From the NCBI GenBank assembly GCA_003250395.1, contig QKGM01000012.1:62001-126000 (forward strand): 64,000 bases of DNA, in the 5' to 3' direction. Numbering within the stretch: the stretch's first letter is position 1; the number at the start of each line of letters is the position of its first letter. The notes under the pieces were generated by a model. It searched no databases. It worked only from the letters and a program-made list of their open reading frames with translations, and had not been told where the DNA came from. Below are positions 1 to 64,000 of this stretch, piece after piece. Position numbers and translations under genes: made by a program. The stretch is from Bacteroidota bacterium. GTDB taxonomy: Bacteria > Bacteroidota > Bacteroidia > Bacteroidales > TTA-H9.

Positions 1-258
1 TCAACATATTGGTTGTCTTATTCTATCAGTGTAGGCAGACAGACCAGGGAAGGATTGCTGATCACACTTTTAATAAAGCTTTAGTTCTTATGTAATTAAG
101 CAGACGCTGCAGGTGGTGGTGGAATTAATCATGGGGCTGTTTTCGATCCAACAAACTATCATTCAAATTTTTATCCGAAACATGTAATATTTCCGCCCTT
201 TTTCCTAAATTTGCCCCCTTATCGCGTAATTTTTTCAATGTAAATAATTTAAAGTCAA

Positions 259-2391
259 ATGAAGGTTTATCAGACGAAAGAAATCCGCAATATCGCACTC
301 GTAGGAGGCGCTAAAACCGGAAAAACCACCCTCGCCGAATCGATGTTATTCGAAGGCGGTGTGATCACCCGAAGAGGTACGATCGAAGACAAAAATACCG
401 TTTCAGACTATCGTGAAATAGAGCTTGAGCGTCAGAATTCAGTCTATTCCACCGTTTTGTATGCCGAATATGAAGGAAAGAAGATCAATATGATCGATTG
501 CCCGGGCTTCGATGATTTTGTCGGTGAAGTGGTTGCGGCTTTCAAGGTAGCTGATACTGCTTTGATGGTGGTAAATGCCCAGAACGGTGTAGAAGTTGGT
601 ACTGAGATTTCATGGCGCAATGCCAGCAAGTATGAAATGCCGGTTATTTTCGCTGTAAACCATCTTGAACATGAAAATTCGAATTTCGATGAAACCGTTC
701 GTCAGTTACATCAGTCATTTGGTGGTGGTGTTACCATATGCCAGTATCCTGTAAATGAAGGCGTCAGTTTTGATTCAGTAATTGACCTTCTTCAGATGAA
801 GATGTTGAAGTTTAAAACCGGTGGCGGAAAGGCTGAAGTACTTGATATCCCTGCAGGTGAAAAGGGTAAAGCCGATGAGCTTTATGCAAAGCTGGTCGAA
901 GAACTTGCCGCAAACGATGAAGAACTCATGGAGAAATTCTTCGAAAACGGATCGTTGACTGAAGAGGAAATGAGCCGTGGTTTAAAGATAGGCCTTACCA
1001 ACCGTGGTGTATTTCCTGTATTCTGTGTAAATGCGAAAGCTGATATGGGTGTCAACCGTCTTATGCAGTTTATATGCAATACTGTGCCAGCTCCTGATGA
1101 AGTAGCTCCGGTTAAAACCACAGAAGGAAAGGAACTATCGTGCAAGTCTTCTGATCCGGCAAGTGCTCTCGTTTTCAAGACTTCTATTGAGCAACATATT
1201 GGTGAAATCAGTTACTTTAAAGTATTTGCAGGCGAAATTACAGAAGCCATGGATATGGTTAATTCCGCCAATTCATCAAAGGAACGTCTTTCGCAGTTAT
1301 TTGCTGTAGCAGGGAAAAACCGTGTAAAACTTGAGAAAGTGGTCGCAGGGGATATTGCTGCTGCCATCAAACTGAAGAGTGTTAAGACCAATCATACACT
1401 CAACTCTCCCAAGAATGCCGACGATCGCATCGAACCGATCGTATATCCCAATCCAAAGATTACGATGGCTGTTAAAGCCAAAAACGCGAGTGACGATGAA
1501 AAAATCGGTACACTGTTTAACGAAATGCACCGGGTAGATCCCACCCTTACTGTAGAACAATCGAAAGAATTGCGTCAGTTGATAATTGGTGGCCAGGGAG
1601 AATTACATCTCAATATCGCAAAATGGCTTATCGAGAATATCAATAAGATTGCGATTGACTTCATTGCTCCGCGTATCCCTTATCGTGAAACCATCACAAA
1701 ATCAGCGAAGGCAATGTATCGTCATAAAAAACAATCAGGAGGTTCCGGCCAGTTTGGTGAAGTTCATATGATGATCCAGCCTTATACTGAAGGAATGGCA
1801 AATCAAACTGAATTTCCGGTACGTGGAACCGATGTTCATGAACTTGACTGGGGAGGGAAGCTTGTGTTAAATAATTGCATCGTGGGTGGTGCTATTGATG
1901 CCCGTTTTATCCCGGCCATTCTGAAGGGTATCATGGAAAAAATAGAGCAGGGTCCTCTCACAGGTTCCTATGCGCGCGATATCGTTGTAAATATCTATGA
2001 TGGTAAAATGCACCCAGTTGATTCAAACGAAATCTCCTTTAAACTGGCAGGTCGAAATGCATTCAAAGAAGCTTTTAAAAATGCTGGTCCCAAGATTCTT
2101 GAGCCAATTTATGATGTGGAAGTGATTATGCCGGAAGATAAGATGGGTGATGTAATGACCGATCTTCAGGGCCGCAGGGCTATGATCATGGGTATGGATA
2201 GTGAAGGAAATTTCCAGAAAATCAAAGCCCGTGTACCTCTGGCTGAGATGAACCGTTATTCCACTTCACTTAGCTCGATTACCAGCGGACGTGCCATGTA
2301 TTCATTAAAATTTGCTGAGTATGCTCAGGTACCACCTGATGTGCAAACGGCGTTGCTTAAAGCTTACGAAGAACAGGATACTGAAGAGTAG
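259..2391 (+). CDS. Elongation factor G paralog (EF-G2-like translational GTPase family protein)
   Basis: 710 aa; P-loop GGAKTGKTT, full EF-G domain layout (EF-G IV/C-terminal: GSGQFGEVHM, DLQGRRAMIMGMDSEG). G2, G3 and G4 motifs are degenerate (no RGITI, DCPGF instead of DTPGH, NHLE instead of NKxD). Confidence 0.93.
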   Translation: MKVYQTKEIRNIALVGGAKTGKTTLAESMLFEGGVITRRGTIEDKNTVSDYREIELERQNSVYSTVLYAEYEGKKINMIDCPGFDDFVGEVVAAFKVADTALMVVNAQNGVEVGTEISWRNASKYEMPVIFAVNHLEHENSNFDETVRQLHQSFGGGVTICQYPVNEGVSFDSVIDLLQMKMLKFKTGGGKAEVLDIPAGEKGKADELYAKLVEELAANDEELMEKFFENGSLTEEEMSRGLKIGLTNRGVFPVFCVNAKADMGVNRLMQFICNTVPAPDEVAPVKTTEGKELSCKSSDPASALVFKTSIEQHIGEISYFKVFAGEITEAMDMVNSANSSKERLSQLFAVAGKNRVKLEKVVAGDIAAAIKLKSVKTNHTLNSPKNADDRIEPIVYPNPKITMAVKAKNASDDEKIGTLFNEMHRVDPTLTVEQSKELRQLIIGGQGELHLNIAKWLIENINKIAIDFIAPRIPYRETITKSAKAMYRHKKQSGGSGQFGEVHMMIQPYTEGMANQTEFPVRGTDVHELDWGGKLVLNNCIVGGAIDARFIPAILKGIMEKIEQGPLTGSYARDIVVNIYDGKMHPVDSNEISFKLAGRNAFKEAFKNAGPKILEPIYDVEVIMPEDKMGDVMTDLQGRRAMIMGMDSEGNFQKIKARVPLAEMNRYSTSLSSITSGRAMYSLKFAEYAQVPPDVQTALLKAYEEQDTEE

Positions 2392-2408
2392 ATTCTTTGG
2401 AATTTTGT

Positions 2409-2453
2409 AAAATACAAATTGCCGGACGGTGTAAGTCCGGCAATTTGTATTTT
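2409..2453. terminator. Bidirectional intrinsic terminator between convergent genes
   Basis: Perfect 19-bp stem AAAATACAAATTGCCGGAC / GTCCGGCAATTTGTATTTT with 7-nt loop. Confidence 0.85.
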
Positions 2454-2483
2454 AATTAAGGCCGAAGTGTTTTTCAATACAAA

Positions 2484-3455
2484 TTACAGGAAAAACAATA
2501 CCACACCGATGACACTCACGACAGCACCTGTCACCTCCCGCAGAGTAACCTTCTGTCCCATGAAAATTACTGATGGGGCAATGATCAATACAGGCACTAT
2601 TGCCATCAGAGTTGAGCCAATTCCTGTAGTGGTATAACGAACAGATAGTAATGAAAAACTTACTCCGAGAAATGGGCCAAAAATAGAGCCCAGCAATACT
2701 CCTTTCATCGCCTTGTGATCATAGAGGGCTTCTCTGACCAGCTGCGTCTTGCCAAAACCTGCAACGATAATCCCAAAACCGACCATCCCTGCCAGAATTC
2801 GGATATGGCTTGCGGCAAATGGATCGTAATCACCCATCCCGTATTTACTCATCACCAGCCCTATCGCCTGCCCTACCGCCCCGCCAAGGGCAAAGAGAAG
2901 ACCTTTTAGCGGATAATTAAGCCCCAATTTCTTAGTGTTACCATTTCGCGCCAGAATGGCCATGGCAATACCACCAATGGTAAGTGTCATACCAGCAAGG
3001 TGAAGCAATCCCATCGTTTCTCCTAATGCAATCCATCCGATGAATGCTGTGATAGGAGGTACCAGTGTCATGATAAGCATAGCCACCCGGGCAGAAAGCA
3101 TGGCATAACTTCGAAAGAGGCAGTAATCGCCAAATACAAAACCAATCAGACCTGATAAAATCAGCCAGCTCCAGTTATGAGCAGAAGCATCCAAAGGCAA
3201 TGGGCTTCCCCTGTAGATCCAGGTAAAGAACATTAAAATGAAAAAAGCAATGAAAAGTCGCAGAAAGTTTACTGCCAATGATCCGATACGCTTGGTTGCC
3301 ATCTCGAATGAAAGTGCGGTAACAGTCCAGAATACTGCGGTTGCAAGAGCTGCAGATTCACCGGCATAGGGGAAGGGAGGAGACATAGACTCTTTTTTTG
3401 AGGCGGCAAAGATAAACCTTTCAGTCGATTGCACTTCTTCTCCTACAATTTGCAA
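2484..3455 (-). CDS. EamA/DMT superfamily transporter (start possibly at 3386)
   Basis: About 10 hydrophobic segments in two repeated halves; typical EamA motifs (LSGLIGFVFGDYCLFRSYAML, ETMGLLHLAGMTLTIGGI). Confidence 0.88.
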   Translation of the reverse strand: MQIVGEEVQSTERFIFAASKKESMSPPFPYAGESAALATAVFWTVTALSFEMATKRIGSLAVNFLRLFIAFFILMFFTWIYRGSPLPLDASAHNWSWLILSGLIGFVFGDYCLFRSYAMLSARVAMLIMTLVPPITAFIGWIALGETMGLLHLAGMTLTIGGIAMAILARNGNTKKLGLNYPLKGLLFALGGAVGQAIGLVMSKYGMGDYDPFAASHIRILAGMVGFGIIVAGFGKTQLVREALYDHKAMKGVLLGSIFGPFLGVSFSLLSVRYTTTGIGSTLMAIVPVLIIAPSVIFMGQKVTLREVTGAVVSVIGVVLFFL

Positions 3456-3818
3456 TAAACCGGTATCTGTATTTTTTAAAGATTTCTCTAAAAAGTAGTG
3501 AAAAAAAACTTTGTATAAGAGTAATACGATCTGTTCAGGTTCTTTGATGATAAAGATATCAATTGGATAGTTATTAAGTATGTAATTAACACACCTGTAA
3601 ATGAATTATGCTGCCTATCAAAATGGTTTGATACCAAGTAAAAAGTAGCAAGGACGAGCGGTGTTCTATCATTCCACCGAGTCCATTGTTTTCGGGTATA
3701 TAACACCGTTTTGACAGGAAAAATAACCAGAATCTAAATCAGATTCTTAAATACCCAACCAGAGTATTTCAGCGTTTATCTTTTACGATTGGAAGTTGAG
3801 AGACCTATCAGCCCTTAA

Positions 3819-6161
3819 TCATTCCCAGCGAAGAACGTCGGCAGGGTTGGCAGTTACGGCCTTCACACCATGCCATGTGACTGTAATAAGGCTTACAATG
3901 AGTGTAATTATCAGCGCAACTAAAGGAGCCAGCCACCCAATTGCAACGTGAAACGGAAAGTTATCGAGCCAACGCCATACCAGGGGAATGGTCATCGGGA
4001 CTGCCACTATTGCTGCTACCAACACCCAACGGGCGAAGCTTCGATAGAGTAAAAAAAGAAGCGAAACCTCGCTGGCACCATTCACTTTTCGTATGGCCAC
4101 TTCACGACGCCTCTTCCGGGTTACATACCCGGCCATTCCCAATTGTCCTAAAGCAGCAATTACAAGTGCAACGGCAGCCATTGAAAGGAAGACATCTGAC
4201 AGACGTGCCTCAGTCTGTAATGAATCCTGCTGTATCTGTCCGACAATTTTATAATCAAGTGGAAATTCCTGTTCCCACGCCTTCCATATTTTCTCAACCC
4301 TCTCAATTACGGCCCTTTCATTACGGGCATCATAACGTACACTTACCCAACGTACCGATTGATCATTCCAAACGAAAACCAATGGCCGTACAGGTTCATT
4401 GAGTTTGTCGAACTGAAAATCTTCAACCACACCAATTACTTCAGGATTGGCTGATTTAAGTGTCCAACCGCCTTCTTCTTTTGAAAACTTCTGACCTATG
4501 GCATTGCTCCAGCCGATTGCCTCAACAGCCTTCTGATTCAGAATAATACGGCTGTTCCTGTCTGCCTGGTATTGCTCGTCGAAATTCCTTCCGTCAACTA
4601 TCTTCATCCCCATGGTTTTAATAAACCATGGATCAATGCTCATGATCCGGAATGCAATCTCCCGGTCGTTGACTGTATGGGTTTCGGTATTAAACATCGA
4701 TCCCGGGACTCCTTGCGAAAAACTGGCTTCTTCAATCATTGGTTCCTGTTTCAACCTGTTTCGCAACTCATCTTTATGTTTCCATATTTCACCCTTAATT
4801 TGAAAATGGAGCACTCCATCGCCGCTAAAACCCATATTTCTGTGTTGCATGAAATAGAATTGGCGTCCGATAACAATAGTCCCTGTAATCAAGGCAATAG
4901 ATATAGCAAACTGAAAAACAACCAGGGCAGTACGAAGTATCACTGCTCGTCTTCCCCTTACGAGAGAACCACGCATTGCCTGAACCGGACTGAATGAAGC
5001 AAGCACAATGGCAGGTGCCAGACCCGATAATATACATAACACTAATGGTGCCAATAAAACAAGATAAAACGGAACTCTTAGAAGTATGGCTGACCCTGCT
5101 ACTAGATTGAAGGCGGGTAACAACAACCAGGCTATAATCAACCCGAAAAATATAGCGAACAGGCTGACAAAAAATGATTCAGCAATGTATTGGCTCAGCA
5201 ATATAGCACGAGGTGCCCCCAGTATTTTCCGAAGTCCTGTTTCACGGGCACGCCCCAGTGCTTCTGCTGTTGCCATATTCACAAAATTAATCACTGCCAA
5301 AAACAAAATCATAATTCCAACGGCTGCTAAAACGAGTGTTACTTCCTTGTTCCCATGTCTGGCACCCGTTTCATACTGGGCAGTGTTGAAGAAATAGATG
5401 TCGTCAAGAGGCCGCAGGTGTAATCCTAAATTATGCTCAGACTCATCTTTGTACACGTTCTTCATCAGGTCCTTTGTCAGGGACATCTCGATAACAGAAG
5501 GGTCGACTCCTTTAGCAAGCGTAAGATAAGTAGGGAAATTTGACGCATGAAAGCTGTCGAGATAAGTGGGGTCAAACCATTGCTTCAGAATGTTAACAGA
5601 AAGCAGAGCATCAAATCTGAGATGAACATCATCAGGATCGGCTACTATACCTGTTACTTTTACAAGCACACCCCTACGGGTTTTAATAGTCTGTCCTATA
5701 GGATCACTGTCTCCAAAAAGCATAGTCGCGGTAGAGGAAGTAAGTACTACTGAAGCTGGATCCGAAAGGGCTGTATTACTGTTACCCCGTATGAACTTCA
5801 GATTGAACATCTGCGGGACTATGGAATCGACACATGCAAAACACCCAATTCGGTAGTGCTTGTTATTGCAAAACACATCAGCATTCTGATCAAAATAGAA
5901 CCTCCCGATCTTTTCGATTCCACTATACCGGTTGTTCAGATAAGAACCAATGGCCGGGGGAACTACGCACCAATCGCCGAATTCAATCCGATACATCCTG
6001 TTTCGATCTGTTATATCCCGGTCGTGATTAAATTCCTTTTTTACATAGAGCATAATAAGGGTAAAAATGGCTACCCCCAAAGCGAGACCTCCAATACTGA
6101 TGAGATGTAAGACAGGACGACGGCGGAACTGCCGGATAAACAACAAGAAGGCCTGTTTCAT
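3819..6161 (-). CDS. ABC transporter permease, FtsX/MacB-like (MacB_PCD + FtsX domains)
   Basis: 780 aa; N-terminal HLISIGGLALGVAIFTLI, ETGLRKILGAPRAILLSQYIAESFFVSL and C-terminal REVAIRKVNGAS motifs typical of Bacteroidota FtsX-family permeases. Confidence 0.92.
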   Translation of the reverse strand: MKQAFLLFIRQFRRRPVLHLISIGGLALGVAIFTLIMLYVKKEFNHDRDITDRNRMYRIEFGDWCVVPPAIGSYLNNRYSGIEKIGRFYFDQNADVFCNNKHYRIGCFACVDSIVPQMFNLKFIRGNSNTALSDPASVVLTSSTATMLFGDSDPIGQTIKTRRGVLVKVTGIVADPDDVHLRFDALLSVNILKQWFDPTYLDSFHASNFPTYLTLAKGVDPSVIEMSLTKDLMKNVYKDESEHNLGLHLRPLDDIYFFNTAQYETGARHGNKEVTLVLAAVGIMILFLAVINFVNMATAEALGRARETGLRKILGAPRAILLSQYIAESFFVSLFAIFFGLIIAWLLLPAFNLVAGSAILLRVPFYLVLLAPLVLCILSGLAPAIVLASFSPVQAMRGSLVRGRRAVILRTALVVFQFAISIALITGTIVIGRQFYFMQHRNMGFSGDGVLHFQIKGEIWKHKDELRNRLKQEPMIEEASFSQGVPGSMFNTETHTVNDREIAFRIMSIDPWFIKTMGMKIVDGRNFDEQYQADRNSRIILNQKAVEAIGWSNAIGQKFSKEEGGWTLKSANPEVIGVVEDFQFDKLNEPVRPLVFVWNDQSVRWVSVRYDARNERAVIERVEKIWKAWEQEFPLDYKIVGQIQQDSLQTEARLSDVFLSMAAVALVIAALGQLGMAGYVTRKRRREVAIRKVNGASEVSLLFLLYRSFARWVLVAAIVAVPMTIPLVWRWLDNFPFHVAIGWLAPLVALIITLIVSLITVTWHGVKAVTANPADVLRWE

Positions 6162-6424
6162 AATAATTGGGTGATTATAATTTCTAACCTCTTAGAAGTA
6201 CTTATCCATGAAAAGTTACAACGCGTAAAGTTGAAACCAGTCAGATAAAACGAAGCCACCAGACCTGATCAAAGATTTCTGAGCTGTCTGGTGGTTTTAA
6301 ATTCCCTGGTTAGGTTGCATTGTCCTATGGTACATTGCCTGAGTTCTCAAAAAACAAGGATACCATCAGGACCTCAGAGCTTATAATAGTCCGAATTTTT
6401 AAAGACCTGATAGCACTGTATCCA

Positions 6425-7942
6425 TTAGATTCCGGGTACCAGTGAATCCGGAATATTGAGCGACACTTTCCGAAGGAAGGCAGTAGTAGCCTCCATATCG
6501 GTGAACATGATCCTGTCGTTTTCTACGAAGGGAACTACTTTGCGATAATCGGCGACGAAGTTTTCAATAAAATCTGAAGAGCGGGCTGGGCGTCTGAACT
6601 CCAGAGCCTGAGCTGCATTCATCAGTTCAATGGCCAGAATCTTCTCTAGATTATTGACAACCCGCAGAAGCTTGGTTGCAGCGTTAGCCCCCATACTTAC
6701 ATGGTCTTCCTGACCCTGTGATGATTCAATAGAATCAACAGAAGCGGGTGTACTCAGTTGTTTGTTCTGACTCACTATGCTGGCAGCAGCATACTGCGGA
6801 ATCATAAAGCCTGAGTTTAATCCGGGCCTTGCGACAAGAAAGCCTGGTAATCCACGTTTCCCGGCTATAAGCTGGTAGGTTCGCCTCTCACTTATATTAC
6901 CAAGTTCGGCTAAGGCTATGGCAAGAAAATCCATCACTAACGCAATTGGCTCCCCGTGGAAATTTCCGCCACTGATGATCAGATCTTCCTCAATGAAGAT
7001 TGTAGGATTATCGGTAACAGCATTGATCTCGGACGAGAAAACTCCAGCCGCGTGATTAATCGTGTCTTTTACCGCGCCATGTACCTGCGGGATGCAACGA
7101 AAAGAATAGGGATCCTGTACATGTTCTTTAGGGCGGTTGATAAGCTCCGAACCTTCAAGCAATTTGCGGAATCTTTCGGCTGTGCTTATTTGCCCCCGAT
7201 GTCCTCTGATCTGATGCAGCAGGTGATTAAATGGCTCAGGGCGTCCATCAAAGGCATCAAGCGAAAGGGCTCCGATAATGTCGCTGAGGATAGACAGCCT
7301 GATAGATCTGATAAGACTGTATACACCATATGAACTCATAAACTGGGTTCCATTCAGAAGGGCAAGACCTTCTTTCGACTGTAGAACCAAAGGTTTCCAT
7401 CCCATAAGGCTGAGTGCTTTGGCGGCATCCATCTTCTCCCCCTTCAGACGAACTTCACCCATTCCAAGAAGAGGCAGGGAAAGATGTGCAAGTGGTGCCA
7501 GATCACCCGAGGCACCCAGTGAGCCCTGCTCATAAACGATGGGCAAAATATCATGATTATAGAAATCAAGTAAACGTTGTACTGTATCGACCTGTACCCC
7601 GCTATGGCCATACGAAAGAGATCGTGCTTTCAGAATAAGCATTAGCCTCACGACATCAGCGGGGGCTTCTTCGCCCATACCACAGGCATGAGACATTACC
7701 AGGTTTGTTTGCAATTGTGAAAGATCTTCACGCGAGATCCTGTGATTACACAAAGAGCCAAATCCAGTATTGATTCCGTAAATAGGTTCGTCCTGACCTG
7801 CCATCTTCTGATCCAGATAGCTGCGGCAGGCTGCGATACGGTTTACTGCTTCTGCAGAAAGCATCACCATTTGCCTGCCATTCAGAATATCAAATAAGTT
7901 GTTAAAGGTAAGCTTATCGAAACCGATTGTATATGTTTCCAT
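6425..7942 (-). CDS. hutH: Histidine ammonia-lyase
   Basis: Contains the MIO-forming GSLGASGDLAPLAHLSLPLLG and YGINTGFGSL motifs; QEDHVSMGANAATKL. ORF extends to 7975; Met at 7942 preferred. Confidence 0.95.
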   Translation of the reverse strand: METYTIGFDKLTFNNLFDILNGRQMVMLSAEAVNRIAACRSYLDQKMAGQDEPIYGINTGFGSLCNHRISREDLSQLQTNLVMSHACGMGEEAPADVVRLMLILKARSLSYGHSGVQVDTVQRLLDFYNHDILPIVYEQGSLGASGDLAPLAHLSLPLLGMGEVRLKGEKMDAAKALSLMGWKPLVLQSKEGLALLNGTQFMSSYGVYSLIRSIRLSILSDIIGALSLDAFDGRPEPFNHLLHQIRGHRGQISTAERFRKLLEGSELINRPKEHVQDPYSFRCIPQVHGAVKDTINHAAGVFSSEINAVTDNPTIFIEEDLIISGGNFHGEPIALVMDFLAIALAELGNISERRTYQLIAGKRGLPGFLVARPGLNSGFMIPQYAAASIVSQNKQLSTPASVDSIESSQGQEDHVSMGANAATKLLRVVNNLEKILAIELMNAAQALEFRRPARSSDFIENFVADYRKVVPFVENDRIMFTDMEATTAFLRKVSLNIPDSLVPGI

Positions 7943-8181
7943 GAATAAAGAGTGATTTTTGTGTGGTAAATACAAAGCAAACAGAAAGAGCCACCACTAG
8001 GAAGGAGTGACAACTAAAGTAAAGTAAAATAATAGAGAATAATGCCCCGGTTAGCCTAACCTAAGCAGAGACAGGCCCGATTGACCTTAATCTTATATTT
8101 GAGCTGATACGAATGCATAGCGTGGCAAAGGTAGAAAATTTTATGGCCTATCATTGAACCCTTCTATGTAATCTGAATCAA

Positions 8182-10809
8182 TCAATCTACGCCTACTGAG
8201 ATTTCATTACCCAACGAAATTCCTACCCTAATTCCGAAGGCTTTGTATGAATCTTCCTCCCAGGCCGTGAAGGCTTCAACCTTAATCAAATGTAATATGT
8301 TTTCGATGCCATACCCTATTTCAAAATAATTGGGAGAGTGTTCTGTACGAAGATAGTTAATACTGAGGCTTTCGCGTACCCCTGCAATATTCAGCCAGAA
8401 AATCCGCGACAACAGGAAGCGATTCATCCTTACGGTAGTCAGGGTACTTACCCAGGGCCCCCTGGTGCTGAAGCGATAATAATCCAATAACTGGTAGCTA
8501 TCCACAGAGCCCTTCAGGGTTATGGCAGTCAGATTACCATTAAAATGCTTGAAATCGGGGAATAAAAGCTCATGATTATAAAAGGTGGTTCCGACGGATA
8601 GCTTCATTTCGAATTCTCCCCGGGGGCCATGACTCAGGTGATGAATCCCTGCCACAATACGATGATAATCAACATCGGTTCCTGTCAGATCACCCAAAGC
8701 ACCCGTATAATTGAATGTAATTACAGGATAAGATTTCTTTAGAGGCGAAAGTTTGCCATTGTTACGCATAAACCTGAGGCCGGGATTATAACTGATACCA
8801 GTGTTGATTAAAAAGGCTTCGTGCTGTCTAAATCTGGTATCTGGTAATTCAATTGAAACAGGTGCATTAGGCGTATAATTTCGCCCCTTGCGTGATACCC
8901 ATGTATAATCTGTAGTATTCTCAAGTGGAGAACGACGTGACCACTCTACTCCCCCAAATAGTTTCACTGTAGGTGTCAATTGCACAGTCCCATTGATGCC
9001 ACCAAAAGATTTCTCATAAATCTTCAGATAATTATCCATCCACAGAAGGGAATAAAACGTGTTAATAAACGGATGAACCGGTTCATCCTGATTATACTGC
9101 TCTATATAATTTCCTCCAGTCAGGCTTAACTCATTGCGTCGCCAAGAATTCCTCTGATAACGCCAGGCTATCTCTCCCCTGCCATAAAATGCCCGACTGA
9201 CAAAACCATACCTGAAATCACCCTTTACCCTGAACCGGTCTCTGCCATATCGGGTAAGTTCGACAGGAATCGTGAAGTTAAGCCCTTCAACAGTATTAAA
9301 ATTAAGTTGCTCGAATGGGGAGCCATTGCGAATCCACCAGTATTTGCTAATCTTATGGCTATTTCCAAACAAGAGGGCATCGGCAGCTTTACCAAACTTT
9401 CCACCAACACTTGCGGTATCACTTCTTTTCATCGCTTCAACGCTGTCTATCTTCTTTCCCAATCCTGGGCGTTTTTCAAGACTGGTTAAAGGGATTGGGC
9501 GCAATGAATCCCAGAAGGCTCCATCGCGTTTAAAAGCCATTGTATCTATGCTTTGGGTGTAGTCCATTATAACCTTAGGTTCCTTCTCTTTCTTTTTTGA
9601 ATCGCGCTCCATCTTTTTCATCACTTTTTTAAACTCCTTAAGTGTGAACTTCTGGGGCTGTTGGGTTATCGCGTTCGTTGTATCTGAATGTTTTTGTTTT
9701 AAATGCTCTTTCTCTTCGGCAACTGCCAGTGCATAATCTCTCTCTGTCTTTTCGTCGATAAGGACAAGTTTGTCGTATGACAGTGTGTCATTGAGGACTA
9801 CCTTATAGTCACTGAGTGAAGCCAGGTACTGAAATTTCATTTCTACACCAAAAAGGCTACCACTCATATCGTAACGATGACTTATTGGAAACCAAACTTT
9901 TTGACTGACAGGTGCAAACATCTGATTGATGTTTATCTCGAATCCCTGAGACCACGTTTTAAGTGTAAAACTGTAAACCGACCAGTTTCCTTCAACTATA
10001 TATATATCCCCTTCGAATACATTAGCGCCCCTACTTCGCGGAATAACCCTGACCTGGTTAATCTCATTCTGCCCGTCCAGGAAGCTGTTGACCAACTTAA
10101 ACCTGTAAAATCCGAATGCTGAAGGACTGAGTGGTGAAACCACCCCTGCGAACATCGGTTCATAAATATTGGCATTCACAAACTGATTAATCTCAACGCG
10201 TCCGGTGTCCTGATTGTTTGATCTTGCTGAAAGCACCTCCTGCCTGTATGTATTGGGGTACTCGTATGAATTGCGGCTAATAGTCTCTGATAAAAAATAC
10301 TCCGTTGTATCGAGAGGCTGCTGGGCCGCCAAAGTACGTACTATTTTAGGGATCTTAATCTCACCATAACCCTTGATATAAATTGTGGCTTCATAACCTT
10401 TTATCAACATTTTATAATATCCGGCTGAGGCGATAGCTTTCCGCATAATGGCATACGCCGGATCTTCGGTTGAGGAAGTAATCGTTACAACAGGTAATTG
10501 AACAGTCTGTGGTATCAGTTTGACAGTAATGTTTTCATATCCTGATCCGATGGTGATAATCCGTTTTTCAGTTGTAAGCCCAAGGAATTGAAAATTAACA
10601 TGATATTTACCGGCTGATAACGGAAAATCAAACATTCCCTGCTCGTTGGTTACTGTCCCTGATTTTTTCTCTACCACATAGACTGTTGCATATGGTAGAG
10701 GATCACCCTGGCCGGAGATGATGGTTCCACGTATACCAGTCTGGCCTTTTACAGCACCCATGAATAAACAACTTACAAGGAGCAGGAATAGCAAGCCATT
10801 TTTTATCAT
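8182..10809 (-). CDS. DUF5686 / carboxypeptidase-like regulatory domain outer-membrane protein
   Basis: Signal peptide, N-terminal CarboxypepD_reg-like domain (GTIISGQGDPLPYATVYVVEKKSGTVTNEQGMFDF), long beta-rich C-terminus. ORF extends to 10905; signal-peptide Met is at 10809. Confidence 0.85.
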   Translation of the reverse strand: MIKNGLLFLLLVSCLFMGAVKGQTGIRGTIISGQGDPLPYATVYVVEKKSGTVTNEQGMFDFPLSAGKYHVNFQFLGLTTEKRIITIGSGYENITVKLIPQTVQLPVVTITSSTEDPAYAIMRKAIASAGYYKMLIKGYEATIYIKGYGEIKIPKIVRTLAAQQPLDTTEYFLSETISRNSYEYPNTYRQEVLSARSNNQDTGRVEINQFVNANIYEPMFAGVVSPLSPSAFGFYRFKLVNSFLDGQNEINQVRVIPRSRGANVFEGDIYIVEGNWSVYSFTLKTWSQGFEININQMFAPVSQKVWFPISHRYDMSGSLFGVEMKFQYLASLSDYKVVLNDTLSYDKLVLIDEKTERDYALAVAEEKEHLKQKHSDTTNAITQQPQKFTLKEFKKVMKKMERDSKKKEKEPKVIMDYTQSIDTMAFKRDGAFWDSLRPIPLTSLEKRPGLGKKIDSVEAMKRSDTASVGGKFGKAADALLFGNSHKISKYWWIRNGSPFEQLNFNTVEGLNFTIPVELTRYGRDRFRVKGDFRYGFVSRAFYGRGEIAWRYQRNSWRRNELSLTGGNYIEQYNQDEPVHPFINTFYSLLWMDNYLKIYEKSFGGINGTVQLTPTVKLFGGVEWSRRSPLENTTDYTWVSRKGRNYTPNAPVSIELPDTRFRQHEAFLINTGISYNPGLRFMRNNGKLSPLKKSYPVITFNYTGALGDLTGTDVDYHRIVAGIHHLSHGPRGEFEMKLSVGTTFYNHELLFPDFKHFNGNLTAITLKGSVDSYQLLDYYRFSTRGPWVSTLTTVRMNRFLLSRIFWLNIAGVRESLSINYLRTEHSPNYFEIGYGIENILHLIKVEAFTAWEEDSYKAFGIRVGISLGNEISVGVD

Positions 10810-11170
10810 ATTTCCGGAGAATTGGTTTTTGCAAAGATAAACACTGTCAGGTGGACGCAAAGAAAGCGAATAGGTTACTTTTAGCCTCTGATTCCAATGG
10901 CACATCTACTTCTTAATTTGGGTTCTCGTGTAAAATAGCAGGATTGTATGATTATTTCCTGCATATCATATCATAATAACCAACTATTTTTGCTTCATAT
11001 TGCTTTTTCCGGACATATGTTCGTACCCGTACACACGATGTGCATTTTCCAACACTATTTTTAGGAAATTTCAGATGGATAAATTTATCTAATATACAAA
11101 CAATTAGCATATTGGAAAATTTGGCTCGATTTTATAGGAAAGGGCAGCAAACTCTTTAAACAAGTCGTCT

Positions 11171-13198
11171 ATGCGTAAAATTATTCCCATCTCCCTGGCT
11201 GTGCTTCTCATGGCTGGTTGCAATCAGAAAACCGACCAACATGCCTTGGTGAAAGCCATCGATACAGCCAACATGGATCTCAGTGTGAATCCCGGTGACG
11301 ATTTTTACCGGTATGTCAACGGAAATTGGCTGAAGAAGAATCCTGTGCCAGACCAATATGCTGATTATGGTGCTTTTACAGAACTTGCCGAACGCAACCG
11401 GGAAATGCTTAAAACATTAGTACTGGAAGCCGCCGAAGGAAAATCGGAAGTAGGAACCGAAGCTCAAAAGATTGGTGATTTTTATGCATCTGGAATGGAT
11501 TCTGTTGCCCGTGATAAAGCTGGGATTACGCCTTTAAAAGCTGACCTTGAAAAAGTAGCTACCCTAACAACCCCCGAACGCTTTGCCCGCTTTACTGCCG
11601 AACTCAATGCCCGTGGAGTTTACACCACTTTTATTCCATTCGCCATGGCCGATGTAAAGAACAGCGGACAGGTGATTCTGAACCTTTATCAGGGAGGGCT
11701 AGGCCTTCCAGAAGTTGAATATTATACAGTTGACGACCCTCAGATGAAAGAGATCAGAGCCGAATATGTGAATTATGTTGCTAAGATGCTCACATTTGCA
11801 GGGGATGATATTGCCGAAGCAACCAAAGAAGCCGAAGCTATTCTTGATCTGGAGACCCAATTTGCCAAGATATCCAAGACGCTTTTGGAACGCCGGGATC
11901 CTGAAGCCAATTATAATAAAATGGCTGTTGCCGACCTGAAGGTTCTGGCTCCCAACTTTGACTGGGATACCTATTTTGATGCCATCGGATTGAAAGATCT
12001 TGCGGAGGTAAATATCCACCAGCCGAAATTCGTTGAGGGAATCAGCAGACTTCTGAAAGACGTACCAGTTGCCACCTGGCACTCTTTCCTTCGTTACAAC
12101 ATCATTCAATCCAATAGTGCCTTTCTGAACGATACCCTTTATGCCGTAACGCATAACTTCTATAACGTGTTTCTTTCAGGACAGAAAGAAATGCAACCCC
12201 GTTGGAAAAGGGTTTTAAGTACAACCAGTGGTTCACTTGGAGAGGCAATCGGGAAAGTGTATGTAGCCCGTTACTTTCCGCCTGAAGCTAAACAGCGTAT
12301 TACCGAACTGGTCGGAAATCTTAAAAAATCATTGGCAGAAAGAATTTCAGGTTTGGCATGGATGGGTGATTCCACCAAGCAGAAAGCCCTTGAAAAACTG
12401 ACTGCCATGCAGGTAAAGGTTGGCTATCCGGATAAATGGATTGATTATTCATCTCTCGAAATCAAAAGGGACTCCTACATCAACAATATCTGGAATGCTA
12501 ATGCTTTTGAGTTCAACCGCGAAATGGCCAAGGTAGGTAAACCTATCGATAAGGCTGAATGGGTTATGACTCCTCAGACTGTTAATGCTGGTTATGTACC
12601 ATCGAAAAACGAGATAGTCTTCCCCGCAGCAATTCTACAACCTCCTTTTTTCTATCAGGATGGTGACGATGCTGTTAATTATGGAGCCATTGGGGTTGTT
12701 ATAGGGCATGAGATGACCCACGGATTCGATGATCAGGGTCGTAAATACGATCTGAAGGGAAATTTGACGGATTGGTGGAAGCCTTCTGATGCAGGACAGT
12801 TTATCGATCGTACCAGCGTTTTGGTAGAGCAGTGGGATAATTATGTGATGCTTGATTCGCTTCATCTGAATGGTAAAGTAACCCTTGGTGAAAACATTGC
12901 TGACAACGGAGGGTTGACGGTATCAATGAATGCCTTTAAAAAAGTATTGACCGGTGCAGAGGAGAAAATCGACGGATTTACTCCTGTCCAGCGTTTCTTC
13001 TTGTCATATGCTACGATATGGCGTGAAAATGTACGCGATAAGAAGCTTGCACGTGATATTAAAGAAGATGTTCATGCCCCGGGCGAATCGCGCGTAAATC
13101 GTGCTGTCTTCAACATTCCTGAATTTTATGAAGCTTTTCCGGTAAAAGCTGAAGACCATCTTTTCATTCCTCAGGAGAACCGGGCTTCTATCTGGTAA
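11171..13198 (+). CDS. M13 family zinc metallopeptidase (neprilysin/PepO-like)
   Basis: Lipoprotein signal (LLMAGCNQ), VIGHEMTHGFD zinc motif, ENIADNGG, NPGDDFYRYVNGNWL. Confidence 0.96.
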   Translation: MRKIIPISLAVLLMAGCNQKTDQHALVKAIDTANMDLSVNPGDDFYRYVNGNWLKKNPVPDQYADYGAFTELAERNREMLKTLVLEAAEGKSEVGTEAQKIGDFYASGMDSVARDKAGITPLKADLEKVATLTTPERFARFTAELNARGVYTTFIPFAMADVKNSGQVILNLYQGGLGLPEVEYYTVDDPQMKEIRAEYVNYVAKMLTFAGDDIAEATKEAEAILDLETQFAKISKTLLERRDPEANYNKMAVADLKVLAPNFDWDTYFDAIGLKDLAEVNIHQPKFVEGISRLLKDVPVATWHSFLRYNIIQSNSAFLNDTLYAVTHNFYNVFLSGQKEMQPRWKRVLSTTSGSLGEAIGKVYVARYFPPEAKQRITELVGNLKKSLAERISGLAWMGDSTKQKALEKLTAMQVKVGYPDKWIDYSSLEIKRDSYINNIWNANAFEFNREMAKVGKPIDKAEWVMTPQTVNAGYVPSKNEIVFPAAILQPPFFYQDGDDAVNYGAIGVVIGHEMTHGFDDQGRKYDLKGNLTDWWKPSDAGQFIDRTSVLVEQWDNYVMLDSLHLNGKVTLGENIADNGGLTVSMNAFKKVLTGAEEKIDGFTPVQRFFLSYATIWRENVRDKKLARDIKEDVHAPGESRVNRAVFNIPEFYEAFPVKAEDHLFIPQENRASIW

Positions 13199-13206
13199 TC
13201 AAAGTT

Positions 13207-13255
13207 ACAGCGGAGCAGGCTACCTTTTGATTCCGGAGGTAGCGCCGCTTTTTTT
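13207..13255 (+). terminator. Rho-independent terminator downstream of the M13 peptidase
   Basis: Imperfect stem agcggagcaggctacc...ggtagcgccgct followed by a T-run. Confidence 0.6.
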
Positions 13256-13270
13256 ATAAAAACCTAACCC

Positions 13271-15358
13271 ATGAAAACAACCAATTATAGTATTTGGGTA
13301 ACCTTTGTACTCTCAATGTTGTTTAGTATATCAATGAAAGCACAAAGTACATTTAACCCTCCGGCTACTCAGGCCAGACCAGTTACCGACACCCTGTTTA
13401 ATCAGAAATTTACCGATAATTACCGTTGGCTTGAAAACGGTAAAGAGCAGGAAGTCATTGATTGGACAAAAGCCCAGCATGACGCCACAGTTTCATTTGT
13501 TAATGCCAGTTGTCCGGCTGTAAAAGGACTTCGGGAAGAGATTACTGCTGTAATCGATCGCGATTATACAGGTCCTGATTTCATGCAGGGTAATCGTCAG
13601 TTTTTCAACCGAAAGAAAAAGGGAGAAGCTCAGAGCAAGCTGTATACCCGTCTCAACGGAAAAGAGATACTGATTTTCGATCCTGTTGCCATTGATCCTT
13701 CCGGAAAATCTGCAATAGGGGGGAGCAGCTTTACAGAAGATGCTTCGATGGTAGCTATTGGCCTTCAGAAAGCAGGTGCTGAAATCCTCACCTTTTATAT
13801 CGTAGATACTAAAACAGGAAAGCAATTATATAAACCCATTGAAGGGATTTATGGTTTCAACTTTGCCAAGGATGGAAAACATGCTTATGTTACTATCAGA
13901 ACCAAGGAAATGGTTGACAAGCAGGAACCACCAAGAACCTACTGGTATACACTTGGAAAAGATATTAAGGATGCCCGGTTTCTGTTTGCCCCTGCCGATT
14001 CAAAAGACGTGGCGGGGATATGGGATTCCCGCTTCAGTGATTTGACCTTTAAGTCTGAGGGCGACTTCTACAGTACTACTCTAAGTTACCGTAAAGTGGG
14101 AACATTTGATGAGATGAAGGTGATTTATTCCAGTAAGGAATATCAGGCGAGCCCTGAAGCAATTGGTGATAAAATCTATTTTCTGACCAATGATGGTGCT
14201 CCTAACCAGAAAATTATGGTAACCGATAAAGCCACTCCTGAGTTCGTCAATTGGAAAACTCTTGTTCCGGAACAGGAGACGGTAATTGAGGATTACGCTG
14301 TGACCAATGACAACCTTATTGTCATGGACAAGAAAGATATCCAGAGCAGGCTTGGACTCTACGATCTCAATGGCAGATTTCTGCGCTTTCTTGATTTGCC
14401 TGAAGTCGCCAATGTTTCATATGTCAACTTTCACCGTGAAACCAATACAGTGTATTTGGGCCTCGAATCATTTACCTTCCCGTTCAGGATCTATAAAGCA
14501 GATCCCAAAACATTCAAATGGGAACTTTACTATGAAATGGAGACCCCAATCGATACCAAGAATATTACCGGTGAAGTGGTTTTCTATAAATCGAAAGATG
14601 GTACACGGGTACCTTTGTTGTTGATGCATCGTAAGGACTTAACTCTCGACGGTAACAATCCGACCCTGCTCACAGGTTATGGCGGATTCAATATTGGCGA
14701 ATCGCCCTCGTTTATCGGAATGGCAGCATCATGGGTAAATAGAGGGGGTGTTTATGCAATTGCAGGCCTCCGGGGAGGAAATGAATACGGAGAGAATTGG
14801 CATAAGAATGGAATGTTGCACAAGAAGCAGAATACTTTCGATGATTTTATTGCTGCTTCAGAGTACCTCATTGAACAGAATTATACCAATCCTCAGAAAC
14901 TTGTCATAAGGGGAGGCAGCAATGGCGGATTGCTTATGGGAGCTGTCATCACCCAGAGGCCGGATTTGTATAAGGCGTGCATCTGTGCGGTACCTCTGCT
15001 CGATATGGTAAGATTTCATAAGTTTCTTATTGCCCGATATTGGATTCCTGAATACGGTGACCCCGATAAGGAGGAGGATTTCAGGTATATATTTAGTTAC
15101 AGCCCTTATCATAACATCAGACTGGGTGTGAATATTCCCACGACAATGATTACAGCCGGAGCAAATGATGTACGTGTTGATCCGTGTCATGCCAAGAAGA
15201 TGGCTGCCGCCCTTCAGAACAATCCCGGCCAGATTGACCCGGTTCTGCTTTATATTGATTATAACAGCGGTCACGGTTCAGGCAAATCAACTCAACACCA
15301 GATAGACGATCAGGAATTTATGTGGAGGTTTATGATGAATCAGGCGGGTATGAAATAA
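13271..15358 (+). CDS. Prolyl oligopeptidase family serine peptidase (S9A)
   Basis: Signal peptide, RGGSNGGLLMGAV nucleophile elbow, TAGANDVRVDPCHAKKMAAALQ, NSGHGSGKS. Confidence 0.95.
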   Translation: MKTTNYSIWVTFVLSMLFSISMKAQSTFNPPATQARPVTDTLFNQKFTDNYRWLENGKEQEVIDWTKAQHDATVSFVNASCPAVKGLREEITAVIDRDYTGPDFMQGNRQFFNRKKKGEAQSKLYTRLNGKEILIFDPVAIDPSGKSAIGGSSFTEDASMVAIGLQKAGAEILTFYIVDTKTGKQLYKPIEGIYGFNFAKDGKHAYVTIRTKEMVDKQEPPRTYWYTLGKDIKDARFLFAPADSKDVAGIWDSRFSDLTFKSEGDFYSTTLSYRKVGTFDEMKVIYSSKEYQASPEAIGDKIYFLTNDGAPNQKIMVTDKATPEFVNWKTLVPEQETVIEDYAVTNDNLIVMDKKDIQSRLGLYDLNGRFLRFLDLPEVANVSYVNFHRETNTVYLGLESFTFPFRIYKADPKTFKWELYYEMETPIDTKNITGEVVFYKSKDGTRVPLLLMHRKDLTLDGNNPTLLTGYGGFNIGESPSFIGMAASWVNRGGVYAIAGLRGGNEYGENWHKNGMLHKKQNTFDDFIAASEYLIEQNYTNPQKLVIRGGSNGGLLMGAVITQRPDLYKACICAVPLLDMVRFHKFLIARYWIPEYGDPDKEEDFRYIFSYSPYHNIRLGVNIPTTMITAGANDVRVDPCHAKKMAAALQNNPGQIDPVLLYIDYNSGHGSGKSTQHQIDDQEFMWRFMMNQAGMK

Positions 15359-15390
15359 CCAACAGATATTGTTTCAAAATACCACATCGG

Positions 15391-15426
15391 AGGAGCAGAT
15401 TTAAACCTGCTCCTCTTTTTTTTTAT
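15391..15426 (+). terminator. Rho-independent terminator downstream of the S9 peptidase
   Basis: GAGGAGCAG / CTGCTCCTC stem followed by a T-run. Confidence 0.8.
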
Positions 15427-15582
15427 TTTTATCTGTGGTGACAAGATTTAAGGCCTGATTGCAAACAATACATAGCTTTAGATCACGGGAAAGGGTTCAT
15501 TATATTGAACATTAGCCTGTGGAAGTGATTCAACTTTTCAGAAATAAATATATTTTTGTTGAATTACATTAGGAGAAAGCCC

Positions 15583-16713
15583 ATGGTAAATGAAAGGTTT
15601 TTATCGCTGGATGTATTCCGGGGTCTGACTGTTTGTTTTATGATCATCGTCAATTCTCCCGGCAGTGGTTCATACTCCTTTGCACCGCTTTGCCATACCG
15701 GATGGAATGGGTTTACCCCAGCTGACCTTGTCTTTCCTTCTTTCCTTTTTGTTATTGGCAGCGCGATGAGCTTTTCTCTCAAAAAGTATGTTGCCAAAGG
15801 CCATCCGGCACTCCTTAAAAAGGTTATCCGTCGGACGACCATTATTTTTTTGCTTGGATATTTTATTTACTGGTTCCCATTCTTCAGAATCGATACTGCC
15901 GGGAACTTTATTGCAGCACCCTTCTCGGGAACGAGAGTCCTGGGGGTATTGCAAAGGTTGGCCTTATGTTATGGAGCCGGAGCCTTACTCGTGATATATA
16001 CCCCAAGGCGATTGCTCAGGTGGATAAGTGTTTGCATTCTGTTGTTTTACTGGGTTCTGCTTCTTATGGCCGGAGATGCTCAGGGGCCGCTAAGCCTTGA
16101 AGGAAACGTGGTATTAAAATTTGATCTTTGGATACTGGGGCCTGGCCATTTATGGCATGGGGAGGGAATTCCATTCGATCCGGAAGGTTTGCTAAGTACA
16201 ATTCCTGCCCTTGTTAACCTGCTGATCGGCTACTGGGCAGGTGAATTTATCAGGGAAAGCGGGAAAAATTATGAAACAGTGGCCAGACTTATGTTGACGG
16301 CAATAGTCATGCTGCTTGCCGCGTATTGTTGGCAACCTTTCTTCCCGTTTAATAAGAAGCTCTGGAGTAGTTCGTTTGTATTGCTTACCTCAGGACTGGA
16401 TATAATCATTCTGGCTGTCCTGTTTTATGTATTCGAAATCCGACGTCCCCATAAAACAAATTGGGCCGGATTCTTTACTGTTTTCGGGAAAAACCCTTTG
16501 GTGATATACATCATCTCAGAACTATTGCTAACCATTTTTCAAATGGTCAGGACACCTTCAGGAAAAAATATCTACGATTTCTTAAGCGTAAATGTGTTTC
16601 AGTCCGTAATATCCGGTCCGATCGGGTCTCTGTTATTCGCTATTAGTGTAATGATAATCTGCTGGCTAATTGCCTGGCAGATGGATCGAAGTAAAATATT
16701 CATCAGGGTATGA
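15583..16713 (+). CDS. Heparan-alpha-glucosaminide N-acetyltransferase-like / DUF5009 acyltransferase membrane protein
   Basis: RFLSLDVFRGLTVCFMIIVNSPG N-terminus, multiple TM segments, GFFTVFGKNPLVIYIISE. ORF track start is 15556. Confidence 0.85.
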   Translation: MVNERFLSLDVFRGLTVCFMIIVNSPGSGSYSFAPLCHTGWNGFTPADLVFPSFLFVIGSAMSFSLKKYVAKGHPALLKKVIRRTTIIFLLGYFIYWFPFFRIDTAGNFIAAPFSGTRVLGVLQRLALCYGAGALLVIYTPRRLLRWISVCILLFYWVLLLMAGDAQGPLSLEGNVVLKFDLWILGPGHLWHGEGIPFDPEGLLSTIPALVNLLIGYWAGEFIRESGKNYETVARLMLTAIVMLLAAYCWQPFFPFNKKLWSSSFVLLTSGLDIIILAVLFYVFEIRRPHKTNWAGFFTVFGKNPLVIYIISELLLTIFQMVRTPSGKNIYDFLSVNVFQSVISGPIGSLLFAISVMIICWLIAWQMDRSKIFIRV

Positions 16714-17067
16714 TCCCTTTTAATATGCCTTATCTGTCCTTTAAAGATGATGTTTTTCCACTTTCCGGCTCGCGGGAATCCATCAGGAGAGACAGTAATA
16801 ACGGATTTTGTGTAACCATTAAGCATTATATTACCTGTTAAGTGTATTACGAAGGCAATAAATGCATTGCGGGAATCATCTGTGAATTTATTTTTTATAT
16901 ATTGCAAAACCATTCTGCTGGCCCAGAACCTTTCACTGTAATTTGATTGTGAGTATTTTAATTAAAAACTAAAACGTTTAAGTGTATATCTAACGATACT
17001 AAACTTTCAACCAGAGTCAGATGGGAACCGGACAGTATGGCTATTTTTTACAGAAATCAAGGGTAGT

Positions 17068-20000
17068 ATGATTAAAAAATTACAAATTTGTATCCTTGCA
17101 TTGGCTATCAGCCTGGGAGCCATTGCACAACAGGTGACCCTGAACGGAAAGGTGACTTCTGCCGAAGATGGAAATCCATTACCTGGTGTTACCATTAAAG
17201 TCAAGCAGACAATACGGGGAACTATTTCCGATATCAATGGTATGTACAACATCAGTGTTGAGAAGGGGGAAACGTTGGTTTTCAGCTTTATGGGCTTTGA
17301 AAACCAGGAGATCGTCATTCAAGACCAGCGAGTCCTGGATGTTGTTTTGGTAACTAAAGGGGTAGAACTGGGGGGAGTGGTAGTAACTGCTCTTGGTGTT
17401 AAACGACAACAGAGGGAAATAGGATACTCTACTGATAAAATCAGTAACACTGAGTTGGTAAGAGCCGGCACTTCGAATGTATTGAGTGCTATTACCGGTA
17501 AATCTGCCGGAGTGCTGGTATCTAACAACGATGGGGTGGACGGGGGGTCTACCCGTGTTACCATTCGTGGTAACAACAATCTTAATGCAAATAACCAACC
17601 CCTCATTGTTGTCGACAATGTGCCCATGGATAACACCCCCGGCCTCGAGGATATAGGCCGTGGTATAGACTGGGGAAACGGTATTGCCGACCTTAATGCA
17701 TACGATATTGAAGATTATACCGTGCTGAAAGGAGGAGCGGCGGCTGCTCTTTATGGTTCACGTGGTGCCAATGGTGTAATCCTGATTACTACAAAAAGAG
17801 GAAAAAAACAGAATGGCGTTGGGATAACGTATAACCTGGATTACAAAATCGTTCATCCTTACCGTTACCGGGATGTGCAGAATGTGTATGGAAGCGGGGG
17901 GCCAATTACCCTGCTCGAACCAACATTCCCCCTCAACGAAGATGGGATTCCAACCTATCTGCCTTATGGAAATGACCATCTTGTAATCAATCAGGATGGG
18001 ACAACATCAACCACATCCACAGAGTTCGGTTATTATGGTTCATCCGTTTCATGGGGACCCAAAATGGAAGGGCAAATGATCAAGTGGTGGGATGGCGAAA
18101 TGCGGCCTTATTCGGCGCAACCCGATAATTTGAAGGCTCCCTTCAGCGACGGGCACACCATCACCCATAATATCGAAGCCAATGCCGGAAACGAGAAGGG
18201 AACTCTCCGTATCTCCCTGACCCGTCAGGATAATACTCCGATCATAGCTAACAGCAATTTCGATCGTACCACCATCAATCTTGGCGCCAATATGAAGGTG
18301 TCGGAAAAATTAAAAGCTGATGTTACCCTTACCTATGTAAAGTACAACAGACTGAACAGCCCGATTATCGGAGAGGATGCCAATTCAATCAATAAAGGAT
18401 TGCTTTACGGATGGGGAAGAAGCTACAAAGGGATCGACAGGGAGAACTACCAGCTTGCAGATGGTTCACGTAACCCGCTTGAAGGCTACAGGGATGTATT
18501 TCCCTATGTTGATAACTATATCTGGTGGAATTACTACAATAACAACACGACGCTCAACCGTGACAAGTATACAGGTGCCCTTGCACTCACATACGATGTT
18601 ACGCCCTGGCTCAATATCACCGGGCGTATCGGACGTGACTTCAGTATGGAGCAATATGAAAACAGAACCAAGCCTACCGATTACCTTGGTTTACAGAATG
18701 GCAGTTACTCGAACAGTGTTTCAAAGAATTACTCCGATAACTTCGACCTGATCGTAACGGCCAACCGTGAAGACTTCCTGGGGACAGGCTTGAATGTCCG
18801 CTTTACAACCGGCGCCAACAGGTATGACCAGGATTATTATTATATCTATGGCCATTCAGGTACATGGTATTACCCGAATATGTACACCTTTTTTAATTAT
18901 ACGGAAACTGTTTATACAACTGACGATCAGGGAAACACTGTCGTTTCGCAAATGGGTGATCTGGCTGCTGATATTGCAACCCAGGAAAAAATCAGCAAAC
19001 AAAGAGTCAATTCTGTATACGCTTTCCTGAACCTTGGCTGGAAAAATTTCCTGTTTGCCGATATTACAGGTCGTAACGACTGGTCATCAACACTGCCTGC
19101 CAATAATAACTCTTTCTTTTATCCTTCTGTCTCGCTTAGTTTCATCGCCAGCGAAGCCTTTAAAATTCAGGATAAGATTTCATGGCTCAATTTCTTGAAA
19201 ATAAAAGGTGGTGTTGCTCAAACAGCTTCCGGTACAGATCCGTATAAAACCAAATTCTATTATACTATTGGACTGTTTGGCGGACAACAGACAGCGTCAT
19301 TTCCTGGTGAAATACCTCCGATCGAACTAAAACCCCAAAGGGTTAATGCCTACGAAGGTGGTTTTAACCTGGGCCTTTTTGAAAACAGGATAGATATAGA
19401 TTTCGTGTATTACTATAAATACTCTTTTGACCAGATACTTAACCTTCCTGTACCCGAAAGTTCAGGTGCGCCTAATATAAAAATCAATGAAGGTGTCTTA
19501 TCTAACCGTGGTATCGAAATCACTATCAACGCGGTACCGGTCCAGTCGCGCAACTCTCTGCTCCGCATGGGACTTAATTTCGCCCTGAACAGGAACAAGA
19601 TTATCAGCCTTGGTGATTATTCCGACACCTATCTGCTGGCCGATATCTGGGGACTCAACGGTCCGGCAATAGTACTGCAGGAAGGAAGCGATTACGGTAC
19701 AATAGTTGGCTACGATTATGTATATGATAAAAACGGAAACAGAATTGTAAACGATGAAGGGACCAAGTACGAGATCACCGATACCCGTGTCCCCATCGGA
19801 AATGCTTCGCCAGACTTCACCACTAATTTCACCACCAGTTTCACCTACAAGAACTTCACAGTCAACACGCTGGTTGATGCCAAGATTGGAGGGGATATCT
19901 ACTGCGGTTCATACGTTATCGGCCTGCAGACGGGTCAGAGTCCCGAAACACTGCTTGAACGTGAGGGTGGTGGATTACCCTATACCGACCCTGAAGGAAA

Positions 20001-20388
20001 CGTAAGGAATGTCGGCGTTATCCTGGAAGGTGTACATGCCGACGGAACACCTAATACGACCGTCGTACATTACCTCTATAAATACTTGCCCAATGCCGGT
20101 GGCTGGGGTAAGTTTGTCTCAACTCCAGGTATCGTTGAAAACACCTGGATTAAGATGCGCGAGATATCCATCTCCTACACCCTGCCTCAAAGTCTGATCC
20201 GAAAGCTGAAATTCATCCAGAATCTGAAACTATCAATTACCGGTCGTGACCTATTTTACTTCTACACAACCATTCCCGATAATATCAATCCGGAAGGGAT
20301 CATGGGTTCGGGAAATGCCCAGGGCTTTGAATGGGCCTCATATCCCGGAACAAGATCATTTATGTTTGGTTTAAGTGCAACCTTCTAA
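17068..20388 (+). CDS. SusC/RagA family TonB-linked outer membrane protein
   Basis: Carboxypeptidase-like N-domain, plug domain (VVVTALGVKRQQREIGYSTDKI; LYGSRGANGVILITTKRGK), C-terminal beta barrel. Confidence 0.97.
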   Translation: MIKKLQICILALAISLGAIAQQVTLNGKVTSAEDGNPLPGVTIKVKQTIRGTISDINGMYNISVEKGETLVFSFMGFENQEIVIQDQRVLDVVLVTKGVELGGVVVTALGVKRQQREIGYSTDKISNTELVRAGTSNVLSAITGKSAGVLVSNNDGVDGGSTRVTIRGNNNLNANNQPLIVVDNVPMDNTPGLEDIGRGIDWGNGIADLNAYDIEDYTVLKGGAAAALYGSRGANGVILITTKRGKKQNGVGITYNLDYKIVHPYRYRDVQNVYGSGGPITLLEPTFPLNEDGIPTYLPYGNDHLVINQDGTTSTTSTEFGYYGSSVSWGPKMEGQMIKWWDGEMRPYSAQPDNLKAPFSDGHTITHNIEANAGNEKGTLRISLTRQDNTPIIANSNFDRTTINLGANMKVSEKLKADVTLTYVKYNRLNSPIIGEDANSINKGLLYGWGRSYKGIDRENYQLADGSRNPLEGYRDVFPYVDNYIWWNYYNNNTTLNRDKYTGALALTYDVTPWLNITGRIGRDFSMEQYENRTKPTDYLGLQNGSYSNSVSKNYSDNFDLIVTANREDFLGTGLNVRFTTGANRYDQDYYYIYGHSGTWYYPNMYTFFNYTETVYTTDDQGNTVVSQMGDLAADIATQEKISKQRVNSVYAFLNLGWKNFLFADITGRNDWSSTLPANNNSFFYPSVSLSFIASEAFKIQDKISWLNFLKIKGGVAQTASGTDPYKTKFYYTIGLFGGQQTASFPGEIPPIELKPQRVNAYEGGFNLGLFENRIDIDFVYYYKYSFDQILNLPVPESSGAPNIKINEGVLSNRGIEITINAVPVQSRNSLLRMGLNFALNRNKIISLGDYSDTYLLADIWGLNGPAIVLQEGSDYGTIVGYDYVYDKNGNRIVNDEGTKYEITDTRVPIGNASPDFTTNFTTSFTYKNFTVNTLVDAKIGGDIYCGSYVIGLQTGQSPETLLEREGGGLPYTDPEGNVRNVGVILEGVHADGTPNTTVVHYLYKYLPNAGGWGKFVSTPGIVENTWIKMREISISYTLPQSLIRKLKFIQNLKLSITGRDLFYFYTTIPDNINPEGIMGSGNAQGFEWASYPGTRSFMFGLSATF

Positions 20389-20399
20389 TTGAAATCATC

Positions 20400-22070
20400 A
20401 TGAAAAAGAATAGTGCCATATCTATCATCCCAAGGGAAAAAGCTTCCTTAAGAATCATTCTGAATGTCTTTGTTATTGGATTCTTATTCGTTGCAATGAC
20501 AGCCTGCAACAAAGATTTTGAAGAAATCAACACCAATCCCCACGGTTTTACCACCACGGGCGACGGTGCACTCTTTAACGGAATCATTGAGTCGCTTGTA
20601 CTCTCGGGGAATGAACAGTTTTATATCAATAACGAAATACTCTATAAGCAAGCCCAGTCGGCGGCCCTTACCAAGGAAGCGTGGGGTAACTATACCATCG
20701 GAACCGAGGAGATGTGGAAAGACTATTACAACACCTTGCCCGCTGTCAGAGAACTTGAAAAGCGATTTGCAGCCTATCCGGCCACACCGGGGGTTAACAA
20801 CATGCGGGCGATGCTCAAAATTGTACTGGCATACAAGACTTTTAAAATGACCGACCTGTTCGGCGATATTCCATTCTCTCAGGCTGGTTATGGCTTTCAG
20901 AGCCTTGAAAGGCTCCATCCCGAGTACGATACCCAGCGCAGTATATACATATCGTTGCTCGAAGATCTGAAAACCGCGGCCACCATTATAGATGATACTG
21001 CTGCTTCTGCCGAACCTTTTACCTCGTTCAAACGGTTTGACAGGCTCTTTCTGGGCGATGTCACTGTTTGGCGAAAATTCGCGAATTCCCTCCGCCTGCG
21101 TTATGCCATGCGAATGTCTGATAAGGAACCTGAGCTGAGTGGCGAGATCATTGGTGAGATTATCGGGAACAATGAACCGGTTTTACTGGGGTATGATTTT
21201 ACAAGCCCTGTTCTGGAAGCTGCCTGTATATGGCCCGCTATCTCAGGATTTAAAAACGAAAGCCTCAACTGGTCGTTCCGTGAGCATAACGGACTGCGGA
21301 TGGGATCGAATATCTGGCATCAACTGTCAGAAACCGACAGCCCTGACGGAAGTGGAATTTTCGATCCACGTGCGTACATCTTCTTTGAAACAGATGGCAA
21401 TAATCAATGGACACCGTTTCCTCAGGTACCCGATGCCTCGACCCCTTCGGCGGGTGGCGTACCATACGGGGAACATCGCGACGATGCCGGTAATTTCAGT
21501 ATTAAAGGCGAAAACTGTAACTACTCTATTTTTAACTACTTTCTTATCCGCGATGAAGATTTCATGCCTATCATCCTCATGACCGGCGCCGAAGTTCATT
21601 TCATCAAGGCGGAAGCATATTTCAGGGGAATTGGTGTTGGCATCGACCGCGACATGGCGGATATTGAATACATGAACGGGATTAACGCCTCTGTGGAATG
21701 GTGGCTGAAAACAGCCCATAATTCAAGACTGCCTCTGTCAGGAATTACGTTCGATGAGATGTTACCCATTCCTGAACACCTGAATGCCTCTTCGGTGCTT
21801 AATGTATTTGGATCATGGAATGCCCAGACCGATGAAGAAAAGCTGAAGTTCCTCTATACCCAGCGCTGGCTTGATGCTTTCCGCCAACCCTGGGAGGCTT
21901 ATGCCCTGGCAAGGAGGGTGTCGCTGCTCCCCCGTGAAGGGAATCCCATTGCCCATTTCAGAATGCCTTATCCTCCTTCTGAAAACCAATACAACACTAC
22001 TGCCTGGTCAAACGCCATTGGACGTCAGGGAGGAGACTCCCCCGACGTGAAGATTTGGTGGATTCCGTAA
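20400..22070 (+). CDS. SusD/RagB family nutrient-binding outer-membrane lipoprotein
   Basis: Lipobox MTACNKDF; SusD/RagB-like sequence directly after SusC. ORF track start (20331) overlaps susC; ATG at 20400 gives the signal peptide MKKNSA. Confidence 0.93.
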   Translation: MKKNSAISIIPREKASLRIILNVFVIGFLFVAMTACNKDFEEINTNPHGFTTTGDGALFNGIIESLVLSGNEQFYINNEILYKQAQSAALTKEAWGNYTIGTEEMWKDYYNTLPAVRELEKRFAAYPATPGVNNMRAMLKIVLAYKTFKMTDLFGDIPFSQAGYGFQSLERLHPEYDTQRSIYISLLEDLKTAATIIDDTAASAEPFTSFKRFDRLFLGDVTVWRKFANSLRLRYAMRMSDKEPELSGEIIGEIIGNNEPVLLGYDFTSPVLEAACIWPAISGFKNESLNWSFREHNGLRMGSNIWHQLSETDSPDGSGIFDPRAYIFFETDGNNQWTPFPQVPDASTPSAGGVPYGEHRDDAGNFSIKGENCNYSIFNYFLIRDEDFMPIILMTGAEVHFIKAEAYFRGIGVGIDRDMADIEYMNGINASVEWWLKTAHNSRLPLSGITFDEMLPIPEHLNASSVLNVFGSWNAQTDEEKLKFLYTQRWLDAFRQPWEAYALARRVSLLPREGNPIAHFRMPYPPSENQYNTTAWSNAIGRQGGDSPDVKIWWIP

Positions 22071-22137
22071 ACCAGGAGATTAAAACATATTTTTTCCCAA
22101 TAGTTAAACCTCTTCTTTTAATTAAATACAGACCATT

Positions 22138-24648
22138 ATGAACAGAGTTTTTTACAAATTTCAATTTCTGCTGGTGGTGCTTCTTTTCTCTCTGAACCTC
22201 CCTGTCAGTTCACAGAGTAATCAGTATCTCCATTTCGACCGGGTTGATGACTGGGTATCAGTTCCAAACGGTGAATCTTATGTGTTGAATTCAACAGCAG
22301 GTGTATCAATAGCCGGCTGGTTTTTCTCGGATGACCTTTCTTATGGCCAGGGAATGATGGGATTCAGAGGTGGTAGCACAGAATTCTATATGATTCAGAT
22401 CGGCGATGGAAAACTTGAGTGCCGCTACATCAGCAGCACAGGGTTCCACGAATATGTCGGTCCTGCCAACACCATTATACCGCAGGTGTGGCAACATCTC
22501 GCGCTGGTGTATAACGGAACGACTCTCACCCTCTTTGTAAACGGTAACGTTAAAGGTAGTGCTGCCTGCTCGGGAGTACTGACTGACGGAACTGTACCTT
22601 TCGCCATTGGTAAGTCGCCTGTTGGCAGTTATGAGTTCTATTTCGGAGGCCGTGCCGATGAAATATCGGTATGGAACAAAGGACTCACCCAGGCCGAAAT
22701 CCAGGACATGATGCAGAACGAACTCACCGGAACAGAAGCCAATCTGCAGATGTACTATAAGTTTAATCAGGGAGTCCCCGGTGGTAACAATACGGCTATC
22801 ACGAAGCTTATCTCTGAAATAGATTCTCCTGTTCGTGACGGCGATCTTCTCAATTTCGCCATGACGGGCAGTTCTTCAAACTTCCTTGGGACGCTCGACC
22901 CCTCTTTCCAGGCTATCTCTTTCCCTCCAATTCCCAATAAGCTTACTTCGGCCGAGCCTTTCACAATCGAGGCTTCTGCCACATCAGGATTGCCTGTTAG
23001 TTTTGCTATTATCTCGGGACCTGCCACCATCGATGGCAACCTTATTACCCTTACCGGAGACACGGGCAAGGTAATCGTTGAAGCAACACAGCCCGGAGGT
23101 GGACAATATGACCCGGCTACCCCTGTAAGACAAAGCTTCATGGTATTAAGCCCAACGCTTCATGTCCCTGAAATTGATGTTCGTCACCCCCTCGCCGGTG
23201 ATGTGTACATGAGTTCTCTGGCTCCTCTTGAACTGGCTGCTGTCTCTTCGATTACCTATCCGGAATTGTTCTGGGTATCGAATGTCAGCTTTGCTATAAA
23301 CGGTCAGAATATTGCTGCCCGTACCTACTGGAACAACCACTATACTGGCTGGTGGACACCGCCTGCCTATGGCAGCTACGTATTGGAAGTTAAAAGTACC
23401 AACAACTATGGTGCCCATTCAACCAAAACCGTAACGATCAACATTGTTCCTTCAGCTGAAGATATGTATGTGCCTGCTGTTCAGGATGTACTGATCAATA
23501 CCAACATCAACCACACCATTGTTACTGCCGAATTACCCTCCTTCCTGGCTGCTTTTGATACCATTGAGGCTACACTCACCGTTTCATGCCCACCGGGTGG
23601 TTGCGGTGAATGGGATCGTGTTGCATGGATCGAAGCCCGTGGCCATGACGGTGAATGGTATGAGATTATCCGCTACATCACCCCCTATGGTAAAGCATGC
23701 TCACACACCATCAACCTGACCGATTATGCCATGGTGCTGCGCGGAAAGGTTGATTTCAGGGTAAATTGTGAAACCCTCGACAACGGCTATATATACGATC
23801 TCAATTTAACCTACAAGGCTGGTACCCCGCCATACCTCTACAGCTTCATGCAGAAAATATGGTACGATACCTATCAGTTTGGTGACTATGCCAATCTGCA
23901 GCCTGTCGAACAGGTCGACTTCGAATTCCCGGCCAATGCGATTGCTGCAAAACTTAAGCTCGTCTCTACCGGTCATGGCTGGGGCGACCTCAATACCAGC
24001 AATGCTGCCGAGTTTTACAATGCAACCCATTCTATCTGGGTAAATGGAGCCAAAACCTTCAATCAGGTTAACTGGCAGGATTGTAATCCTAATCCCGATG
24101 GTTGTCAGCCTCAGAATGGTACCTGGTATTACGACCGTGCCGGCTGGTGTCCCGGTGCTATTGCCCGCTGGTTCGATTTCGATATGTCGCAGTTCGTTCC
24201 TAATGGAAACATTAACCTGCAGTACAAATTCTATGAGAACTATGTCGACCTGTGTCACCCCAACCATCCCAATTGTGTAACAGGGGTAACTTGCAGCGAT
24301 TGCAACGATGGCTTTAACCCGCATCTGATCGTAGCCTCCCACATCGTTACTTATGCCAATGAACCCATTATCGTGGTTGGTGAAGAGAAACCTGACATTA
24401 CCAGAGTTTCGGCATTTAACGCTAATCCTAACCCAACACAGGGGATGCTCGAAATATCGCTTACCGGAAACGTTAAGGTAGATAAATCGACTGTCTATCT
24501 CTACAATTTGTCTGGAAAACTTGTACACCAGTTCGATTGGGACGGAACCACCCGTACGGTAAATCTTTCTTCCCTTCCCAAAGGACTCTATTTTATGCAA
24601 CTGCAGGGCAATGGTATTTCTGATGCCCGTAAAATTGTGATCCAGTAA
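22138..24648 (+). CDS. LamG + peptide-N-glycosidase F-like domain protein with T9SS type A sorting domain
   Basis: LamG fold (VSIAGWFFSDDLSYGQGMMGF), PNGase F-like signatures (LTVSCPPGGCGEWDRVAWIEA; LVSTGHGWGDLNTSNAAEF; WYYDRAGWCPGA), C-terminal NPNPTQGMLEISLTG...RKIVIQ. Confidence 0.85.
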   Translation: MNRVFYKFQFLLVVLLFSLNLPVSSQSNQYLHFDRVDDWVSVPNGESYVLNSTAGVSIAGWFFSDDLSYGQGMMGFRGGSTEFYMIQIGDGKLECRYISSTGFHEYVGPANTIIPQVWQHLALVYNGTTLTLFVNGNVKGSAACSGVLTDGTVPFAIGKSPVGSYEFYFGGRADEISVWNKGLTQAEIQDMMQNELTGTEANLQMYYKFNQGVPGGNNTAITKLISEIDSPVRDGDLLNFAMTGSSSNFLGTLDPSFQAISFPPIPNKLTSAEPFTIEASATSGLPVSFAIISGPATIDGNLITLTGDTGKVIVEATQPGGGQYDPATPVRQSFMVLSPTLHVPEIDVRHPLAGDVYMSSLAPLELAAVSSITYPELFWVSNVSFAINGQNIAARTYWNNHYTGWWTPPAYGSYVLEVKSTNNYGAHSTKTVTINIVPSAEDMYVPAVQDVLINTNINHTIVTAELPSFLAAFDTIEATLTVSCPPGGCGEWDRVAWIEARGHDGEWYEIIRYITPYGKACSHTINLTDYAMVLRGKVDFRVNCETLDNGYIYDLNLTYKAGTPPYLYSFMQKIWYDTYQFGDYANLQPVEQVDFEFPANAIAAKLKLVSTGHGWGDLNTSNAAEFYNATHSIWVNGAKTFNQVNWQDCNPNPDGCQPQNGTWYYDRAGWCPGAIARWFDFDMSQFVPNGNINLQYKFYENYVDLCHPNHPNCVTGVTCSDCNDGFNPHLIVASHIVTYANEPIIVVGEEKPDITRVSAFNANPNPTQGMLEISLTGNVKVDKSTVYLYNLSGKLVHQFDWDGTTRTVNLSSLPKGLYFMQLQGNGISDARKIVIQ

Positions 24649-24693
24649 ACCTTTATCGATTAATCAAATACCGGAAGTCTCTACAACCGGATC

Positions 24694-24727
24694 AATCCCC
24701 CCGTCTTTCGGGGGGATTTTTTTGTTG
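24694..24727 (+). terminator. Rho-independent terminator after the LamG/PNGase-like gene
   Basis: AATCCCCCC / GGGGGGATT stem followed by a T-run. Confidence 0.9.
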
Positions 24728-24954
24728 AATACCGGCGGGAGTAAAGCCCCCTGGCATAGGAAAGGAATTTTCTCCCTATTGCTTGATAAAGGGTGTAACG
24801 GGTGCTGTATCTTCTTAAACCGGTATTCTGCCTCCTGTAGGCTTCTGCCGGCTTTTACCGCTAACGGGTTGTTTTCATTGCCAGCAAATCCTCCAAAAAA
24901 GGGGGCACGAGAATTGCCCCCGGTGAGGCAGCATTAGTCAGGTTACAACGCTTT

Positions 24955-25302
24955 TTACCGGTTTTTGCGGGCTTCGACAAAGCTTCTGATAAAGCAGATC
25001 ATCGACATCAATGAAGTAAGCATCATTGCAGCGACCCTGATTATCGATCCGGTATGTCCCCGGTCGATGCTCCCGAACAGGGGCTTAAACAAACCTGCCA
25101 GCACAAGCAACGTGAGAACAACTGCCACATGTGCCTGAATTTTGTTTTCCTTACTAACCCCTTTGTGAAGGGCGGCCAGAATCAGACCGGCAGCCACAGG
25201 AATAAGTGCAGTAGCTGATGGTGTGTCGGAAGCGAGATATCCCCAGAGGCCTAATACTACAAGGACAACGGCGTTGATTAAATTGGATGTATGTTTTTGC
25301 AT
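24955..25302 (-). CDS. Small hypothetical integral membrane protein
   Basis: 115 aa, four hydrophobic segments. Confidence 0.65.
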   Translation of the reverse strand: MQKHTSNLINAVVLVVLGLWGYLASDTPSATALIPVAAGLILAALHKGVSKENKIQAHVAVVLTLLVLAGLFKPLFGSIDRGHTGSIIRVAAMMLTSLMSMICFIRSFVEARKNR

Positions 25303-25688
25303 AGTATAGATAACTTGTTAATTTGTTTCTTAGTAACAATGGTTTGGCTGTAATGTTGAACAGTTTTTTGATTAAAAAGAATGCTGACGGCCCGGTGAAA
25401 CTTCGATTCTTTGTGTCAAAAGCAACAAAATCAACTCCCCGTTGTTACTGCTTTTGGTGTCGCTATGTGCATGAATTTGAAAATCTTACTGTTTTTATTG
25501 TTCTCGTGTGACCAATTCGGATATCTTTTGGAGCCTGATCATCAGAGGGTCTGCATTATAATTGATTCAACACGCGCAATTGTCAATGATTAATAACCGG
25601 GGATTACTCCCTTTTATAAGATTCTTCAATCGCGCAAATGGTTACCATCCCAGTTGGCGTGTGCCATTAATACTACATGAAATAACCG

Positions 25689-27200
25689 ATGCATTTACCC
25701 GGATCCGATAATACGCAATCATTTCAGCCCTTTATCGAGGCATTTAAAAAAAAGCTGTTCAGTGTCTTCCACGAGAGGGACCATATCGAGCAATTTGTCC
25801 AACGTCGTGGATTTCCCGCGCTTGTCTTGCGTGAAATCATGGCTGTGAACCCGCTTTCGGTGGCAATCCCTGCCCGGTATGGCGGACGGGGTGCCATTGT
25901 AAAGGAAAGCCTGGGATTGCTGGAGGCAGCCTCTTATGAGTCGCTTCCTTTATCGCTCACCTTTGGAATCAACATTGCACTGTTCCTCGAACCAGTGGTT
26001 AAATATGCCAGGGAGGAGGTTAAGCAGGGGATTTTCGACCGCTTCCTGAACCGTCAGCACATGGGGGGACTGATGATTACCGAGCCCGATTTCGGGAGCG
26101 ATGCCCTCAACATGCAAACTGTCAGCGAGAAGGTGGGGAACAGTTATCATATTTCAGGAGTCAAACACTGGCAGGGGCTTACCGGTCTTGCCGATTACTG
26201 GCTGATTACAGCCCGAAATAAGGTTGATAAGGAATGCCTTGGAAGAGACCTCTGCTTCTTTATCTGCGATGTAACCCAGCCAGGACAAGCTGTACATGTT
26301 GAGGAATATTTCAATAATCTGGGCCTCTATCCTATACCCTACGGGAGGAACCGTATTGATGTCACCATCCCCGAACAGTTCAGGCTTGTACCCGAAAGCA
26401 CCGGCCTGAAGCTGATGATGGATCTCCTGCACCGGAGCCGCTATCAGTTTCCGGGAATGGGGGTAGGGTTTATCAGGCGGATGCTCGATGAAGCGACTGA
26501 CCATTGCAGGTCGAGGGTCATCGGCGGGAAGATGTTGTGGTCGCTCGACCAGGTACAGTTCTCTATCTCCCGGATTCAAAGCGCATTTACCATCAGCTCG
26601 GCCATGTGCCTCAGAAGTGCCGAAGTCAGCGGCATAGAACACAACCTGGCCGGAGCTGCCATCGAGGCCAACAGTTTCAAAGCTTATATTACCGACCTGA
26701 TGCAGGAGGCTGCACAGATCGTGACCCAACTATCAGGCGCCAACGGTTATAAGGCCGAATCGGTCGCTTCACGCGGAATCATCGATTCACGGCCCTTCCA
26801 GATCTTCGAGGGATCGAACGAGATGCTATACACGCAGATATCAGATCTGATACTGAAAAAGATGGTTAAGAGAAAAACCGATAACCTGATGGAGTTTTTT
26901 AAAGGGTATGAATTGACACGGCTGGTTGCCGACCGCTTTAAGTCACTGCTGAATTTCTCACCCGGGATGGGATTGTCGCAGCGGCGACTTGTCGATCTGG
27001 GAAAGATCATCTCGAGGGTCATTTCGGCAAACCTGGTGGCGGAACTGGGACATAGAGGCTATCGTGGCGACCTGATCAGCTCCTGCCTCGAAACAATCCG
27101 CCATGAAGTATCTGCCCTGGCCGGCTCCTATCAATCGCATTCGGCGGTAGCTCCTGCTGATAATTACAATGAATCGAGCGATTGGATGGCCTTCTGCTGA
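25689..27200 (+). CDS. Acyl-CoA dehydrogenase family protein
   Basis: GGLMITEPDFGSDALNMQTVSEKVGNSYHISGVKHWQG; QIFEGSNEMLYTQISDLILKK. Confidence 0.92.
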   Translation: MHLPGSDNTQSFQPFIEAFKKKLFSVFHERDHIEQFVQRRGFPALVLREIMAVNPLSVAIPARYGGRGAIVKESLGLLEAASYESLPLSLTFGINIALFLEPVVKYAREEVKQGIFDRFLNRQHMGGLMITEPDFGSDALNMQTVSEKVGNSYHISGVKHWQGLTGLADYWLITARNKVDKECLGRDLCFFICDVTQPGQAVHVEEYFNNLGLYPIPYGRNRIDVTIPEQFRLVPESTGLKLMMDLLHRSRYQFPGMGVGFIRRMLDEATDHCRSRVIGGKMLWSLDQVQFSISRIQSAFTISSAMCLRSAEVSGIEHNLAGAAIEANSFKAYITDLMQEAAQIVTQLSGANGYKAESVASRGIIDSRPFQIFEGSNEMLYTQISDLILKKMVKRKTDNLMEFFKGYELTRLVADRFKSLLNFSPGMGLSQRRLVDLGKIISRVISANLVAELGHRGYRGDLISSCLETIRHEVSALAGSYQSHSAVAPADNYNESSDWMAFC

Positions 27201-27352
27201 AGCCCGGCTCACAAGGCCGGCTTTTCCCGCTAATGCATATCACGGGCTGATCTCTCCTGGTAACTTCCTGTCCTGCAATTTCTCATGGCTGTAAATGATG
27301 GCTCCATATAACGGCGCGTCATTGCCTGTTTTAACCCGTATTATTAATTTAT

Positions 27353-27393
27353 TGAACAATGTTATGTATTCTGAACAATGTTCAATATATTTG
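27353..27393 (+). promoter_or_regulatory. Putative TetR autoregulatory operators and promoter
   Basis: Odd-length palindrome TGAACA-A-TGTTCA (27372-27384), a second copy matching 11/13 at 27353-27365, and a Bacteroidota -7 box TATATTTG (27386-27393), just upstream of the TetR ATG at 27412. Confidence 0.6.
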
Positions 27394-27411
27394 CACCGTT
27401 AAAATTTAGTC

Positions 27412-28002
27412 ATGGAAAAGAAACAGATACAGGAGCAACGGATGCGTGGCTACTTCATCGAGGCAACCAAGAACATCCTTCGTTCTGAAGGGGTTCAGGG
27501 GATCAGTGTACGCAGGATTGCCGACGAGGCCGGGTATTCCTTTGCTACCCTTTACAACTATTTTCGCGATGTAAGGCAACTTATATTCATTTGTGTGGGC
27601 GATTTTCAGGAGGAATGCCGCGCCCGGATTGCACAGCAGGCCGCTACCATCCCCCCGGGCAAAGAACATCTTAAAACGGTCCTGAAGGGCTACCTTGAAT
27701 ACTTTACCGAGTATCCCGGCATCTTCCAGTTGTTCTTCATCGAAAAACTGACTGATATCAGCACCAGCCGCGACACTGCCGACAGGATATATGGTTTCCT
27801 CGACACCCTGTGTGATGCCGACTGGCAGTATCTTATCGATCAGGGAGACCTTACCCCTGAACTGGTTGCCCTCAGGAGGCAAATGGCCAATAACCTGACC
27901 GCCGGATTGCTCCTTTTCTACCTGCACCGACTCTCACCGGGCGACTGGCCAACGTTTGTCAATCAGGCCGCCCTTCAGATCGATACCCTGCTCATCGGGT
28001 AG
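27412..28002 (+). CDS. TetR/AcrR family transcriptional regulator
   Basis: N-terminal HTH (ISVRRIADEAGYSFATLYNYFRDVRQLI). Confidence 0.92.
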   Translation: MEKKQIQEQRMRGYFIEATKNILRSEGVQGISVRRIADEAGYSFATLYNYFRDVRQLIFICVGDFQEECRARIAQQAATIPPGKEHLKTVLKGYLEYFTEYPGIFQLFFIEKLTDISTSRDTADRIYGFLDTLCDADWQYLIDQGDLTPELVALRRQMANNLTAGLLLFYLHRLSPGDWPTFVNQAALQIDTLLIG

Positions 28003-28086
28003 CTGGTGAAGTGGAATAAACTGAACAGCAGGAAATGGTAAGTCTGGTAAATACTGCTAACGATAATCAGCTAAAAACGTGTCGTT

Positions 28087-28446
28087 ATGAAGACTAAAAA
28101 GGAGTTGAAGGCCATCTATAAAGAGATGAAGTTCAGGATTGGGGTATTCCAGATCAGGAATAAAGTCAACGGTAAAATATACGTGGAAGGGAGCCTTGAT
28201 CTGGTTTCGATATGGAACAGGCATAAATTCCAGTTAAAGATGGGTGTTCATCCTGTCGAAGCGCTTCAACACGACTGGAATGTACTGGGCGAAGAGAATT
28301 TCGCTTACGAAATCCTCAGCGAGATCAAACAGGATGATACCGGAAATGTAGATTATCAAAAGGAGGTCAGGCTGCTCGAACAGATGTATATCGACGAGTT
28401 GCAGCCGTTTGATGAAAAGGGCTACAACAGGAGAGGCCGCAGGTAA
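28087..28446 (+). CDS. GIY-YIG nuclease superfamily protein, motif-degenerate
   Basis: GVFQIRNKVNGKIYVEGSLDLVSIWNRHKFQL aligns with GIY-YIG N-terminal motifs but has GVF/YVE in place of GIY/YIG. Confidence 0.75.
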   Translation: MKTKKELKAIYKEMKFRIGVFQIRNKVNGKIYVEGSLDLVSIWNRHKFQLKMGVHPVEALQHDWNVLGEENFAYEILSEIKQDDTGNVDYQKEVRLLEQMYIDELQPFDEKGYNRRGRR

Positions 28447-28459
28447 TCAGGCGCGCCTA

Positions 28460-28670
28460 CAACCTAAGGCAATGCCCTGTATCAACAGGCATGGAAAACA
28501 CCAGAACCGGTGTTACGTATCCCTGGGTTGCCCCGCTGCAGGAGTAGCCCGATCAGGCTCATGCCGGTGTAATGAAATAATGGTGAAATCTACGGGAAGA
28601 GGACAACGGTCAACAGTGGTCTGGCCAGGAGCCTGAAAAGGGAGAAAGTAAGCCATAGCTAAAACTGTGC
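28460..28670 (+). ncRNA. Candidate structured RNA or relic (identity unknown)
   Basis: Nested helices: outer GGCAA (28468-28472)/TTGCC (28528-28532) enclosing TGCCcTGT/ACAGGCA (28473-28491) and AACACC/GGTGTT (28497-28514); more short stems downstream (AGCC/GGCT; CTGGCCAG). Confidence 0.35.
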
Positions 28671-29061
28671 CATAAATATTTTATATTCATTTTTCCTACA
28701 TATATATTATGTGCCATATATATAATAAACATAGGCTTTTCATAAGAAAAACCCGAATTTGCCCCGAATTTGGTATGAATTTGGGGTGAATCAGTAAGGA
28801 AATGGCGCTATAAATTACATGTAATCAGCAGGTTAAAAATGGTTGTTATGTGACAAATTTCACAGAAAAAATATTGAAAAAAGTTGAAAACAGCCAGGTC
28901 GGGAGGATGATTTTAGTGTAAATGCGTACGCATATTTTGGAAAACGGTTCTATTATTTGGAAAGATTGGAATTGGGGGCATTTTTAAAAAAAGTTGATTG
29001 GCCCCAATTCTGCACAGGCTGGTAAAGAGTTAATTCCAAACAATTTCTGACTACAGCATAA

Positions 29062-29090
29062 TTGTGATGGTGAATAAAAGTTTACTTTTG
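29062..29090 (+). promoter_or_regulatory. Putative Bacteroidota promoter upstream of the hypothetical ORF
   Basis: TTG (29062-29064), about 18-bp gap, TACTTTTG (29083-29090), matching TAnnTTTG. Confidence 0.45.
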
Positions 29091-29119
29091 TGACAGCAAC
29101 CAGATTATAATTCGTTATT

Positions 29120-29482
29120 ATGAGAATGTGTCACCCTATGACTCCTCTTTCTCCTGATCTCACGATAAATAGTGTTGATATGCCATGCAATGAATCTGCC
29201 AGTGTAGTTCCTTCACTGTCCGGAGTGGGAAGAGTGAACGAAAATGGTACGGGCGAAGGGGTGAAGTATTTTTCTTTTACTTGTGAAAGGACAGAACTGG
29301 ATAACAGTCTGGCGTACATTCGGGATTTGCTACAGTGCAATCAATGCAGTGAGGCAACATTGAATTCTTTAAAAGAAGTATTGATTGCGGAAAGAATCCT
29401 GTCTAAAGTTGATGATATACGTCCAATTTGGGAGTATAACAGTAACTTTGTGAATATATATACTAGTTACCAACAAGCTTAA
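29120..29482 (+). CDS. Hypothetical protein
   Basis: 120 aa ORF preceded by a promoter-like sequence; no recognisable family. Confidence 0.5.
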   Translation: MRMCHPMTPLSPDLTINSVDMPCNESASVVPSLSGVGRVNENGTGEGVKYFSFTCERTELDNSLAYIRDLLQCNQCSEATLNSLKEVLIAERILSKVDDIRPIWEYNSNFVNIYTSYQQA

Positions 29483-29555
29483 AAAAAGAAATAACAGTGC
29501 AAACTTGATGGAATTTTTGTTTTGCCAACCCGCAATAAAATAATAGCCACCGCGC

Positions 29556-29618
29556 ATTGCACACATTGTCAAGCCACACGAGCCGATGCTCAGACCAAAG
29601 CTTGCCAAAGAGTGCAAT
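29556..29618. repeat. Dyad-symmetry intergenic element A (attC-like boundary upstream of the defense operon)
   Basis: attgcacacattgtcaag (29556-29573) / cttgccaaagagtgcaat (29601-29618), 15/18 complementary; 27-nt spacer containing CCACACG. Confidence 0.6.
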
Positions 29619-29657
29619 TTATTCCGACACACAACCGAGATAACGAAATAACCTTTT

Positions 29658-29680
29658 TATATTTGGACAAATTGTTCAAA
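29658..29680 (+). promoter_or_regulatory. Promoter -7 box overlapped by a palindromic operator for the XRE/defense operon
   Basis: TATATTTG (29658-29665) overlapping TTTGGACAA-A-TTGTTCAAA (29662-29680; 9-bp arms, one mismatch), 15 bp before the XRE ATG. Confidence 0.55.
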
Positions 29681-29694
29681 ACTGATTATTCAAA

Positions 29695-29973
29695 ATGAAT
29701 ACATTTGGAGAATATATACGAGAGCTTAGAGAAGCAAAAGGATTGCCTTTAAGAAAAGTTTCAGCAGAATTGGATGTTGATACTTCTATCCTTAGTAAAA
29801 TTGAAAGGAATGAGAGGAATGCAACAGTTGAAATGATACCTGTTTTGGCTGACGTACTTGATACGCCTGAAAAAGAATTCCAAATAAGATTCTTAAAGTT
29901 TTGCATTATCAGAGATTACGGCAATTTGACTCATTTAAAAGATGGGTTACAAGAGATCATTAAAGAATTATGA
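29695..29973 (+). CDS. XRE-family HTH transcriptional regulator (controller-protein-like)
   Basis: 92 aa; FGEYIRELREAKGLPLRKVSAELDVDTSILSKIERNERNATVEMI is a classic HTH_3. Stop overlaps the next start (ATGA). Confidence 0.92.
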   Translation: MNTFGEYIRELREAKGLPLRKVSAELDVDTSILSKIERNERNATVEMIPVLADVLDTPEKEFQIRFLKFCIIRDYGNLTHLKDGLQEIIKEL

Positions 29974-32900
29974 GTACTAAGTTTTTTACAAATACAGACG
30001 ACAACACTGTTTTTCAAAAATTCAAAGGGATTTTTGAGAACATGAAAGACATTTATGCTTTTCATGCAGTTGTCGGATATTTTCGTTCATCAGGTTATTT
30101 TGCGCTACAGGATTATCTAAAAGAAATTAAGGATATAAAAATTTTGGTCGGCATTAATGTCGATGAAATGTTTGCTGAAGCCCAACGAAAAGGATTGCTT
30201 TATTTTGGCGATGAAGAAAAAACCAAAGATGAGTTTCTGAGGTGGTTTGTACAAGATTTAAAAGAAGCCAAATATTCAGCAAAAGTTGAAGAAGGAATTT
30301 TTGATTTCATACAAGATTTAATTGATAGCAGAATTGAAGTTCGGGCTCATAACTCAAAAGCTATTCATGCTAAATTTTATTTATTTCTTCCCGAAAATCA
30401 TTCAGAACATTCAGACGGTTGGGTAATTATGGGGTCTTCAAATCTGACAGAAGCAGGTTTGGGAATTAAAAAATCACCAAACTATGAACTAAATATTGCG
30501 CTTAAAGACTACGATGATGTTGAATTCACAAAGACTGAATTTATAAAGCTGTGGGAGAAGTCAACTCCAATTTTACCAGCAGACATACAAGAATACAAAA
30601 AGAAAACTCATATTGGACAGACTTTTACGCCATTTGAAATATATCTGAAACTACTGATTGAATATTTTGGGAAAAATATTGATTACGACCCTGATACCGT
30701 TGGAGACTTACCAAAATCATTCAAAAAACTTAGTTATCAGATTGATGCTGTAAACCAGGGATTTCAGATGCTAATGGAGCATAATGGATTCTTCCTTTCC
30801 GATGTAGTAGGTTTAGGTAAAACTGTTGTTGGTTCTATGATTGCCAAAAGGTTTATTGTGGCAAATGGTTCTTTAAACACGAAAATATTAATTGTTTATC
30901 CACCTGCCCTAGAACGAAACTGGAAAAGTACATTTAGAACATTTGGAATTGATAAACATACAAAGTTTATAACTAATGGTCGTCTTGAAAGAATTCTGAA
31001 AGAAGAGGATTTGAATTATTGGGCTAAGGAAGATTACGATTTAGTAATTGTTGATGAAGCTCATAAATACAGAAACCATACTTCGCAAAGTTTTGAAAAT
31101 TTGCAGAGAATCTGCAAAGCACCTCGAAATGGTGAAGGTTTGGTTCCAGGTGCGAACAAGAAAATCATTCTCATTTCCGCAACTCCATTAAATAACAGAC
31201 CTCAAGATTTATATTACCAGTTGTTGTTATTTCAGGATGCTCGAAGAAGCACGCTTCCTGTAACGAATCTGCAATCTTTCTTTGGGCCAATCATTCGTGA
31301 GTATCGTGAAATAATGAAAGAGGATGAACCTCAGATTGAAAGAATCAGAGAATTGTATGACACAATCCGAGAGAAAGTTATTTCCCAAATTACAGTTCGT
31401 AGAACAAGGCGAGATTTAAAAGGCTATCCCCAATACATTGATGATTTAAAAGACCAAGGAATTGTATTTCCTGAAATTGCACCGTTAAAAGCTGTTCAAT
31501 ACGATTTGGATTCCAAGCTGAGCAAGCTATTCTATAAAACAATATTTTACCTTACAGACACAGACAAAGTCAACTATTTCAGATATCAGGCAATTGCTTA
31601 TTTGAACGAAGATTTACGAGACACCTATTACGACCAAGCGGTTTTGGTTTCTAAATCTTTGGCAGGAATCATGAAAACCTTAATGGTTAAACGACTTGAA
31701 AGTAGTTTCCATTCTTTCAAAATCACTTTAAACAATTTGCTGATTTCAACAGAAAGAATGATTCAAATGTTTGCGGATGATAAAGTTCTAATTGCCCCTG
31801 ACTTGAATATTAATAAACTGATTGAAAAAGGGTTCTCGATGGAAGAAATTGAGGACTTAATAATGGAATTGAATACTGAAAACCCAAAGAATAATATTTT
31901 CACTGCAAAAGATTTCGAAGAGGAATTTTTAAAAGGATTGACACACGACCGAGACTTGTTAAAAGAATTATTCGAAGAATGGCAAAAAGTTCAGTCCGAC
32001 CCTAAGTTGGACAAATTGTTTGACGCTTTAGAAAATGAATTATTCGACAAAGCAAAAAACCCCACAGGACAGTTAATAATTTTTACGGAAAGCAACGATA
32101 CTGCTGAATATTTAGCTGAAAAGCTTGATAACTATAAAAATAAAGGCGTTTTAAAAATTTCATCGGAAAACAGGAAAAAGATATTTGAAGTTATTCAGCA
32201 AAACTTTGATGCAAATTACGATGGAAAACGCAAGGATGATTATCATATCCTAATTACAACCGATGTTTTAGCCGAAGGTGTCAACTTGCACAGGGCAAAT
32301 GTTTTGGTGAATTACGATACTCCTTGGAATGCAACCAGATTAATGCAGAGAACTGGTCGTATTAATCGAATAGGTAGTATAGCTGGCGTAATTTACAATT
32401 ACAACTTTTACCCTTCGCAACACGGTGATGAGGAAATTCATTTATATAAAAATGCTTTAATAAAACTGCAAGGTTTTCATACCGCATTTGGTGAAGATGC
32501 TCAGGTATTTACACATGAAGAACTTGTTGAGCAGTTTGAACTTTTTAAAGAAGGTATGCCTGATGATGAAGACAAACGTCTTCAATATTTGAGGTTTATC
32601 AGAGAATTTAAAGACCTAAATCCTAGAGAATTTAAACGGATTAAAAATTTCCCATTGAAAGCACGAACTGCAAGAAAAAATAGTTTGCTTGAAAATGAAA
32701 ATATCAAAGATTCAACTTTGGTATTCCTTAAATCGCCATACAAAATGGAGTTTTACCATATTGGAAAAGACAAGAAAGTTTCATCACTTACTTTTTTAGA
32801 AGCTGCTGAAATATTTATAGCTGAACCTAAAGAATTGGGGCATGAAATTCCGTCTGTTCACTATGAACATGTACAAAAAGCTTTAGATGAGTTCGATAAT

Positions 32901-33269
32901 GACTTTTTAGGCTCATCGACAGAGGTTGTAACAACAACCGATAAAGCTGATGCAATTTCGGCACAGGCAAAAAAATTCCTTAGGGATTTTAAAGGAATTA
33001 CAAGAAATAATGAGGTTAAAAAAGCATGTGAGGCAATGATGGATTTGATTGATAAAGGTACTTACACACCACTACCAAACGAAATTCGCAAACTGAAAAA
33101 GCAACTCGATAAAAAAACAGTCACTTACGGACAAGCAGATAACTTAATTGTTGGAATTGCGAAAAAATTTGACGCAATAGATGACGAGCAAGAGTCAACA
33201 ACTTACAGAACGGAAATTGGAGCAAATATAACCCCAGAGATAGTTATTACTGAAACATTTACATCATAA
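29970..33269 (+). CDS. PLD-nuclease-fused SNF2/SF2 helicase (Hma-type helicase subunit)
   Basis: N-terminal PLD-like HAKFYLF...GSSNLTEAGL; DVVGLGKTVVGSMIA, VIVDEAHKYRNH, ISATPLNNRPQDLYY, TDVLAEGVNLHRANVLVNYDTPWNATRLMQRTGRINRIG. Confidence 0.95.
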   Translation: MSTKFFTNTDDNTVFQKFKGIFENMKDIYAFHAVVGYFRSSGYFALQDYLKEIKDIKILVGINVDEMFAEAQRKGLLYFGDEEKTKDEFLRWFVQDLKEAKYSAKVEEGIFDFIQDLIDSRIEVRAHNSKAIHAKFYLFLPENHSEHSDGWVIMGSSNLTEAGLGIKKSPNYELNIALKDYDDVEFTKTEFIKLWEKSTPILPADIQEYKKKTHIGQTFTPFEIYLKLLIEYFGKNIDYDPDTVGDLPKSFKKLSYQIDAVNQGFQMLMEHNGFFLSDVVGLGKTVVGSMIAKRFIVANGSLNTKILIVYPPALERNWKSTFRTFGIDKHTKFITNGRLERILKEEDLNYWAKEDYDLVIVDEAHKYRNHTSQSFENLQRICKAPRNGEGLVPGANKKIILISATPLNNRPQDLYYQLLLFQDARRSTLPVTNLQSFFGPIIREYREIMKEDEPQIERIRELYDTIREKVISQITVRRTRRDLKGYPQYIDDLKDQGIVFPEIAPLKAVQYDLDSKLSKLFYKTIFYLTDTDKVNYFRYQAIAYLNEDLRDTYYDQAVLVSKSLAGIMKTLMVKRLESSFHSFKITLNNLLISTERMIQMFADDKVLIAPDLNINKLIEKGFSMEEIEDLIMELNTENPKNNIFTAKDFEEEFLKGLTHDRDLLKELFEEWQKVQSDPKLDKLFDALENELFDKAKNPTGQLIIFTESNDTAEYLAEKLDNYKNKGVLKISSENRKKIFEVIQQNFDANYDGKRKDDYHILITTDVLAEGVNLHRANVLVNYDTPWNATRLMQRTGRINRIGSIAGVIYNYNFYPSQHGDEEIHLYKNALIKLQGFHTAFGEDAQVFTHEELVEQFELFKEGMPDDEDKRLQYLRFIREFKDLNPREFKRIKNFPLKARTARKNSLLENENIKDSTLVFLKSPYKMEFYHIGKDKKVSSLTFLEAAEIFIAEPKELGHEIPSVHYEHVQKALDEFDNDFLGSSTEVVTTTDKADAISAQAKKFLRDFKGITRNNEVKKACEAMMDLIDKGTYTPLPNEIRKLKKQLDKKTVTYGQADNLIVGIAKKFDAIDDEQESTTYRTEIGANITPEIVITETFTS

Positions 33270-36200
33270 TGGAAAAGACAAAACTCAATAAAATATTTTT
33301 AAAAGCTTTTGATTTAAAAGAGTGGCTTGTTGTTTTAAAGGATGTTTTTGGGGCAAAACAATTGCTAACCCAGCCAAAACATATTTTACTGAACAACAAC
33401 GATAGGGCAAAATCAGCAACCGAGATTGGTAGTTTCGCCACTTCAGACGACCGTATTATTGGTTTGTATCACGTAGTAGTAAATGATGATGTTTGGTTGG
33501 AAAGAAACAAAGTTGGGTTACGTGAACTTTTACGAAATATTTATCGCTACGATGTTGATGGTGCTCTTGTTGTTTTTGAACAAGGCGATAAATGGCGTTT
33601 GTCATTCATATCTGAGATTAAGGTGTTAAATGATGAAGGCGAAGTTGTAGAACAAGCCACAGAACCCAAACGCTATACTTATTTGTTGGGGGTTGATGAA
33701 AAAGTTAAAACACCATCGGAACGCTTATCGAAACTTGCTGGTAAAACTTTAGCACTTAACGACATCTTAAATGCCTTTAGTGTTGAAGCATTAAACGAAG
33801 AATTTTACAAAATCATTTCGGAATATTTTTATCAATTGGTCGGTGGTACTGTTGGTTCAGGTAAATCTGCCAAATCATACGAACCAAAACTGAAATTGCC
33901 TATACCTATTGAAAACCATCAAACATATCAGGAATTTGTTGTTCGTTTAATTGGTCGGACTATTTTCTGTTGGTTTTTGAAAATGAAAAAATCTGATGAT
34001 GGGATTTCGCTTGTACCTGAAGGTTTATTGTCTTCCGAAGCTGTAAAGAATAATAAGGGATACTATCATACTGTTTTGGAACGCCTGTTTTTTCAAACAT
34101 TAAATACCAAAATGAATGAGAGAGTGGATGGACTGCCCGTTGGTTGTGAAAAAATTCCTTTTTTGAATGGTGGTTTGTTTGAACCTAATTCGGATGATTA
34201 TTACAAACCAAACCGTATAACAGGAATATCTGAAAACCTGAATACTCTCAAAATTGAAGATAACTGGTTTTTCGAACTTTTCACTGAACTGGAAAAATAC
34301 AACTTCACCATTGATGAAAACTCAGTAACCGATGTTGAAGTAAGTGTTGACCCTGAAATGCTTGGGCGTATTTTTGAAAATCTTTTGGCTGAAATTGACC
34401 CCGATAGTGGTGAAACAGCCCGTAAAGCAACAGGTAGTTTTTATACGCCCCGCGAAATTGTTGATTATATGGCAACGGAAAGCCTTGTGCAGTACATTCA
34501 TAATAAAACCTCAATTTCTCCTGATAAGATTCGCCCTGTGTTTAAGATGACAGAGGAACCAGACCCAACTTTCACAAAAACTGAATTGGAGGGTATTTTG
34601 GATGCACTTGACAAAGCAAAAATACTTGACCCTGCTTGTGGTTCGGGGGCTTTCCCAATGGGTGTTTTGCAAAAGATTGTTCAAGCATTACAGAAATTGG
34701 ATGCCAATGCCGATTGGTGGAAGAAACGACAAGTTGAACGTATTTCAAATCCGATTGTACGCAAGGCGTTAAAAGAAAAACTGGACTCATCGGGTGTAGA
34801 GTACGCTCGTAAAATTGGTGTTATACAAAACTCATTATATGGTGTGGATATTCAGCCTATTGCAGCTGAAATATCTAAACTTCGTTGTTTCTTGACTTTA
34901 ATTGTGGACGAAAACATTGACGAAACCAAACCCAACAGAGGCATTGAACCATTACCCAACCTTGAGTTTAAATTTGTAACTGCCGATACATTGCAAAAAC
35001 TACCAGAGGAAAAGAACCTTGGTGGTTTATTTAACAGCAATGACGATTTAGCTCAACTGGCTTCAATCAGACAAGATTATCTACAAAGCTACGGCGAACA
35101 AAAAACTGAACTTAAGACACAATTTAAAGCTACACAAGATAAAATTGCAAAACAGCAACTGGGTTTTGGTACAGCTTTAGACGTAAATAGCCGTGCTTGG
35201 TTGATTAGTACTTGGAATCCTTTTTCGCATGATAAAGCCGATTGGTTTGAGCCTCAATGGATGTTTGGAATTGAGAACTTTGATGTTGTAATTGGAAATC
35301 CCCCATATGGAACATCAGTAAAAGATGAATACAGAATTAAAGTCACCAATGCTTTGGGTAAAGTGCCTGATTTTGAGATATATTATTATTTTATAAATAA
35401 AGCATATCAGTTACTATCTAAAAAAGGTATTATTTCATACATAATTCCTAATACGTTTTTATTTAACACATATGCAAAACATTATAGAATTAAATTGCTA
35501 GAAAATTGGAATTTATTAGAAGTGCTCGATTGTACAAATTTCCCAATTTTCAATAATGCAGTAGTAAGAAACACAATAAATACATGGCAGAAAGGGAATT
35601 CAGAAATTATTGGATATCGAAATACAAAAAGAAAGAATTGTTTCAAGGAGTTAATACAAGCTAAAAAAGAAATTATTTCAATAAAAGATATTAAGAAATT
35701 TAATGAAAACTGGGGCTTAGCATTTTCACTTGAAAAATCAAAATTTACTGCAATTAATAAAATTAGGAACTCATCTGTTATACTAGAGAAATATTTTCCA
35801 GAAATATCACAAGGTTTAATAGCTTACGATAAATACAGAGGGCAATCAGCAGATATTATAAAATCAAGAGCATATCATTATACAGAGAAAATTAAAGATG
35901 ATTTAAAACCGTGGTTAAAGGGTGGTGATGTATCTCGCTACATGGTAAAATGGAATGAGCTTCATTATATTGATTACTGTGATGATATTGCAAATCCAAG
36001 AAATCCAAAATATTTTGTAGGTGAAAGAATTTTAGTTAGAGAAATTACAAACCCATCTATTTATGCAGGGTACACAGAAGAGGAGCTTTATAATGACCCA
36101 GGTATTATAATTATTAAAGGGAATGATACATATTCAATTAAATCAGTTTTAGCGATTTTAAATTCTAAATTGGCTAGCTTCTTCCACTTTAATTCTTCTC

Positions 36201-36634
36201 CCAAAGCAACTAAAGGTGCATTTCCGAAAATTTTAGTTCAAGATGTAAAAAACTTTCCATTAGCACCAAAATTCAATCAAAGCTCATTGGAAATATTAGT
36301 TGACTTCATATTGTTTTTGAAATCTACATCAAATAACCAAATAAATCCACTTGTTTCTAACTTTTATTTTATTGAACTTTTAGATAATGTGATAGATGCA
36401 ATGGTAATGGAGCTATATTTTGAAGAAGATTTTAAAAAGACCGGAATTGAATTTATAAAATATGCAGAACGTGATTTTGAGAGCATTGAGGGAAAACCAG
36501 AGCCTGAAAAAATTGAAATAATAAATAAGGCCTACCAAAAGTTAAATGAGAAAGATAACGAGATACGGAATAACCTTAAGCTTATGGATATAAAACTGGC
36601 TGATATTGTATTACCTATAAAATCGGCTAAGTAA
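33269..36634 (+). CDS. Eco57I/N6-adenine-type DNA methyltransferase (Hma-type methylase subunit)
   Basis: TGSFYTPREIVDYMATESL, motif I ILDPACGSGAFPMGVLQ, motif IV FDVVIGNPPYG; 1121 aa; start overlaps the upstream stop (TAATG). Confidence 0.95.
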   Translation: MEKTKLNKIFLKAFDLKEWLVVLKDVFGAKQLLTQPKHILLNNNDRAKSATEIGSFATSDDRIIGLYHVVVNDDVWLERNKVGLRELLRNIYRYDVDGALVVFEQGDKWRLSFISEIKVLNDEGEVVEQATEPKRYTYLLGVDEKVKTPSERLSKLAGKTLALNDILNAFSVEALNEEFYKIISEYFYQLVGGTVGSGKSAKSYEPKLKLPIPIENHQTYQEFVVRLIGRTIFCWFLKMKKSDDGISLVPEGLLSSEAVKNNKGYYHTVLERLFFQTLNTKMNERVDGLPVGCEKIPFLNGGLFEPNSDDYYKPNRITGISENLNTLKIEDNWFFELFTELEKYNFTIDENSVTDVEVSVDPEMLGRIFENLLAEIDPDSGETARKATGSFYTPREIVDYMATESLVQYIHNKTSISPDKIRPVFKMTEEPDPTFTKTELEGILDALDKAKILDPACGSGAFPMGVLQKIVQALQKLDANADWWKKRQVERISNPIVRKALKEKLDSSGVEYARKIGVIQNSLYGVDIQPIAAEISKLRCFLTLIVDENIDETKPNRGIEPLPNLEFKFVTADTLQKLPEEKNLGGLFNSNDDLAQLASIRQDYLQSYGEQKTELKTQFKATQDKIAKQQLGFGTALDVNSRAWLISTWNPFSHDKADWFEPQWMFGIENFDVVIGNPPYGTSVKDEYRIKVTNALGKVPDFEIYYYFINKAYQLLSKKGIISYIIPNTFLFNTYAKHYRIKLLENWNLLEVLDCTNFPIFNNAVVRNTINTWQKGNSEIIGYRNTKRKNCFKELIQAKKEIISIKDIKKFNENWGLAFSLEKSKFTAINKIRNSSVILEKYFPEISQGLIAYDKYRGQSADIIKSRAYHYTEKIKDDLKPWLKGGDVSRYMVKWNELHYIDYCDDIANPRNPKYFVGERILVREITNPSIYAGYTEEELYNDPGIIIIKGNDTYSIKSVLAILNSKLASFFHFNSSPKATKGAFPKILVQDVKNFPLAPKFNQSSLEILVDFILFLKSTSNNQINPLVSNFYFIELLDNVIDAMVMELYFEEDFKKTGIEFIKYAERDFESIEGKPEPEKIEIINKAYQKLNEKDNEIRNNLKLMDIKLADIVLPIKSAK

Positions 36635-38613
36635 TGCACAAGATAAAGCAAATCACTCTTCAAAATTTCAAGTTCTTTTATGGGAATGTTCCCATAAATT
36701 TCGACCGTAAGCATGTGCTTATTTATGGTGAAAATGGTAGCGGTAAAAGTTCAATACATTGGGCTATATATACTTTTTTGCAAAGTGTATTTAAACAAGA
36801 TGTAAAACAGGTTCAAAAATATTTTCAGCCAATAACAAGGCATGAAGAAAGTATAAAAAACCGTTATGCATCAGACACAGAAGATGCTTTTATTGAAATT
36901 ACTTTTGTGGATGAGAGCGAAGATATCAGAACTAAAAAGATTTCAAATACAACCGTCAACACTCGTCCTCAAACTGACCGATTTGTTGAGCAGATAACTC
37001 TTTCAAGCGATTTAATTGATTACAAATCAATATTTAATATCTACAACTATACCAATAAAGACAGGGTTAAACTTTTCGGTTACATTGAAAAAAATCTGAT
37101 GCCTTTCATAAAATTGCAGAATCCAATTTCAGACAATGCAGGAAATCCAATTTCGCAAAACCTAGAAGTTTGTTGGAATTATTTGAAAAAAGGCCTTGCC
37201 CCTTATCCTGGCATCTATGACCAAACCTACCATAATTTTCAAGCATCAATTGCTCAATTTAATACCGATTTTAAATTCTATTTGGAATCAATTGCTGTTC
37301 GTGCAAATGAATATCTGAAAGAGAAATTCAAAGAAAAATTTGAAATATCATTCGAATATCAGGATTGCACATACAACGATTTCAATAGTTACAATAAAGG
37401 TCGAAACAAAAGAACTATTGCACCTGAAATATATTTAACAGCAAGGCTATTTGACACAAATCTAACTGATGACACAAATAAAGTTCAACGTGTTCATTCT
37501 TTCTTAAATGAAGCCAGACTTTCTTCGATTGCTTTAGCCATTCGGATGGCAATTTTGAAAGAGAAATATGTAAAGTCGTCTCCAAAAATACTTGTTTTGG
37601 ACGATTTGCTATTAAGCCTTGATATGGGCAATAGAGAGGCTGTTTTAAACATCGTTTTAGATGAATATTTAGAAGATTATCAGTTAATTGTTTTGACTCA
37701 TGACCGTAGCTTTTTCCAAACAGTATTGAGTTATATAAAAACAGATTATGCTAAAAAACTAAAAAGCACAGGAGAAACGAACACCGATAAGTTATCAAAT
37801 GCTTTTAAAGAACACTGGAAAGTTCTTGAAATGTATGAATCCACTTTACCTGACGGTAAAAACATTCCTGCAATTGTAGAACATCAATCACATATTCAAA
37901 AAGCACTACATTATTTTACTGACAAAGATTGCATTGACTATAATGCTTGTGGTAATAATTTACGAGCAGCCTTGGAGGAGTTTTTCAGGGAATTCATACC
38001 CAAAGAATTTCTGAGGGATAATAGTGGTAATCTAATAGAAAAGAATTCGTTAATGCTAAATCCTTTGACTGAAAAATGTATGGATTATTTTAATCATATT
38101 GGATTTAATACTCAGTATCTTGATAAAATAAACAGATACAGGGAACGTACATTAAATCAAACTTCGCATTACAATCCACTGTCAAATTACTTTAAAAAAG
38201 AACTTCAAGAAACATTCGAAATACTAAACGAATTAAAAAAGTATCGGACAGATTCTGTAGTAAAAACAGATGAATTATTACAATTCTCAGTTGAAAGTCC
38301 GAGTGGTAAACAGTTCTTGTACACTTTTAAACCTCTTGATGATATTAGACTTTATAAAGAACCTTTAAATGGTAGTACATCATTCTATTGTAATAAGGAC
38401 AAAAGAATCTATGCATTGGTAGGATTTACAGAAAACGATAATTCACAATTGATAAGTTACTCAACAAAATCAATGACTTTAAGTGATTTCTATAATGAAA
38501 CAATTGATGGTTTAGAAAAGAAAATTAAAGAAACATGCACTAAAGCACCAGATATTTATGATGTTATAAAAACAGTGGACGGGAAAACCTTGAATGAATT
38601 AAAAACTTATTAG
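36634..38613 (+). CDS. AAA/SMC-like (ABC-type) ATPase (Hma-type ATPase subunit)
   Basis: Walker A IYGENGSGKSSIHWAIY, signature-like ARLSSIALAIRMAIL, Walker B ILVLDDLLLSLDMGNR, H-loop LTHDRSFF; start overlaps the upstream stop (TAATG). Confidence 0.93.
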   Translation: MHKIKQITLQNFKFFYGNVPINFDRKHVLIYGENGSGKSSIHWAIYTFLQSVFKQDVKQVQKYFQPITRHEESIKNRYASDTEDAFIEITFVDESEDIRTKKISNTTVNTRPQTDRFVEQITLSSDLIDYKSIFNIYNYTNKDRVKLFGYIEKNLMPFIKLQNPISDNAGNPISQNLEVCWNYLKKGLAPYPGIYDQTYHNFQASIAQFNTDFKFYLESIAVRANEYLKEKFKEKFEISFEYQDCTYNDFNSYNKGRNKRTIAPEIYLTARLFDTNLTDDTNKVQRVHSFLNEARLSSIALAIRMAILKEKYVKSSPKILVLDDLLLSLDMGNREAVLNIVLDEYLEDYQLIVLTHDRSFFQTVLSYIKTDYAKKLKSTGETNTDKLSNAFKEHWKVLEMYESTLPDGKNIPAIVEHQSHIQKALHYFTDKDCIDYNACGNNLRAALEEFFREFIPKEFLRDNSGNLIEKNSLMLNPLTEKCMDYFNHIGFNTQYLDKINRYRERTLNQTSHYNPLSNYFKKELQETFEILNELKKYRTDSVVKTDELLQFSVESPSGKQFLYTFKPLDDIRLYKEPLNGSTSFYCNKDKRIYALVGFTENDNSQLISYSTKSMTLSDFYNETIDGLEKKIKETCTKAPDIYDVIKTVDGKTLNELKTY

Positions 38614-38628
38614 CCTACGCTTCGCAGT

Positions 38629-38690
38629 CATACACATTGCCAAGTCGCTCAAAAAAGCCGCCACACGCCCAAAACTTGTCAAAGTGTATG
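38629..38690. repeat. Dyad-symmetry intergenic element B (attC-like boundary downstream of the defense operon)
   Basis: catacacattgccaag (38629-38644) / cttgtcaaagtgtatg (38675-38690), 14/16 complementary; spacer contains CCACACG as in element A. Confidence 0.6.
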
Positions 38691-38787
38691 CCTGCCCAAA
38701 AGCACGGACTACCGACTCTGAAAACAAAAATTAGTGCATAATTGAAATGTAGGTGATTGAAAATGAATAAAGGCCAGTTGGTAACAC

Positions 38788-38897
38788 GGTATATAAAACA
38801 TTTGGCGGATAGTGCTAATTTTAAGAGCAGTACATTTAACAAACATTGTAACAGTTTGATAGGAAATCGCTTTGAAATGCCAAACGTTTCATATACC
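38788..38897. repeat. Large imperfect inverted repeat B2 between the ATPase and methyltransferase genes
   Basis: GGTATATAAAACATTTGGC (38788-38806) / GCCAAACGTTTCATATACC (38879-38897), 17/19 complementary, 72-nt spacer. Confidence 0.65.
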
Positions 38898-38953
38898 CAT
38901 CCGTTGATGGCAAGCATAAGAGTGAGACACATAGTAATTTAACGAGAAATAAT

Positions 38954-39589
38954 ATGACAGAATTTTGGGAGACAAGTTTTAGAGATAAACAAGAAATGTG
39001 GGGATGGGAACCTGCTGACTCTGCTATTGAAACGCTAGAATTATTTAATAAATACGAATTAAATAAAATCCTGATTCCTGGATTCGGTTATGGTAGAAAT
39101 GCCAGGATTTTTACTGACAATGGATTTAAGGTAACTGGTATTGAGATTTCTGAAACGGCAATTGACATAGCACAAAAACACTTTGGAGATAGGATAAAAG
39201 TATACCACGGTTCAGTTGGTTCAATGCCATTTGATCAGGAATTATATGATGGTATTTTCAGTTATGCTTTAATCCATTTATTAAGCGCACCAGAACGGGC
39301 AAAACTAATTGAAGATTGTTATAATCAGCTTAAACCTAATGGATACATGGTTTTTGTATCCATTTCAAAAAAGGATTTTAGATATGGACAAGGAAAAGAA
39401 GTAATCAAAGACACATTTGAAACTTGGCCGGGCGTTACTTTATTCTTTTATGACTTAGACTCAATTAAAGCAGATTTTGGCAATTATGGTTTGATAGATG
39501 CCGAAGTAATTAATGAACCAAAAATTGTTATAAGAGATAAACCCTCACAACGATTTTGGTATATAATATGCAAGAAACAAATTAATTAA
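38954..39589 (+). CDS. Class I SAM-dependent methyltransferase
   Basis: KILIPGFGYGRNARIFTDNGFKVTGIEISETAIDIA (motif I) and FDQELYDGIFSYALIHLL. Confidence 0.88.
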   Translation: MTEFWETSFRDKQEMWGWEPADSAIETLELFNKYELNKILIPGFGYGRNARIFTDNGFKVTGIEISETAIDIAQKHFGDRIKVYHGSVGSMPFDQELYDGIFSYALIHLLSAPERAKLIEDCYNQLKPNGYMVFVSISKKDFRYGQGKEVIKDTFETWPGVTLFFYDLDSIKADFGNYGLIDAEVINEPKIVIRDKPSQRFWYIICKKQIN

Positions 39590-39736
39590 AATGCCTGGTG
39601 TTAATAAATACTGTGTGTCAATTGCTATTTCCGTACTGACAACACACCATATAGCACTCAACAGCAGCAGTACAGCTTGACAGGAAAACCGCTCGAAGTC
39701 GGCAACTGCATATAATTCTGAATGTTAACTACAATT

Positions 39737-40924
39737 ATGAAAACGAGAGTAACTATAGTATTGATAACAGTATTCCTGTTTAGTTGTAATCTGGATACGG
39801 AAAAACATCAGGACAATTTATCTTCGTTACTTAATGGTGAATGGATATTCTATCCTGAAAAAACGAATGAATTTTTACCTCCTCCTCCGACTGCCTTTCC
39901 TCCACTTGCCTTCGGATTCTGCGATGATAAAATTGAATTTCTTAATGGTTTTACAAAGCTCAAAATTGATACTATAACCTGGGAAAGATCAATTATCAAT
40001 AAAGGAAGCATCACCACCTATGAAATAAGGGAAGATAGCATATTTATTAACAGCCCGTTTGACGGGAAGTGGGAATTCAAATGGAAACTCATTGCTATAC
40101 ATCCAGATACATTGATTTTAGCGGAAAATGATACAATGATTTTTAAAATGGTACGGTTAAAATATAACCAGGACACCTTACCATCATTCGATCAAATTGT
40201 ATATTCTCGCTCTGGTTGTTACGGTTACTGTCCTATTCTCGATATTGCGGTGAGTAGTGATAATAAGGTTTACGTTCAAGGTGAAGGTTATGTAGATTCG
40301 CTTGGATTTTTCAGTGCTACGATTGATAGTTGCCTTACAAATTTCATCTTTAGTAAATTTAGAAAAGCCGATGTACTAAATTTGGATGATGAATACTCAT
40401 TCGGGCCTACTGATAATGAAGCTATAACAACTACCTATATAAAAAACGGGAAAATTGTAAAAACAATTGTTGATTACGGTAAATTCAGTACAATTGAGCT
40501 ATTGTGGGCATATACAGCAATAGAAAATGTTCTAACCAAGGCAGATTGGAATCGGATCCCTTATGATGAACCATTTTATCCGAAATTACATTACTACACT
40601 TTTTACAAGGATTCATTAATTCTTGTACTGGAAAAATCCGAAAGTTTTTATTTATGGACTGAACTTCGAAAGGCTAACCTGTGCGAAAAGAAATTCCTTC
40701 CTAAGTATAACGTGTGGTTTAGTGGCAATTATATTTATTGGGGACCTGACCCAAATGAAAAAAGAATTCATAAAAATAAAATACACGAAATAAAATCAGA
40801 TGGACGTTTTTTCACCTTTCAATATGAAAATGGAGATTCTGTCACTTATGATATAGGATATAATTTCATTGACAGAAACTTTACTGAAGACGATTTTAAA
40901 ATTAAAACAGAATATGACTTCTAA
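39737..40924 (+). CDS. DUF6438-like lipoprotein
   Basis: Lipobox LFSCNL; YSRSGCYGYCPILDIAVSSDNKVYVQGEGYV matches the DUF6438 pattern. Confidence 0.7.
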   Translation: MKTRVTIVLITVFLFSCNLDTEKHQDNLSSLLNGEWIFYPEKTNEFLPPPPTAFPPLAFGFCDDKIEFLNGFTKLKIDTITWERSIINKGSITTYEIREDSIFINSPFDGKWEFKWKLIAIHPDTLILAENDTMIFKMVRLKYNQDTLPSFDQIVYSRSGCYGYCPILDIAVSSDNKVYVQGEGYVDSLGFFSATIDSCLTNFIFSKFRKADVLNLDDEYSFGPTDNEAITTTYIKNGKIVKTIVDYGKFSTIELLWAYTAIENVLTKADWNRIPYDEPFYPKLHYYTFYKDSLILVLEKSESFYLWTELRKANLCEKKFLPKYNVWFSGNYIYWGPDPNEKRIHKNKIHEIKSDGRFFTFQYENGDSVTYDIGYNFIDRNFTEDDFKIKTEYDF

Positions 40925-41012
40925 ATAACAGCAGTAAACGCAGTACCTGTTACAGGGCGGGGTTTTGCGGTTTAAAAGGCTGTGTGTAAGATTATCTATT
41001 TAATTTTACGAC

Positions 41013-41256
41013 ATGAAAATGATCAAATGAATTATGGCTCGTTATATAAAGCAGAGATAGTCCGTGAGGCGAACAAGGGGGTTAGAACCGTTTCAGAGAT
41101 TTTATAAGAACGTGAACTTCTTCCTGTTCCAGTAATAAAATGGAAAAGGAGTTCCTCAGGCATATTTCCAATGTTTCTGATGGAATATGGAAGTACGAAT
41201 AAGAACGTGGTATCATGCATTATAGTTAAAGAAAAGAATTGACCGCAAGAACTATT
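41013..41256 (+). pseudogene. Relic copy E1 of a transposase-orfA-like N-terminus
   Basis: 41013-41073 is 49/61 identical (ungapped) to 43700-43760; translated MNYGSLYKAEIVREANKGVRTVSEI* resembles the N-terminus of IS3-type OrfA proteins, then a stop. Confidence 0.4.
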
Positions 41257-41394
41257 ACAATTGAAAATCCTTAACTTTGCTAAGTAATAATCAGGAAGTA
41301 TCAAACCTGCTCTATTTGTTTAGTTTTATATAATTGTACCATTAATGATTGATATACACGTCTCTACATTCCTTCTCTTAATATTTTCAGCTGT

Positions 41395-42696
41395 ATGAAA
41401 AATAGTTTTATTTTCAAAGTGTTTCAGATTATATGCTTCGGTTTGTGTATACTAGATTGTAATGGCCAGGATTCCATATTCTCTATTCCATTAAAATTTA
41501 GTGAACCTCAGCCTGGATGTAATAATATTAATCTTTCCGCCATACAAAAGATAACCAATAGCACAGATTTTGTGGTTCCTCAGGTTCAATCTGAATATTT
41601 AGTTGGATATGTAAAAATAAACCCGTATCAACACTATTATGATGATCGGAATTCAAGTCCATCAATGCGCAACAAATATTTAAAATGGGTTAAGAAGAAT
41701 AATATTGATACATCTCAATTTGTTCTGAACTATCTGTCAAGTAATAAGATTTATATATATGTTAGTTTATATAATAAGATTAAGACTGTCATTATAGATA
41801 CAGATTCTGATAGCTCTTTTTGTGATGAAACAGTTTTCGAGTACGATATGCGAGAGGGTACAACTACAAACGCGGAGAACCTGAAAATTATTAATACAGA
41901 CATAGGGATTCCGGTCGATTCGTCTGGTATTCTTGTTCGAAAAAAAATTAATATCAGTATTCTGGTAAATTATTATGATGAAGCCGATAAAGGAGGTTTC
42001 AATGATTCTCTGCAGTGTTCAATCTTCCCAAATCTTACAGGTAATGGCTATTTCCTTTTACCTGATACCGTTTCTTTTTCATTATATTGTCAAAACTTCA
42101 ATCAGTTTTATCAAAACGATAAGCTGAATGGTGTTTTTTGGATTTCAAATCCCGATCTCCACTATAAGAGAACAGTGTTGAAATATGGTAGGGAATTTCA
42201 GATAGGACACAATAAGTATTCATTATTAAAATACAATCCGCATAATCAACTATTGTTTTTTAAAGTTAGGAAAGTTGATAGTATTGGTATAACTCCTGGT
42301 AATTATTTTCCAAAATCTGCCGGTTTAGATACTCTTAATGGTCTTTCCGTTGTTTTTTTCACGGGTTCGTGGTGTGTACCTTGTAAAGCAGTACTCGATA
42401 GTTTGCTTATTTTGCACAAACTGAGACCGGATATCAAAATATATTCTATAAATAAAGAATATGACACAACAGAATTTCTTAATTATCTAAATATTAATCG
42501 TATTGACTGGCCGGTTATTTATGATGGAAAAACAACTGATAAGACTTTTTATTATTTTGCAAAGTATGAAATAACTGGTGTCCCTGAATTGTTTTTACTA
42601 AACTCACAAAGAAGAATTCTTCGTAAAGAAACTAATCGCGGTGATTGTATTGATCTTATTGAAGAATTGAAGAAAGGAACTTTTGATGGGCTATAG
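41395..42696 (+). CDS. Thioredoxin-like (TlpA/AhpC-TSA-type) domain protein with novel N-terminal region
   Basis: FFTGSWCVPCKAVLDSL (CxxC), KYEITGVPELFLLNSQRRIL C-terminal thioredoxin fold; about 300 aa unassigned N-terminus. Confidence 0.8.
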   Translation: MKNSFIFKVFQIICFGLCILDCNGQDSIFSIPLKFSEPQPGCNNINLSAIQKITNSTDFVVPQVQSEYLVGYVKINPYQHYYDDRNSSPSMRNKYLKWVKKNNIDTSQFVLNYLSSNKIYIYVSLYNKIKTVIIDTDSDSSFCDETVFEYDMREGTTTNAENLKIINTDIGIPVDSSGILVRKKINISILVNYYDEADKGGFNDSLQCSIFPNLTGNGYFLLPDTVSFSLYCQNFNQFYQNDKLNGVFWISNPDLHYKRTVLKYGREFQIGHNKYSLLKYNPHNQLLFFKVRKVDSIGITPGNYFPKSAGLDTLNGLSVVFFTGSWCVPCKAVLDSLLILHKLRPDIKIYSINKEYDTTEFLNYLNINRIDWPVIYDGKTTDKTFYYFAKYEITGVPELFLLNSQRRILRKETNRGDCIDLIEELKKGTFDGL

Positions 42697-42709
42697 TTGC
42701 TTTTGTTAA

Positions 42710-42964
42710 TTGAAAATCATTTCAAATAGTTCTTATTCCTTTTTATTGTTGAAACATTTAATATCAATGCCTTTAGTTTTCCACCTCTACTTCCATGATT
42801 GCGGCTCTACCTGTCTGCGTATGATTGCCAGGCATTACGGCAAATCATATAGCTTGCAGAATTTGCGAAAGTTATGCTTTATTAATCGTGATTTGGTATC
42901 GTTGCCGGGTATAAGCAAGGCGGCCGGAAAGAGAGGTAGTATAATAGTTCCTGTACTATATTGA
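42710..42964 (+). pseudogene. Truncated C39 peptidase domain of a peptidase-containing ABC transporter
   Basis: FHDCGSTCLRMIARHYGKSYSLQNLRKLCFINRDLVSLPGISKAAGKRG is C39-like, then the ORF ends; no permease or NBD follows. Confidence 0.7.
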
Positions 42965-42984
42965 AATAAAAGAAAACCGAAATA

Positions 42985-43656
42985 ATGAAAAGATTAGAAT
43001 TATTAATCACAATCTGGTTTGTCCAGTTGTTAAATATTTCGTTTGGACAAAATGATGCCCTGAGTAATAAATAACTTTCCATTGGCAGCAGACTGCTGGA
43101 ATTTGTTTTGGGAATTCAGTTAAATACAACGGATTAAGATTAAATCTTTGGGATAGTAAATTGAATGAGGAATCTGAAATATATGAGAGAATTAATGGAA
43201 TGAACATATCCTTTTCATTGGAAAGCGAAATTACAAATGGAATTCAGGTTGCCGCACTGGTTTCTCATTCTGTTGAAATTAGTGGAATTTCAATTGCAAG
43301 TATCAGACACAATGCAGAAAAGATAAATGGATTCGCTGCAAGTTATGGAATAGTTAGTGATACTTTGAATGGAATGGTGGTTTTGTAGGTTTTGCAATCG
43401 GTGCTGAAGATCCGCAATTTCCTGAGAAAGTGATTAATGGACTTGCAGTAGGCCTATTGATAGTTGGAGCAGAAAAAGTGAGAGGGGTTTCAGTTAGTTG
43501 CGTCAAGTGTTATTCAAAAGAACATTTTGGCTTATCAGTTTCCCGCTTTATAAAAAAGACATAAATCTACATGGATTACAAATTGGTCTGTTAAACTATG
43601 CAGGAAACAATCCAAAATTGTTAAGATGGTTGCCATTGATCAATTTTCATTTGTAG
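42985..43656 (+). pseudogene. Disrupted LA_2272-type surface repeat protein gene
   Basis: Signal peptide MKRLELLITIWFVQLLNISFGQ, in-frame stop, NG-x-x repeats (INGMNISF, ITNGIQVAALV, INGFAASYGIV), frameshift, C-terminal LHGLQIGLLNYAGNNPKLLRWLPLINFHL* in another frame. Confidence 0.7.
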
Positions 43657-43699
43657 AGGTGATTTACAAAACCGGACATCAAGGTAAAGTATAAGACCC

Positions 43700-43854
43700 A
43701 TGAAAATGATTAAACGAAATTCGGTTCTTTATTTTAAGCAGAGATAGTCCTTGAGGTAAATTCAAAGGATTATTTAAAACGTTGGCAGTCGTTTGAATTA
43801 TCGCGGATTGTATTGTGTAACATTAAGGAGCGTTTTCGAATACCGATTATATAA
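43700..43854 (+). pseudogene. Relic copy E2 of the transposase-orfA-like N-terminus
   Basis: 43700-43760 aligns ungapped with 41013-41073; conserved peptide (T/M)(K/N)(F/Y)GSL(F/Y)-AEIV-E-N with a lost start and an internal stop. Confidence 0.4.
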
Positions 43855-43874
43855 ATTTATATAATTTCACGAAC

Positions 43875-44717
43875 ATGAATATTATAGAGCTTCAGAACCT
43901 TTCAAACAAACCTGCTTTGTATGAGAGAGGGACTTCTGTTATGTGGACAGACCCGTACATTTCGAAACAATTGCTCGAACTTCATATAAACCCTGACCAC
44001 GATGTTGCAAGCAGAAGCAGGGCAAAGATTGAATTAGTATCTGGATGGATATCCGCAAGGCTTGACAAACCGAAAATGGAGATTCTGGACTTAGGATGTG
44101 GCCCGGGCCTTTACGCCGAATTACTGGCAGGAAAAGGTCATTCAGTGACAGGAATCGATTTTTCTGCTGCTTCAATTCAATATGCAACCAAACAGGCAAA
44201 CGAAAAGAAACTCGATATTAAATACTTAAACAAGAACTACCTGGACCTGGACTTCGATAACCAGTTCGATCTGGTAATGATGATTTATCTTGACTTTTGC
44301 GCGTTATTGCCGGAAGAAAGAGACAGGGTGCTGGAGAATATATACAGGGCACTGAAAAAGGGTGGGTTGTTTGTTTGTGATATTGTAAATGAAAAGAATC
44401 TTGATAAAAAGACGATTCCCCAATCATGGGAGATACAGGAGAAAGGATTTTGGAAGGACACTCCTTACCTGGCTTTGACAAACGGATATCATTATCCGGA
44501 GGCAAAGACATTGGCAAATCATCACATCGTGATTGGGGAGGATAACAGGGCAGATACCTACATTTTCTGGAACCATTATTACGAAAAAGATGATATGATC
44601 AGTATATTGGAACCGAAAGGATTTACCGGTATCACGAATTATGAAAATGTATTGCCCGAAAGCGAAGATTGCTGGAATGGGGAAAATGTTACCTTTTACG
44701 TCGCCCGAAAAGCGTAG
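43875..44717 (+). CDS. Class I SAM-dependent methyltransferase
   Basis: MEILDLGCGPGLYAELLAGKGHSVTGIDFSAASIQYA; NQFDLVMMIYLDFCALLPEERDRVLENIYRALKKGGLFVCDI. Confidence 0.92.
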   Translation: MNIIELQNLSNKPALYERGTSVMWTDPYISKQLLELHINPDHDVASRSRAKIELVSGWISARLDKPKMEILDLGCGPGLYAELLAGKGHSVTGIDFSAASIQYATKQANEKKLDIKYLNKNYLDLDFDNQFDLVMMIYLDFCALLPEERDRVLENIYRALKKGGLFVCDIVNEKNLDKKTIPQSWEIQEKGFWKDTPYLALTNGYHYPEAKTLANHHIVIGEDNRADTYIFWNHYYEKDDMISILEPKGFTGITNYENVLPESEDCWNGENVTFYVARKA

Positions 44718-44942
44718 CGTAATAAGGCATTGTATCTTCTCTGCTGGGGGAATTGCCACCACATTCACTTATTACCCGGGAAAGCGGTCATGTTTTCAAG
44801 ATGGATATGGGTTTGATGTTGATATGGGCTTTCATTTGATGAGATTTTGTTCCTGTTTTCAGGCAGGTTGTCAGTTTATATAGGGTATCTCCGATCCTTT
44901 TACTCCGTTTTTATCTCCGGGCTGATAACCGGTTTTACAATG

Positions 44943-46784
44943 TTAGCGAATTGTAAGCAGTAAGAGTATTGCAACCAGGTTGTTTAAAACGTGAAAGACT
45001 ATTCCCGCCAGTAAACCGCCTGAAGTTTTTCTCATCCAACCGCTCAGTATTCCAAACAGGAAGAAAACAGGGAACAGTACCAGGCTGAAGTGCATCGCAG
45101 CAAACAATGCTGCCTGAATAACATTCGCCACCTTGAAATTGATATACCGTTGACATGAATCGAGGATGACTCCCCTGAACACGATTTCTTCGTTAAACGG
45201 GACCAACAGGCAAATTACAGCTACACTAACTCCTTTGCCATAAGTGGTTATAAAAGCATGGATGTCTTGCCGTAAAGCGAGAAGATAGCCCGGGATGCTT
45301 GTCAGGTCTTCTGCCACAAATCCAAGGTTCCTGAAACCTATCTGGAGATAGATTCCGGCAACTATTTTATAGGCAAACAGGATTACTATCCCCATGATGA
45401 TGCTGTTTCTTATTGTCCAGTTTTTACTTAGCAGAACTCCCGGTTTTACCTTGTACAATGAAACAAGCCCGAATAATAAAAATGAAATAGAAAAAAGAAG
45501 TACAGACAATGCTCTTGCCTCTGAGGTCATTTCGTCCTGATTGAACGCATCGCTTGTAAATGCATAGAGAATTTCAGGTGAAGCTATTACAGTTACCAAA
45601 CTTGCTATCAGATAACCTACACTGACAAACCAGAACATCTTAAGGCCCCAGATAGATTCATAGTCCTTTGTGCGGGTTTTTAGTTTCCAGTAATGGCCAA
45701 CAAAATAGACAGGTAAAATCCACACAGAAGGCAGGAGAATCAGGAATATGATGGTCAGGAGCAAGGTCAGAATACCCGAGATGTCTCTTAATTTCCAATC
45801 TCCCTGAGGGTAAGCGAAGAAGACTTTCAGCCGGTATATGCCAAGTGGATCCATAGTATACCCAAGATCTCTGAATTTTGTATAGGATTCGATACATTTC
45901 TCTCCTGACTCGTGTTTCAGATCATGCCGAAGCAGGTTACTATATGTCTTTTCCCTGCCCCAGCCTTTAGCGGTATCTGCAACGAGGTATGTTCTGGCAA
46001 GATCATATTCGCCTGCTCCATCAAGTGTTTTGGCTAATTTATTATTATTGATGTAGGAAGAATCTTTCTGCGCGACTATTGTATAGAGTTCGTAAGCTTC
46101 CTGATAAGCTTCCAGTTCAAGAAGTAATGCCGCTTTCTGACTCAGATGCCATGCCTCCTCTATTGTATCCCCGTCACTTTTCAGGGCTTCCAATGCTTCA
46201 TCCTTTCGGTTGAGCTTGATTAATAATCTGGCATACTCAAGCGAGGATTTATATTCATCCTGATTGTAGATGGCTTTTTCAGAGTATAACAGGGCCGAGT
46301 CAAAATCATCAGCATAGTAGTAATAGGTCGCCATTCGTTTGTATAATTCTGCCCTGTCTATATCGCTCCAATCCCCGGGGTGATTTTCTATTGAGGTTTC
46401 AGCTCTTCTGACAACCTTAAGAAGCTCATCCTGCCATAAAAATTCTGCCTGATAGAGTAATACATCCGGATGATCCGGGAACCGGGTGTTTAGCAATGAA
46501 AGACAACTATCCAGTTCATCCTGATTTGGATTAATGTCTTCCATATCATCATACTGCGCGTTTTCTATGAACCTACATTTTTCAATCAGTATCCCTATAT
46601 CGTCGGGATACCTATTTAAACAGGAATCATATTTTTTAATGCAATCAAGGTAGAACAAATGATTGCTGTTGTTTAGCTGCTCAATCAGTTTTTGATGATC
46701 AGGTGCGTTCTGCCCTTTCACAATATGCAGACATAATAATAAAAGGGTAAGAAATATCAGGTTCCGGTGTAGGTTTTTTCTCAT
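44943..46784 (-). CDS. TPR-repeat protein fused to CPBP family intramembrane metalloprotease
   Basis: N-terminal TPR-like helices; C-terminal VPFNEEIVFRGVILD (EExxxR), AAMHFSLVLFP, FHVLNN. Confidence 0.85.
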   Translation of the reverse strand: MRKNLHRNLIFLTLLLLCLHIVKGQNAPDHQKLIEQLNNSNHLFYLDCIKKYDSCLNRYPDDIGILIEKCRFIENAQYDDMEDINPNQDELDSCLSLLNTRFPDHPDVLLYQAEFLWQDELLKVVRRAETSIENHPGDWSDIDRAELYKRMATYYYYADDFDSALLYSEKAIYNQDEYKSSLEYARLLIKLNRKDEALEALKSDGDTIEEAWHLSQKAALLLELEAYQEAYELYTIVAQKDSSYINNNKLAKTLDGAGEYDLARTYLVADTAKGWGREKTYSNLLRHDLKHESGEKCIESYTKFRDLGYTMDPLGIYRLKVFFAYPQGDWKLRDISGILTLLLTIIFLILLPSVWILPVYFVGHYWKLKTRTKDYESIWGLKMFWFVSVGYLIASLVTVIASPEILYAFTSDAFNQDEMTSEARALSVLLFSISFLLFGLVSLYKVKPGVLLSKNWTIRNSIIMGIVILFAYKIVAGIYLQIGFRNLGFVAEDLTSIPGYLLALRQDIHAFITTYGKGVSVAVICLLVPFNEEIVFRGVILDSCQRYINFKVANVIQAALFAAMHFSLVLFPVFFLFGILSGWMRKTSGGLLAGIVFHVLNNLVAILLLLTIR

Positions 46785-46877
46785 CTGTTGTCTATTACTT
46801 CCGGTTTAGTGGTAATGTATAAAAGCTGACAGGATTAGCAGTCAACCCGTTTATAACGAACCATGTGAGGAGTATTT

Positions 46878-48266
46878 TTAGTCTTTAAACCATGCTTCAA
46901 GTTTGCTAATCTTATCCGGATTATTCGTTATGAATTCTTTAACTTCTTCATTTTCGGAAGTTTGTGCTATGTAATAACAAAAGGCTTCAACATTTTCTGT
47001 CTCAACTAAGCTATTAAACGTGGTAATATAGAAATCCCACCAAAATCCATTAATCTTGTCTTTATGCTCAATCAGGTTACCAAACAGCAATTGGGTAGTT
47101 TCAGCAAAGTACTCAAGATCGGTTTTATCCTTATTCTCTGTGGTAAATCTTGCAGCACTATTAAGACTTAATATTAATTCTGTAGTCCGAAGGGAAGGGT
47201 CGCCAGAGTTTAATGATGGCATTATGATATTAATATTTTTCTCGTCTTTCTTTACAACATTGCTTGCCAACTTTTTTAACAATAACTGGTATTGTATGGC
47301 AGATCTGTCAGAATTGGGTTCTATCATGAGGAAATAATAGAGGGGCAAAATAGATTTTATCTTATAACCTTTAGCATTCATAATGGCCGACAGAAGGATG
47401 TGACTGCTTCCATGATCCGGTTTTGCCAATATAGCATTGATGGCTGCCTTCTCGGCTGTCTCGTAGTCATTGCTGTTGTAAGCCGTCAGCCCAAGGTTAT
47501 AATTCAGTAAATTGCTCCCCGAGAATTGTACCAATCCTTTTTCATAGGCTTTGATCGCCTTCCTGGGGGAACCGGATAAATCCAGAGAACTGCCCAGTAC
47601 GACGTAAGCTAATTCTTCATATTCCTGATGTTGATCGATAACCTTCCGGCTGTATTTGATGGCCCCTTTGTAATTCCCCATGTACATGTATGTAGCAGAT
47701 AATTCGTAGTTAACCAGTACGGAGTTTTTGTCGATAGTCAGTGCCTCCAGATACCTGGCAACTGCTTCTTCATATTTCCCTTCATCAGTCAGCGTTACAC
47801 CCTGGTTTACCAAAACCTTAAATTTTTCGTCCGGGGTCAGTTCTTTACTATATTTTAATTTTGCCCAGACCATAAGTCCTGACAACACAATTTCCTGAGT
47901 GCTGTCTGATTTTAGTGCTTTCTCTTTTCCTTCGTTTTCGGTTCCTTCATTGTATGTAAATGATTTTTCTTCTTCAAGATAGTGAACCCTGGGCAGTATC
48001 TTTTCTCCACTTCTCTCCAGAACAGTTACATGAGAAACTCTTCCTTTGATTATAGGTGCAACATAACTATAGGTTACCATAGTTTTGTTTTCTTTCAATA
48101 CAGAAAAGACTCCAACGATAATCGATTGTTTTCCCAACGTTGCAAACTCAGTTTCGGTTTCACTGTATTTTTTCAATTCAACAGTTAACCCGTCACTTTC
48201 TATACTTTGCCCGAATAACACGTGAGCCATCAAAGTGATGATAGCTATTAAAATACATTTTCTCAT
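46878..48266 (-). CDS. Tetratricopeptide repeat protein
   Basis: Signal peptide; repeated TPR units (GKYEEAVARYLEALTIDKNSVLVNYELSATYMYMGNYKGAIKYSRK). Confidence 0.82.
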   Translation of the reverse strand: MRKCILIAIITLMAHVLFGQSIESDGLTVELKKYSETETEFATLGKQSIIVGVFSVLKENKTMVTYSYVAPIIKGRVSHVTVLERSGEKILPRVHYLEEEKSFTYNEGTENEGKEKALKSDSTQEIVLSGLMVWAKLKYSKELTPDEKFKVLVNQGVTLTDEGKYEEAVARYLEALTIDKNSVLVNYELSATYMYMGNYKGAIKYSRKVIDQHQEYEELAYVVLGSSLDLSGSPRKAIKAYEKGLVQFSGSNLLNYNLGLTAYNSNDYETAEKAAINAILAKPDHGSSHILLSAIMNAKGYKIKSILPLYYFLMIEPNSDRSAIQYQLLLKKLASNVVKKDEKNINIIMPSLNSGDPSLRTTELILSLNSAARFTTENKDKTDLEYFAETTQLLFGNLIEHKDKINGFWWDFYITTFNSLVETENVEAFCYYIAQTSENEEVKEFITNNPDKISKLEAWFKD

Positions 48267-48980
48267 TTTGATTAGGATTTTGAAAGAAGTGTTGCTGTAC
48301 TTGTTTAAATTATAAAGTAATTGATTGATAATATTATTGCTTTGAACTACAGTAATACAATGTTTTGTGGATATTCTGGATGATACATGTGATCAGGTAA
48401 TCATGTAATCAGTTTAATGTTTTGAAGATGGTGATGTGCTGGCACCAAAAGTAATGTTTTTTTCTTAAAAAGCCCTCAGGAAACGGACATAGGTATCATG
48501 CCCCGGTTTATATCAACAGATTACTCATAGATCAGCAATAAGTGATAGTATTATTAATGACCATGTTTTGTAATTACACAACATTATCTCATTTCATAAA
48601 GCACTCACTACCTGTAAGGAGAAGAAGAGTTGATCTTAAATGACCAGATATCGCCCATTAACCGAGAAACATATGCAGAGATATGATGCAACCGCGGTAT
48701 TATTAGACAACATTACTGTATTAACATATATAAAACCAGTGATGTTTTCGTCAGATTTTGTTAATAAGGGATGGATAAAAAGGAGATTCATTACAGCAAA
48801 TTTCCAAGATAACCATCATGGTTTTTTCGCGGGAGATAATTTAAGTTCAACCCGAAAGGAATAATACAATATTAACTAATTCCGGAACCAGAGTTGTGTC
48901 ATCGGTTTCAACAGTCCCTGCAGCATGGGTTTTGATAATTCTTCCCTGCAGCAGGGACATATACTTGAATCCGTCTTATT

Positions 48981-50507
48981 TTATAAAATTGGTTTCAAAC
49001 GGCTCCCTATAATTGCATGTAATTCATCAATGGCTACGCGGTGCTGTTCCATTGTATCACGTTCACGGATTGTGACCGTGTTATCTTGTGTAGTCTGGTG
49101 GTCGATGGTAATGCAATAGGGTGTACCGATAGCATCCTGCCTGCGGTAACGGCGGCCAATAGAATCTTTCTCCTCGTACTGGCACATATAGTCGCATTTG
49201 AGCCTCTCCATGATTTCACGTCCTTTCTCGGGTAGACCGTCTTTGGCTACAAGTGGCAGGATAGCTGCTTTGACTGGTGCCAGCATAGGAGGAATGCGAA
49301 GTACGACCCTTTCGGAACCGTCTTCAAGTTTTTCCTCATGGTAGGCATGGCTCAATACAGCAAGGAACATCCTGTCGAGACCGATGGAGGTCTCAACCAC
49401 ATAGGGGACATAGCTTTCGTTAAGTTCCGGGTCGAAGTATTGCAGTTTTTTCCCCGAATGGTTTTGGTGGGCGGTCAGGTCGAAGTCGGTACGTGAATGA
49501 ATCCCTTCAAGTTCCTTGAAGCCAAACGGGAAGTCGAACTCGATGTCTGCAGCAGCATTGGCGTAATGGGCCAGTTTGTCATGATCGTGGAAACGGTACT
49601 TTGAGGAAGGCATTCCCAGCGAGAGGTGCCATTTCATACGGGCTTCCTTCCAGTATTTGTACCACTCCATTTCGGTACCGGGGCGCACAAAGTACTGCAT
49701 CTCCATTTGCTCAAATTCGCGCATGCGGAAGATGAACTGACGGGCGACTATCTCGTTGCGGAAGGCTTTCCCGGTTTGGGCTATCCCGAAAGGTATCTTC
49801 ATCCGGCCAGTCTTTTGGACATTGAGGTAGTTCACAAAAATTCCCTGAGCGGTCTCGGGACGAAGGTAAATGGTGTTTGCATCTTCACTGACTGAGCCCA
49901 TGGAAGTAGAGAACATCAGATTAAACTGTCGAACCTCTGTCCAGTTGCGGGTACCACTAATCGGACAAGCGATTTCACAGTCTATAATTACCTGACGAAC
50001 TTCCTCCAGGTTTCCTTTTTCGAGGGCTGTAAAGAAACGTTTGCGAACTTCATCCATCTTTTGCTGGTTCTCGAGGACACGTGGATTGGTAGCCCGGAAC
50101 TGCTCCTCATTAAAAGCTTCGCCAAAACGTTTGGACGCTTTTTCAACTTCTTTGCTAATCTTGCCTTCAATCTTCGCCAGATAATCTTCAACCAGAACAT
50201 CGGCGCGATAGCGTTTCTTGGAATCCTTGTTGTCAATCAAAGGATCATTGAATGCATCAATATGTCCCGAAGCTTTCCATGTCGTTGGGTGCATGAAGAT
50301 AGCTGCATCAATTCCCACGATGTTTTCGTGAAATTGTACCATCGACTTCCACCAGTAATCCCGGATGTTTTTTTTCAGTTCAACACCATACTGGGCATAA
50401 TCATACACGGCGCTTAAACCGTCGTAGATCTCACTTGAAGGAAAAACAAACCCATACTCTTTGGCATGGGATACAAGATTTTTAAAAATATCGTCCTGAT
50501 TGGCCAT
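48981..50507 (-). CDS. glyS: Glycyl-tRNA synthetase (single-chain, class IIA)
   Basis: 508 aa; YGFVFPSSEIYDGLSAVYDYAQYGVELKKNIRDYWW, YLRPETAQGIFVNY, RIPPMLAPVKAAILPL. Confidence 0.97.
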   Translation of the reverse strand: MANQDDIFKNLVSHAKEYGFVFPSSEIYDGLSAVYDYAQYGVELKKNIRDYWWKSMVQFHENIVGIDAAIFMHPTTWKASGHIDAFNDPLIDNKDSKKRYRADVLVEDYLAKIEGKISKEVEKASKRFGEAFNEEQFRATNPRVLENQQKMDEVRKRFFTALEKGNLEEVRQVIIDCEIACPISGTRNWTEVRQFNLMFSTSMGSVSEDANTIYLRPETAQGIFVNYLNVQKTGRMKIPFGIAQTGKAFRNEIVARQFIFRMREFEQMEMQYFVRPGTEMEWYKYWKEARMKWHLSLGMPSSKYRFHDHDKLAHYANAAADIEFDFPFGFKELEGIHSRTDFDLTAHQNHSGKKLQYFDPELNESYVPYVVETSIGLDRMFLAVLSHAYHEEKLEDGSERVVLRIPPMLAPVKAAILPLVAKDGLPEKGREIMERLKCDYMCQYEEKDSIGRRYRRQDAIGTPYCITIDHQTTQDNTVTIRERDTMEQHRVAIDELHAIIGSRLKPIL

Positions 50508-50563
50508 AATGATCTATTAAGTGCGCAAAAATAGGGAAAATAGGTTGAATCACACCGGTTGCA

Positions 50564-52087
50564 TCAATTGAAAAGGCCGATATGCAGCGAAAAAGTGAAG
50601 ACCACATGAAGCCCGTAAGCCAGTAATATCCTTATCAGGGCGAGTGTCATGATGGTGGCAATTGTCCAGATGAAACCTACCCGATAGTTGGTCTTACGAT
50701 GCGATACAGAAGCTGGTTTGGCATGCCGGTTGAAGTACATTGCCAATGTCATAATCCCAAGAGCTCCGGCGATAATTGAATCGTAAACCATGATATTGGG
50801 GTGTTGTGGCGTGCGGTCAGGAGTACGCAACACAAGCAGAATAAACGAGCCGACTATCCAGGGGAGTACGGCCTGGCTGGTAACAAAAAGTAGGCGATTC
50901 TCCCTTTTAATTCTTCCCGGGTTTCCGGCGGTAGCCAATAACCAGGGTACAACATAATAACCGGCATAGGCCAGGATCGAGAGTGCAATCAAAGCAAAAA
51001 GAATCTTCAGTATAATGCCCATATACATCCAGTTGGCCACATAACCAAAGCCCTGATCAGTAATAACACCTGCAACGAATCCCCCAAAGAACTGGTTGAA
51101 TAAATGGAAGGCAAGCCAAAGGAAAAAAAGACGGTTAAACCCTCTTACCACCTTTTTTCTGATTAAATAAAAGTAGGTGAAGAGCCCTCCAATGAGTGAA
51201 GCCAGGGGGCCAGCAAGCGTGATGACGATTATATTCATTGGCGTCCACTGCGATGCAGCATTGCCGATGGGAAACATTACCTCATAATAATACAGTACTG
51301 AGTCTATACTGAAGAAGGAGGCTGCAAGCATGACAGAGATCTGGTAGAATAACCATGCAGATATTCCTGCAGCCAGAAAAACAACTAGAGAACTTATGAA
51401 ATAGGTTATTTCGTTCGCGATTCTAACACTGACAGGTTCATGTTTTGTTCCTGGTCCTTCCTTGAGGAAAGGGTCGTGGGGAGAATCGCGGAGATATAGA
51501 CTGTAGAGAAGGTTTTCCCAAATACCCTGCCATTTCCGGGGTAAATAATTCCAGATGAGGAATCTCCTGGTTTCTGCAGGCTTTTTGCGTCTTGATCCTG
51601 ATTTCTTCCGGGAGGCATCTGAACTTTTTGTAAAATTGGCCGATGGAAATCCAGCAGGTGAATTGTCGGGCATTACCAGTTGTTCAACTGAAGGAGAATT
51701 AGTTAAATCAGGCTTATTGCCGGGATCATCAGTTCTGTATTGTTTGATGTGCGGATGCCTGCGCTGAGGCTTACGGGGTTGTTTGGTTTCTATCTCTCTG
51801 TAAGCAATGCTGCTTCGCCTTTTAAATAATGATCTGAAGCTGCTTAAAGCTTCCGTCAGCATGTTTCTTTTCCGTCGTTCAGGTTTGCGATGTTTCCTCT
51901 TTCCTTTTTCTTGTCTGTTGCTTCTTACAGAAGAATCCACCTCGGTAATCCCGGCTACCCATTCCCCTTCTTTTTCCTCTTTATTACGATGCTTTGGTCT
52001 CCTGTCAGGAGATTGTGACCCAAGCAAACCGGCAACCCACCTGTCGATTATGTTTGAGGAATATGTATGCTTACGATGGCCGGTCAT
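50564..52087 (-). CDS. Hypothetical membrane protein with long basic N-terminal extension
   Basis: About 190 aa Lys/Arg-rich low-complexity N-terminus, then 6-8 TM segments (IIVITLAGPLASLIGGLFTYFYLIRKK). Confidence 0.75.
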   Translation of the reverse strand: MTGHRKHTYSSNIIDRWVAGLLGSQSPDRRPKHRNKEEKEGEWVAGITEVDSSVRSNRQEKGKRKHRKPERRKRNMLTEALSSFRSLFKRRSSIAYREIETKQPRKPQRRHPHIKQYRTDDPGNKPDLTNSPSVEQLVMPDNSPAGFPSANFTKSSDASRKKSGSRRKKPAETRRFLIWNYLPRKWQGIWENLLYSLYLRDSPHDPFLKEGPGTKHEPVSVRIANEITYFISSLVVFLAAGISAWLFYQISVMLAASFFSIDSVLYYYEVMFPIGNAASQWTPMNIIVITLAGPLASLIGGLFTYFYLIRKKVVRGFNRLFFLWLAFHLFNQFFGGFVAGVITDQGFGYVANWMYMGIILKILFALIALSILAYAGYYVVPWLLATAGNPGRIKRENRLLFVTSQAVLPWIVGSFILLVLRTPDRTPQHPNIMVYDSIIAGALGIMTLAMYFNRHAKPASVSHRKTNYRVGFIWTIATIMTLALIRILLAYGLHVVFTFSLHIGLFN

Positions 52088-52387
52088 TTAACAGCGTTTA
52101 TGCTGCAAAGAAATAAAGATTAGATAGTTTTACCAAACATAATCTGTAATTTCACATTGAATTAATTTAAAACCGGAATTACAGCTTACTATCATAGTTC
52201 ACCGCTCAAAACATGTTTAACGGGAAAGCAGAGAGACCCCTCAACAGGTTATTTTTTCATGTCTTCCGCATTTTGATCAATTCATTGCACGACAAACAAA
52301 GACCCTCATATTGCCATTAGCATAAGCGGCACAGGAAGAATGAAAAGTTGCTTACCGACAGAGTATATCTGAAAACTAACGATCGTA

Positions 52388-53272
52388 TTACTTTCGCCCC
52401 AAAGTAAATGTACGGGTAATATTAAACCCGAAATATATATCTCCCTTCAACCAGTCGCCCTGAGTTTCTGTAATAAAGGCGTTCTCGTTGATAGGTACAC
52501 TGTTGGTAAAGAAAAGCTGAAAGACATGTCCCCCTGTTTCAATGTCAAATCCTATTGACAGACTGTTATCGAATTCATCGGCTGTCTTGCCTGGAAGTAG
52601 ATAGAAATACTCGGCATTGACGCTCATACGTTGTGTAAGCTTTAACCGACCGCCAGCTCCCATGGCAAATACAGTATTCTGATCTTCTTTGAGGGGGACA
52701 AAATTCCTGTGAACAATCGTAGGTGTAAGTTGTAACGAGAAGGAGGAGTTAAATTTACGGGCGATAAGCAATTGGTGGACAAAAGACAACCGGCTGGAGA
52801 AATAGTTTACCCTGTCTGTATTCTCCCATTTCAGGGAATTGATGCCCATCGATCCAAAATAGCTAATGCTGACTGGCATATTTTTTTCTCCACTGCTTTG
52901 TTGCAGTAGTTTAAACTTTACAAAGCCATCGTACAGTTTTTTATATGTACTCCTTCCGATACCTATGGCAAGCCTGTCGGAAATGCCGTATTCGAGGCCG
53001 AAACGGATTGTTGCCTGGTCAAGGCCGAACAAGTCGTATGCTCCCTGATTCAGCCTTCCAAAATGGTGAGAAATGATGAACAGCAGGTCTCCCTTTGCAG
53101 GTGACTGGATGCTGTGATTTAGCACCACTCTTGTGGTTTTAAATGTTGCATAAGTGTACTCGGTGGCAGGTTTGTCATCGCCCAGCATATTCATTAAATC
53201 GTCCTGAGCGCTTACTCCCTGCACAAGGCCGGCTAAGAGGAGAATCACCGGTAATCGTTTCATCAGGTTCAT
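52388..53272 (-). CDS. DUF5777-like beta-barrel protein
   Basis: Signal peptide; RVVLNHSIQSPAKGDLLFIISHHFGRLNQGAYDLFGLDQATIRFGLEYGISDRLAIGIGRS. Confidence 0.8.
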   Translation of the reverse strand: MNLMKRLPVILLLAGLVQGVSAQDDLMNMLGDDKPATEYTYATFKTTRVVLNHSIQSPAKGDLLFIISHHFGRLNQGAYDLFGLDQATIRFGLEYGISDRLAIGIGRSTYKKLYDGFVKFKLLQQSSGEKNMPVSISYFGSMGINSLKWENTDRVNYFSSRLSFVHQLLIARKFNSSFSLQLTPTIVHRNFVPLKEDQNTVFAMGAGGRLKLTQRMSVNAEYFYLLPGKTADEFDNSLSIGFDIETGGHVFQLFFTNSVPINENAFITETQGDWLKGDIYFGFNITRTFTLGRK

Positions 53273-53826
53273 AACTGGTTCATTTTATCGTATGTGGCAT
53301 CAACAGTTACCTCAATGGTTTCTGCTATTTGTTTTACTACAGCTGTCGGGATACTTATTCCATAATCTTTTGGCTTTACTTCAAAAATGGCATGGGCCAG
53401 GATCTTACCTCCTTTGACTTCCAGTGTTCCGGCGGTCTTCACCTTATTTGTTTTTCCATGAATGGTAAGGTCTCCCTCCACCTCAACTTTGTATTTACCT
53501 TCCTTCGTGATGTCGATGGTCTGAAACCCGATAACCGATCCTTTAAAGACAGCATTGGGAAATTTATCCGATTCAACATAGTTCTCGTTGAAGTGCTCCT
53601 GCATCAGTGCTTTTTCAAATTCGAACGATTTCATGAGAACCTTGAATACAATCTGACCCGTTGACAAATCTAATGCCGAGTTCACCTGATGATTCACAGC
53701 TTCAATTTTTTCCATAGGCGTATCGCTATAGAAGCGTATTTTCCCTGTTTTGGTCATATATTTTTGGGCCATAATACCCTGAATGGTCATCGAAATAATT
53801 ATTAAAGCAATGATTCTAATTTTCAT
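53269..53826 (-). CDS. YceI family protein
   Basis: GKIRFYSDTPMEKIEAVNHQV, EKALMQEHFNENYVESDKFPNAVFKG, GDLTIHGKTNKVKTAGTLEV. Confidence 0.9.
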   Translation of the reverse strand: MKIRIIALIIISMTIQGIMAQKYMTKTGKIRFYSDTPMEKIEAVNHQVNSALDLSTGQIVFKVLMKSFEFEKALMQEHFNENYVESDKFPNAVFKGSVIGFQTIDITKEGKYKVEVEGDLTIHGKTNKVKTAGTLEVKGGKILAHAIFEVKPKDYGISIPTAVVKQIAETIEVTVDATYDKMNQL

Positions 53827-53843
53827 GGATTATATTTTGTTAA

Positions 53844-54281
53844 TTATTCAACAAAAGAGCATTTTTCAAAAATGATATCAGTTCCATTGAATCCCGTGAG
53901 ATATCCTTTCAGTTTGACAGCTTTATCCGGAGTCAGATGGAAGTCAGGTTTGAAGGCTTGTGGATGAAGTGAGCATCTGATCCCTTCATCACCAAAGTCA
54001 CCCTGCCTGAAAACGAATACGATGAAATGCAGGGTGTCGGATTGTTCAATTCCGGTTGGTACGCCAGTAATTTCAATTACTTTTCCATTGTATTTTTTTT
54101 CTGCGGCAGATTGATCGGCAATGTATGCATTGAAGAGGGTTTCTGCATCAACAGAAGCATCGGCAGGAAGGGTTATATAGTCCGGATGTGGTTTGTTGTA
54201 TATATACTTCCATACATAGAAGCCTGAGGCCAGTGCTAAAATGAGAGCGATTACTACAATGCGAAACACATTCTTTTTCAT
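53844..54281 (-). CDS. OB-fold (tRNA_anti-like) putative membrane-anchored protein
   Basis: N-terminal TM; KYNGKVIEITGVPTGIEQSDTLHFIVF...GIRCSLHP...KLKGYLTGFNG. Confidence 0.75.
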   Translation of the reverse strand: MKKNVFRIVVIALILALASGFYVWKYIYNKPHPDYITLPADASVDAETLFNAYIADQSAAEKKYNGKVIEITGVPTGIEQSDTLHFIVFVFRQGDFGDEGIRCSLHPQAFKPDFHLTPDKAVKLKGYLTGFNGTDIIFEKCSFVE

Positions 54282-54323
54282 TTTGCTATGGGTTTAATTG
54301 ATTGGGTAACTAAAACCGGATAA

Positions 54324-54722
54324 TTAGTTTTGCAAGGCGCCTGCGTCAATCCAGGCTTTGATTTTATCAATGGTACAAGCATCCAGTTTATTCCCGTTTT
54401 GCGGCATTGGAGAATAACCTGAATTATGAGAAACTGCACCATAGAGCTTACCGTTAAGCGCTATAGATTTAAGCCCTTCATATGTATTGGTTATTACCCC
54501 GCCAGAGGCAGATGCCCCTGTATGACAGGAGTTGCACGATGATACCATGACAGGAGCGATTGTAGCCTGATAGGTAACGTTCGAGAGATCGCAGTTACCG
54601 CTGCCAGGTACCTGTGGGTATAGTTCTTCAGCATTATCACGGTAACAAGCTGCTGTTAACAGTGTTAGTGTTGAAAGCAGCATGAATTGAAGAAATATTT
54701 GTTTAATTATTCGGTTTCCCAT
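54324..54722 (-). CDS. c-type cytochrome-like lipoprotein (single CxxCH)
   Basis: VMVSSCNSCHTGASASGGVITNTYEGLKSIALNGKLYGAVSHNSGYSPMPQNGNKLDACTIDKIKAWIDAGA. Confidence 0.82.
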   Translation of the reverse strand: MGNRIIKQIFLQFMLLSTLTLLTAACYRDNAEELYPQVPGSGNCDLSNVTYQATIAPVMVSSCNSCHTGASASGGVITNTYEGLKSIALNGKLYGAVSHNSGYSPMPQNGNKLDACTIDKIKAWIDAGALQN

Positions 54723-55410
54723 TTGTTATCCATTTGTTTATTTGAGCGATCTGACAATCTGAAAGTTGACCTGAAGGAGGCATAGGACGATAACCTGTAA
54801 GGTGTTTTACCACACCCAAAAGTTGACCCGTAGAAGCTATGGCTTCAACCCCGTTATAATTTGTAAGGCTGATTCCTCCGCCTGGTGATGCCCCGCTGTG
54901 GCATCCTGAGCAGTTGGTCTGTACAATAGGCATTATGATTCCTGAGAAAGTGACGTTAAGCGTATCACAGTTCGTTTCGGTGCAGGCATTGTTATGAGCA
55001 CCCTGATTGATCCATTTAGCGATAATAGCTTTTTGGTCCGCATTAAGTGGTTGGGCTGGGGGTGGAGGCATACGATCTTCGCCATCTTCATTTAATACCT
55101 CATAAATTTTAGAATCACCAGCATTACCGGGATTTACTTCTCCGGTAATCATGATGCGATAATAATCTGTTAGTACGACGCCCTCCCTTGCTGTGGCTGC
55201 ATCATGACAGCCTGACATGGCACATGATGACTGGATTAACGGGAATACTGTATTGACAAAATATACCGAATCCGGATCACATCCAATAGTGGGTTCAGGC
55301 GGATCAGGATTTACGGGAAGTACTGATAAATCCGGATCATGTTTACATGAGGCCAACTGTAGGATAAGGAGAATTGCCGGCAACAAAAGTATTAAATTTG
55401 TCTTTTTCAT
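54703..55410 (-). CDS. Two-domain cytochrome c-like lipoprotein (one CX4CH and one CxxCH site)
   Basis: Lipobox LQLASCKHD; SSCAMSGCHDAATAREGVVLTDY and TNCSGCHSGASPGGGISLTNY. Confidence 0.82.
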   Translation of the reverse strand: MKKTNLILLLPAILLILQLASCKHDPDLSVLPVNPDPPEPTIGCDPDSVYFVNTVFPLIQSSCAMSGCHDAATAREGVVLTDYYRIMITGEVNPGNAGDSKIYEVLNEDGEDRMPPPPAQPLNADQKAIIAKWINQGAHNNACTETNCDTLNVTFSGIIMPIVQTNCSGCHSGASPGGGISLTNYNGVEAIASTGQLLGVVKHLTGYRPMPPSGQLSDCQIAQINKWITNGKPNN

Positions 55411-55840
55411 AATTTTACGATCGGCTCTTTAGTATGGATTGAGATGAATTGATGAAAGAACAGAGATAAATAACCTGAAAGTAAATGGAACAGGAATCCT
55501 TGTTTATCATTGATAGTATCTTTAATAGAAGTTAAATTATCGGAGATACTAAATAGCATTGATCTCGAAAAAACAATTATATCACGGAATGGTTCGCTTT
55601 TTTCAGATTTCTTTGATATATCAATGTTTTATGTTACTGGTTAATAAATCCTGTTTGATTTGATTGTCTTATACCCAGTAAGTTATGATTAAGTGGATGA
55701 AAAATAACGTACAAATCACATTTATTTTATTTACATTTAGCCGATTGTCTCTACATTTGCTTTCCAACTGCTGTTAAACTCTTTTACCTGCGGGAATATA
55801 CTAAAATTAGAATATAATTTCTTCACAAATTCAAAGCAAT

Positions 55841-58690
55841 ATGAAATTTTTTACACGATTTACCGCCATACTGGTGGTTCTTTTAGCCTACGGGACAGGA
55901 GTCCGGGGTGCCAGTGCAGTAGTCACTCTGCGACCGACGCACATTGATATTTCTACTACCACCTCCGAAAGTGCTGTTCTCATGACCCTTTCGGGTTATT
56001 CCAGCGATGATGCCCGTTATCGGCTCTATAGCGGAAGTAATCAGTATAATTGCTGGGATGCTGTATCATCAACATACATCACCTCCTCCAGCTATGGTTC
56101 AGGCCCGAAGGTTATCGGAACACCCTCAACCACTACCACGTTTTGGGTATTATCTCAACGGGGAAGTAATGTAAGTACGTCTGCCTCATACAGAGACAGG
56201 CTTGGAACCAGCTATAGCACCAATTACCAGACTGTTGCCTTACCTGCTGCTACTTCAATAACCACCCCATTTACTGTTTCCGGTACATTTGCAGGTACAG
56301 GAAGTTACACCACATCAGTGAAATATGTCGCGTTGGCTTTTAGCGGATCTACTTTAGTTTCTGCTGCTTCAACAAATATTTCTACTGGTACTTTTGCCGT
56401 TGTCTGCCCTGACGGAACAACAATAGATAAAATAGAGATCCGGACAGTTGACAATACAATTGTAACATCAAAAACGGGTTCATGGACTACAACAACTGAT
56501 ATCGGAACATTTCCAACAGGATCAAATCCTGCTGTTGCTCTTAAAGTAACCCAGGTTAATAACGGACAGTCTCCTCTGGCCGGAGTTCCTTTCAGTGTCG
56601 TCGTTCAATCAGTCGATGCTTCCGACAATGTAGCCAATGTTACTTCAGATGTAAACATTACGTTGACCTCTACGGGAACCATTGGTGGTACAACAACCGG
56701 AACCATTACCAACGGATCGAACAATGTTACAATTTCCGGAGTTACCCTGACCGAAGGTGTTTCCCTGACCATTACAGCTTCTGATAACGCCTCAACCCTT
56801 ACTGCGGGAACGAGTACGGCATTCAATGTTATTGCTGAAGATGCAGCTTTCAGAACAAAAGGTTCGGGTAACTGGAATGCAGCTTCGACATGGGAGATGC
56901 AGATATCGGGTTCCTGGTACGATGCCACAGTACCACCTACATCGGGTTTGAACGATGTTACAATCTTACCAACGCATATTGTTGCACTCACTGATAATAC
57001 CGGTAAATGTGCTAACCTGACCGTCCAGAACACCGGAAAACTTTGGAAAGGAAGCACCTCAAACAGTTTTCTTTATGTTTATGGTGATATTACCTGCGAT
57101 GGGGTAATTGGTAGTGAAGATAATGGAACCACACCCGATGGTATTAGCTTTGATATAGAGGGTACAAGTTGTACGATCAGCGGCTCTGGTATTTTTGATG
57201 CCGGAAGGCTCTCAAAATATACTGAGCTAAATACAACGTTGAACATGTACATAAACATGGACTTTGCCTTAAGATATTCTCATGCCACAAATGCAGCTTT
57301 GTATAATTATAATACTGCTACCACAACCTTTAACATTACAGTTGGTGCAGGAAAAACATTAACAGTACCAAATGCCAGGATTAATCTGACGGGTTGTACA
57401 TTAGTATTGGAAAACGGTGCTACACTACTTGACAATGGCACCATTGACGGGATGGACGGTACCAATACTACTGTTAACAAAACCATCAATAACGCTAATT
57501 ACCATTTACTCTTCCTGCCTGTAAATAATACTTTTACAGCCTCACCCACCTTTAATGGTTATTATCTTGATGCGTATACAGAGAGCAACGGAGCCTGGAC
57601 CCCGCTTGTTGATGCAAGCAGTGTAACTCCGTTTCAGGGGTATTCGTTGAAATATGATAATGGTGCAGGGGCTCTTTCTTTCACAGGAACTCTTTTCACA
57701 GGTGATCAAAGCTTTAATTCTCTTTCATATACCGCTTCTGCCGGTGGTTACCTATATGGTTGGAATTTGATTGGGAATCCTTTCTGTTCAGCCATCGATC
57801 TTGATCTGGGTGGTTTCCTAAATACAAATCTTAACGGCTTCGTGTATGTATGGAATGGCTCCAATTATGTTAGCGGATCTCTTGCTGGTGGTGCCGGAAC
57901 ACTGACAGACAATATTATTCCTGCCCATCAGGGATTCTTTGTTCGTACCTCTGATGCTGGTGCTACTCTGACAATTCCACAGGCAGCCCGTGTACAGAAT
58001 AGCCAGGCCTTTTACAAAGAGGCCAAAACCTATGAAAATGTGATTGGCTTAACCGTTGCCGGAAATAATGCAGAAGACCGTATGCTCATCGCTTTGAATA
58101 GCGAAGCAACAGCTGGTTATGATAACAATTATGATGCCTTCAAGCTTTTCGGCAATGAGGATGCCCCTCAACTTTATACTGTTGTTGGTGATCAGAACAT
58201 CAGTGTAAATTCTGTCAACTCGATAGACGACAATACTGAATTTGCCATTATGCTTAAAGTTGGTGTGAACGGGCAGTATACTATTACTGCTGAACATCTG
58301 GCTACTTTTATGAATGGAACAAATGTTTACCTTACCGATCTTCAGAATAACCACCGTCAGAACCTTACCCAGAATCCGGTATATACCTTCAATGCCAATA
58401 CCGGTGATGCGGCAAATCGCTTCAAAGTAAGCTTTGCTACTGTTGGTGTAGAAGAGAATTCATTGCAAAATGTTGGAATTTATTCAGCCAATGGTATGGT
58501 TTACATTCAAATGCCTGAATCGGCCAAGGCTCGCGTCACCATGACAAATCTTGCCGGTCAGTTGGTTGAACAACGTTCAGCTTATATTTCCGGCGAACTG
58601 GTCATCAATGCACCAGCAACCACCGGCGTGTATATGGTTACTGTGACAACCAGCCAGGGAACTATCACCCGTAAAGTATTTGTAAAATAA
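55841..58690 (+). CDS. Large secreted surface protein with T9SS type A C-terminal sorting domain
   Basis: Signal peptide, beta/Ig-like repeats, C-terminal NVGIYSANGMVYIQMPESAKARVTMTNLAGQLVEQRSAYISGELVINAPATTGVYMVTVTTSQGTITRKVFVK. Confidence 0.88.
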   Translation: MKFFTRFTAILVVLLAYGTGVRGASAVVTLRPTHIDISTTTSESAVLMTLSGYSSDDARYRLYSGSNQYNCWDAVSSTYITSSSYGSGPKVIGTPSTTTTFWVLSQRGSNVSTSASYRDRLGTSYSTNYQTVALPAATSITTPFTVSGTFAGTGSYTTSVKYVALAFSGSTLVSAASTNISTGTFAVVCPDGTTIDKIEIRTVDNTIVTSKTGSWTTTTDIGTFPTGSNPAVALKVTQVNNGQSPLAGVPFSVVVQSVDASDNVANVTSDVNITLTSTGTIGGTTTGTITNGSNNVTISGVTLTEGVSLTITASDNASTLTAGTSTAFNVIAEDAAFRTKGSGNWNAASTWEMQISGSWYDATVPPTSGLNDVTILPTHIVALTDNTGKCANLTVQNTGKLWKGSTSNSFLYVYGDITCDGVIGSEDNGTTPDGISFDIEGTSCTISGSGIFDAGRLSKYTELNTTLNMYINMDFALRYSHATNAALYNYNTATTTFNITVGAGKTLTVPNARINLTGCTLVLENGATLLDNGTIDGMDGTNTTVNKTINNANYHLLFLPVNNTFTASPTFNGYYLDAYTESNGAWTPLVDASSVTPFQGYSLKYDNGAGALSFTGTLFTGDQSFNSLSYTASAGGYLYGWNLIGNPFCSAIDLDLGGFLNTNLNGFVYVWNGSNYVSGSLAGGAGTLTDNIIPAHQGFFVRTSDAGATLTIPQAARVQNSQAFYKEAKTYENVIGLTVAGNNAEDRMLIALNSEATAGYDNNYDAFKLFGNEDAPQLYTVVGDQNISVNSVNSIDDNTEFAIMLKVGVNGQYTITAEHLATFMNGTNVYLTDLQNNHRQNLTQNPVYTFNANTGDAANRFKVSFATVGVEENSLQNVGIYSANGMVYIQMPESAKARVTMTNLAGQLVEQRSAYISGELVINAPATTGVYMVTVTTSQGTITRKVFVK

Positions 58691-58756
58691 TTAATTCTGT
58701 GATCAGGCAGCTGCATGTTTGCATGGTCACTTCAACTGAATATAAAGACCAATTAT

Positions 58757-58987
58757 ATGAAAAAGAATATTCTAAAACTTATGGTTATTGGGGCACTGAT
58801 CGCAGCACCTGCTTTGATATTTGCACAACCTAACCCGGGACAAAATTCAGGTGGCACTCCGACAGGAGGAGCTCCTATCGGGGGCGGTTCTGCTCCCCTG
58901 GGTGGTGGTATCGCTATACTGTTAGCTATGGGTGCTGGTTATGGTGCCCGTCGTGTTTACAAGACCCGTAAAAAACTGGCAGAATAA
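58757..58987 (+). CDS. Short Gly-rich secreted protein with C-terminal motif-TM-basic tail (PID-CTERM-like sorting signal)
   Basis: 76 aa: signal peptide, Gly/Pro-rich spacer, PLGGGIAILLAMGAGYGARRVYKTRKKLAE. Confidence 0.75.
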   Translation: MKKNILKLMVIGALIAAPALIFAQPNPGQNSGGTPTGGAPIGGGSAPLGGGIAILLAMGAGYGARRVYKTRKKLAE

Positions 58988-59013
58988 TTTTTCCAGGTTA
59001 TTGTTTGTTTTTC

Positions 59014-59052
59014 ACGCCTGGCCATTATTAAGAATGGCCGGGCGTTTTTTTT
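59014..59052 (+). terminator. Rho-independent terminator
   Basis: ACGCCTGGCCATT / AATGGCCGGGCGT stem (one T-G wobble) followed by a T-run. Confidence 0.88.
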
Positions 59053-59318
59053 ATTGGCCTGTGAGAATTTGACCGCTAGAATATTTGACATAATGCATCA
59101 GGCAATTCGGTGCATCTGTCTTTAAAGATTATGAAATTATCTGTAGGGGAAGGTCTTCAATCTCTGACCCTATTAGCTTAGAATCGTTTCGAAATTCATC
59201 TGTCTGATCAGGCAATACTCACAATTACCGGCAAAATAAAAGATAATTCGTGTCAGTGTATTTGTTGGGTTGAAGACAGAGAAAGTAAAACAATCATCGC
59301 GTTGTACACGGAAGGGAA

Positions 59319-59543
59319 TCAATCTTCCAATAAAAACTCATTCAGAAACTTCTTCAGTTTATTGGAGAGCTCGTGCATTGTTCTTAGTTTATCGATTTCC
59401 TCCTCACGTTGGAAATTCTCCTGGTTTTGCCTTTTCAGCATTTCCTTCTCGAGTTGATCAGCCATCTTCTGCGTCGCAAGGTAGATGATTCTTGATTCAG
59501 CCAGTGTTAGTTTTATGCTCTTAATCGATTTGGTATCCATCAT
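59319..59543 (-). CDS. Small hypothetical alpha-helical/coiled-coil protein
   Basis: 74 aa, charged heptad-like sequence (QKMADQLEKEMLKRQNQENFQREEEIDKLRTMHELSNKLKKFL). Confidence 0.45.
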   Translation of the reverse strand: MMDTKSIKSIKLTLAESRIIYLATQKMADQLEKEMLKRQNQENFQREEEIDKLRTMHELSNKLKKFLNEFLLED

Positions 59544-59603
59544 CTTATTAATTCAACGGATCAAAGATAGTAAAACCTGCAATGGAGATAAAATAGCCTA
59601 TAG

Positions 59604-59634
59604 AAAAAAGGAGTCAGTACCACACAGACTCCTT
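59604..59634 (-). terminator. Rho-independent terminator for the alkaline phosphatase gene
   Basis: AAGGAGTC / GACTCCTT stem; T-run on the minus strand (poly-A on plus at 59604-59609). Confidence 0.75.
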
Positions 59635-59656
59635 ATACAGAACACCGGGCAAGGAA

Positions 59657-61114
59657 TTATTGTTTTATCGCTTGTAACCTCAGTAGCCGTATGATATTTA
59701 CGGGAATATCTGTATTGTCCAGGAATCCGTTGAAAAGTTCTTGTCCGGACCCGATTACCCTTACCGGGACAGGAGTTCCTGTATGCATCCATGTTGTGAA
59801 ATCAATACCGGCCTTATTAGCCAGAATCTTTCTCGCAGTAATGCCAATAGGGTCGTAATTATCGTAAAGTACTGTGTTTTCATCTTTGTAAAGGCTCTCT
59901 TTTTCGCCTGATATGCTTATACGGAAGGCTCTCCGTAGTTGCTCTTCTTCATATTTGCTTAGCTTTATGTCTGTTCCGAGACCGAAGTCTGTAGCTATCA
60001 TTCTCATGACAGAATCATACCGTACCATCGAAGCGGGTGTCCTTTTTTTATAGGCCTCTATTTTTGCATCAAATACCTCGCCGGAGACTTTTTGCCGATC
60101 AAGTAATGTGAAGTCAGATTCGTAACTGGTGCCTGCCCAGCCAAGTGAAAGTCCCCCGGTTTCATGATCGGCTGTTACAATAATCAAGGTCTCATCAGGA
60201 TGTTTACGGTAAAATTCAAGAGCATAGCCCACTGCTTTGTCAAGTTCAAATACTTCACCCACAATAGCTGCAGCATCATTGGCATGAGCAGCCCAGTCAA
60301 TTTTACCCCCCTCAACCATCATAAAGAAGCCTTTTGGATTATCTAAAACCTCAATGGCTTTCTTCACGATGCCACTCAGCGAAAAACTTCCCTGGATGCT
60401 ATCCATCGCGTAAGGCATATCGCTGCTGGCACTTAAAACAGGATTGACTACCATCATGGGAAGACTTTTCGCAGAGATAGTATCAAAAGTCTTTTGTTCT
60501 TTCACGACAGTATACCCTTGTTCTGCTACAGCATGATAAAGATCAGCCCGATCTTTTTTCTTGCCGGTTGGGTATTTAAACCCGCCTCCGCCAAAGAAGT
60601 CAAACCCTGAAGCGAGAAGCTGGGTACCTATTTCATAGTACCTGTTTCTGTCGGGCTGATGGGCATAGAAACAAGCGGGAGTTGCATGATCAATACTGAC
60701 CGTGGTCATAATACCTACCTTCATACCTTTAGCTTTGGCTCTTTCAGCGATAGTTTGAAGCGGATGGATACGGGCAGAATCCATTCCGATCGTGTTGATT
60801 GACGTTTTCTCTCCTGTTGCCAGCGCTGTTCCTGCTGCTGCGGAGCAGGTTATGTACCGGTTTTTAGCAAAAGTCGTGGCAAAGGTCATCACTGGAAATG
60901 TACTCATATTCAGCTTCTGTATTCCTGTTTTACCTTGTCTTTCGGCCAACAGCGCTTCTGCCATGCTAACATGTGCCAGACCCATGCCATCGCCGATGAA
61001 TAAGAAAATATATTTTGGCTGAGGGTCAGAAGAAGGGACATCACCGGCCATTGTAGTTAACGGACTACCAGTGATATATACTAAAAGGAGGAGTAAATAT
61101 CTGAGTTTTTTCAT
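59657..61114 (-). CDS. Alkaline phosphatase (PhoA family)
   Basis: IFLFIGDGMGLAHVSMAEALL, ITCSAAAGTALATGEKTSINTIGMD, IIVTADHETGGLSLG. Confidence 0.95.
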   Translation of the reverse strand: MKKLRYLLLLLVYITGSPLTTMAGDVPSSDPQPKYIFLFIGDGMGLAHVSMAEALLAERQGKTGIQKLNMSTFPVMTFATTFAKNRYITCSAAAGTALATGEKTSINTIGMDSARIHPLQTIAERAKAKGMKVGIMTTVSIDHATPACFYAHQPDRNRYYEIGTQLLASGFDFFGGGGFKYPTGKKKDRADLYHAVAEQGYTVVKEQKTFDTISAKSLPMMVVNPVLSASSDMPYAMDSIQGSFSLSGIVKKAIEVLDNPKGFFMMVEGGKIDWAAHANDAAAIVGEVFELDKAVGYALEFYRKHPDETLIIVTADHETGGLSLGWAGTSYESDFTLLDRQKVSGEVFDAKIEAYKKRTPASMVRYDSVMRMIATDFGLGTDIKLSKYEEEQLRRAFRISISGEKESLYKDENTVLYDNYDPIGITARKILANKAGIDFTTWMHTGTPVPVRVIGSGQELFNGFLDNTDIPVNIIRLLRLQAIKQ

Positions 61115-61520
61115 TTCAGGTTATAGATTGGTTCGTGGTTGCAAAAGTAGAACAAATCAACGGGATGCAGGTTAAGATTCTGTTATATGGTATGTCATAT
61201 CAGGGGAGAAATGCGATATGGCCTTCACTTATTTGTCCTGGGCGTATTTCATACATTATCTCGGTACCTGAATTCTGTGAAAACGGTTAGAATTTTTATT
61301 GGAGAAATGATTATATAAAAGGAAAAGTATTGTTAGTGGTATCAGGAGTGAGGCCTGATGATTGTTTCTGATTTCTGCCGGCTGATGTCTTTAATCTTGC
61401 ACTGGCAGGTTATTTCTAAAAAGTATCATACCTGAATTTCCCTACATTTGACTTTTGTCAGATAGCTTATTCTGTCTTTAAATGTATATTTGGCGCCGGC
61501 AATAACCGGAATATTATATC

Positions 61521-62450
61521 ATGAATTCTATCTATACGATTGGTGAAACGGTTTACGATATCATCTTCGTGAACGGACAACCTGAAGCAGGAAAGCCTGG
61601 TGGTGCAATGCTGAACACAGCAATTAGTCTGGGCAGACTTGGCCTGAACCCGAACCTGATCAGTGAGTTTGCCTACGACGATATTGGTAAACTTATTAAT
61701 ACATTTCTCCTGGAAAACGGGGTATCTACCGAGTATTGTTTTCGATATCAAAATGGACAGACACCCGTTGCCATCGCTATACTTGACCGGGAACGTAAGG
61801 CAGGCTTTTCGTTTTACAGAAATTTTCCAACCGACCGATTGCTGATAGGGATACCACCCTTCCATAAAGGCGATCTGGTAATGTTCGGTTCATATTTCAG
61901 TATCAGTCAGGAGCTAAGAGTTCAGGTGGAAAGAATCCTTGGGAATGCAATGGATTCAGGTTGCCTACTCTTTTATGACCCAAACTTCAGAAAAGCTCAC
62001 CTCAATGAAATAGAATCATTGAGGGAGGCTGTTGTGGGGAATCTTTCCAGAGCTCACATCGTAAGGGGATCAGATGAAGATTTTAACCTGCTGTTTGGGT
62101 GTCGATCGGCAGAAGAAGCCCACCATTATTGCCCTCAGGCAATTCTCTTCTACACTATGGGAAGTGGAGGTTGTAACATGATTACCCCCTCTGGTGTCCA
62201 AAGGCATTGGGAGTCGATTGCCATTGAACCAGTGAGTACTATCGGGGCTGGAGATACATTTAATGCAGGACTTGCATACGGTATATCACACGAAAACCTT
62301 ACTTTTGACACGCTTCTTCATCTTGCTCCTTCTGAATGGGATCGGGTGATTAAAACCGCATTACGCATGGCTTCGGCTGTATGTATGAGTTTTGATAATT
62401 ACATTTCACACTCACTGGCCAAAATTCTGAATGATGGCATTGAAAACTGA
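61521..62450 (+). CDS. PfkB family carbohydrate kinase
   Basis: GGAMLNTAISLGRLGLNPNLISEFAYDDIGKLI; C-terminal STIGAGDTFNAGLAYG. Confidence 0.94.
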   Translation: MNSIYTIGETVYDIIFVNGQPEAGKPGGAMLNTAISLGRLGLNPNLISEFAYDDIGKLINTFLLENGVSTEYCFRYQNGQTPVAIAILDRERKAGFSFYRNFPTDRLLIGIPPFHKGDLVMFGSYFSISQELRVQVERILGNAMDSGCLLFYDPNFRKAHLNEIESLREAVVGNLSRAHIVRGSDEDFNLLFGCRSAEEAHHYCPQAILFYTMGSGGCNMITPSGVQRHWESIAIEPVSTIGAGDTFNAGLAYGISHENLTFDTLLHLAPSEWDRVIKTALRMASAVCMSFDNYISHSLAKILNDGIEN

Positions 62451-63186
62451 AAAAAACAAGCTCAAAGCTTTCCGCAAACAAATGGTGAAAGCACTCACCA
62501 TGCTGCATCATCGTGAATGGGCGCTTATCCCGCAGGTTCATCTGACTGCCAGGGTTACCGGCTTGCCTGAACTAACCGATTTGATTACTGATCTGCCGTT
62601 GCTTACTATCCGGCTGCCTGAACCATTCCCTAAACTGTCTGGCGACTACCTTTTAATTACCCACCCGGGGCTTCATGTGGTTGATATCATGAAAAAACCA
62701 GATGAGACAATTCTCCTTTTCAAATGCGCTGAAAATGGTACAGTTTTGCATTTAATGGGACGGCAGCATGATATCAGAGTGGAGCCCTGCAATGCACTTA
62801 TCAATCATCTCCGATTTCATGAAAAGCTGGTTGGAACTATGAAAAATGCAATCGTAATGCTGGCTGAACCCGACGAATTAATCAGGTTATCAGCCCTTAT
62901 GCATTACGATAATGCTTTCAGCCTTGATAAGGAGTTGTATAATGCCTGGCCGCCGGTTAAGAATTTGCTCGATCCTCCGGAAACCAAACAGCTCTGTCAG
63001 GTATTTGATACCGATACGAATGGATACAGGGTGGCAGGACATCTTCCGGGGGTAGTGATATGGGAAAAACATGGGGCTTTTGTGGCTGCCAAACGAATCT
63101 CTTCTGCCGTTACCATGTTGGAGGCAGCAAATAAAGCAGCCCGTCTGGCGCTTCCTTTTGCCCGGCAAAATGAATCCATACTGTGA
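62431..63186 (+). CDS. Class II aldolase/adducin-like domain protein
   Basis: C-terminal GHLPGVVIWEKHGAFVAAKRISSAVTMLEAANKAARLAL resembles class II aldolase; start overlaps the end of the PfkB gene. Confidence 0.55.
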   Translation: MMALKTEKNKLKAFRKQMVKALTMLHHREWALIPQVHLTARVTGLPELTDLITDLPLLTIRLPEPFPKLSGDYLLITHPGLHVVDIMKKPDETILLFKCAENGTVLHLMGRQHDIRVEPCNALINHLRFHEKLVGTMKNAIVMLAEPDELIRLSALMHYDNAFSLDKELYNAWPPVKNLLDPPETKQLCQVFDTDTNGYRVAGHLPGVVIWEKHGAFVAAKRISSAVTMLEAANKAARLALPFARQNESIL

Positions 63187-63295
63187 AATGTTACCTGACC
63201 TGTCTTCAAAATTCCTGTTGATTGATGATTGGATTACTTTATTGAGAAAAATAGTTTATTGATATATTTACGCTTAATCACCAACAATTTAAATC

Positions 63296-64000
63296 ATGGT
63301 TTTAAGAAATTTCTTTTGGTTTTTCATTGCTTTGTTAATTCCACTGGGAGCATCTGCCGATGGAATCAGGCAGATGATCGATGCTGCCGGTACCGCGGCC
63401 GATTATAAAGGCGCCGGGGTAGTGGTAGTATTTGATAGTACAACAGTAAAGGTGATGCCGACTGGACTCAGTCATATGTACCAGCACAAATTAGTCAAGG
63501 TACTGAATGAGCGCGGAGGTCTCGACAATCGTACACTCACCTTTGGTTATGACCCTCTGTCTGCCTGGGCAGAAATACAGGGTGTTCGTATTCATAAAGC
63601 AAATGGAATAACTCTGGATTTCGATCTGGGAAATGTGAAGGATTATGCAGCACCTGCACGTGCAATTTATTGGGGTGCCCGTGAGAAGATGGCCGATCTG
63701 GGTCGTCTGGAAGCGGGTGATGCTGTTGAAGTTTGGTTCTATCGTAAAGGTTTTACTTACGCTCTGCTTCAGTCGGGTTCAGATCCTGATGAACAATATA
63801 TTCCTCCAATGCGTGGTCATTATTACGACATCGTCCCTTTCTGGAGTTCTGATCCCATCATCGAGAAGGTGTACCGTGTTTGCCTGCCAAAAGATAAGCC
63901 GGTCCAATATGCTATTTACAACGGTACATTACAGTCATCGATGTTGTTTAAAGGCGACCAGATAATCTATACATTCAACCTGAAGGATATCAGCCCGATT
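63296..64000 (+). CDS. DUF3857 domain-containing protein (partial, runs off the window)
   Basis: Not in the ORF track. ATG at 63296 opens an ORF continuing to 64000: signal peptide MVLRNFFWFFIALLIPLGASADG, then a DUF3857-like region. Confidence 0.8.
   Translation, partial: MVLRNFFWFFIALLIPLGASADGIRQMIDAAGTAADYKGAGVVVVFDSTTVKVMPTGLSHMYQHKLVKVLNERGGLDNRTLTFGYDPLSAWAEIQGVRIHKANGITLDFDLGNVKDYAAPARAIYWGAREKMADLGRLEAGDAVEVWFYRKGFTYALLQSGSDPDEQYIPPMRGHYYDIVPFWSSDPIIEKVYRVCLPKDKPVQYAIYNGTLQSSMLFKGDQIIYTFNLKDISPI

What the first reader, a model, noticed from the sequence alone, without database searches (positions are those of the whole stretch)
29556..38690. Matching dyad-symmetry elements bracket the defense operon as a cassette-like unit
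Element A (29556-29618; arms 15/18 complementary, 27-nt spacer) sits just upstream of the operon promoter. Element B (38629-38690; arms 14/16, 30-nt spacer) starts 16 bp after the last stop. Both share the cores cacattg[t/c]caag ... cttg[c/t]caaag and an internal CCACACG. They resemble folded recombination sites (integron attC-like), though canonical RYYYAAC/GTTRRRY ends are not evident. Inference: the whole ~9 kb operon may move as a cassette.
Basis: partly seen in the sequence, partly recalled or inferred. Interest (0 to 1): 0.75.

Follow-up and report, generated by a model that had tools for sequence, protein, structure and literature searches.

The report
Defence-operon cassette in integron-like arrays
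The paired hairpins mark the ends of a whole anti-phage operon that sits as one 9.4-kb mobile cassette in the remains of an integron-like gene-capture platform, found across Bacteroidota, whose recombinase is not the known integron integrase.

Summary
Elements A and B are real and belong to one hairpin family ("R2") that brackets multi-gene operons, mostly defence, in many Bacteroidota genomes. They are not the recombination sites. That site is a larger hairpin just after B (38782-38908, "R1"). R1 copies form head-to-tail gene-R1-gene-R1 arrays, like integron cassette arrays.

Arrays lie downstream of, and on the strand of, a monophyletic tyrosine recombinase with a HARP-like N-terminal domain and without the IntI-specific insertion. 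In 80 loci chosen only by recombinase similarity, all 29 R1 hits were beside this type, same strand, 28 downstream.

Shared cassettes and platforms break exactly at GTT, at R1's 3' end or at an attI-like site after the recombinase gene, including on two Chryseobacterium plasmids.

In the window an attI-like site ends at GTT 29466-29468 and R1 at GTT 38903-38905, so the operon is one cassette (29467-38903) in a platform that has lost its recombinase.

Recombination is inferred from sequence, not shown by experiment.

The parts
28652..29254 (+). Platform DNA, matching repeats that lie upstream of the recombinase or its remnant elsewhere in this genome and in G001; the recombinase gene itself is missing here
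   Evidence: 78% to G000:C8 upstream locus L166; also L167, L284, L120; no integrase match in the window by tblastn
29359..29468 (+). attI-like site: inverted repeat ATACGTCC/GGGAGTAT (29417-29437) and core ATATATACTAGTT; GTT at 29466-29468
   Evidence: matches from L166, L284 (twice) and L282 all end at 29468-29469; same core directly after the integrase or its remnant in L160, L162, L166, L167
29467..38903 (+). Cassette 1 (9,437 bp), assuming cleavage at G^TT as in integrons
   Evidence: breakpoints at GTT in homologous loci; boundaries inferred by homology
29494..29647 (+). Element A: R2 hairpin, 5' type, with conserved left flank
29695..29973 (+). HTH_3 regulator, 92 aa
   Evidence: Pfam PF01381 E=3.7e-11
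29970..33269 (+). PLD-like nuclease + SNF2-type helicase, 1099 aa
   Evidence: Pfam PLDc_2, SNF2-rel_dom, Helicase_C; PADLOC C3a139 HKD+Snf2 E=2e-43
33269..36634 (+). Eco57I-type methyltransferase, type IIG-like, 1121 aa
   Evidence: Pfam Eco57I E=5.8e-30, TaqI_C; PADLOC REase_MTase_IIG E=5e-80
36634..38613 (+). SMC/RecF-type ATPase, 659 aa
   Evidence: Pfam SMC_N, AAA_23; PADLOC mad3 E=9e-16
38608..38720 (+). Element B: R2 hairpin, 3' type
   Evidence: B followed by R1 also in G000:C41 and G001:C45
38782..38908 (+). R1, the attC-like hairpin of cassette 1; starts TAACACGG, ends CCATCCGTT (GTT 38903-38905)
38904..39728 (+). Probable second cassette: methyltransferase gene 38954-39589 followed by a possible decayed R1 (core TTGACAGGAAAACCGCTCGAA at about 39679)
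   Evidence: Pfam Methyltransf_11; resemblance to the R1 core by eye only; the R1 model does not support it (6.9 bits)

Best explanation
The window holds the remains of an integron-like platform. An attI-like site (ending GTT 29466-29468) has received, as first cassette, a complete four-gene defence operon (29467-38903) whose 3' end carries an attC-like hairpin, R1 (38782-38908). A and B are a second, cassette-internal hairpin class (R2) that brackets operon-sized, mostly defence cassettes. Inferred mechanism: the tyrosine recombinase of this family (HARP-like domain, SAM-like domain, catalytic core) recognises R1, probably folded as single-stranded DNA, and recombines it with attI or another R1 at GTT, so cassettes are inserted, excised and shuffled in one orientation. 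Shown from sequence: the structures, the arrays, co-location with the recombinase, breakpoints at GTT, and the same arrangement beside an intact recombinase (L153). Inferred: catalysis, strand choice, single-stranded substrate, exact cleavage at G^TT, and the role of R2 (best guess: insulating the operon's transcription).
For: R1 arrays, one ORF per R1, one strand; same-strand ORF ends a median 13 nt before R1 in 66 of 85, 21% at random positions. Stem covariation in 22 of 22 pairs. 80 loci chosen by recombinase only: 29 R1 hits, all on its strand, 28 downstream, all HARP-type. Genome co-occurrence 50/60 against 37/89, p=2.3e-7. Breakpoints at GTT in shared cassettes and shared platforms, in Chryseobacterium plasmids, and at the window's 5' end. 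One cassette 94.6% identical between two species of the genus whose syntenic DNA is 74% identical. Invariant catalytic residues; nearest solved structure is integron integrase 2a3v. R2 pairs flank known defence systems in 14 of 18 operons.
Against: No experiment and no before/after pair for the window's own cassette. The recombinase is missing at this locus. Most genomes are draft metagenome assemblies. Many R1-positive genomes (37 of 89 without a strong integrase hit) have no recombinase found, perhaps because of drafts or decay. The comparison loci without R1 are mostly from other phyla. In one locus (L114) the neighbouring recombinase is of another type and points the other way.
Confidence: 0.87

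Rival explanations
1. A, B and R1 are transcription terminators or 3' UTR hairpins (RNA elements) and take no part in recombination; the genes moved by other means.
For: All lie just after stop codons on the coding strand. For A and B (R2) this may be part of the truth: no breakpoint was seen at R2.
Against: Sharp change of sequence exactly at GTT in shared cassettes and platforms, with different R1 copies on the other side; link to one recombinase type; no Rfam match to R1 or R2; mismatches on the RNA-like strand become G.T pairs on the other strand, which folds better; A lies upstream of its operon, not downstream.
Confidence: 0.05
2. These are ordinary integrons: R1 is an attC missed by current tools and the recombinase is a divergent IntI.
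For: Same array logic, GTT core, attI after the integrase gene; the best solved relative is IntI; two genomes of the order have true IntI genes.
Against: The array recombinases lack profile positions about 180-237 and score under the IntI cut-off; they form one group apart from IntI in all bootstrap trees; they have an extra N-terminal domain; the two true IntI loci show no R1 in the DNA fetched; R boxes are not canonical.
Confidence: 0.05
3. A and B are the ends of a separate mobile unit (a nested cassette or transposon) that carries the defence operon and moves by itself inside cassettes.
For: R2 pairs flank whole operons with the same orientation at both ends; 5' and 3' copies have different outer arms.
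Against: No case seen where sequence identity ends at R2; observed edges are at GTT of R1 or attI; no transposase was noticed inside the R2-flanked operons scanned.
Confidence: 0.08

Closest known systems
Integron (IntI, attI, attC), and CALIN = attC clusters lacking an integrase
   Same: Tandem one-orientation cassettes, imperfect hairpin site at the 3' end of each cassette, AAC near the 5' and GTT near the 3' end of the site, insertion site just after a tyrosine recombinase gene, breakpoints at GTT, plasmid and chromosomal versions
   Different: Recombinase lacks the IntI-specific region, has a HARP-like N-terminal domain and forms its own group; it usually points the same way as the array; R boxes not canonical; cassettes can be whole operons of 2-19 kb bracketed by R2
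Xer-type tyrosine recombinases (XerA/XerC/XerD)
   Same: Same fold and catalytic residues; NCBIfam NF040815 (XerA/integron integrase) matches just below cut-off, 215.8 of 220 bits
   Different: Extra N-terminal domain; next to R1 arrays; Xer-like hits of G001 and G002 lie on contigs without R1 hits
SMARCAL1 HARP domain (Pfam PF07443)
   Same: Weak sequence match (best E=2e-4) and the two best structure matches of the predicted domain (4o66)
   Different: Below Pfam cut-off; Foldseek E=0.07, probability 0.75; fused to a recombinase, not a helicase

Membership tests
Integron | Tyrosine recombinase with the IntI-specific additional domain | tested here: not met
   Profile TIGR02249 matched at about 1-180 and 237-315 only; scores 201-221 bits against a cut-off of 265 for the HARP-type proteins; separate group from IntI
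Integron | attC with RYYYAAC and GTTRRRY boxes | tested here: not met
   AAC near the 5' end in 83 of 85 and GTT near the 3' end in 79 of 85, but RYYYAAC in 6 and GTTRRRY in 10
Integron | Site conserved in structure more than sequence, imperfect hairpin | tested here: met
   R1: 22 of 22 pairs with changes on both sides, 88% of cells paired, slid versions 29-39%
Integron | Tandem cassettes in one orientation | tested here: met
Integron | attI next to the integrase gene, insertion point at GTT | tested here: met
   Two pairs of related platforms diverge at GTT about 330 and 107 bp after the integrase; further sites by alignment
Integron | Recombinase-catalysed joining of attI and attC, folded bottom strand as substrate | not testable with these tools
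   needs an experiment; better folding of the non-coding strand is only suggestive
Integron | Sites called by IntegronFinder or HattCI | not tested
   programs not available here
HARP domain | Match over the Pfam cut-off | tested here: not met
   best 21.2 bits against 25; 2 of 22 isolated domains match at all
HARP domain | HARP fold | tested here: inconclusive
   two best PDB matches are SMARCAL1 HARP 4o66, but E=0.07 and TM 0.44

The most novel reading that the evidence does not exclude
Bacteroidota have their own class of integron, separate from IntI integrons, in which a recombinase with one or more HARP-like domains reads folded hairpins, and which ships complete anti-phage operons (2-19 kb) as single cassettes marked by a dedicated hairpin pair.
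Probability: 0.65. Interest if true: 0.9.

Novelty: new variant of a known kind. Interest (0 to 1): 0.84.

Why it matters
Integrons were reported as nearly absent from Bacteroidetes: IntegronFinder 2.0 found one complete integron, in Salinibacter ruber (PMC9024848). Here an integron-like system occurs in more than half of the sampled genomes of one order, in Flavobacteriia isolates and on plasmids. It offers a concrete vehicle for moving defence operons between species, a simple way to look for new defence systems (read what lies between R2 hairpins), and a test of whether attC-type recombination arose more than once or can do without the IntI-specific domain.

Tried and rejected
A/B as recombination sites: rejected, because breakpoints lie elsewhere. 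Known RNA family: no Rfam match in the window and none to R1 or R2 in six array loci. tRNA as target: none in the window. IntI integrase in the family: none over cut-off. attI motif by regular expression: inconclusive, since the pattern was chosen by eye on the same data (13 of 33 against 5.1 in shuffles). R1 in the second window cassette: not supported by the model. Sequence search of the N-terminal domain against solved structures: nothing significant. Literature searches for Bacteroidota integrons of this kind: nothing matching found; bioRxiv and most subscription papers are not in the library.

Full report
OBSERVATION. They are copies of one family (model R2). 42 copies in the loci examined (40 distinct) keep a stem by paired changes: 92% of cells paired, 15 of 18 pairs with double changes, slid versions at most 52.5%.

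THE MISSED ELEMENT. A BLASTN search with the region after the operon showed that B is followed by a second conserved dyad, 38782-38908, which also occurs without B in relatives, between a stop codon and the next start. A covariance model (R1) found it in 87 of 149 genomes of the order, often in tandem on one strand and often at contig ends, as expected where assemblers break on repeats. Fetched regions show plain arrays: L105 has nine R1 in 11 kb with ORFs between, L159 fifteen in 15 kb. In 66 of 85 R1 copies a same-strand ORF ends within -25 to 150 nt upstream, median 13 nt, against 21% at random positions. The stem covaries in all 22 pairs (alignment fitted to the model). Conserved A.C mismatches on the coding strand are G.T pairs on the other strand, and the other strand folds better in most copies.

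THE RECOMBINASE. Hits to the integron-integrase profile lie just upstream of many arrays on the same strand, but match only about 1-180 and 237-315 of the profile and stay below cut-off. The proteins have an extra N-terminal domain of about 70 residues, once in 370-400 aa versions and apparently repeated in longer ones. It resembles HARP weakly by sequence; the two best solved-structure matches of its predicted fold (pLDDT 90.6) are the SMARCAL1 HARP domain, at low significance. Catalytic residues are invariant, and the closest solved structure of the whole protein is integron integrase 2a3v. In a tree of 60 recombinases they form one group in all bootstrap trees, apart from IntI1 and other IntI.

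CO-LOCATION TEST. I collected 80 loci by recombinase similarity alone and only then searched R1: 29 hits, all on the recombinase strand, 28 downstream, all in Bacteroidota loci of the HARP-type group, none in about 40 other loci. Among them are the isolates Flavobacterium aciduliphilum, Winogradskyella ursingii, Algibacter onchidii, Zunongwangia mangrovi, Seonamhaeicola aphaedonensis and Alkalitalea saponilacus. Most control loci are from other phyla, so phylum is a confounder; inside the window's genus the Xer-like hits of G001 and G002 are on contigs without R1 hits. By genome, 50 of 60 with a strong integrase hit have R1, against 37 of 89 without (Fisher p = 2.3e-7). The fetched array loci L150-L162 were picked because both were present, so they are illustrations, not a test.

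BREAKPOINTS. Five comparisons place the joint at GTT. (a) A cassette shared by G031 and G023 is alike through CAACCGTT and then unrelated. (b) A cassette shared by the window's genome and G001 (94.6% identical, against 74% for syntenic DNA) has different R1 upstream and becomes alike at CCGTTATAGGC. (c) Three copies of one unit in G002 become alike at CGTTACAAGTAA after three different R1. (d) Two related integrase platforms, one of them Alkalitalea, are alike through AAAAAGACGTT about 330 bp after the integrase and then carry different cassettes (a-d). (e) Two Chryseobacterium plasmids share backbone and integrase at 86-90% through ACATATAAACAAGTT, 107 bp after the integrase, and then differ; one carries five R1, all on the integrase strand.

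THE WINDOW. The block 28652-29468 matches platform DNA in the same genome and in G001; matches from L166, L284 (twice) and L282 end at 29468-29469. The last bases, ATATATACTAGTT, are also found directly after the integrase or its remnant in L160, L162, L166 and L167, with small differences. No integrase sequence remains in the window. The operon therefore occupies the first cassette position of a platform that has lost its integrase: 29467-38903 if cleavage is at G^TT, which is assumed from integrons. L153 shows the same order with an intact integrase: integrase, attI, R2, operon, R2, R1. L282 and L284 show it again without one.

WHAT A AND B MARK. R2 pairs flank multi-gene operons in arrays; in G031:C3 a run of units of 5-19 kb is bounded by R2, R2 and R1 each time. 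Of 18 R2-flanked operons scanned (two with only the 3' copy found), 14 have PADLOC matches at 1e-8 or better: Lamassu with TmtA, Gabija, Hachiman, type I, II, IIG and III restriction-modification, Kiwa-like and helicase systems; L108, L109, L153 and L223 have none. Of ten single-gene cassettes without R2, one matches; larger proteins are likelier to match, so this contrast is indicative only. No breakpoint was seen at R2. My best guess for its role is insulation of operons that carry their own promoter and regulator; this is not tested.

WHAT IS SHOWN AND WHAT IS NOT. Shown from sequence: both hairpin families, arrays, co-location, GTT breakpoints, plasmid versions, recent transfer of a cassette. 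Inferred: catalysis by this recombinase, single-stranded substrate, strand, cleavage point, role of R2. Works like an integron: strongly supported. Is an integron by definition: two defining features were tested and not met, so I file it as a new variant. The held literature has no description of it that I could find; preprints could not be checked.

Noticed in passing
L287:18701-20443 (Chryseobacterium plasmid NZ_CP041688.1): A group II intron (Rfam RF02001, reverse transcriptase gene ltrA) sits inside the array about 110 bp before an R1 copy; some group II introns are known to target integron attC sites.
   Followed up: no
L114:8338-8902, 12841-13417, 16250-16827 (G002:C55): A repeated 570-580 bp unit begins at an R1 GTT and ends in a sequence like attI (TATAAATGAGTT), so it may be a cassette that carries its own insertion site; the neighbouring recombinase (16967-17971) is of another type and points away from the array.
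   Followed up: partly
window 28652-28966: This AT-rich block is repeated many times in G000 and G001, also away from arrays; it is near recombinase genes in some places but its role is unknown.
   Followed up: partly
window 41012-41069 and 43699-43756: A 58-nt direct repeat, 83% identical, in the gene-poor stretch after the array; not R1 or R2.
   Followed up: no
window 29120-29482: The listed 120-aa ORF runs through the platform block and the attI-like site and has no family match; it is probably not a gene.
   Followed up: partly
L288:13948-15890 and 23809-25020 (Chryseobacterium oryzae plasmid NZ_CP094530.1): Two copies of an IS91-family transposase with a partner tyrosine recombinase flank a type III restriction-modification operon that ends in an R2 hairpin.
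   Followed up: no
L163 (G015:C50) and L164 (G090:C95): Genuine IntI-type integrases over the family cut-off in the same order, with no R1 in the DNA fetched around them.
   Followed up: partly

What the first reader, a model, noticed from the sequence alone, without database searches (positions are those of the whole stretch)
29658..38613. Four-gene overlapping defense operon: XRE controller + PLD-helicase + Eco57I methylase + SMC-like ATPase (Hma-type)
Seen directly: four ORFs coupled by ATGA, TAATG and TAATG overlaps, encoding an HTH regulator, a PLD (HxK...GSSN) + SNF2-like helicase fusion, a 1121-aa methylase with DPACGSG and NPPY motifs, and an ATPase with Walker A/B and an H-loop. Established: a helicase-methylase-ATPase trio is catalogued as the Hma defense system (PADLOC nomenclature, from memory). 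Inference: this is an Hma-type system with an integrated C-protein-like regulator. The PLD domain would be the effector nuclease and the methylase would mark self DNA. The mechanism is largely uncharacterised, as far as I know.
Basis: partly seen in the sequence, partly recalled or inferred. Interest (0 to 1): 0.8.

Follow-up and report, generated by a model that had tools for sequence, protein, structure and literature searches.

The report
Restriction system with clip-on RNase guard
These four genes form an acquired bacterial anti-virus system that probably marks its own DNA and cuts foreign DNA, and the gene first read as a chromosome-type ATPase looks like a second-line RNA-cutting guard that clips onto the DNA-marking enzyme through a special tail.

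Summary
In detail: four ORFs overlap as described (ATGA, TAATG, TAATG) in a low-GC island that is absent from the one same-genus genome checked. The name Hma is not supported: the ATPase is not the DUF499 type that defines Hma. Homologues show a conserved two-gene core, a PLD–SNF2 helicase plus an Eco57I-type N6-adenine methyltransferase with a TaqI-like specificity domain and no conserved nuclease motif of its own. In about a third of related loci a third gene follows: an ABC ATPase fused to a C-terminal HEPN-like domain (profile score 36.8; best of 200 shuffles 17.5), with R, E/D and H in the order of the PrrC/RloC anticodon nucleases (24/24 proteins). The methyltransferase carries a ~70-residue C-terminal tail in all 24 compared loci with this ATPase and in none of 27 without any trace of it; three further loci keep the tail without an intact ATPase. 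ATPase presence changed at least nine times on the tree. ATPase divergence follows the tail, not the specificity domain. Best reading: an ATP-dependent restriction-modification system with an optional PrrC-like ribonuclease guard docked on the methyltransferase tail. Ribonuclease activity and docking are inferred, not shown. The XRE regulator is a rare extra.

The parts
29662..29680 (.). Palindrome TTTGGACAAATTGTTCAAA, 14 bases upstream of the XRE start codon; probable operator
   Evidence: sequence; an inverted repeat of similar form (about TTTKGAC-N5/6-GTCCAAA) lies at the same place upstream of the related XRE genes of L024, L037 and L123
29695..29973 (+). XRE/HTH_3 regulator, 92 aa, C-protein-like; optional component
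   Evidence: homologues at the same place in L024 (67%), L037 (59%), L042 (42%) and L123 (60%) only
29970..33269 (+). PLD (HKD) nuclease domain (aa 103-195) fused to a SNF2-type helicase (aa 254-802); predicted DNA-cutting translocase
   Evidence: invariant H133, K135, GSSN155-158, E173 and helicase motifs in 18 homologues
33269..36634 (+). Eco57I-type N6-adenine methyltransferase, 1121 aa; motifs DPACGSG (aa 454-460) and NPPY (aa 677-680); TaqI_C specificity domain (aa 881-998)
   Evidence: nearest solved structures are adenine-specific methyltransferase 7lni and BseCI
36419..36631 (+). C-terminal tail of the methyltransferase (aa 1051-1121), predicted docking element for the ATPase
   Evidence: 69-77 residues in 24/24 loci with the ATPase, 2-37 in 27/27 without it; its divergence tracks ATPase divergence
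36634..37749 (+). RecF/SMC-type ABC ATPase domain (aa 1-372) with a short insert, no long coiled coil
37816..38253 (+). HEPN-like domain (aa ~395-540) with R444-x3-E448 ... N508-x3-H512; predicted ribonuclease of PrrC/RloC type
   Evidence: motif form taken from PMC2610378

Best explanation
An ATP-dependent restriction-modification system with a built-in second line. The methyltransferase recognises a DNA site through its TaqI-like domain and methylates adenine to mark self DNA. The helicase partner is loaded at unmodified sites, translocates on ATP, and its PLD domain cuts the foreign DNA. The third protein is an ABC ATPase fused to a HEPN-fold ribonuclease domain. It is tethered to the complex, and probably held inactive, through the methyltransferase's C-terminal tail; when the restriction complex is disabled or altered during infection it is released and cuts RNA (by analogy with PrrC/RloC, tRNA anticodon loops) to stop phage growth. 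The XRE protein, where present, represses its own promoter to time expression. Shown computationally: the conserved core, the conserved active-site residues, the HEPN-fold match, the tail-ATPase linkage. Inferred: cutting, methylation, RNA target, inhibition by docking, trigger.
For: Core: 53 of 55 helicase-anchored stretches show at least part of a family methyltransferase downstream of the helicase, and the other two run off their contigs. No PD-(D/E)XK-like invariant residues in the methyltransferase N-terminus, so PLD is the only predicted DNA nuclease. HEPN: profile-profile match to PF05168 members over 115 columns, score 36.8, P 1.4e-5; reversed profiles, seven other regions and 200 column shuffles give at most 17.5; isolated C-terminal domains hit Pfam HEPN or DUF4145 below threshold in 4 of 8. 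R-x3-E/D-x56-120-(S/A)H in 24/24, the RloC/PrrC motif being R-x3-E-x36-52-H with Ser often before His. Docking: tail in 24/24 ATPase+ loci and 0/27 ATPase- loci, at least 9 changes of state; tail distance correlates with ATPase distance (0.51, Mantel p 0.0005), specificity domain only 0.12, core 0.14; window and L026 share the specificity domain (59%) but not tail (32%) or ATPase (24%), while window and L017 share the tail (79%) and not the specificity domain (20%). Linkage is one-sided as for PrrC: the ATPase nearly always has the methyltransferase beside it, the core often lacks the ATPase. A low-GC island absent from same-genus G480 fits a mobile defence locus.
Against: No experiment. The HEPN match is below Pfam cut-off for single sequences; my RloC set did not match the same HEPN profile and the direct comparison of this domain with RloC's was not significant, so kinship to PrrC/RloC rests on motif order and architecture. 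E-to-H spacing (56-120) exceeds RloC's 36-52, and the classical HEPN Rx4-6H arginine is replaced by Asn. Two loci (L142, L166) have the tail with no ATPase found. Rows on the tree are not independent, and a very diverged ATPase could be missed.
Confidence: 0.62

Rival explanations
1. The ATPase is a structural DNA-sensing or loading subunit of the restriction complex; its HEPN-like domain is non-catalytic and only binds the methyltransferase tail or nucleic acid.
For: RecF/SMC-type heads bind DNA; the top Foldseek hits are ABC heads; HEPN domains without activity are known (PMC3710099).
Against: R444 and H512 are invariant and E448/N508 nearly so in a protein otherwise only about 25-40% identical; most loci have the core without the ATPase.
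Confidence: 0.22
2. A BREX- or DISARM-like exclusion system in which methylation marks self and phage replication is blocked without PLD cutting.
For: Weak profile similarity to PglX, DrmMI and DrmD.
Against: The operon holds no PglZ, BrxC, DrmA or DrmB; scores far below curated cut-offs (DrmD 149 of 610 bits, PglX 58 of 500); PLD residues invariant.
Confidence: 0.07
3. An Hma (DUF499-centred BREX-related) system.
For: Helicase, methylase, ATPase order; HmaA hit 1e-31; Type-2 BR helicases also have an N-terminal HKD domain.
Against: No DUF499 hit to the ATPase; no DUF3780 hit among the operon's proteins; the ATPase is ABC-type.
Confidence: 0.02
4. A type IIG restriction enzyme next to unrelated helicase and repair ATPase genes.
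For: Best PADLOC hit of the methylase is REase_MTase_IIG, 5e-80.
Against: No conserved nuclease motif in the N-terminus; helicase adjacent throughout; tail-ATPase linkage.
Confidence: 0.05

Closest known systems
PrrC with the EcoprrI type Ic restriction-modification system, and RloC
   Same: ABC ATPase with a C-terminal HEPN RNase carrying R-x3-E...(S)H; PrrC is encoded with, and held in check by, a restriction-modification enzyme (PMC2610378, PMC3710099)
   Different: Core here is PLD-SNF2 helicase + Eco57I methyltransferase, not HsdRMS; below the AAA_13 family cut-off (25.2 of 36 bits); no RloC-like coiled-coil insert; wider E-to-H spacing; docking tail on the methyltransferase
CxC ABC-ATPase systems / PbeABCD
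   Same: HKD endoDNase fused to SF2 helicase, with an ABC ATPase and sometimes DNA methylases (PMC10853773)
   Different: There a long coiled-coil CxC ATPase with DndE and a small protein; none of these here, and the ATPase carries a HEPN-like domain
Hma / DUF499-centred BREX-related systems (type 2)
   Same: HKD + SWI2/SNF2 helicase, adenine methyltransferase, ATPase (PMC12839542)
   Different: DUF499 AAA+ ATPase and DUF3780 absent here
PLD-type ATP-dependent restriction systems such as NgoAVII/CglI and SauUSI (from memory)
   Same: PLD nuclease working with an SF2 helicase-like ATPase
   Different: Different recognition domains and methylase types; no HEPN guard
DISARM class 1 (DrmD + DrmMI)
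   Same: SNF2 helicase beside a large adenine methyltransferase
   Different: DrmA, DrmB and DrmC absent; scores far below cut-off

Membership tests
Hma (PADLOC) | DUF499-type ATPase (HmaC) | tested here: not met
   no DUF499 hit in Pfam scans of the ATPase up to E=1; definition
Hma (PADLOC) | SNF2-type helicase (HmaA) | tested here: inconclusive
   HmaA 1e-31 with best stretch 653-836; C3a139 and DrmD score better
PrrC/RloC anticodon nucleases | N-terminal ABC ATPase with a C-terminal HEPN domain | tested here: met
   (HEPN by profile comparison, below Pfam cut-off for single sequences)
PrrC/RloC anticodon nucleases | R-x3-E-x36-52-H triad, Ser often before His | tested here: inconclusive
   order met in 24/24 (E or D; S or A before H), spacing 56-120 is longer
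PrrC/RloC anticodon nucleases | Membership of AAA_13 (PF13166) at its cut-off | tested here: not met
   25.2 bits against 36
PrrC/RloC anticodon nucleases | tRNA anticodon cleavage | not testable with these tools
   needs biochemistry
PrrC | Linked to hsdMSR type Ic genes | tested here: not met
   neighbourhood holds helicase + Eco57I methyltransferase
PbeABCD / CxC ABC-ATPase | DndE partner and coiled-coil CxC ATPase | tested here: not met
   no such gene in the operon; short ABC insert
Type IIG restriction enzyme | Nuclease and methyltransferase in one chain | tested here: inconclusive
   no invariant PD-(D/E)XK-like residues in the N-terminus, but the methyltransferase structure model is poor (pLDDT 56)
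DISARM | DrmA, DrmB, DrmC present | tested here: not met
   the operon holds none of them; helicase and methylase scores are far below cut-offs
BREX | PglZ and BrxC present | tested here: not met
   the operon holds neither; PglX score 58 of 500 bits
Restriction-modification with C protein | Small HTH autoregulator with an operator upstream of its own gene | tested here: inconclusive
   HTH gene and a palindrome of shared form upstream in 4 loci; binding untested

The most novel reading that the evidence does not exclude
A plug-in guard: the methyltransferase tail plus ABC-HEPN ribonuclease form one exchangeable cassette that is gained and lost as a unit on a PLD-helicase restriction-modification core, giving it a PrrC-like suicide response whose inhibitor is a tail built into the DNA methyltransferase.
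Probability: 0.5. Interest if true: 0.75.

Novelty: new variant of a known kind. Interest (0 to 1): 0.62.

Why it matters
If right, guarding a restriction enzyme with a ribonuclease is not a peculiarity of type Ic systems and PrrC but recurs on a different restriction machine, spread over several phyla. The guard's attachment point is predicted to within about 70 residues, which makes the old question of how a restriction enzyme silences its partner RNase directly testable by deleting a tail. It also shows that catalogue searches file these ATPases under generic SMC-, PtuA- or mad3-like hits and miss their second domain.

Tried and rejected
Hma and DISARM assignment. RloC versus this domain by profile comparison: not significant. 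DUF4145 as the nearest HEPN-like family: only scattered weak hits, profile comparison negative. First HEPN profile comparison was spoiled because minus-strand loci had not been turned round; redone. Foldseek of the whole ATPase model returns ABC heads at the top. The methyltransferase model was too poor to use. First ATPase scan of genome contigs with a single sequence gave nothing. Two viral-contig scans gave no answer; no helicase relative in the phage collection at E 1e-40. Promoter and terminator scan gave no more than shuffles. No solved RloC-like structure found by sequence. Literature searches found no description of this trio; the 2020 survey of ABC ATPases in conflict systems, tried by its DOI, is not held, so an earlier mention there cannot be excluded.

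Full report
OBSERVATION. The four ORFs exist exactly as described: XRE 29695-29973, helicase 29970-33269, methyltransferase 33269-36634, ATPase 36634-38613, with overlaps of 4, 1 and 1 bases. Pfam gives HTH_3; PLDc_2 + SNF2 + Helicase_C; Eco57I + N6_Mtase + TaqI_C; SMC_N/AAA_23. The operon lies in a low-GC block, about 0.33 against 0.42-0.48 around it. A same-genus genome (G480) is collinear with the window up to about 28.45 kb, apart from a 115-base match at 28659-28773, and then departs. Two same-genus and six same-family genomes lack the helicase at E 1e-60. This fits an acquired, patchily distributed locus.

NOT Hma. PADLOC's Hma is helicase, methyltransferase and ATPase. A 2026 survey identifies HmaC as a DUF499 ATPase and files the system as BREX-related. 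Our ATPase has no DUF499 hit. The helicase scores best against PADLOC C3a139 'HKD+Snf2' (2e-43), ahead of DrmD and HmaA; the methyltransferase against REase_MTase_IIG (5e-80); the ATPase only weakly against mad3, PtuA and PbeC. All NCBIfam scores are far below their curated cut-offs.

A CONSERVED CASSETTE. Searching with the ATPase in 396 genomes of the phylum found 13 with relatives, the window's own genome included; a genome-contig scan with the ATPase alignment added 15 loci, one of them (L043) a weak match not treated as a relative, from Bacteroidota, Proteobacteria, Campylobacterota (Sulfurovum), Latescibacteria, Planctomycetes and Poribacteria. Helicase, methyltransferase and ATPase stand in this order in L017, L018, L020-L024, L026 and L029, L030, L032-L037, L041, L042, with split genes in L039 and L041. 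Exceptions are L038 (no methyltransferase nearby), L040 (two methyltransferases, no helicase found), L031 (short contig) and L028 (decayed ATPase). The XRE gene is present in the window, L024, L037, L042 and L123 only. Between helicase and methyltransferase some loci carry YhcG/DUF1016, KilA-N, RhuM or Schlafen/AlbA_2 genes; RhuM genes have been noted before beside PrrC-like genes in restriction loci.

THE CORE IS TWO GENES. Searching with the helicase instead and reading downstream shows at least part of a family methyltransferase in 53 of 55 stretches, the other two running off their contigs. The ATPase is present in a minority: 3 of 9 loci with enough sequence in the first set. The methyltransferase N-terminus has no invariant residues that would make a PD-(D/E)XK site, whereas the PLD H133, K135 and GSSN are invariant in 18 helicases. 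PLD is therefore the only predicted DNA-cutting site. The nearest solved relatives of the methyltransferase are an adenine-specific methyltransferase (7lni) and BseCI; the helicase is RapA/SNF2-like.

THE THIRD PROTEIN. Its N-terminal part is a RecF/SMC/Rad50-type ABC head with a short insert. The C-terminal part (aa ~395-540) was not annotated as a domain by the libraries for the window protein. Aligned relatives share R444-x3-E448 and N508-x2-S511-H512. Across 24 rows the pattern is R-x3-E/D-x56-120-(S/A)H without exception, N508 being His in one (the window protein heads both alignments, so 23 different proteins). PMC2610378 describes the RloC/PrrC triad as R-x3-E-x36-52-H with Ser often before His, all three residues needed for activity in RloC; PMC3710099 assigns those domains to the HEPN fold fused to ABC ATPases, PrrC being held inactive by its partner restriction enzyme. 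HEPN membership was tested: hmmscan of the isolated domains gives HEPN PF05168 (0.0013-0.059) or DUF4145 in 4 of 8. Profile-profile comparison with PF05168 members gives score 36.8, probability 80, P 1.4e-5 over 115 columns, with E448 falling on the HEPN E-x3-K acidic residue. Controls score at most 17.5. The comparison with bona fide RloC C-termini collected here was not significant, so the PrrC/RloC link is one of architecture and active-site order. The AlphaFold2 model of the ATPase (pLDDT 77.8) puts R444 and E448 on one helix and H512 in the loop before a later helix.

THE TAIL. In the first 26 methyltransferases with known status, the 20 beside an ATPase run 123-141 residues past window residue 990, and the 6 without end after 63-79, at the point where the others continue past a shared '...ID..VYELY' helix. 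I then fetched 38 further helicase-anchored loci as a fresh test. Four have the ATPase, all with tail (two with split ATPase genes, one with two genes in between). Twenty-one with enough downstream sequence lack both. Three have the tail without an intact ATPase: L150 keeps an 89%-identical remnant of the ATPase C-terminus, L166 and L142 have none found, and all three sit beside ATPase-bearing loci on the tree. In all: tail 69-77 residues past 1050 in 24/24, 2-37 in 27/27 (Fisher 4e-13 if rows were independent, fresh test alone 0.0009). They are not independent, but the tree needs at least nine changes of state on well-supported branches. ATPase distance correlates with tail distance (0.51, Mantel p 0.0005; 0.50 given the core) but hardly with the specificity domain (0.12) or core (0.14). 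Window and L026 share specificity (59%) but not tail (32%) or ATPase (24%); window and L017 or L029 share tail (79-80%) but not specificity (20-21%). I take the tail as the docking site of the ATPase. That it inhibits the ATPase is inference by analogy with PrrC.

MECHANISM. Shown: gene order, conserved catalytic residues, HEPN-like fold match, tail-ATPase linkage. Inferred: N6-adenine marking, loading of the helicase at unmodified sites, PLD cutting, ATPase docking and silencing, release on interference, RNA cleavage. The RNA target is unknown; tRNA is only the analogy.

NOVELTY. Restriction systems with an ABC-HEPN guard, and HKD-SF2 helicase systems with an ABC ATPase (PbeABCD), are both known kinds. 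I found no description of this combination or of the tail. The 2020 ABC survey could not be read. New variant of a known kind.

LIMITS. One marker (ATPase) may be missed where very diverged; genomes sampled are mostly one phylum; several contigs end inside the operon; the methyltransferase model was unusable.

Noticed in passing
G000 contig C48:11468-13600 (L045): The host genome also has a full-length AAA_13/RloC-type gene (E 8e-177), a separate predicted anticodon nuclease.
   Followed up: partly
L118:8434-9971: Beside a methyltransferase of this family lies an oppositely oriented fragment of the same family and a serine-recombinase-like gene, which looks like an invertible, phase-variable specificity cassette.
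   Followed up: no
L028 against L023: The same flanking genes (156-aa and 1018-aa proteins) enclose a full cassette in L023 and only a decayed ATPase in L028: loss by decay at one site.
   Followed up: partly
L040:3373-11440: Two methyltransferase genes and the ATPase, no helicase in the fetched stretch.
   Followed up: no
ATPase alignments A3/A4, window ATPase residue 356: A subset of the ATPases has Tyr in place of the H-loop His; these seem to go with a different tail type.
   Followed up: partly
window 28087-28446: 119-aa ORF with a sub-threshold match to a group I intron endonuclease model, next to the island's left edge.
   Followed up: no
window 38954-39589: Small class I SAM-dependent methyltransferase just downstream of the operon, in the same low-GC block.
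   Followed up: no
L123:12370-12648: The XRE regulator occurs also at a locus without the ATPase, so it belongs with the core rather than with the guard.
   Followed up: partly
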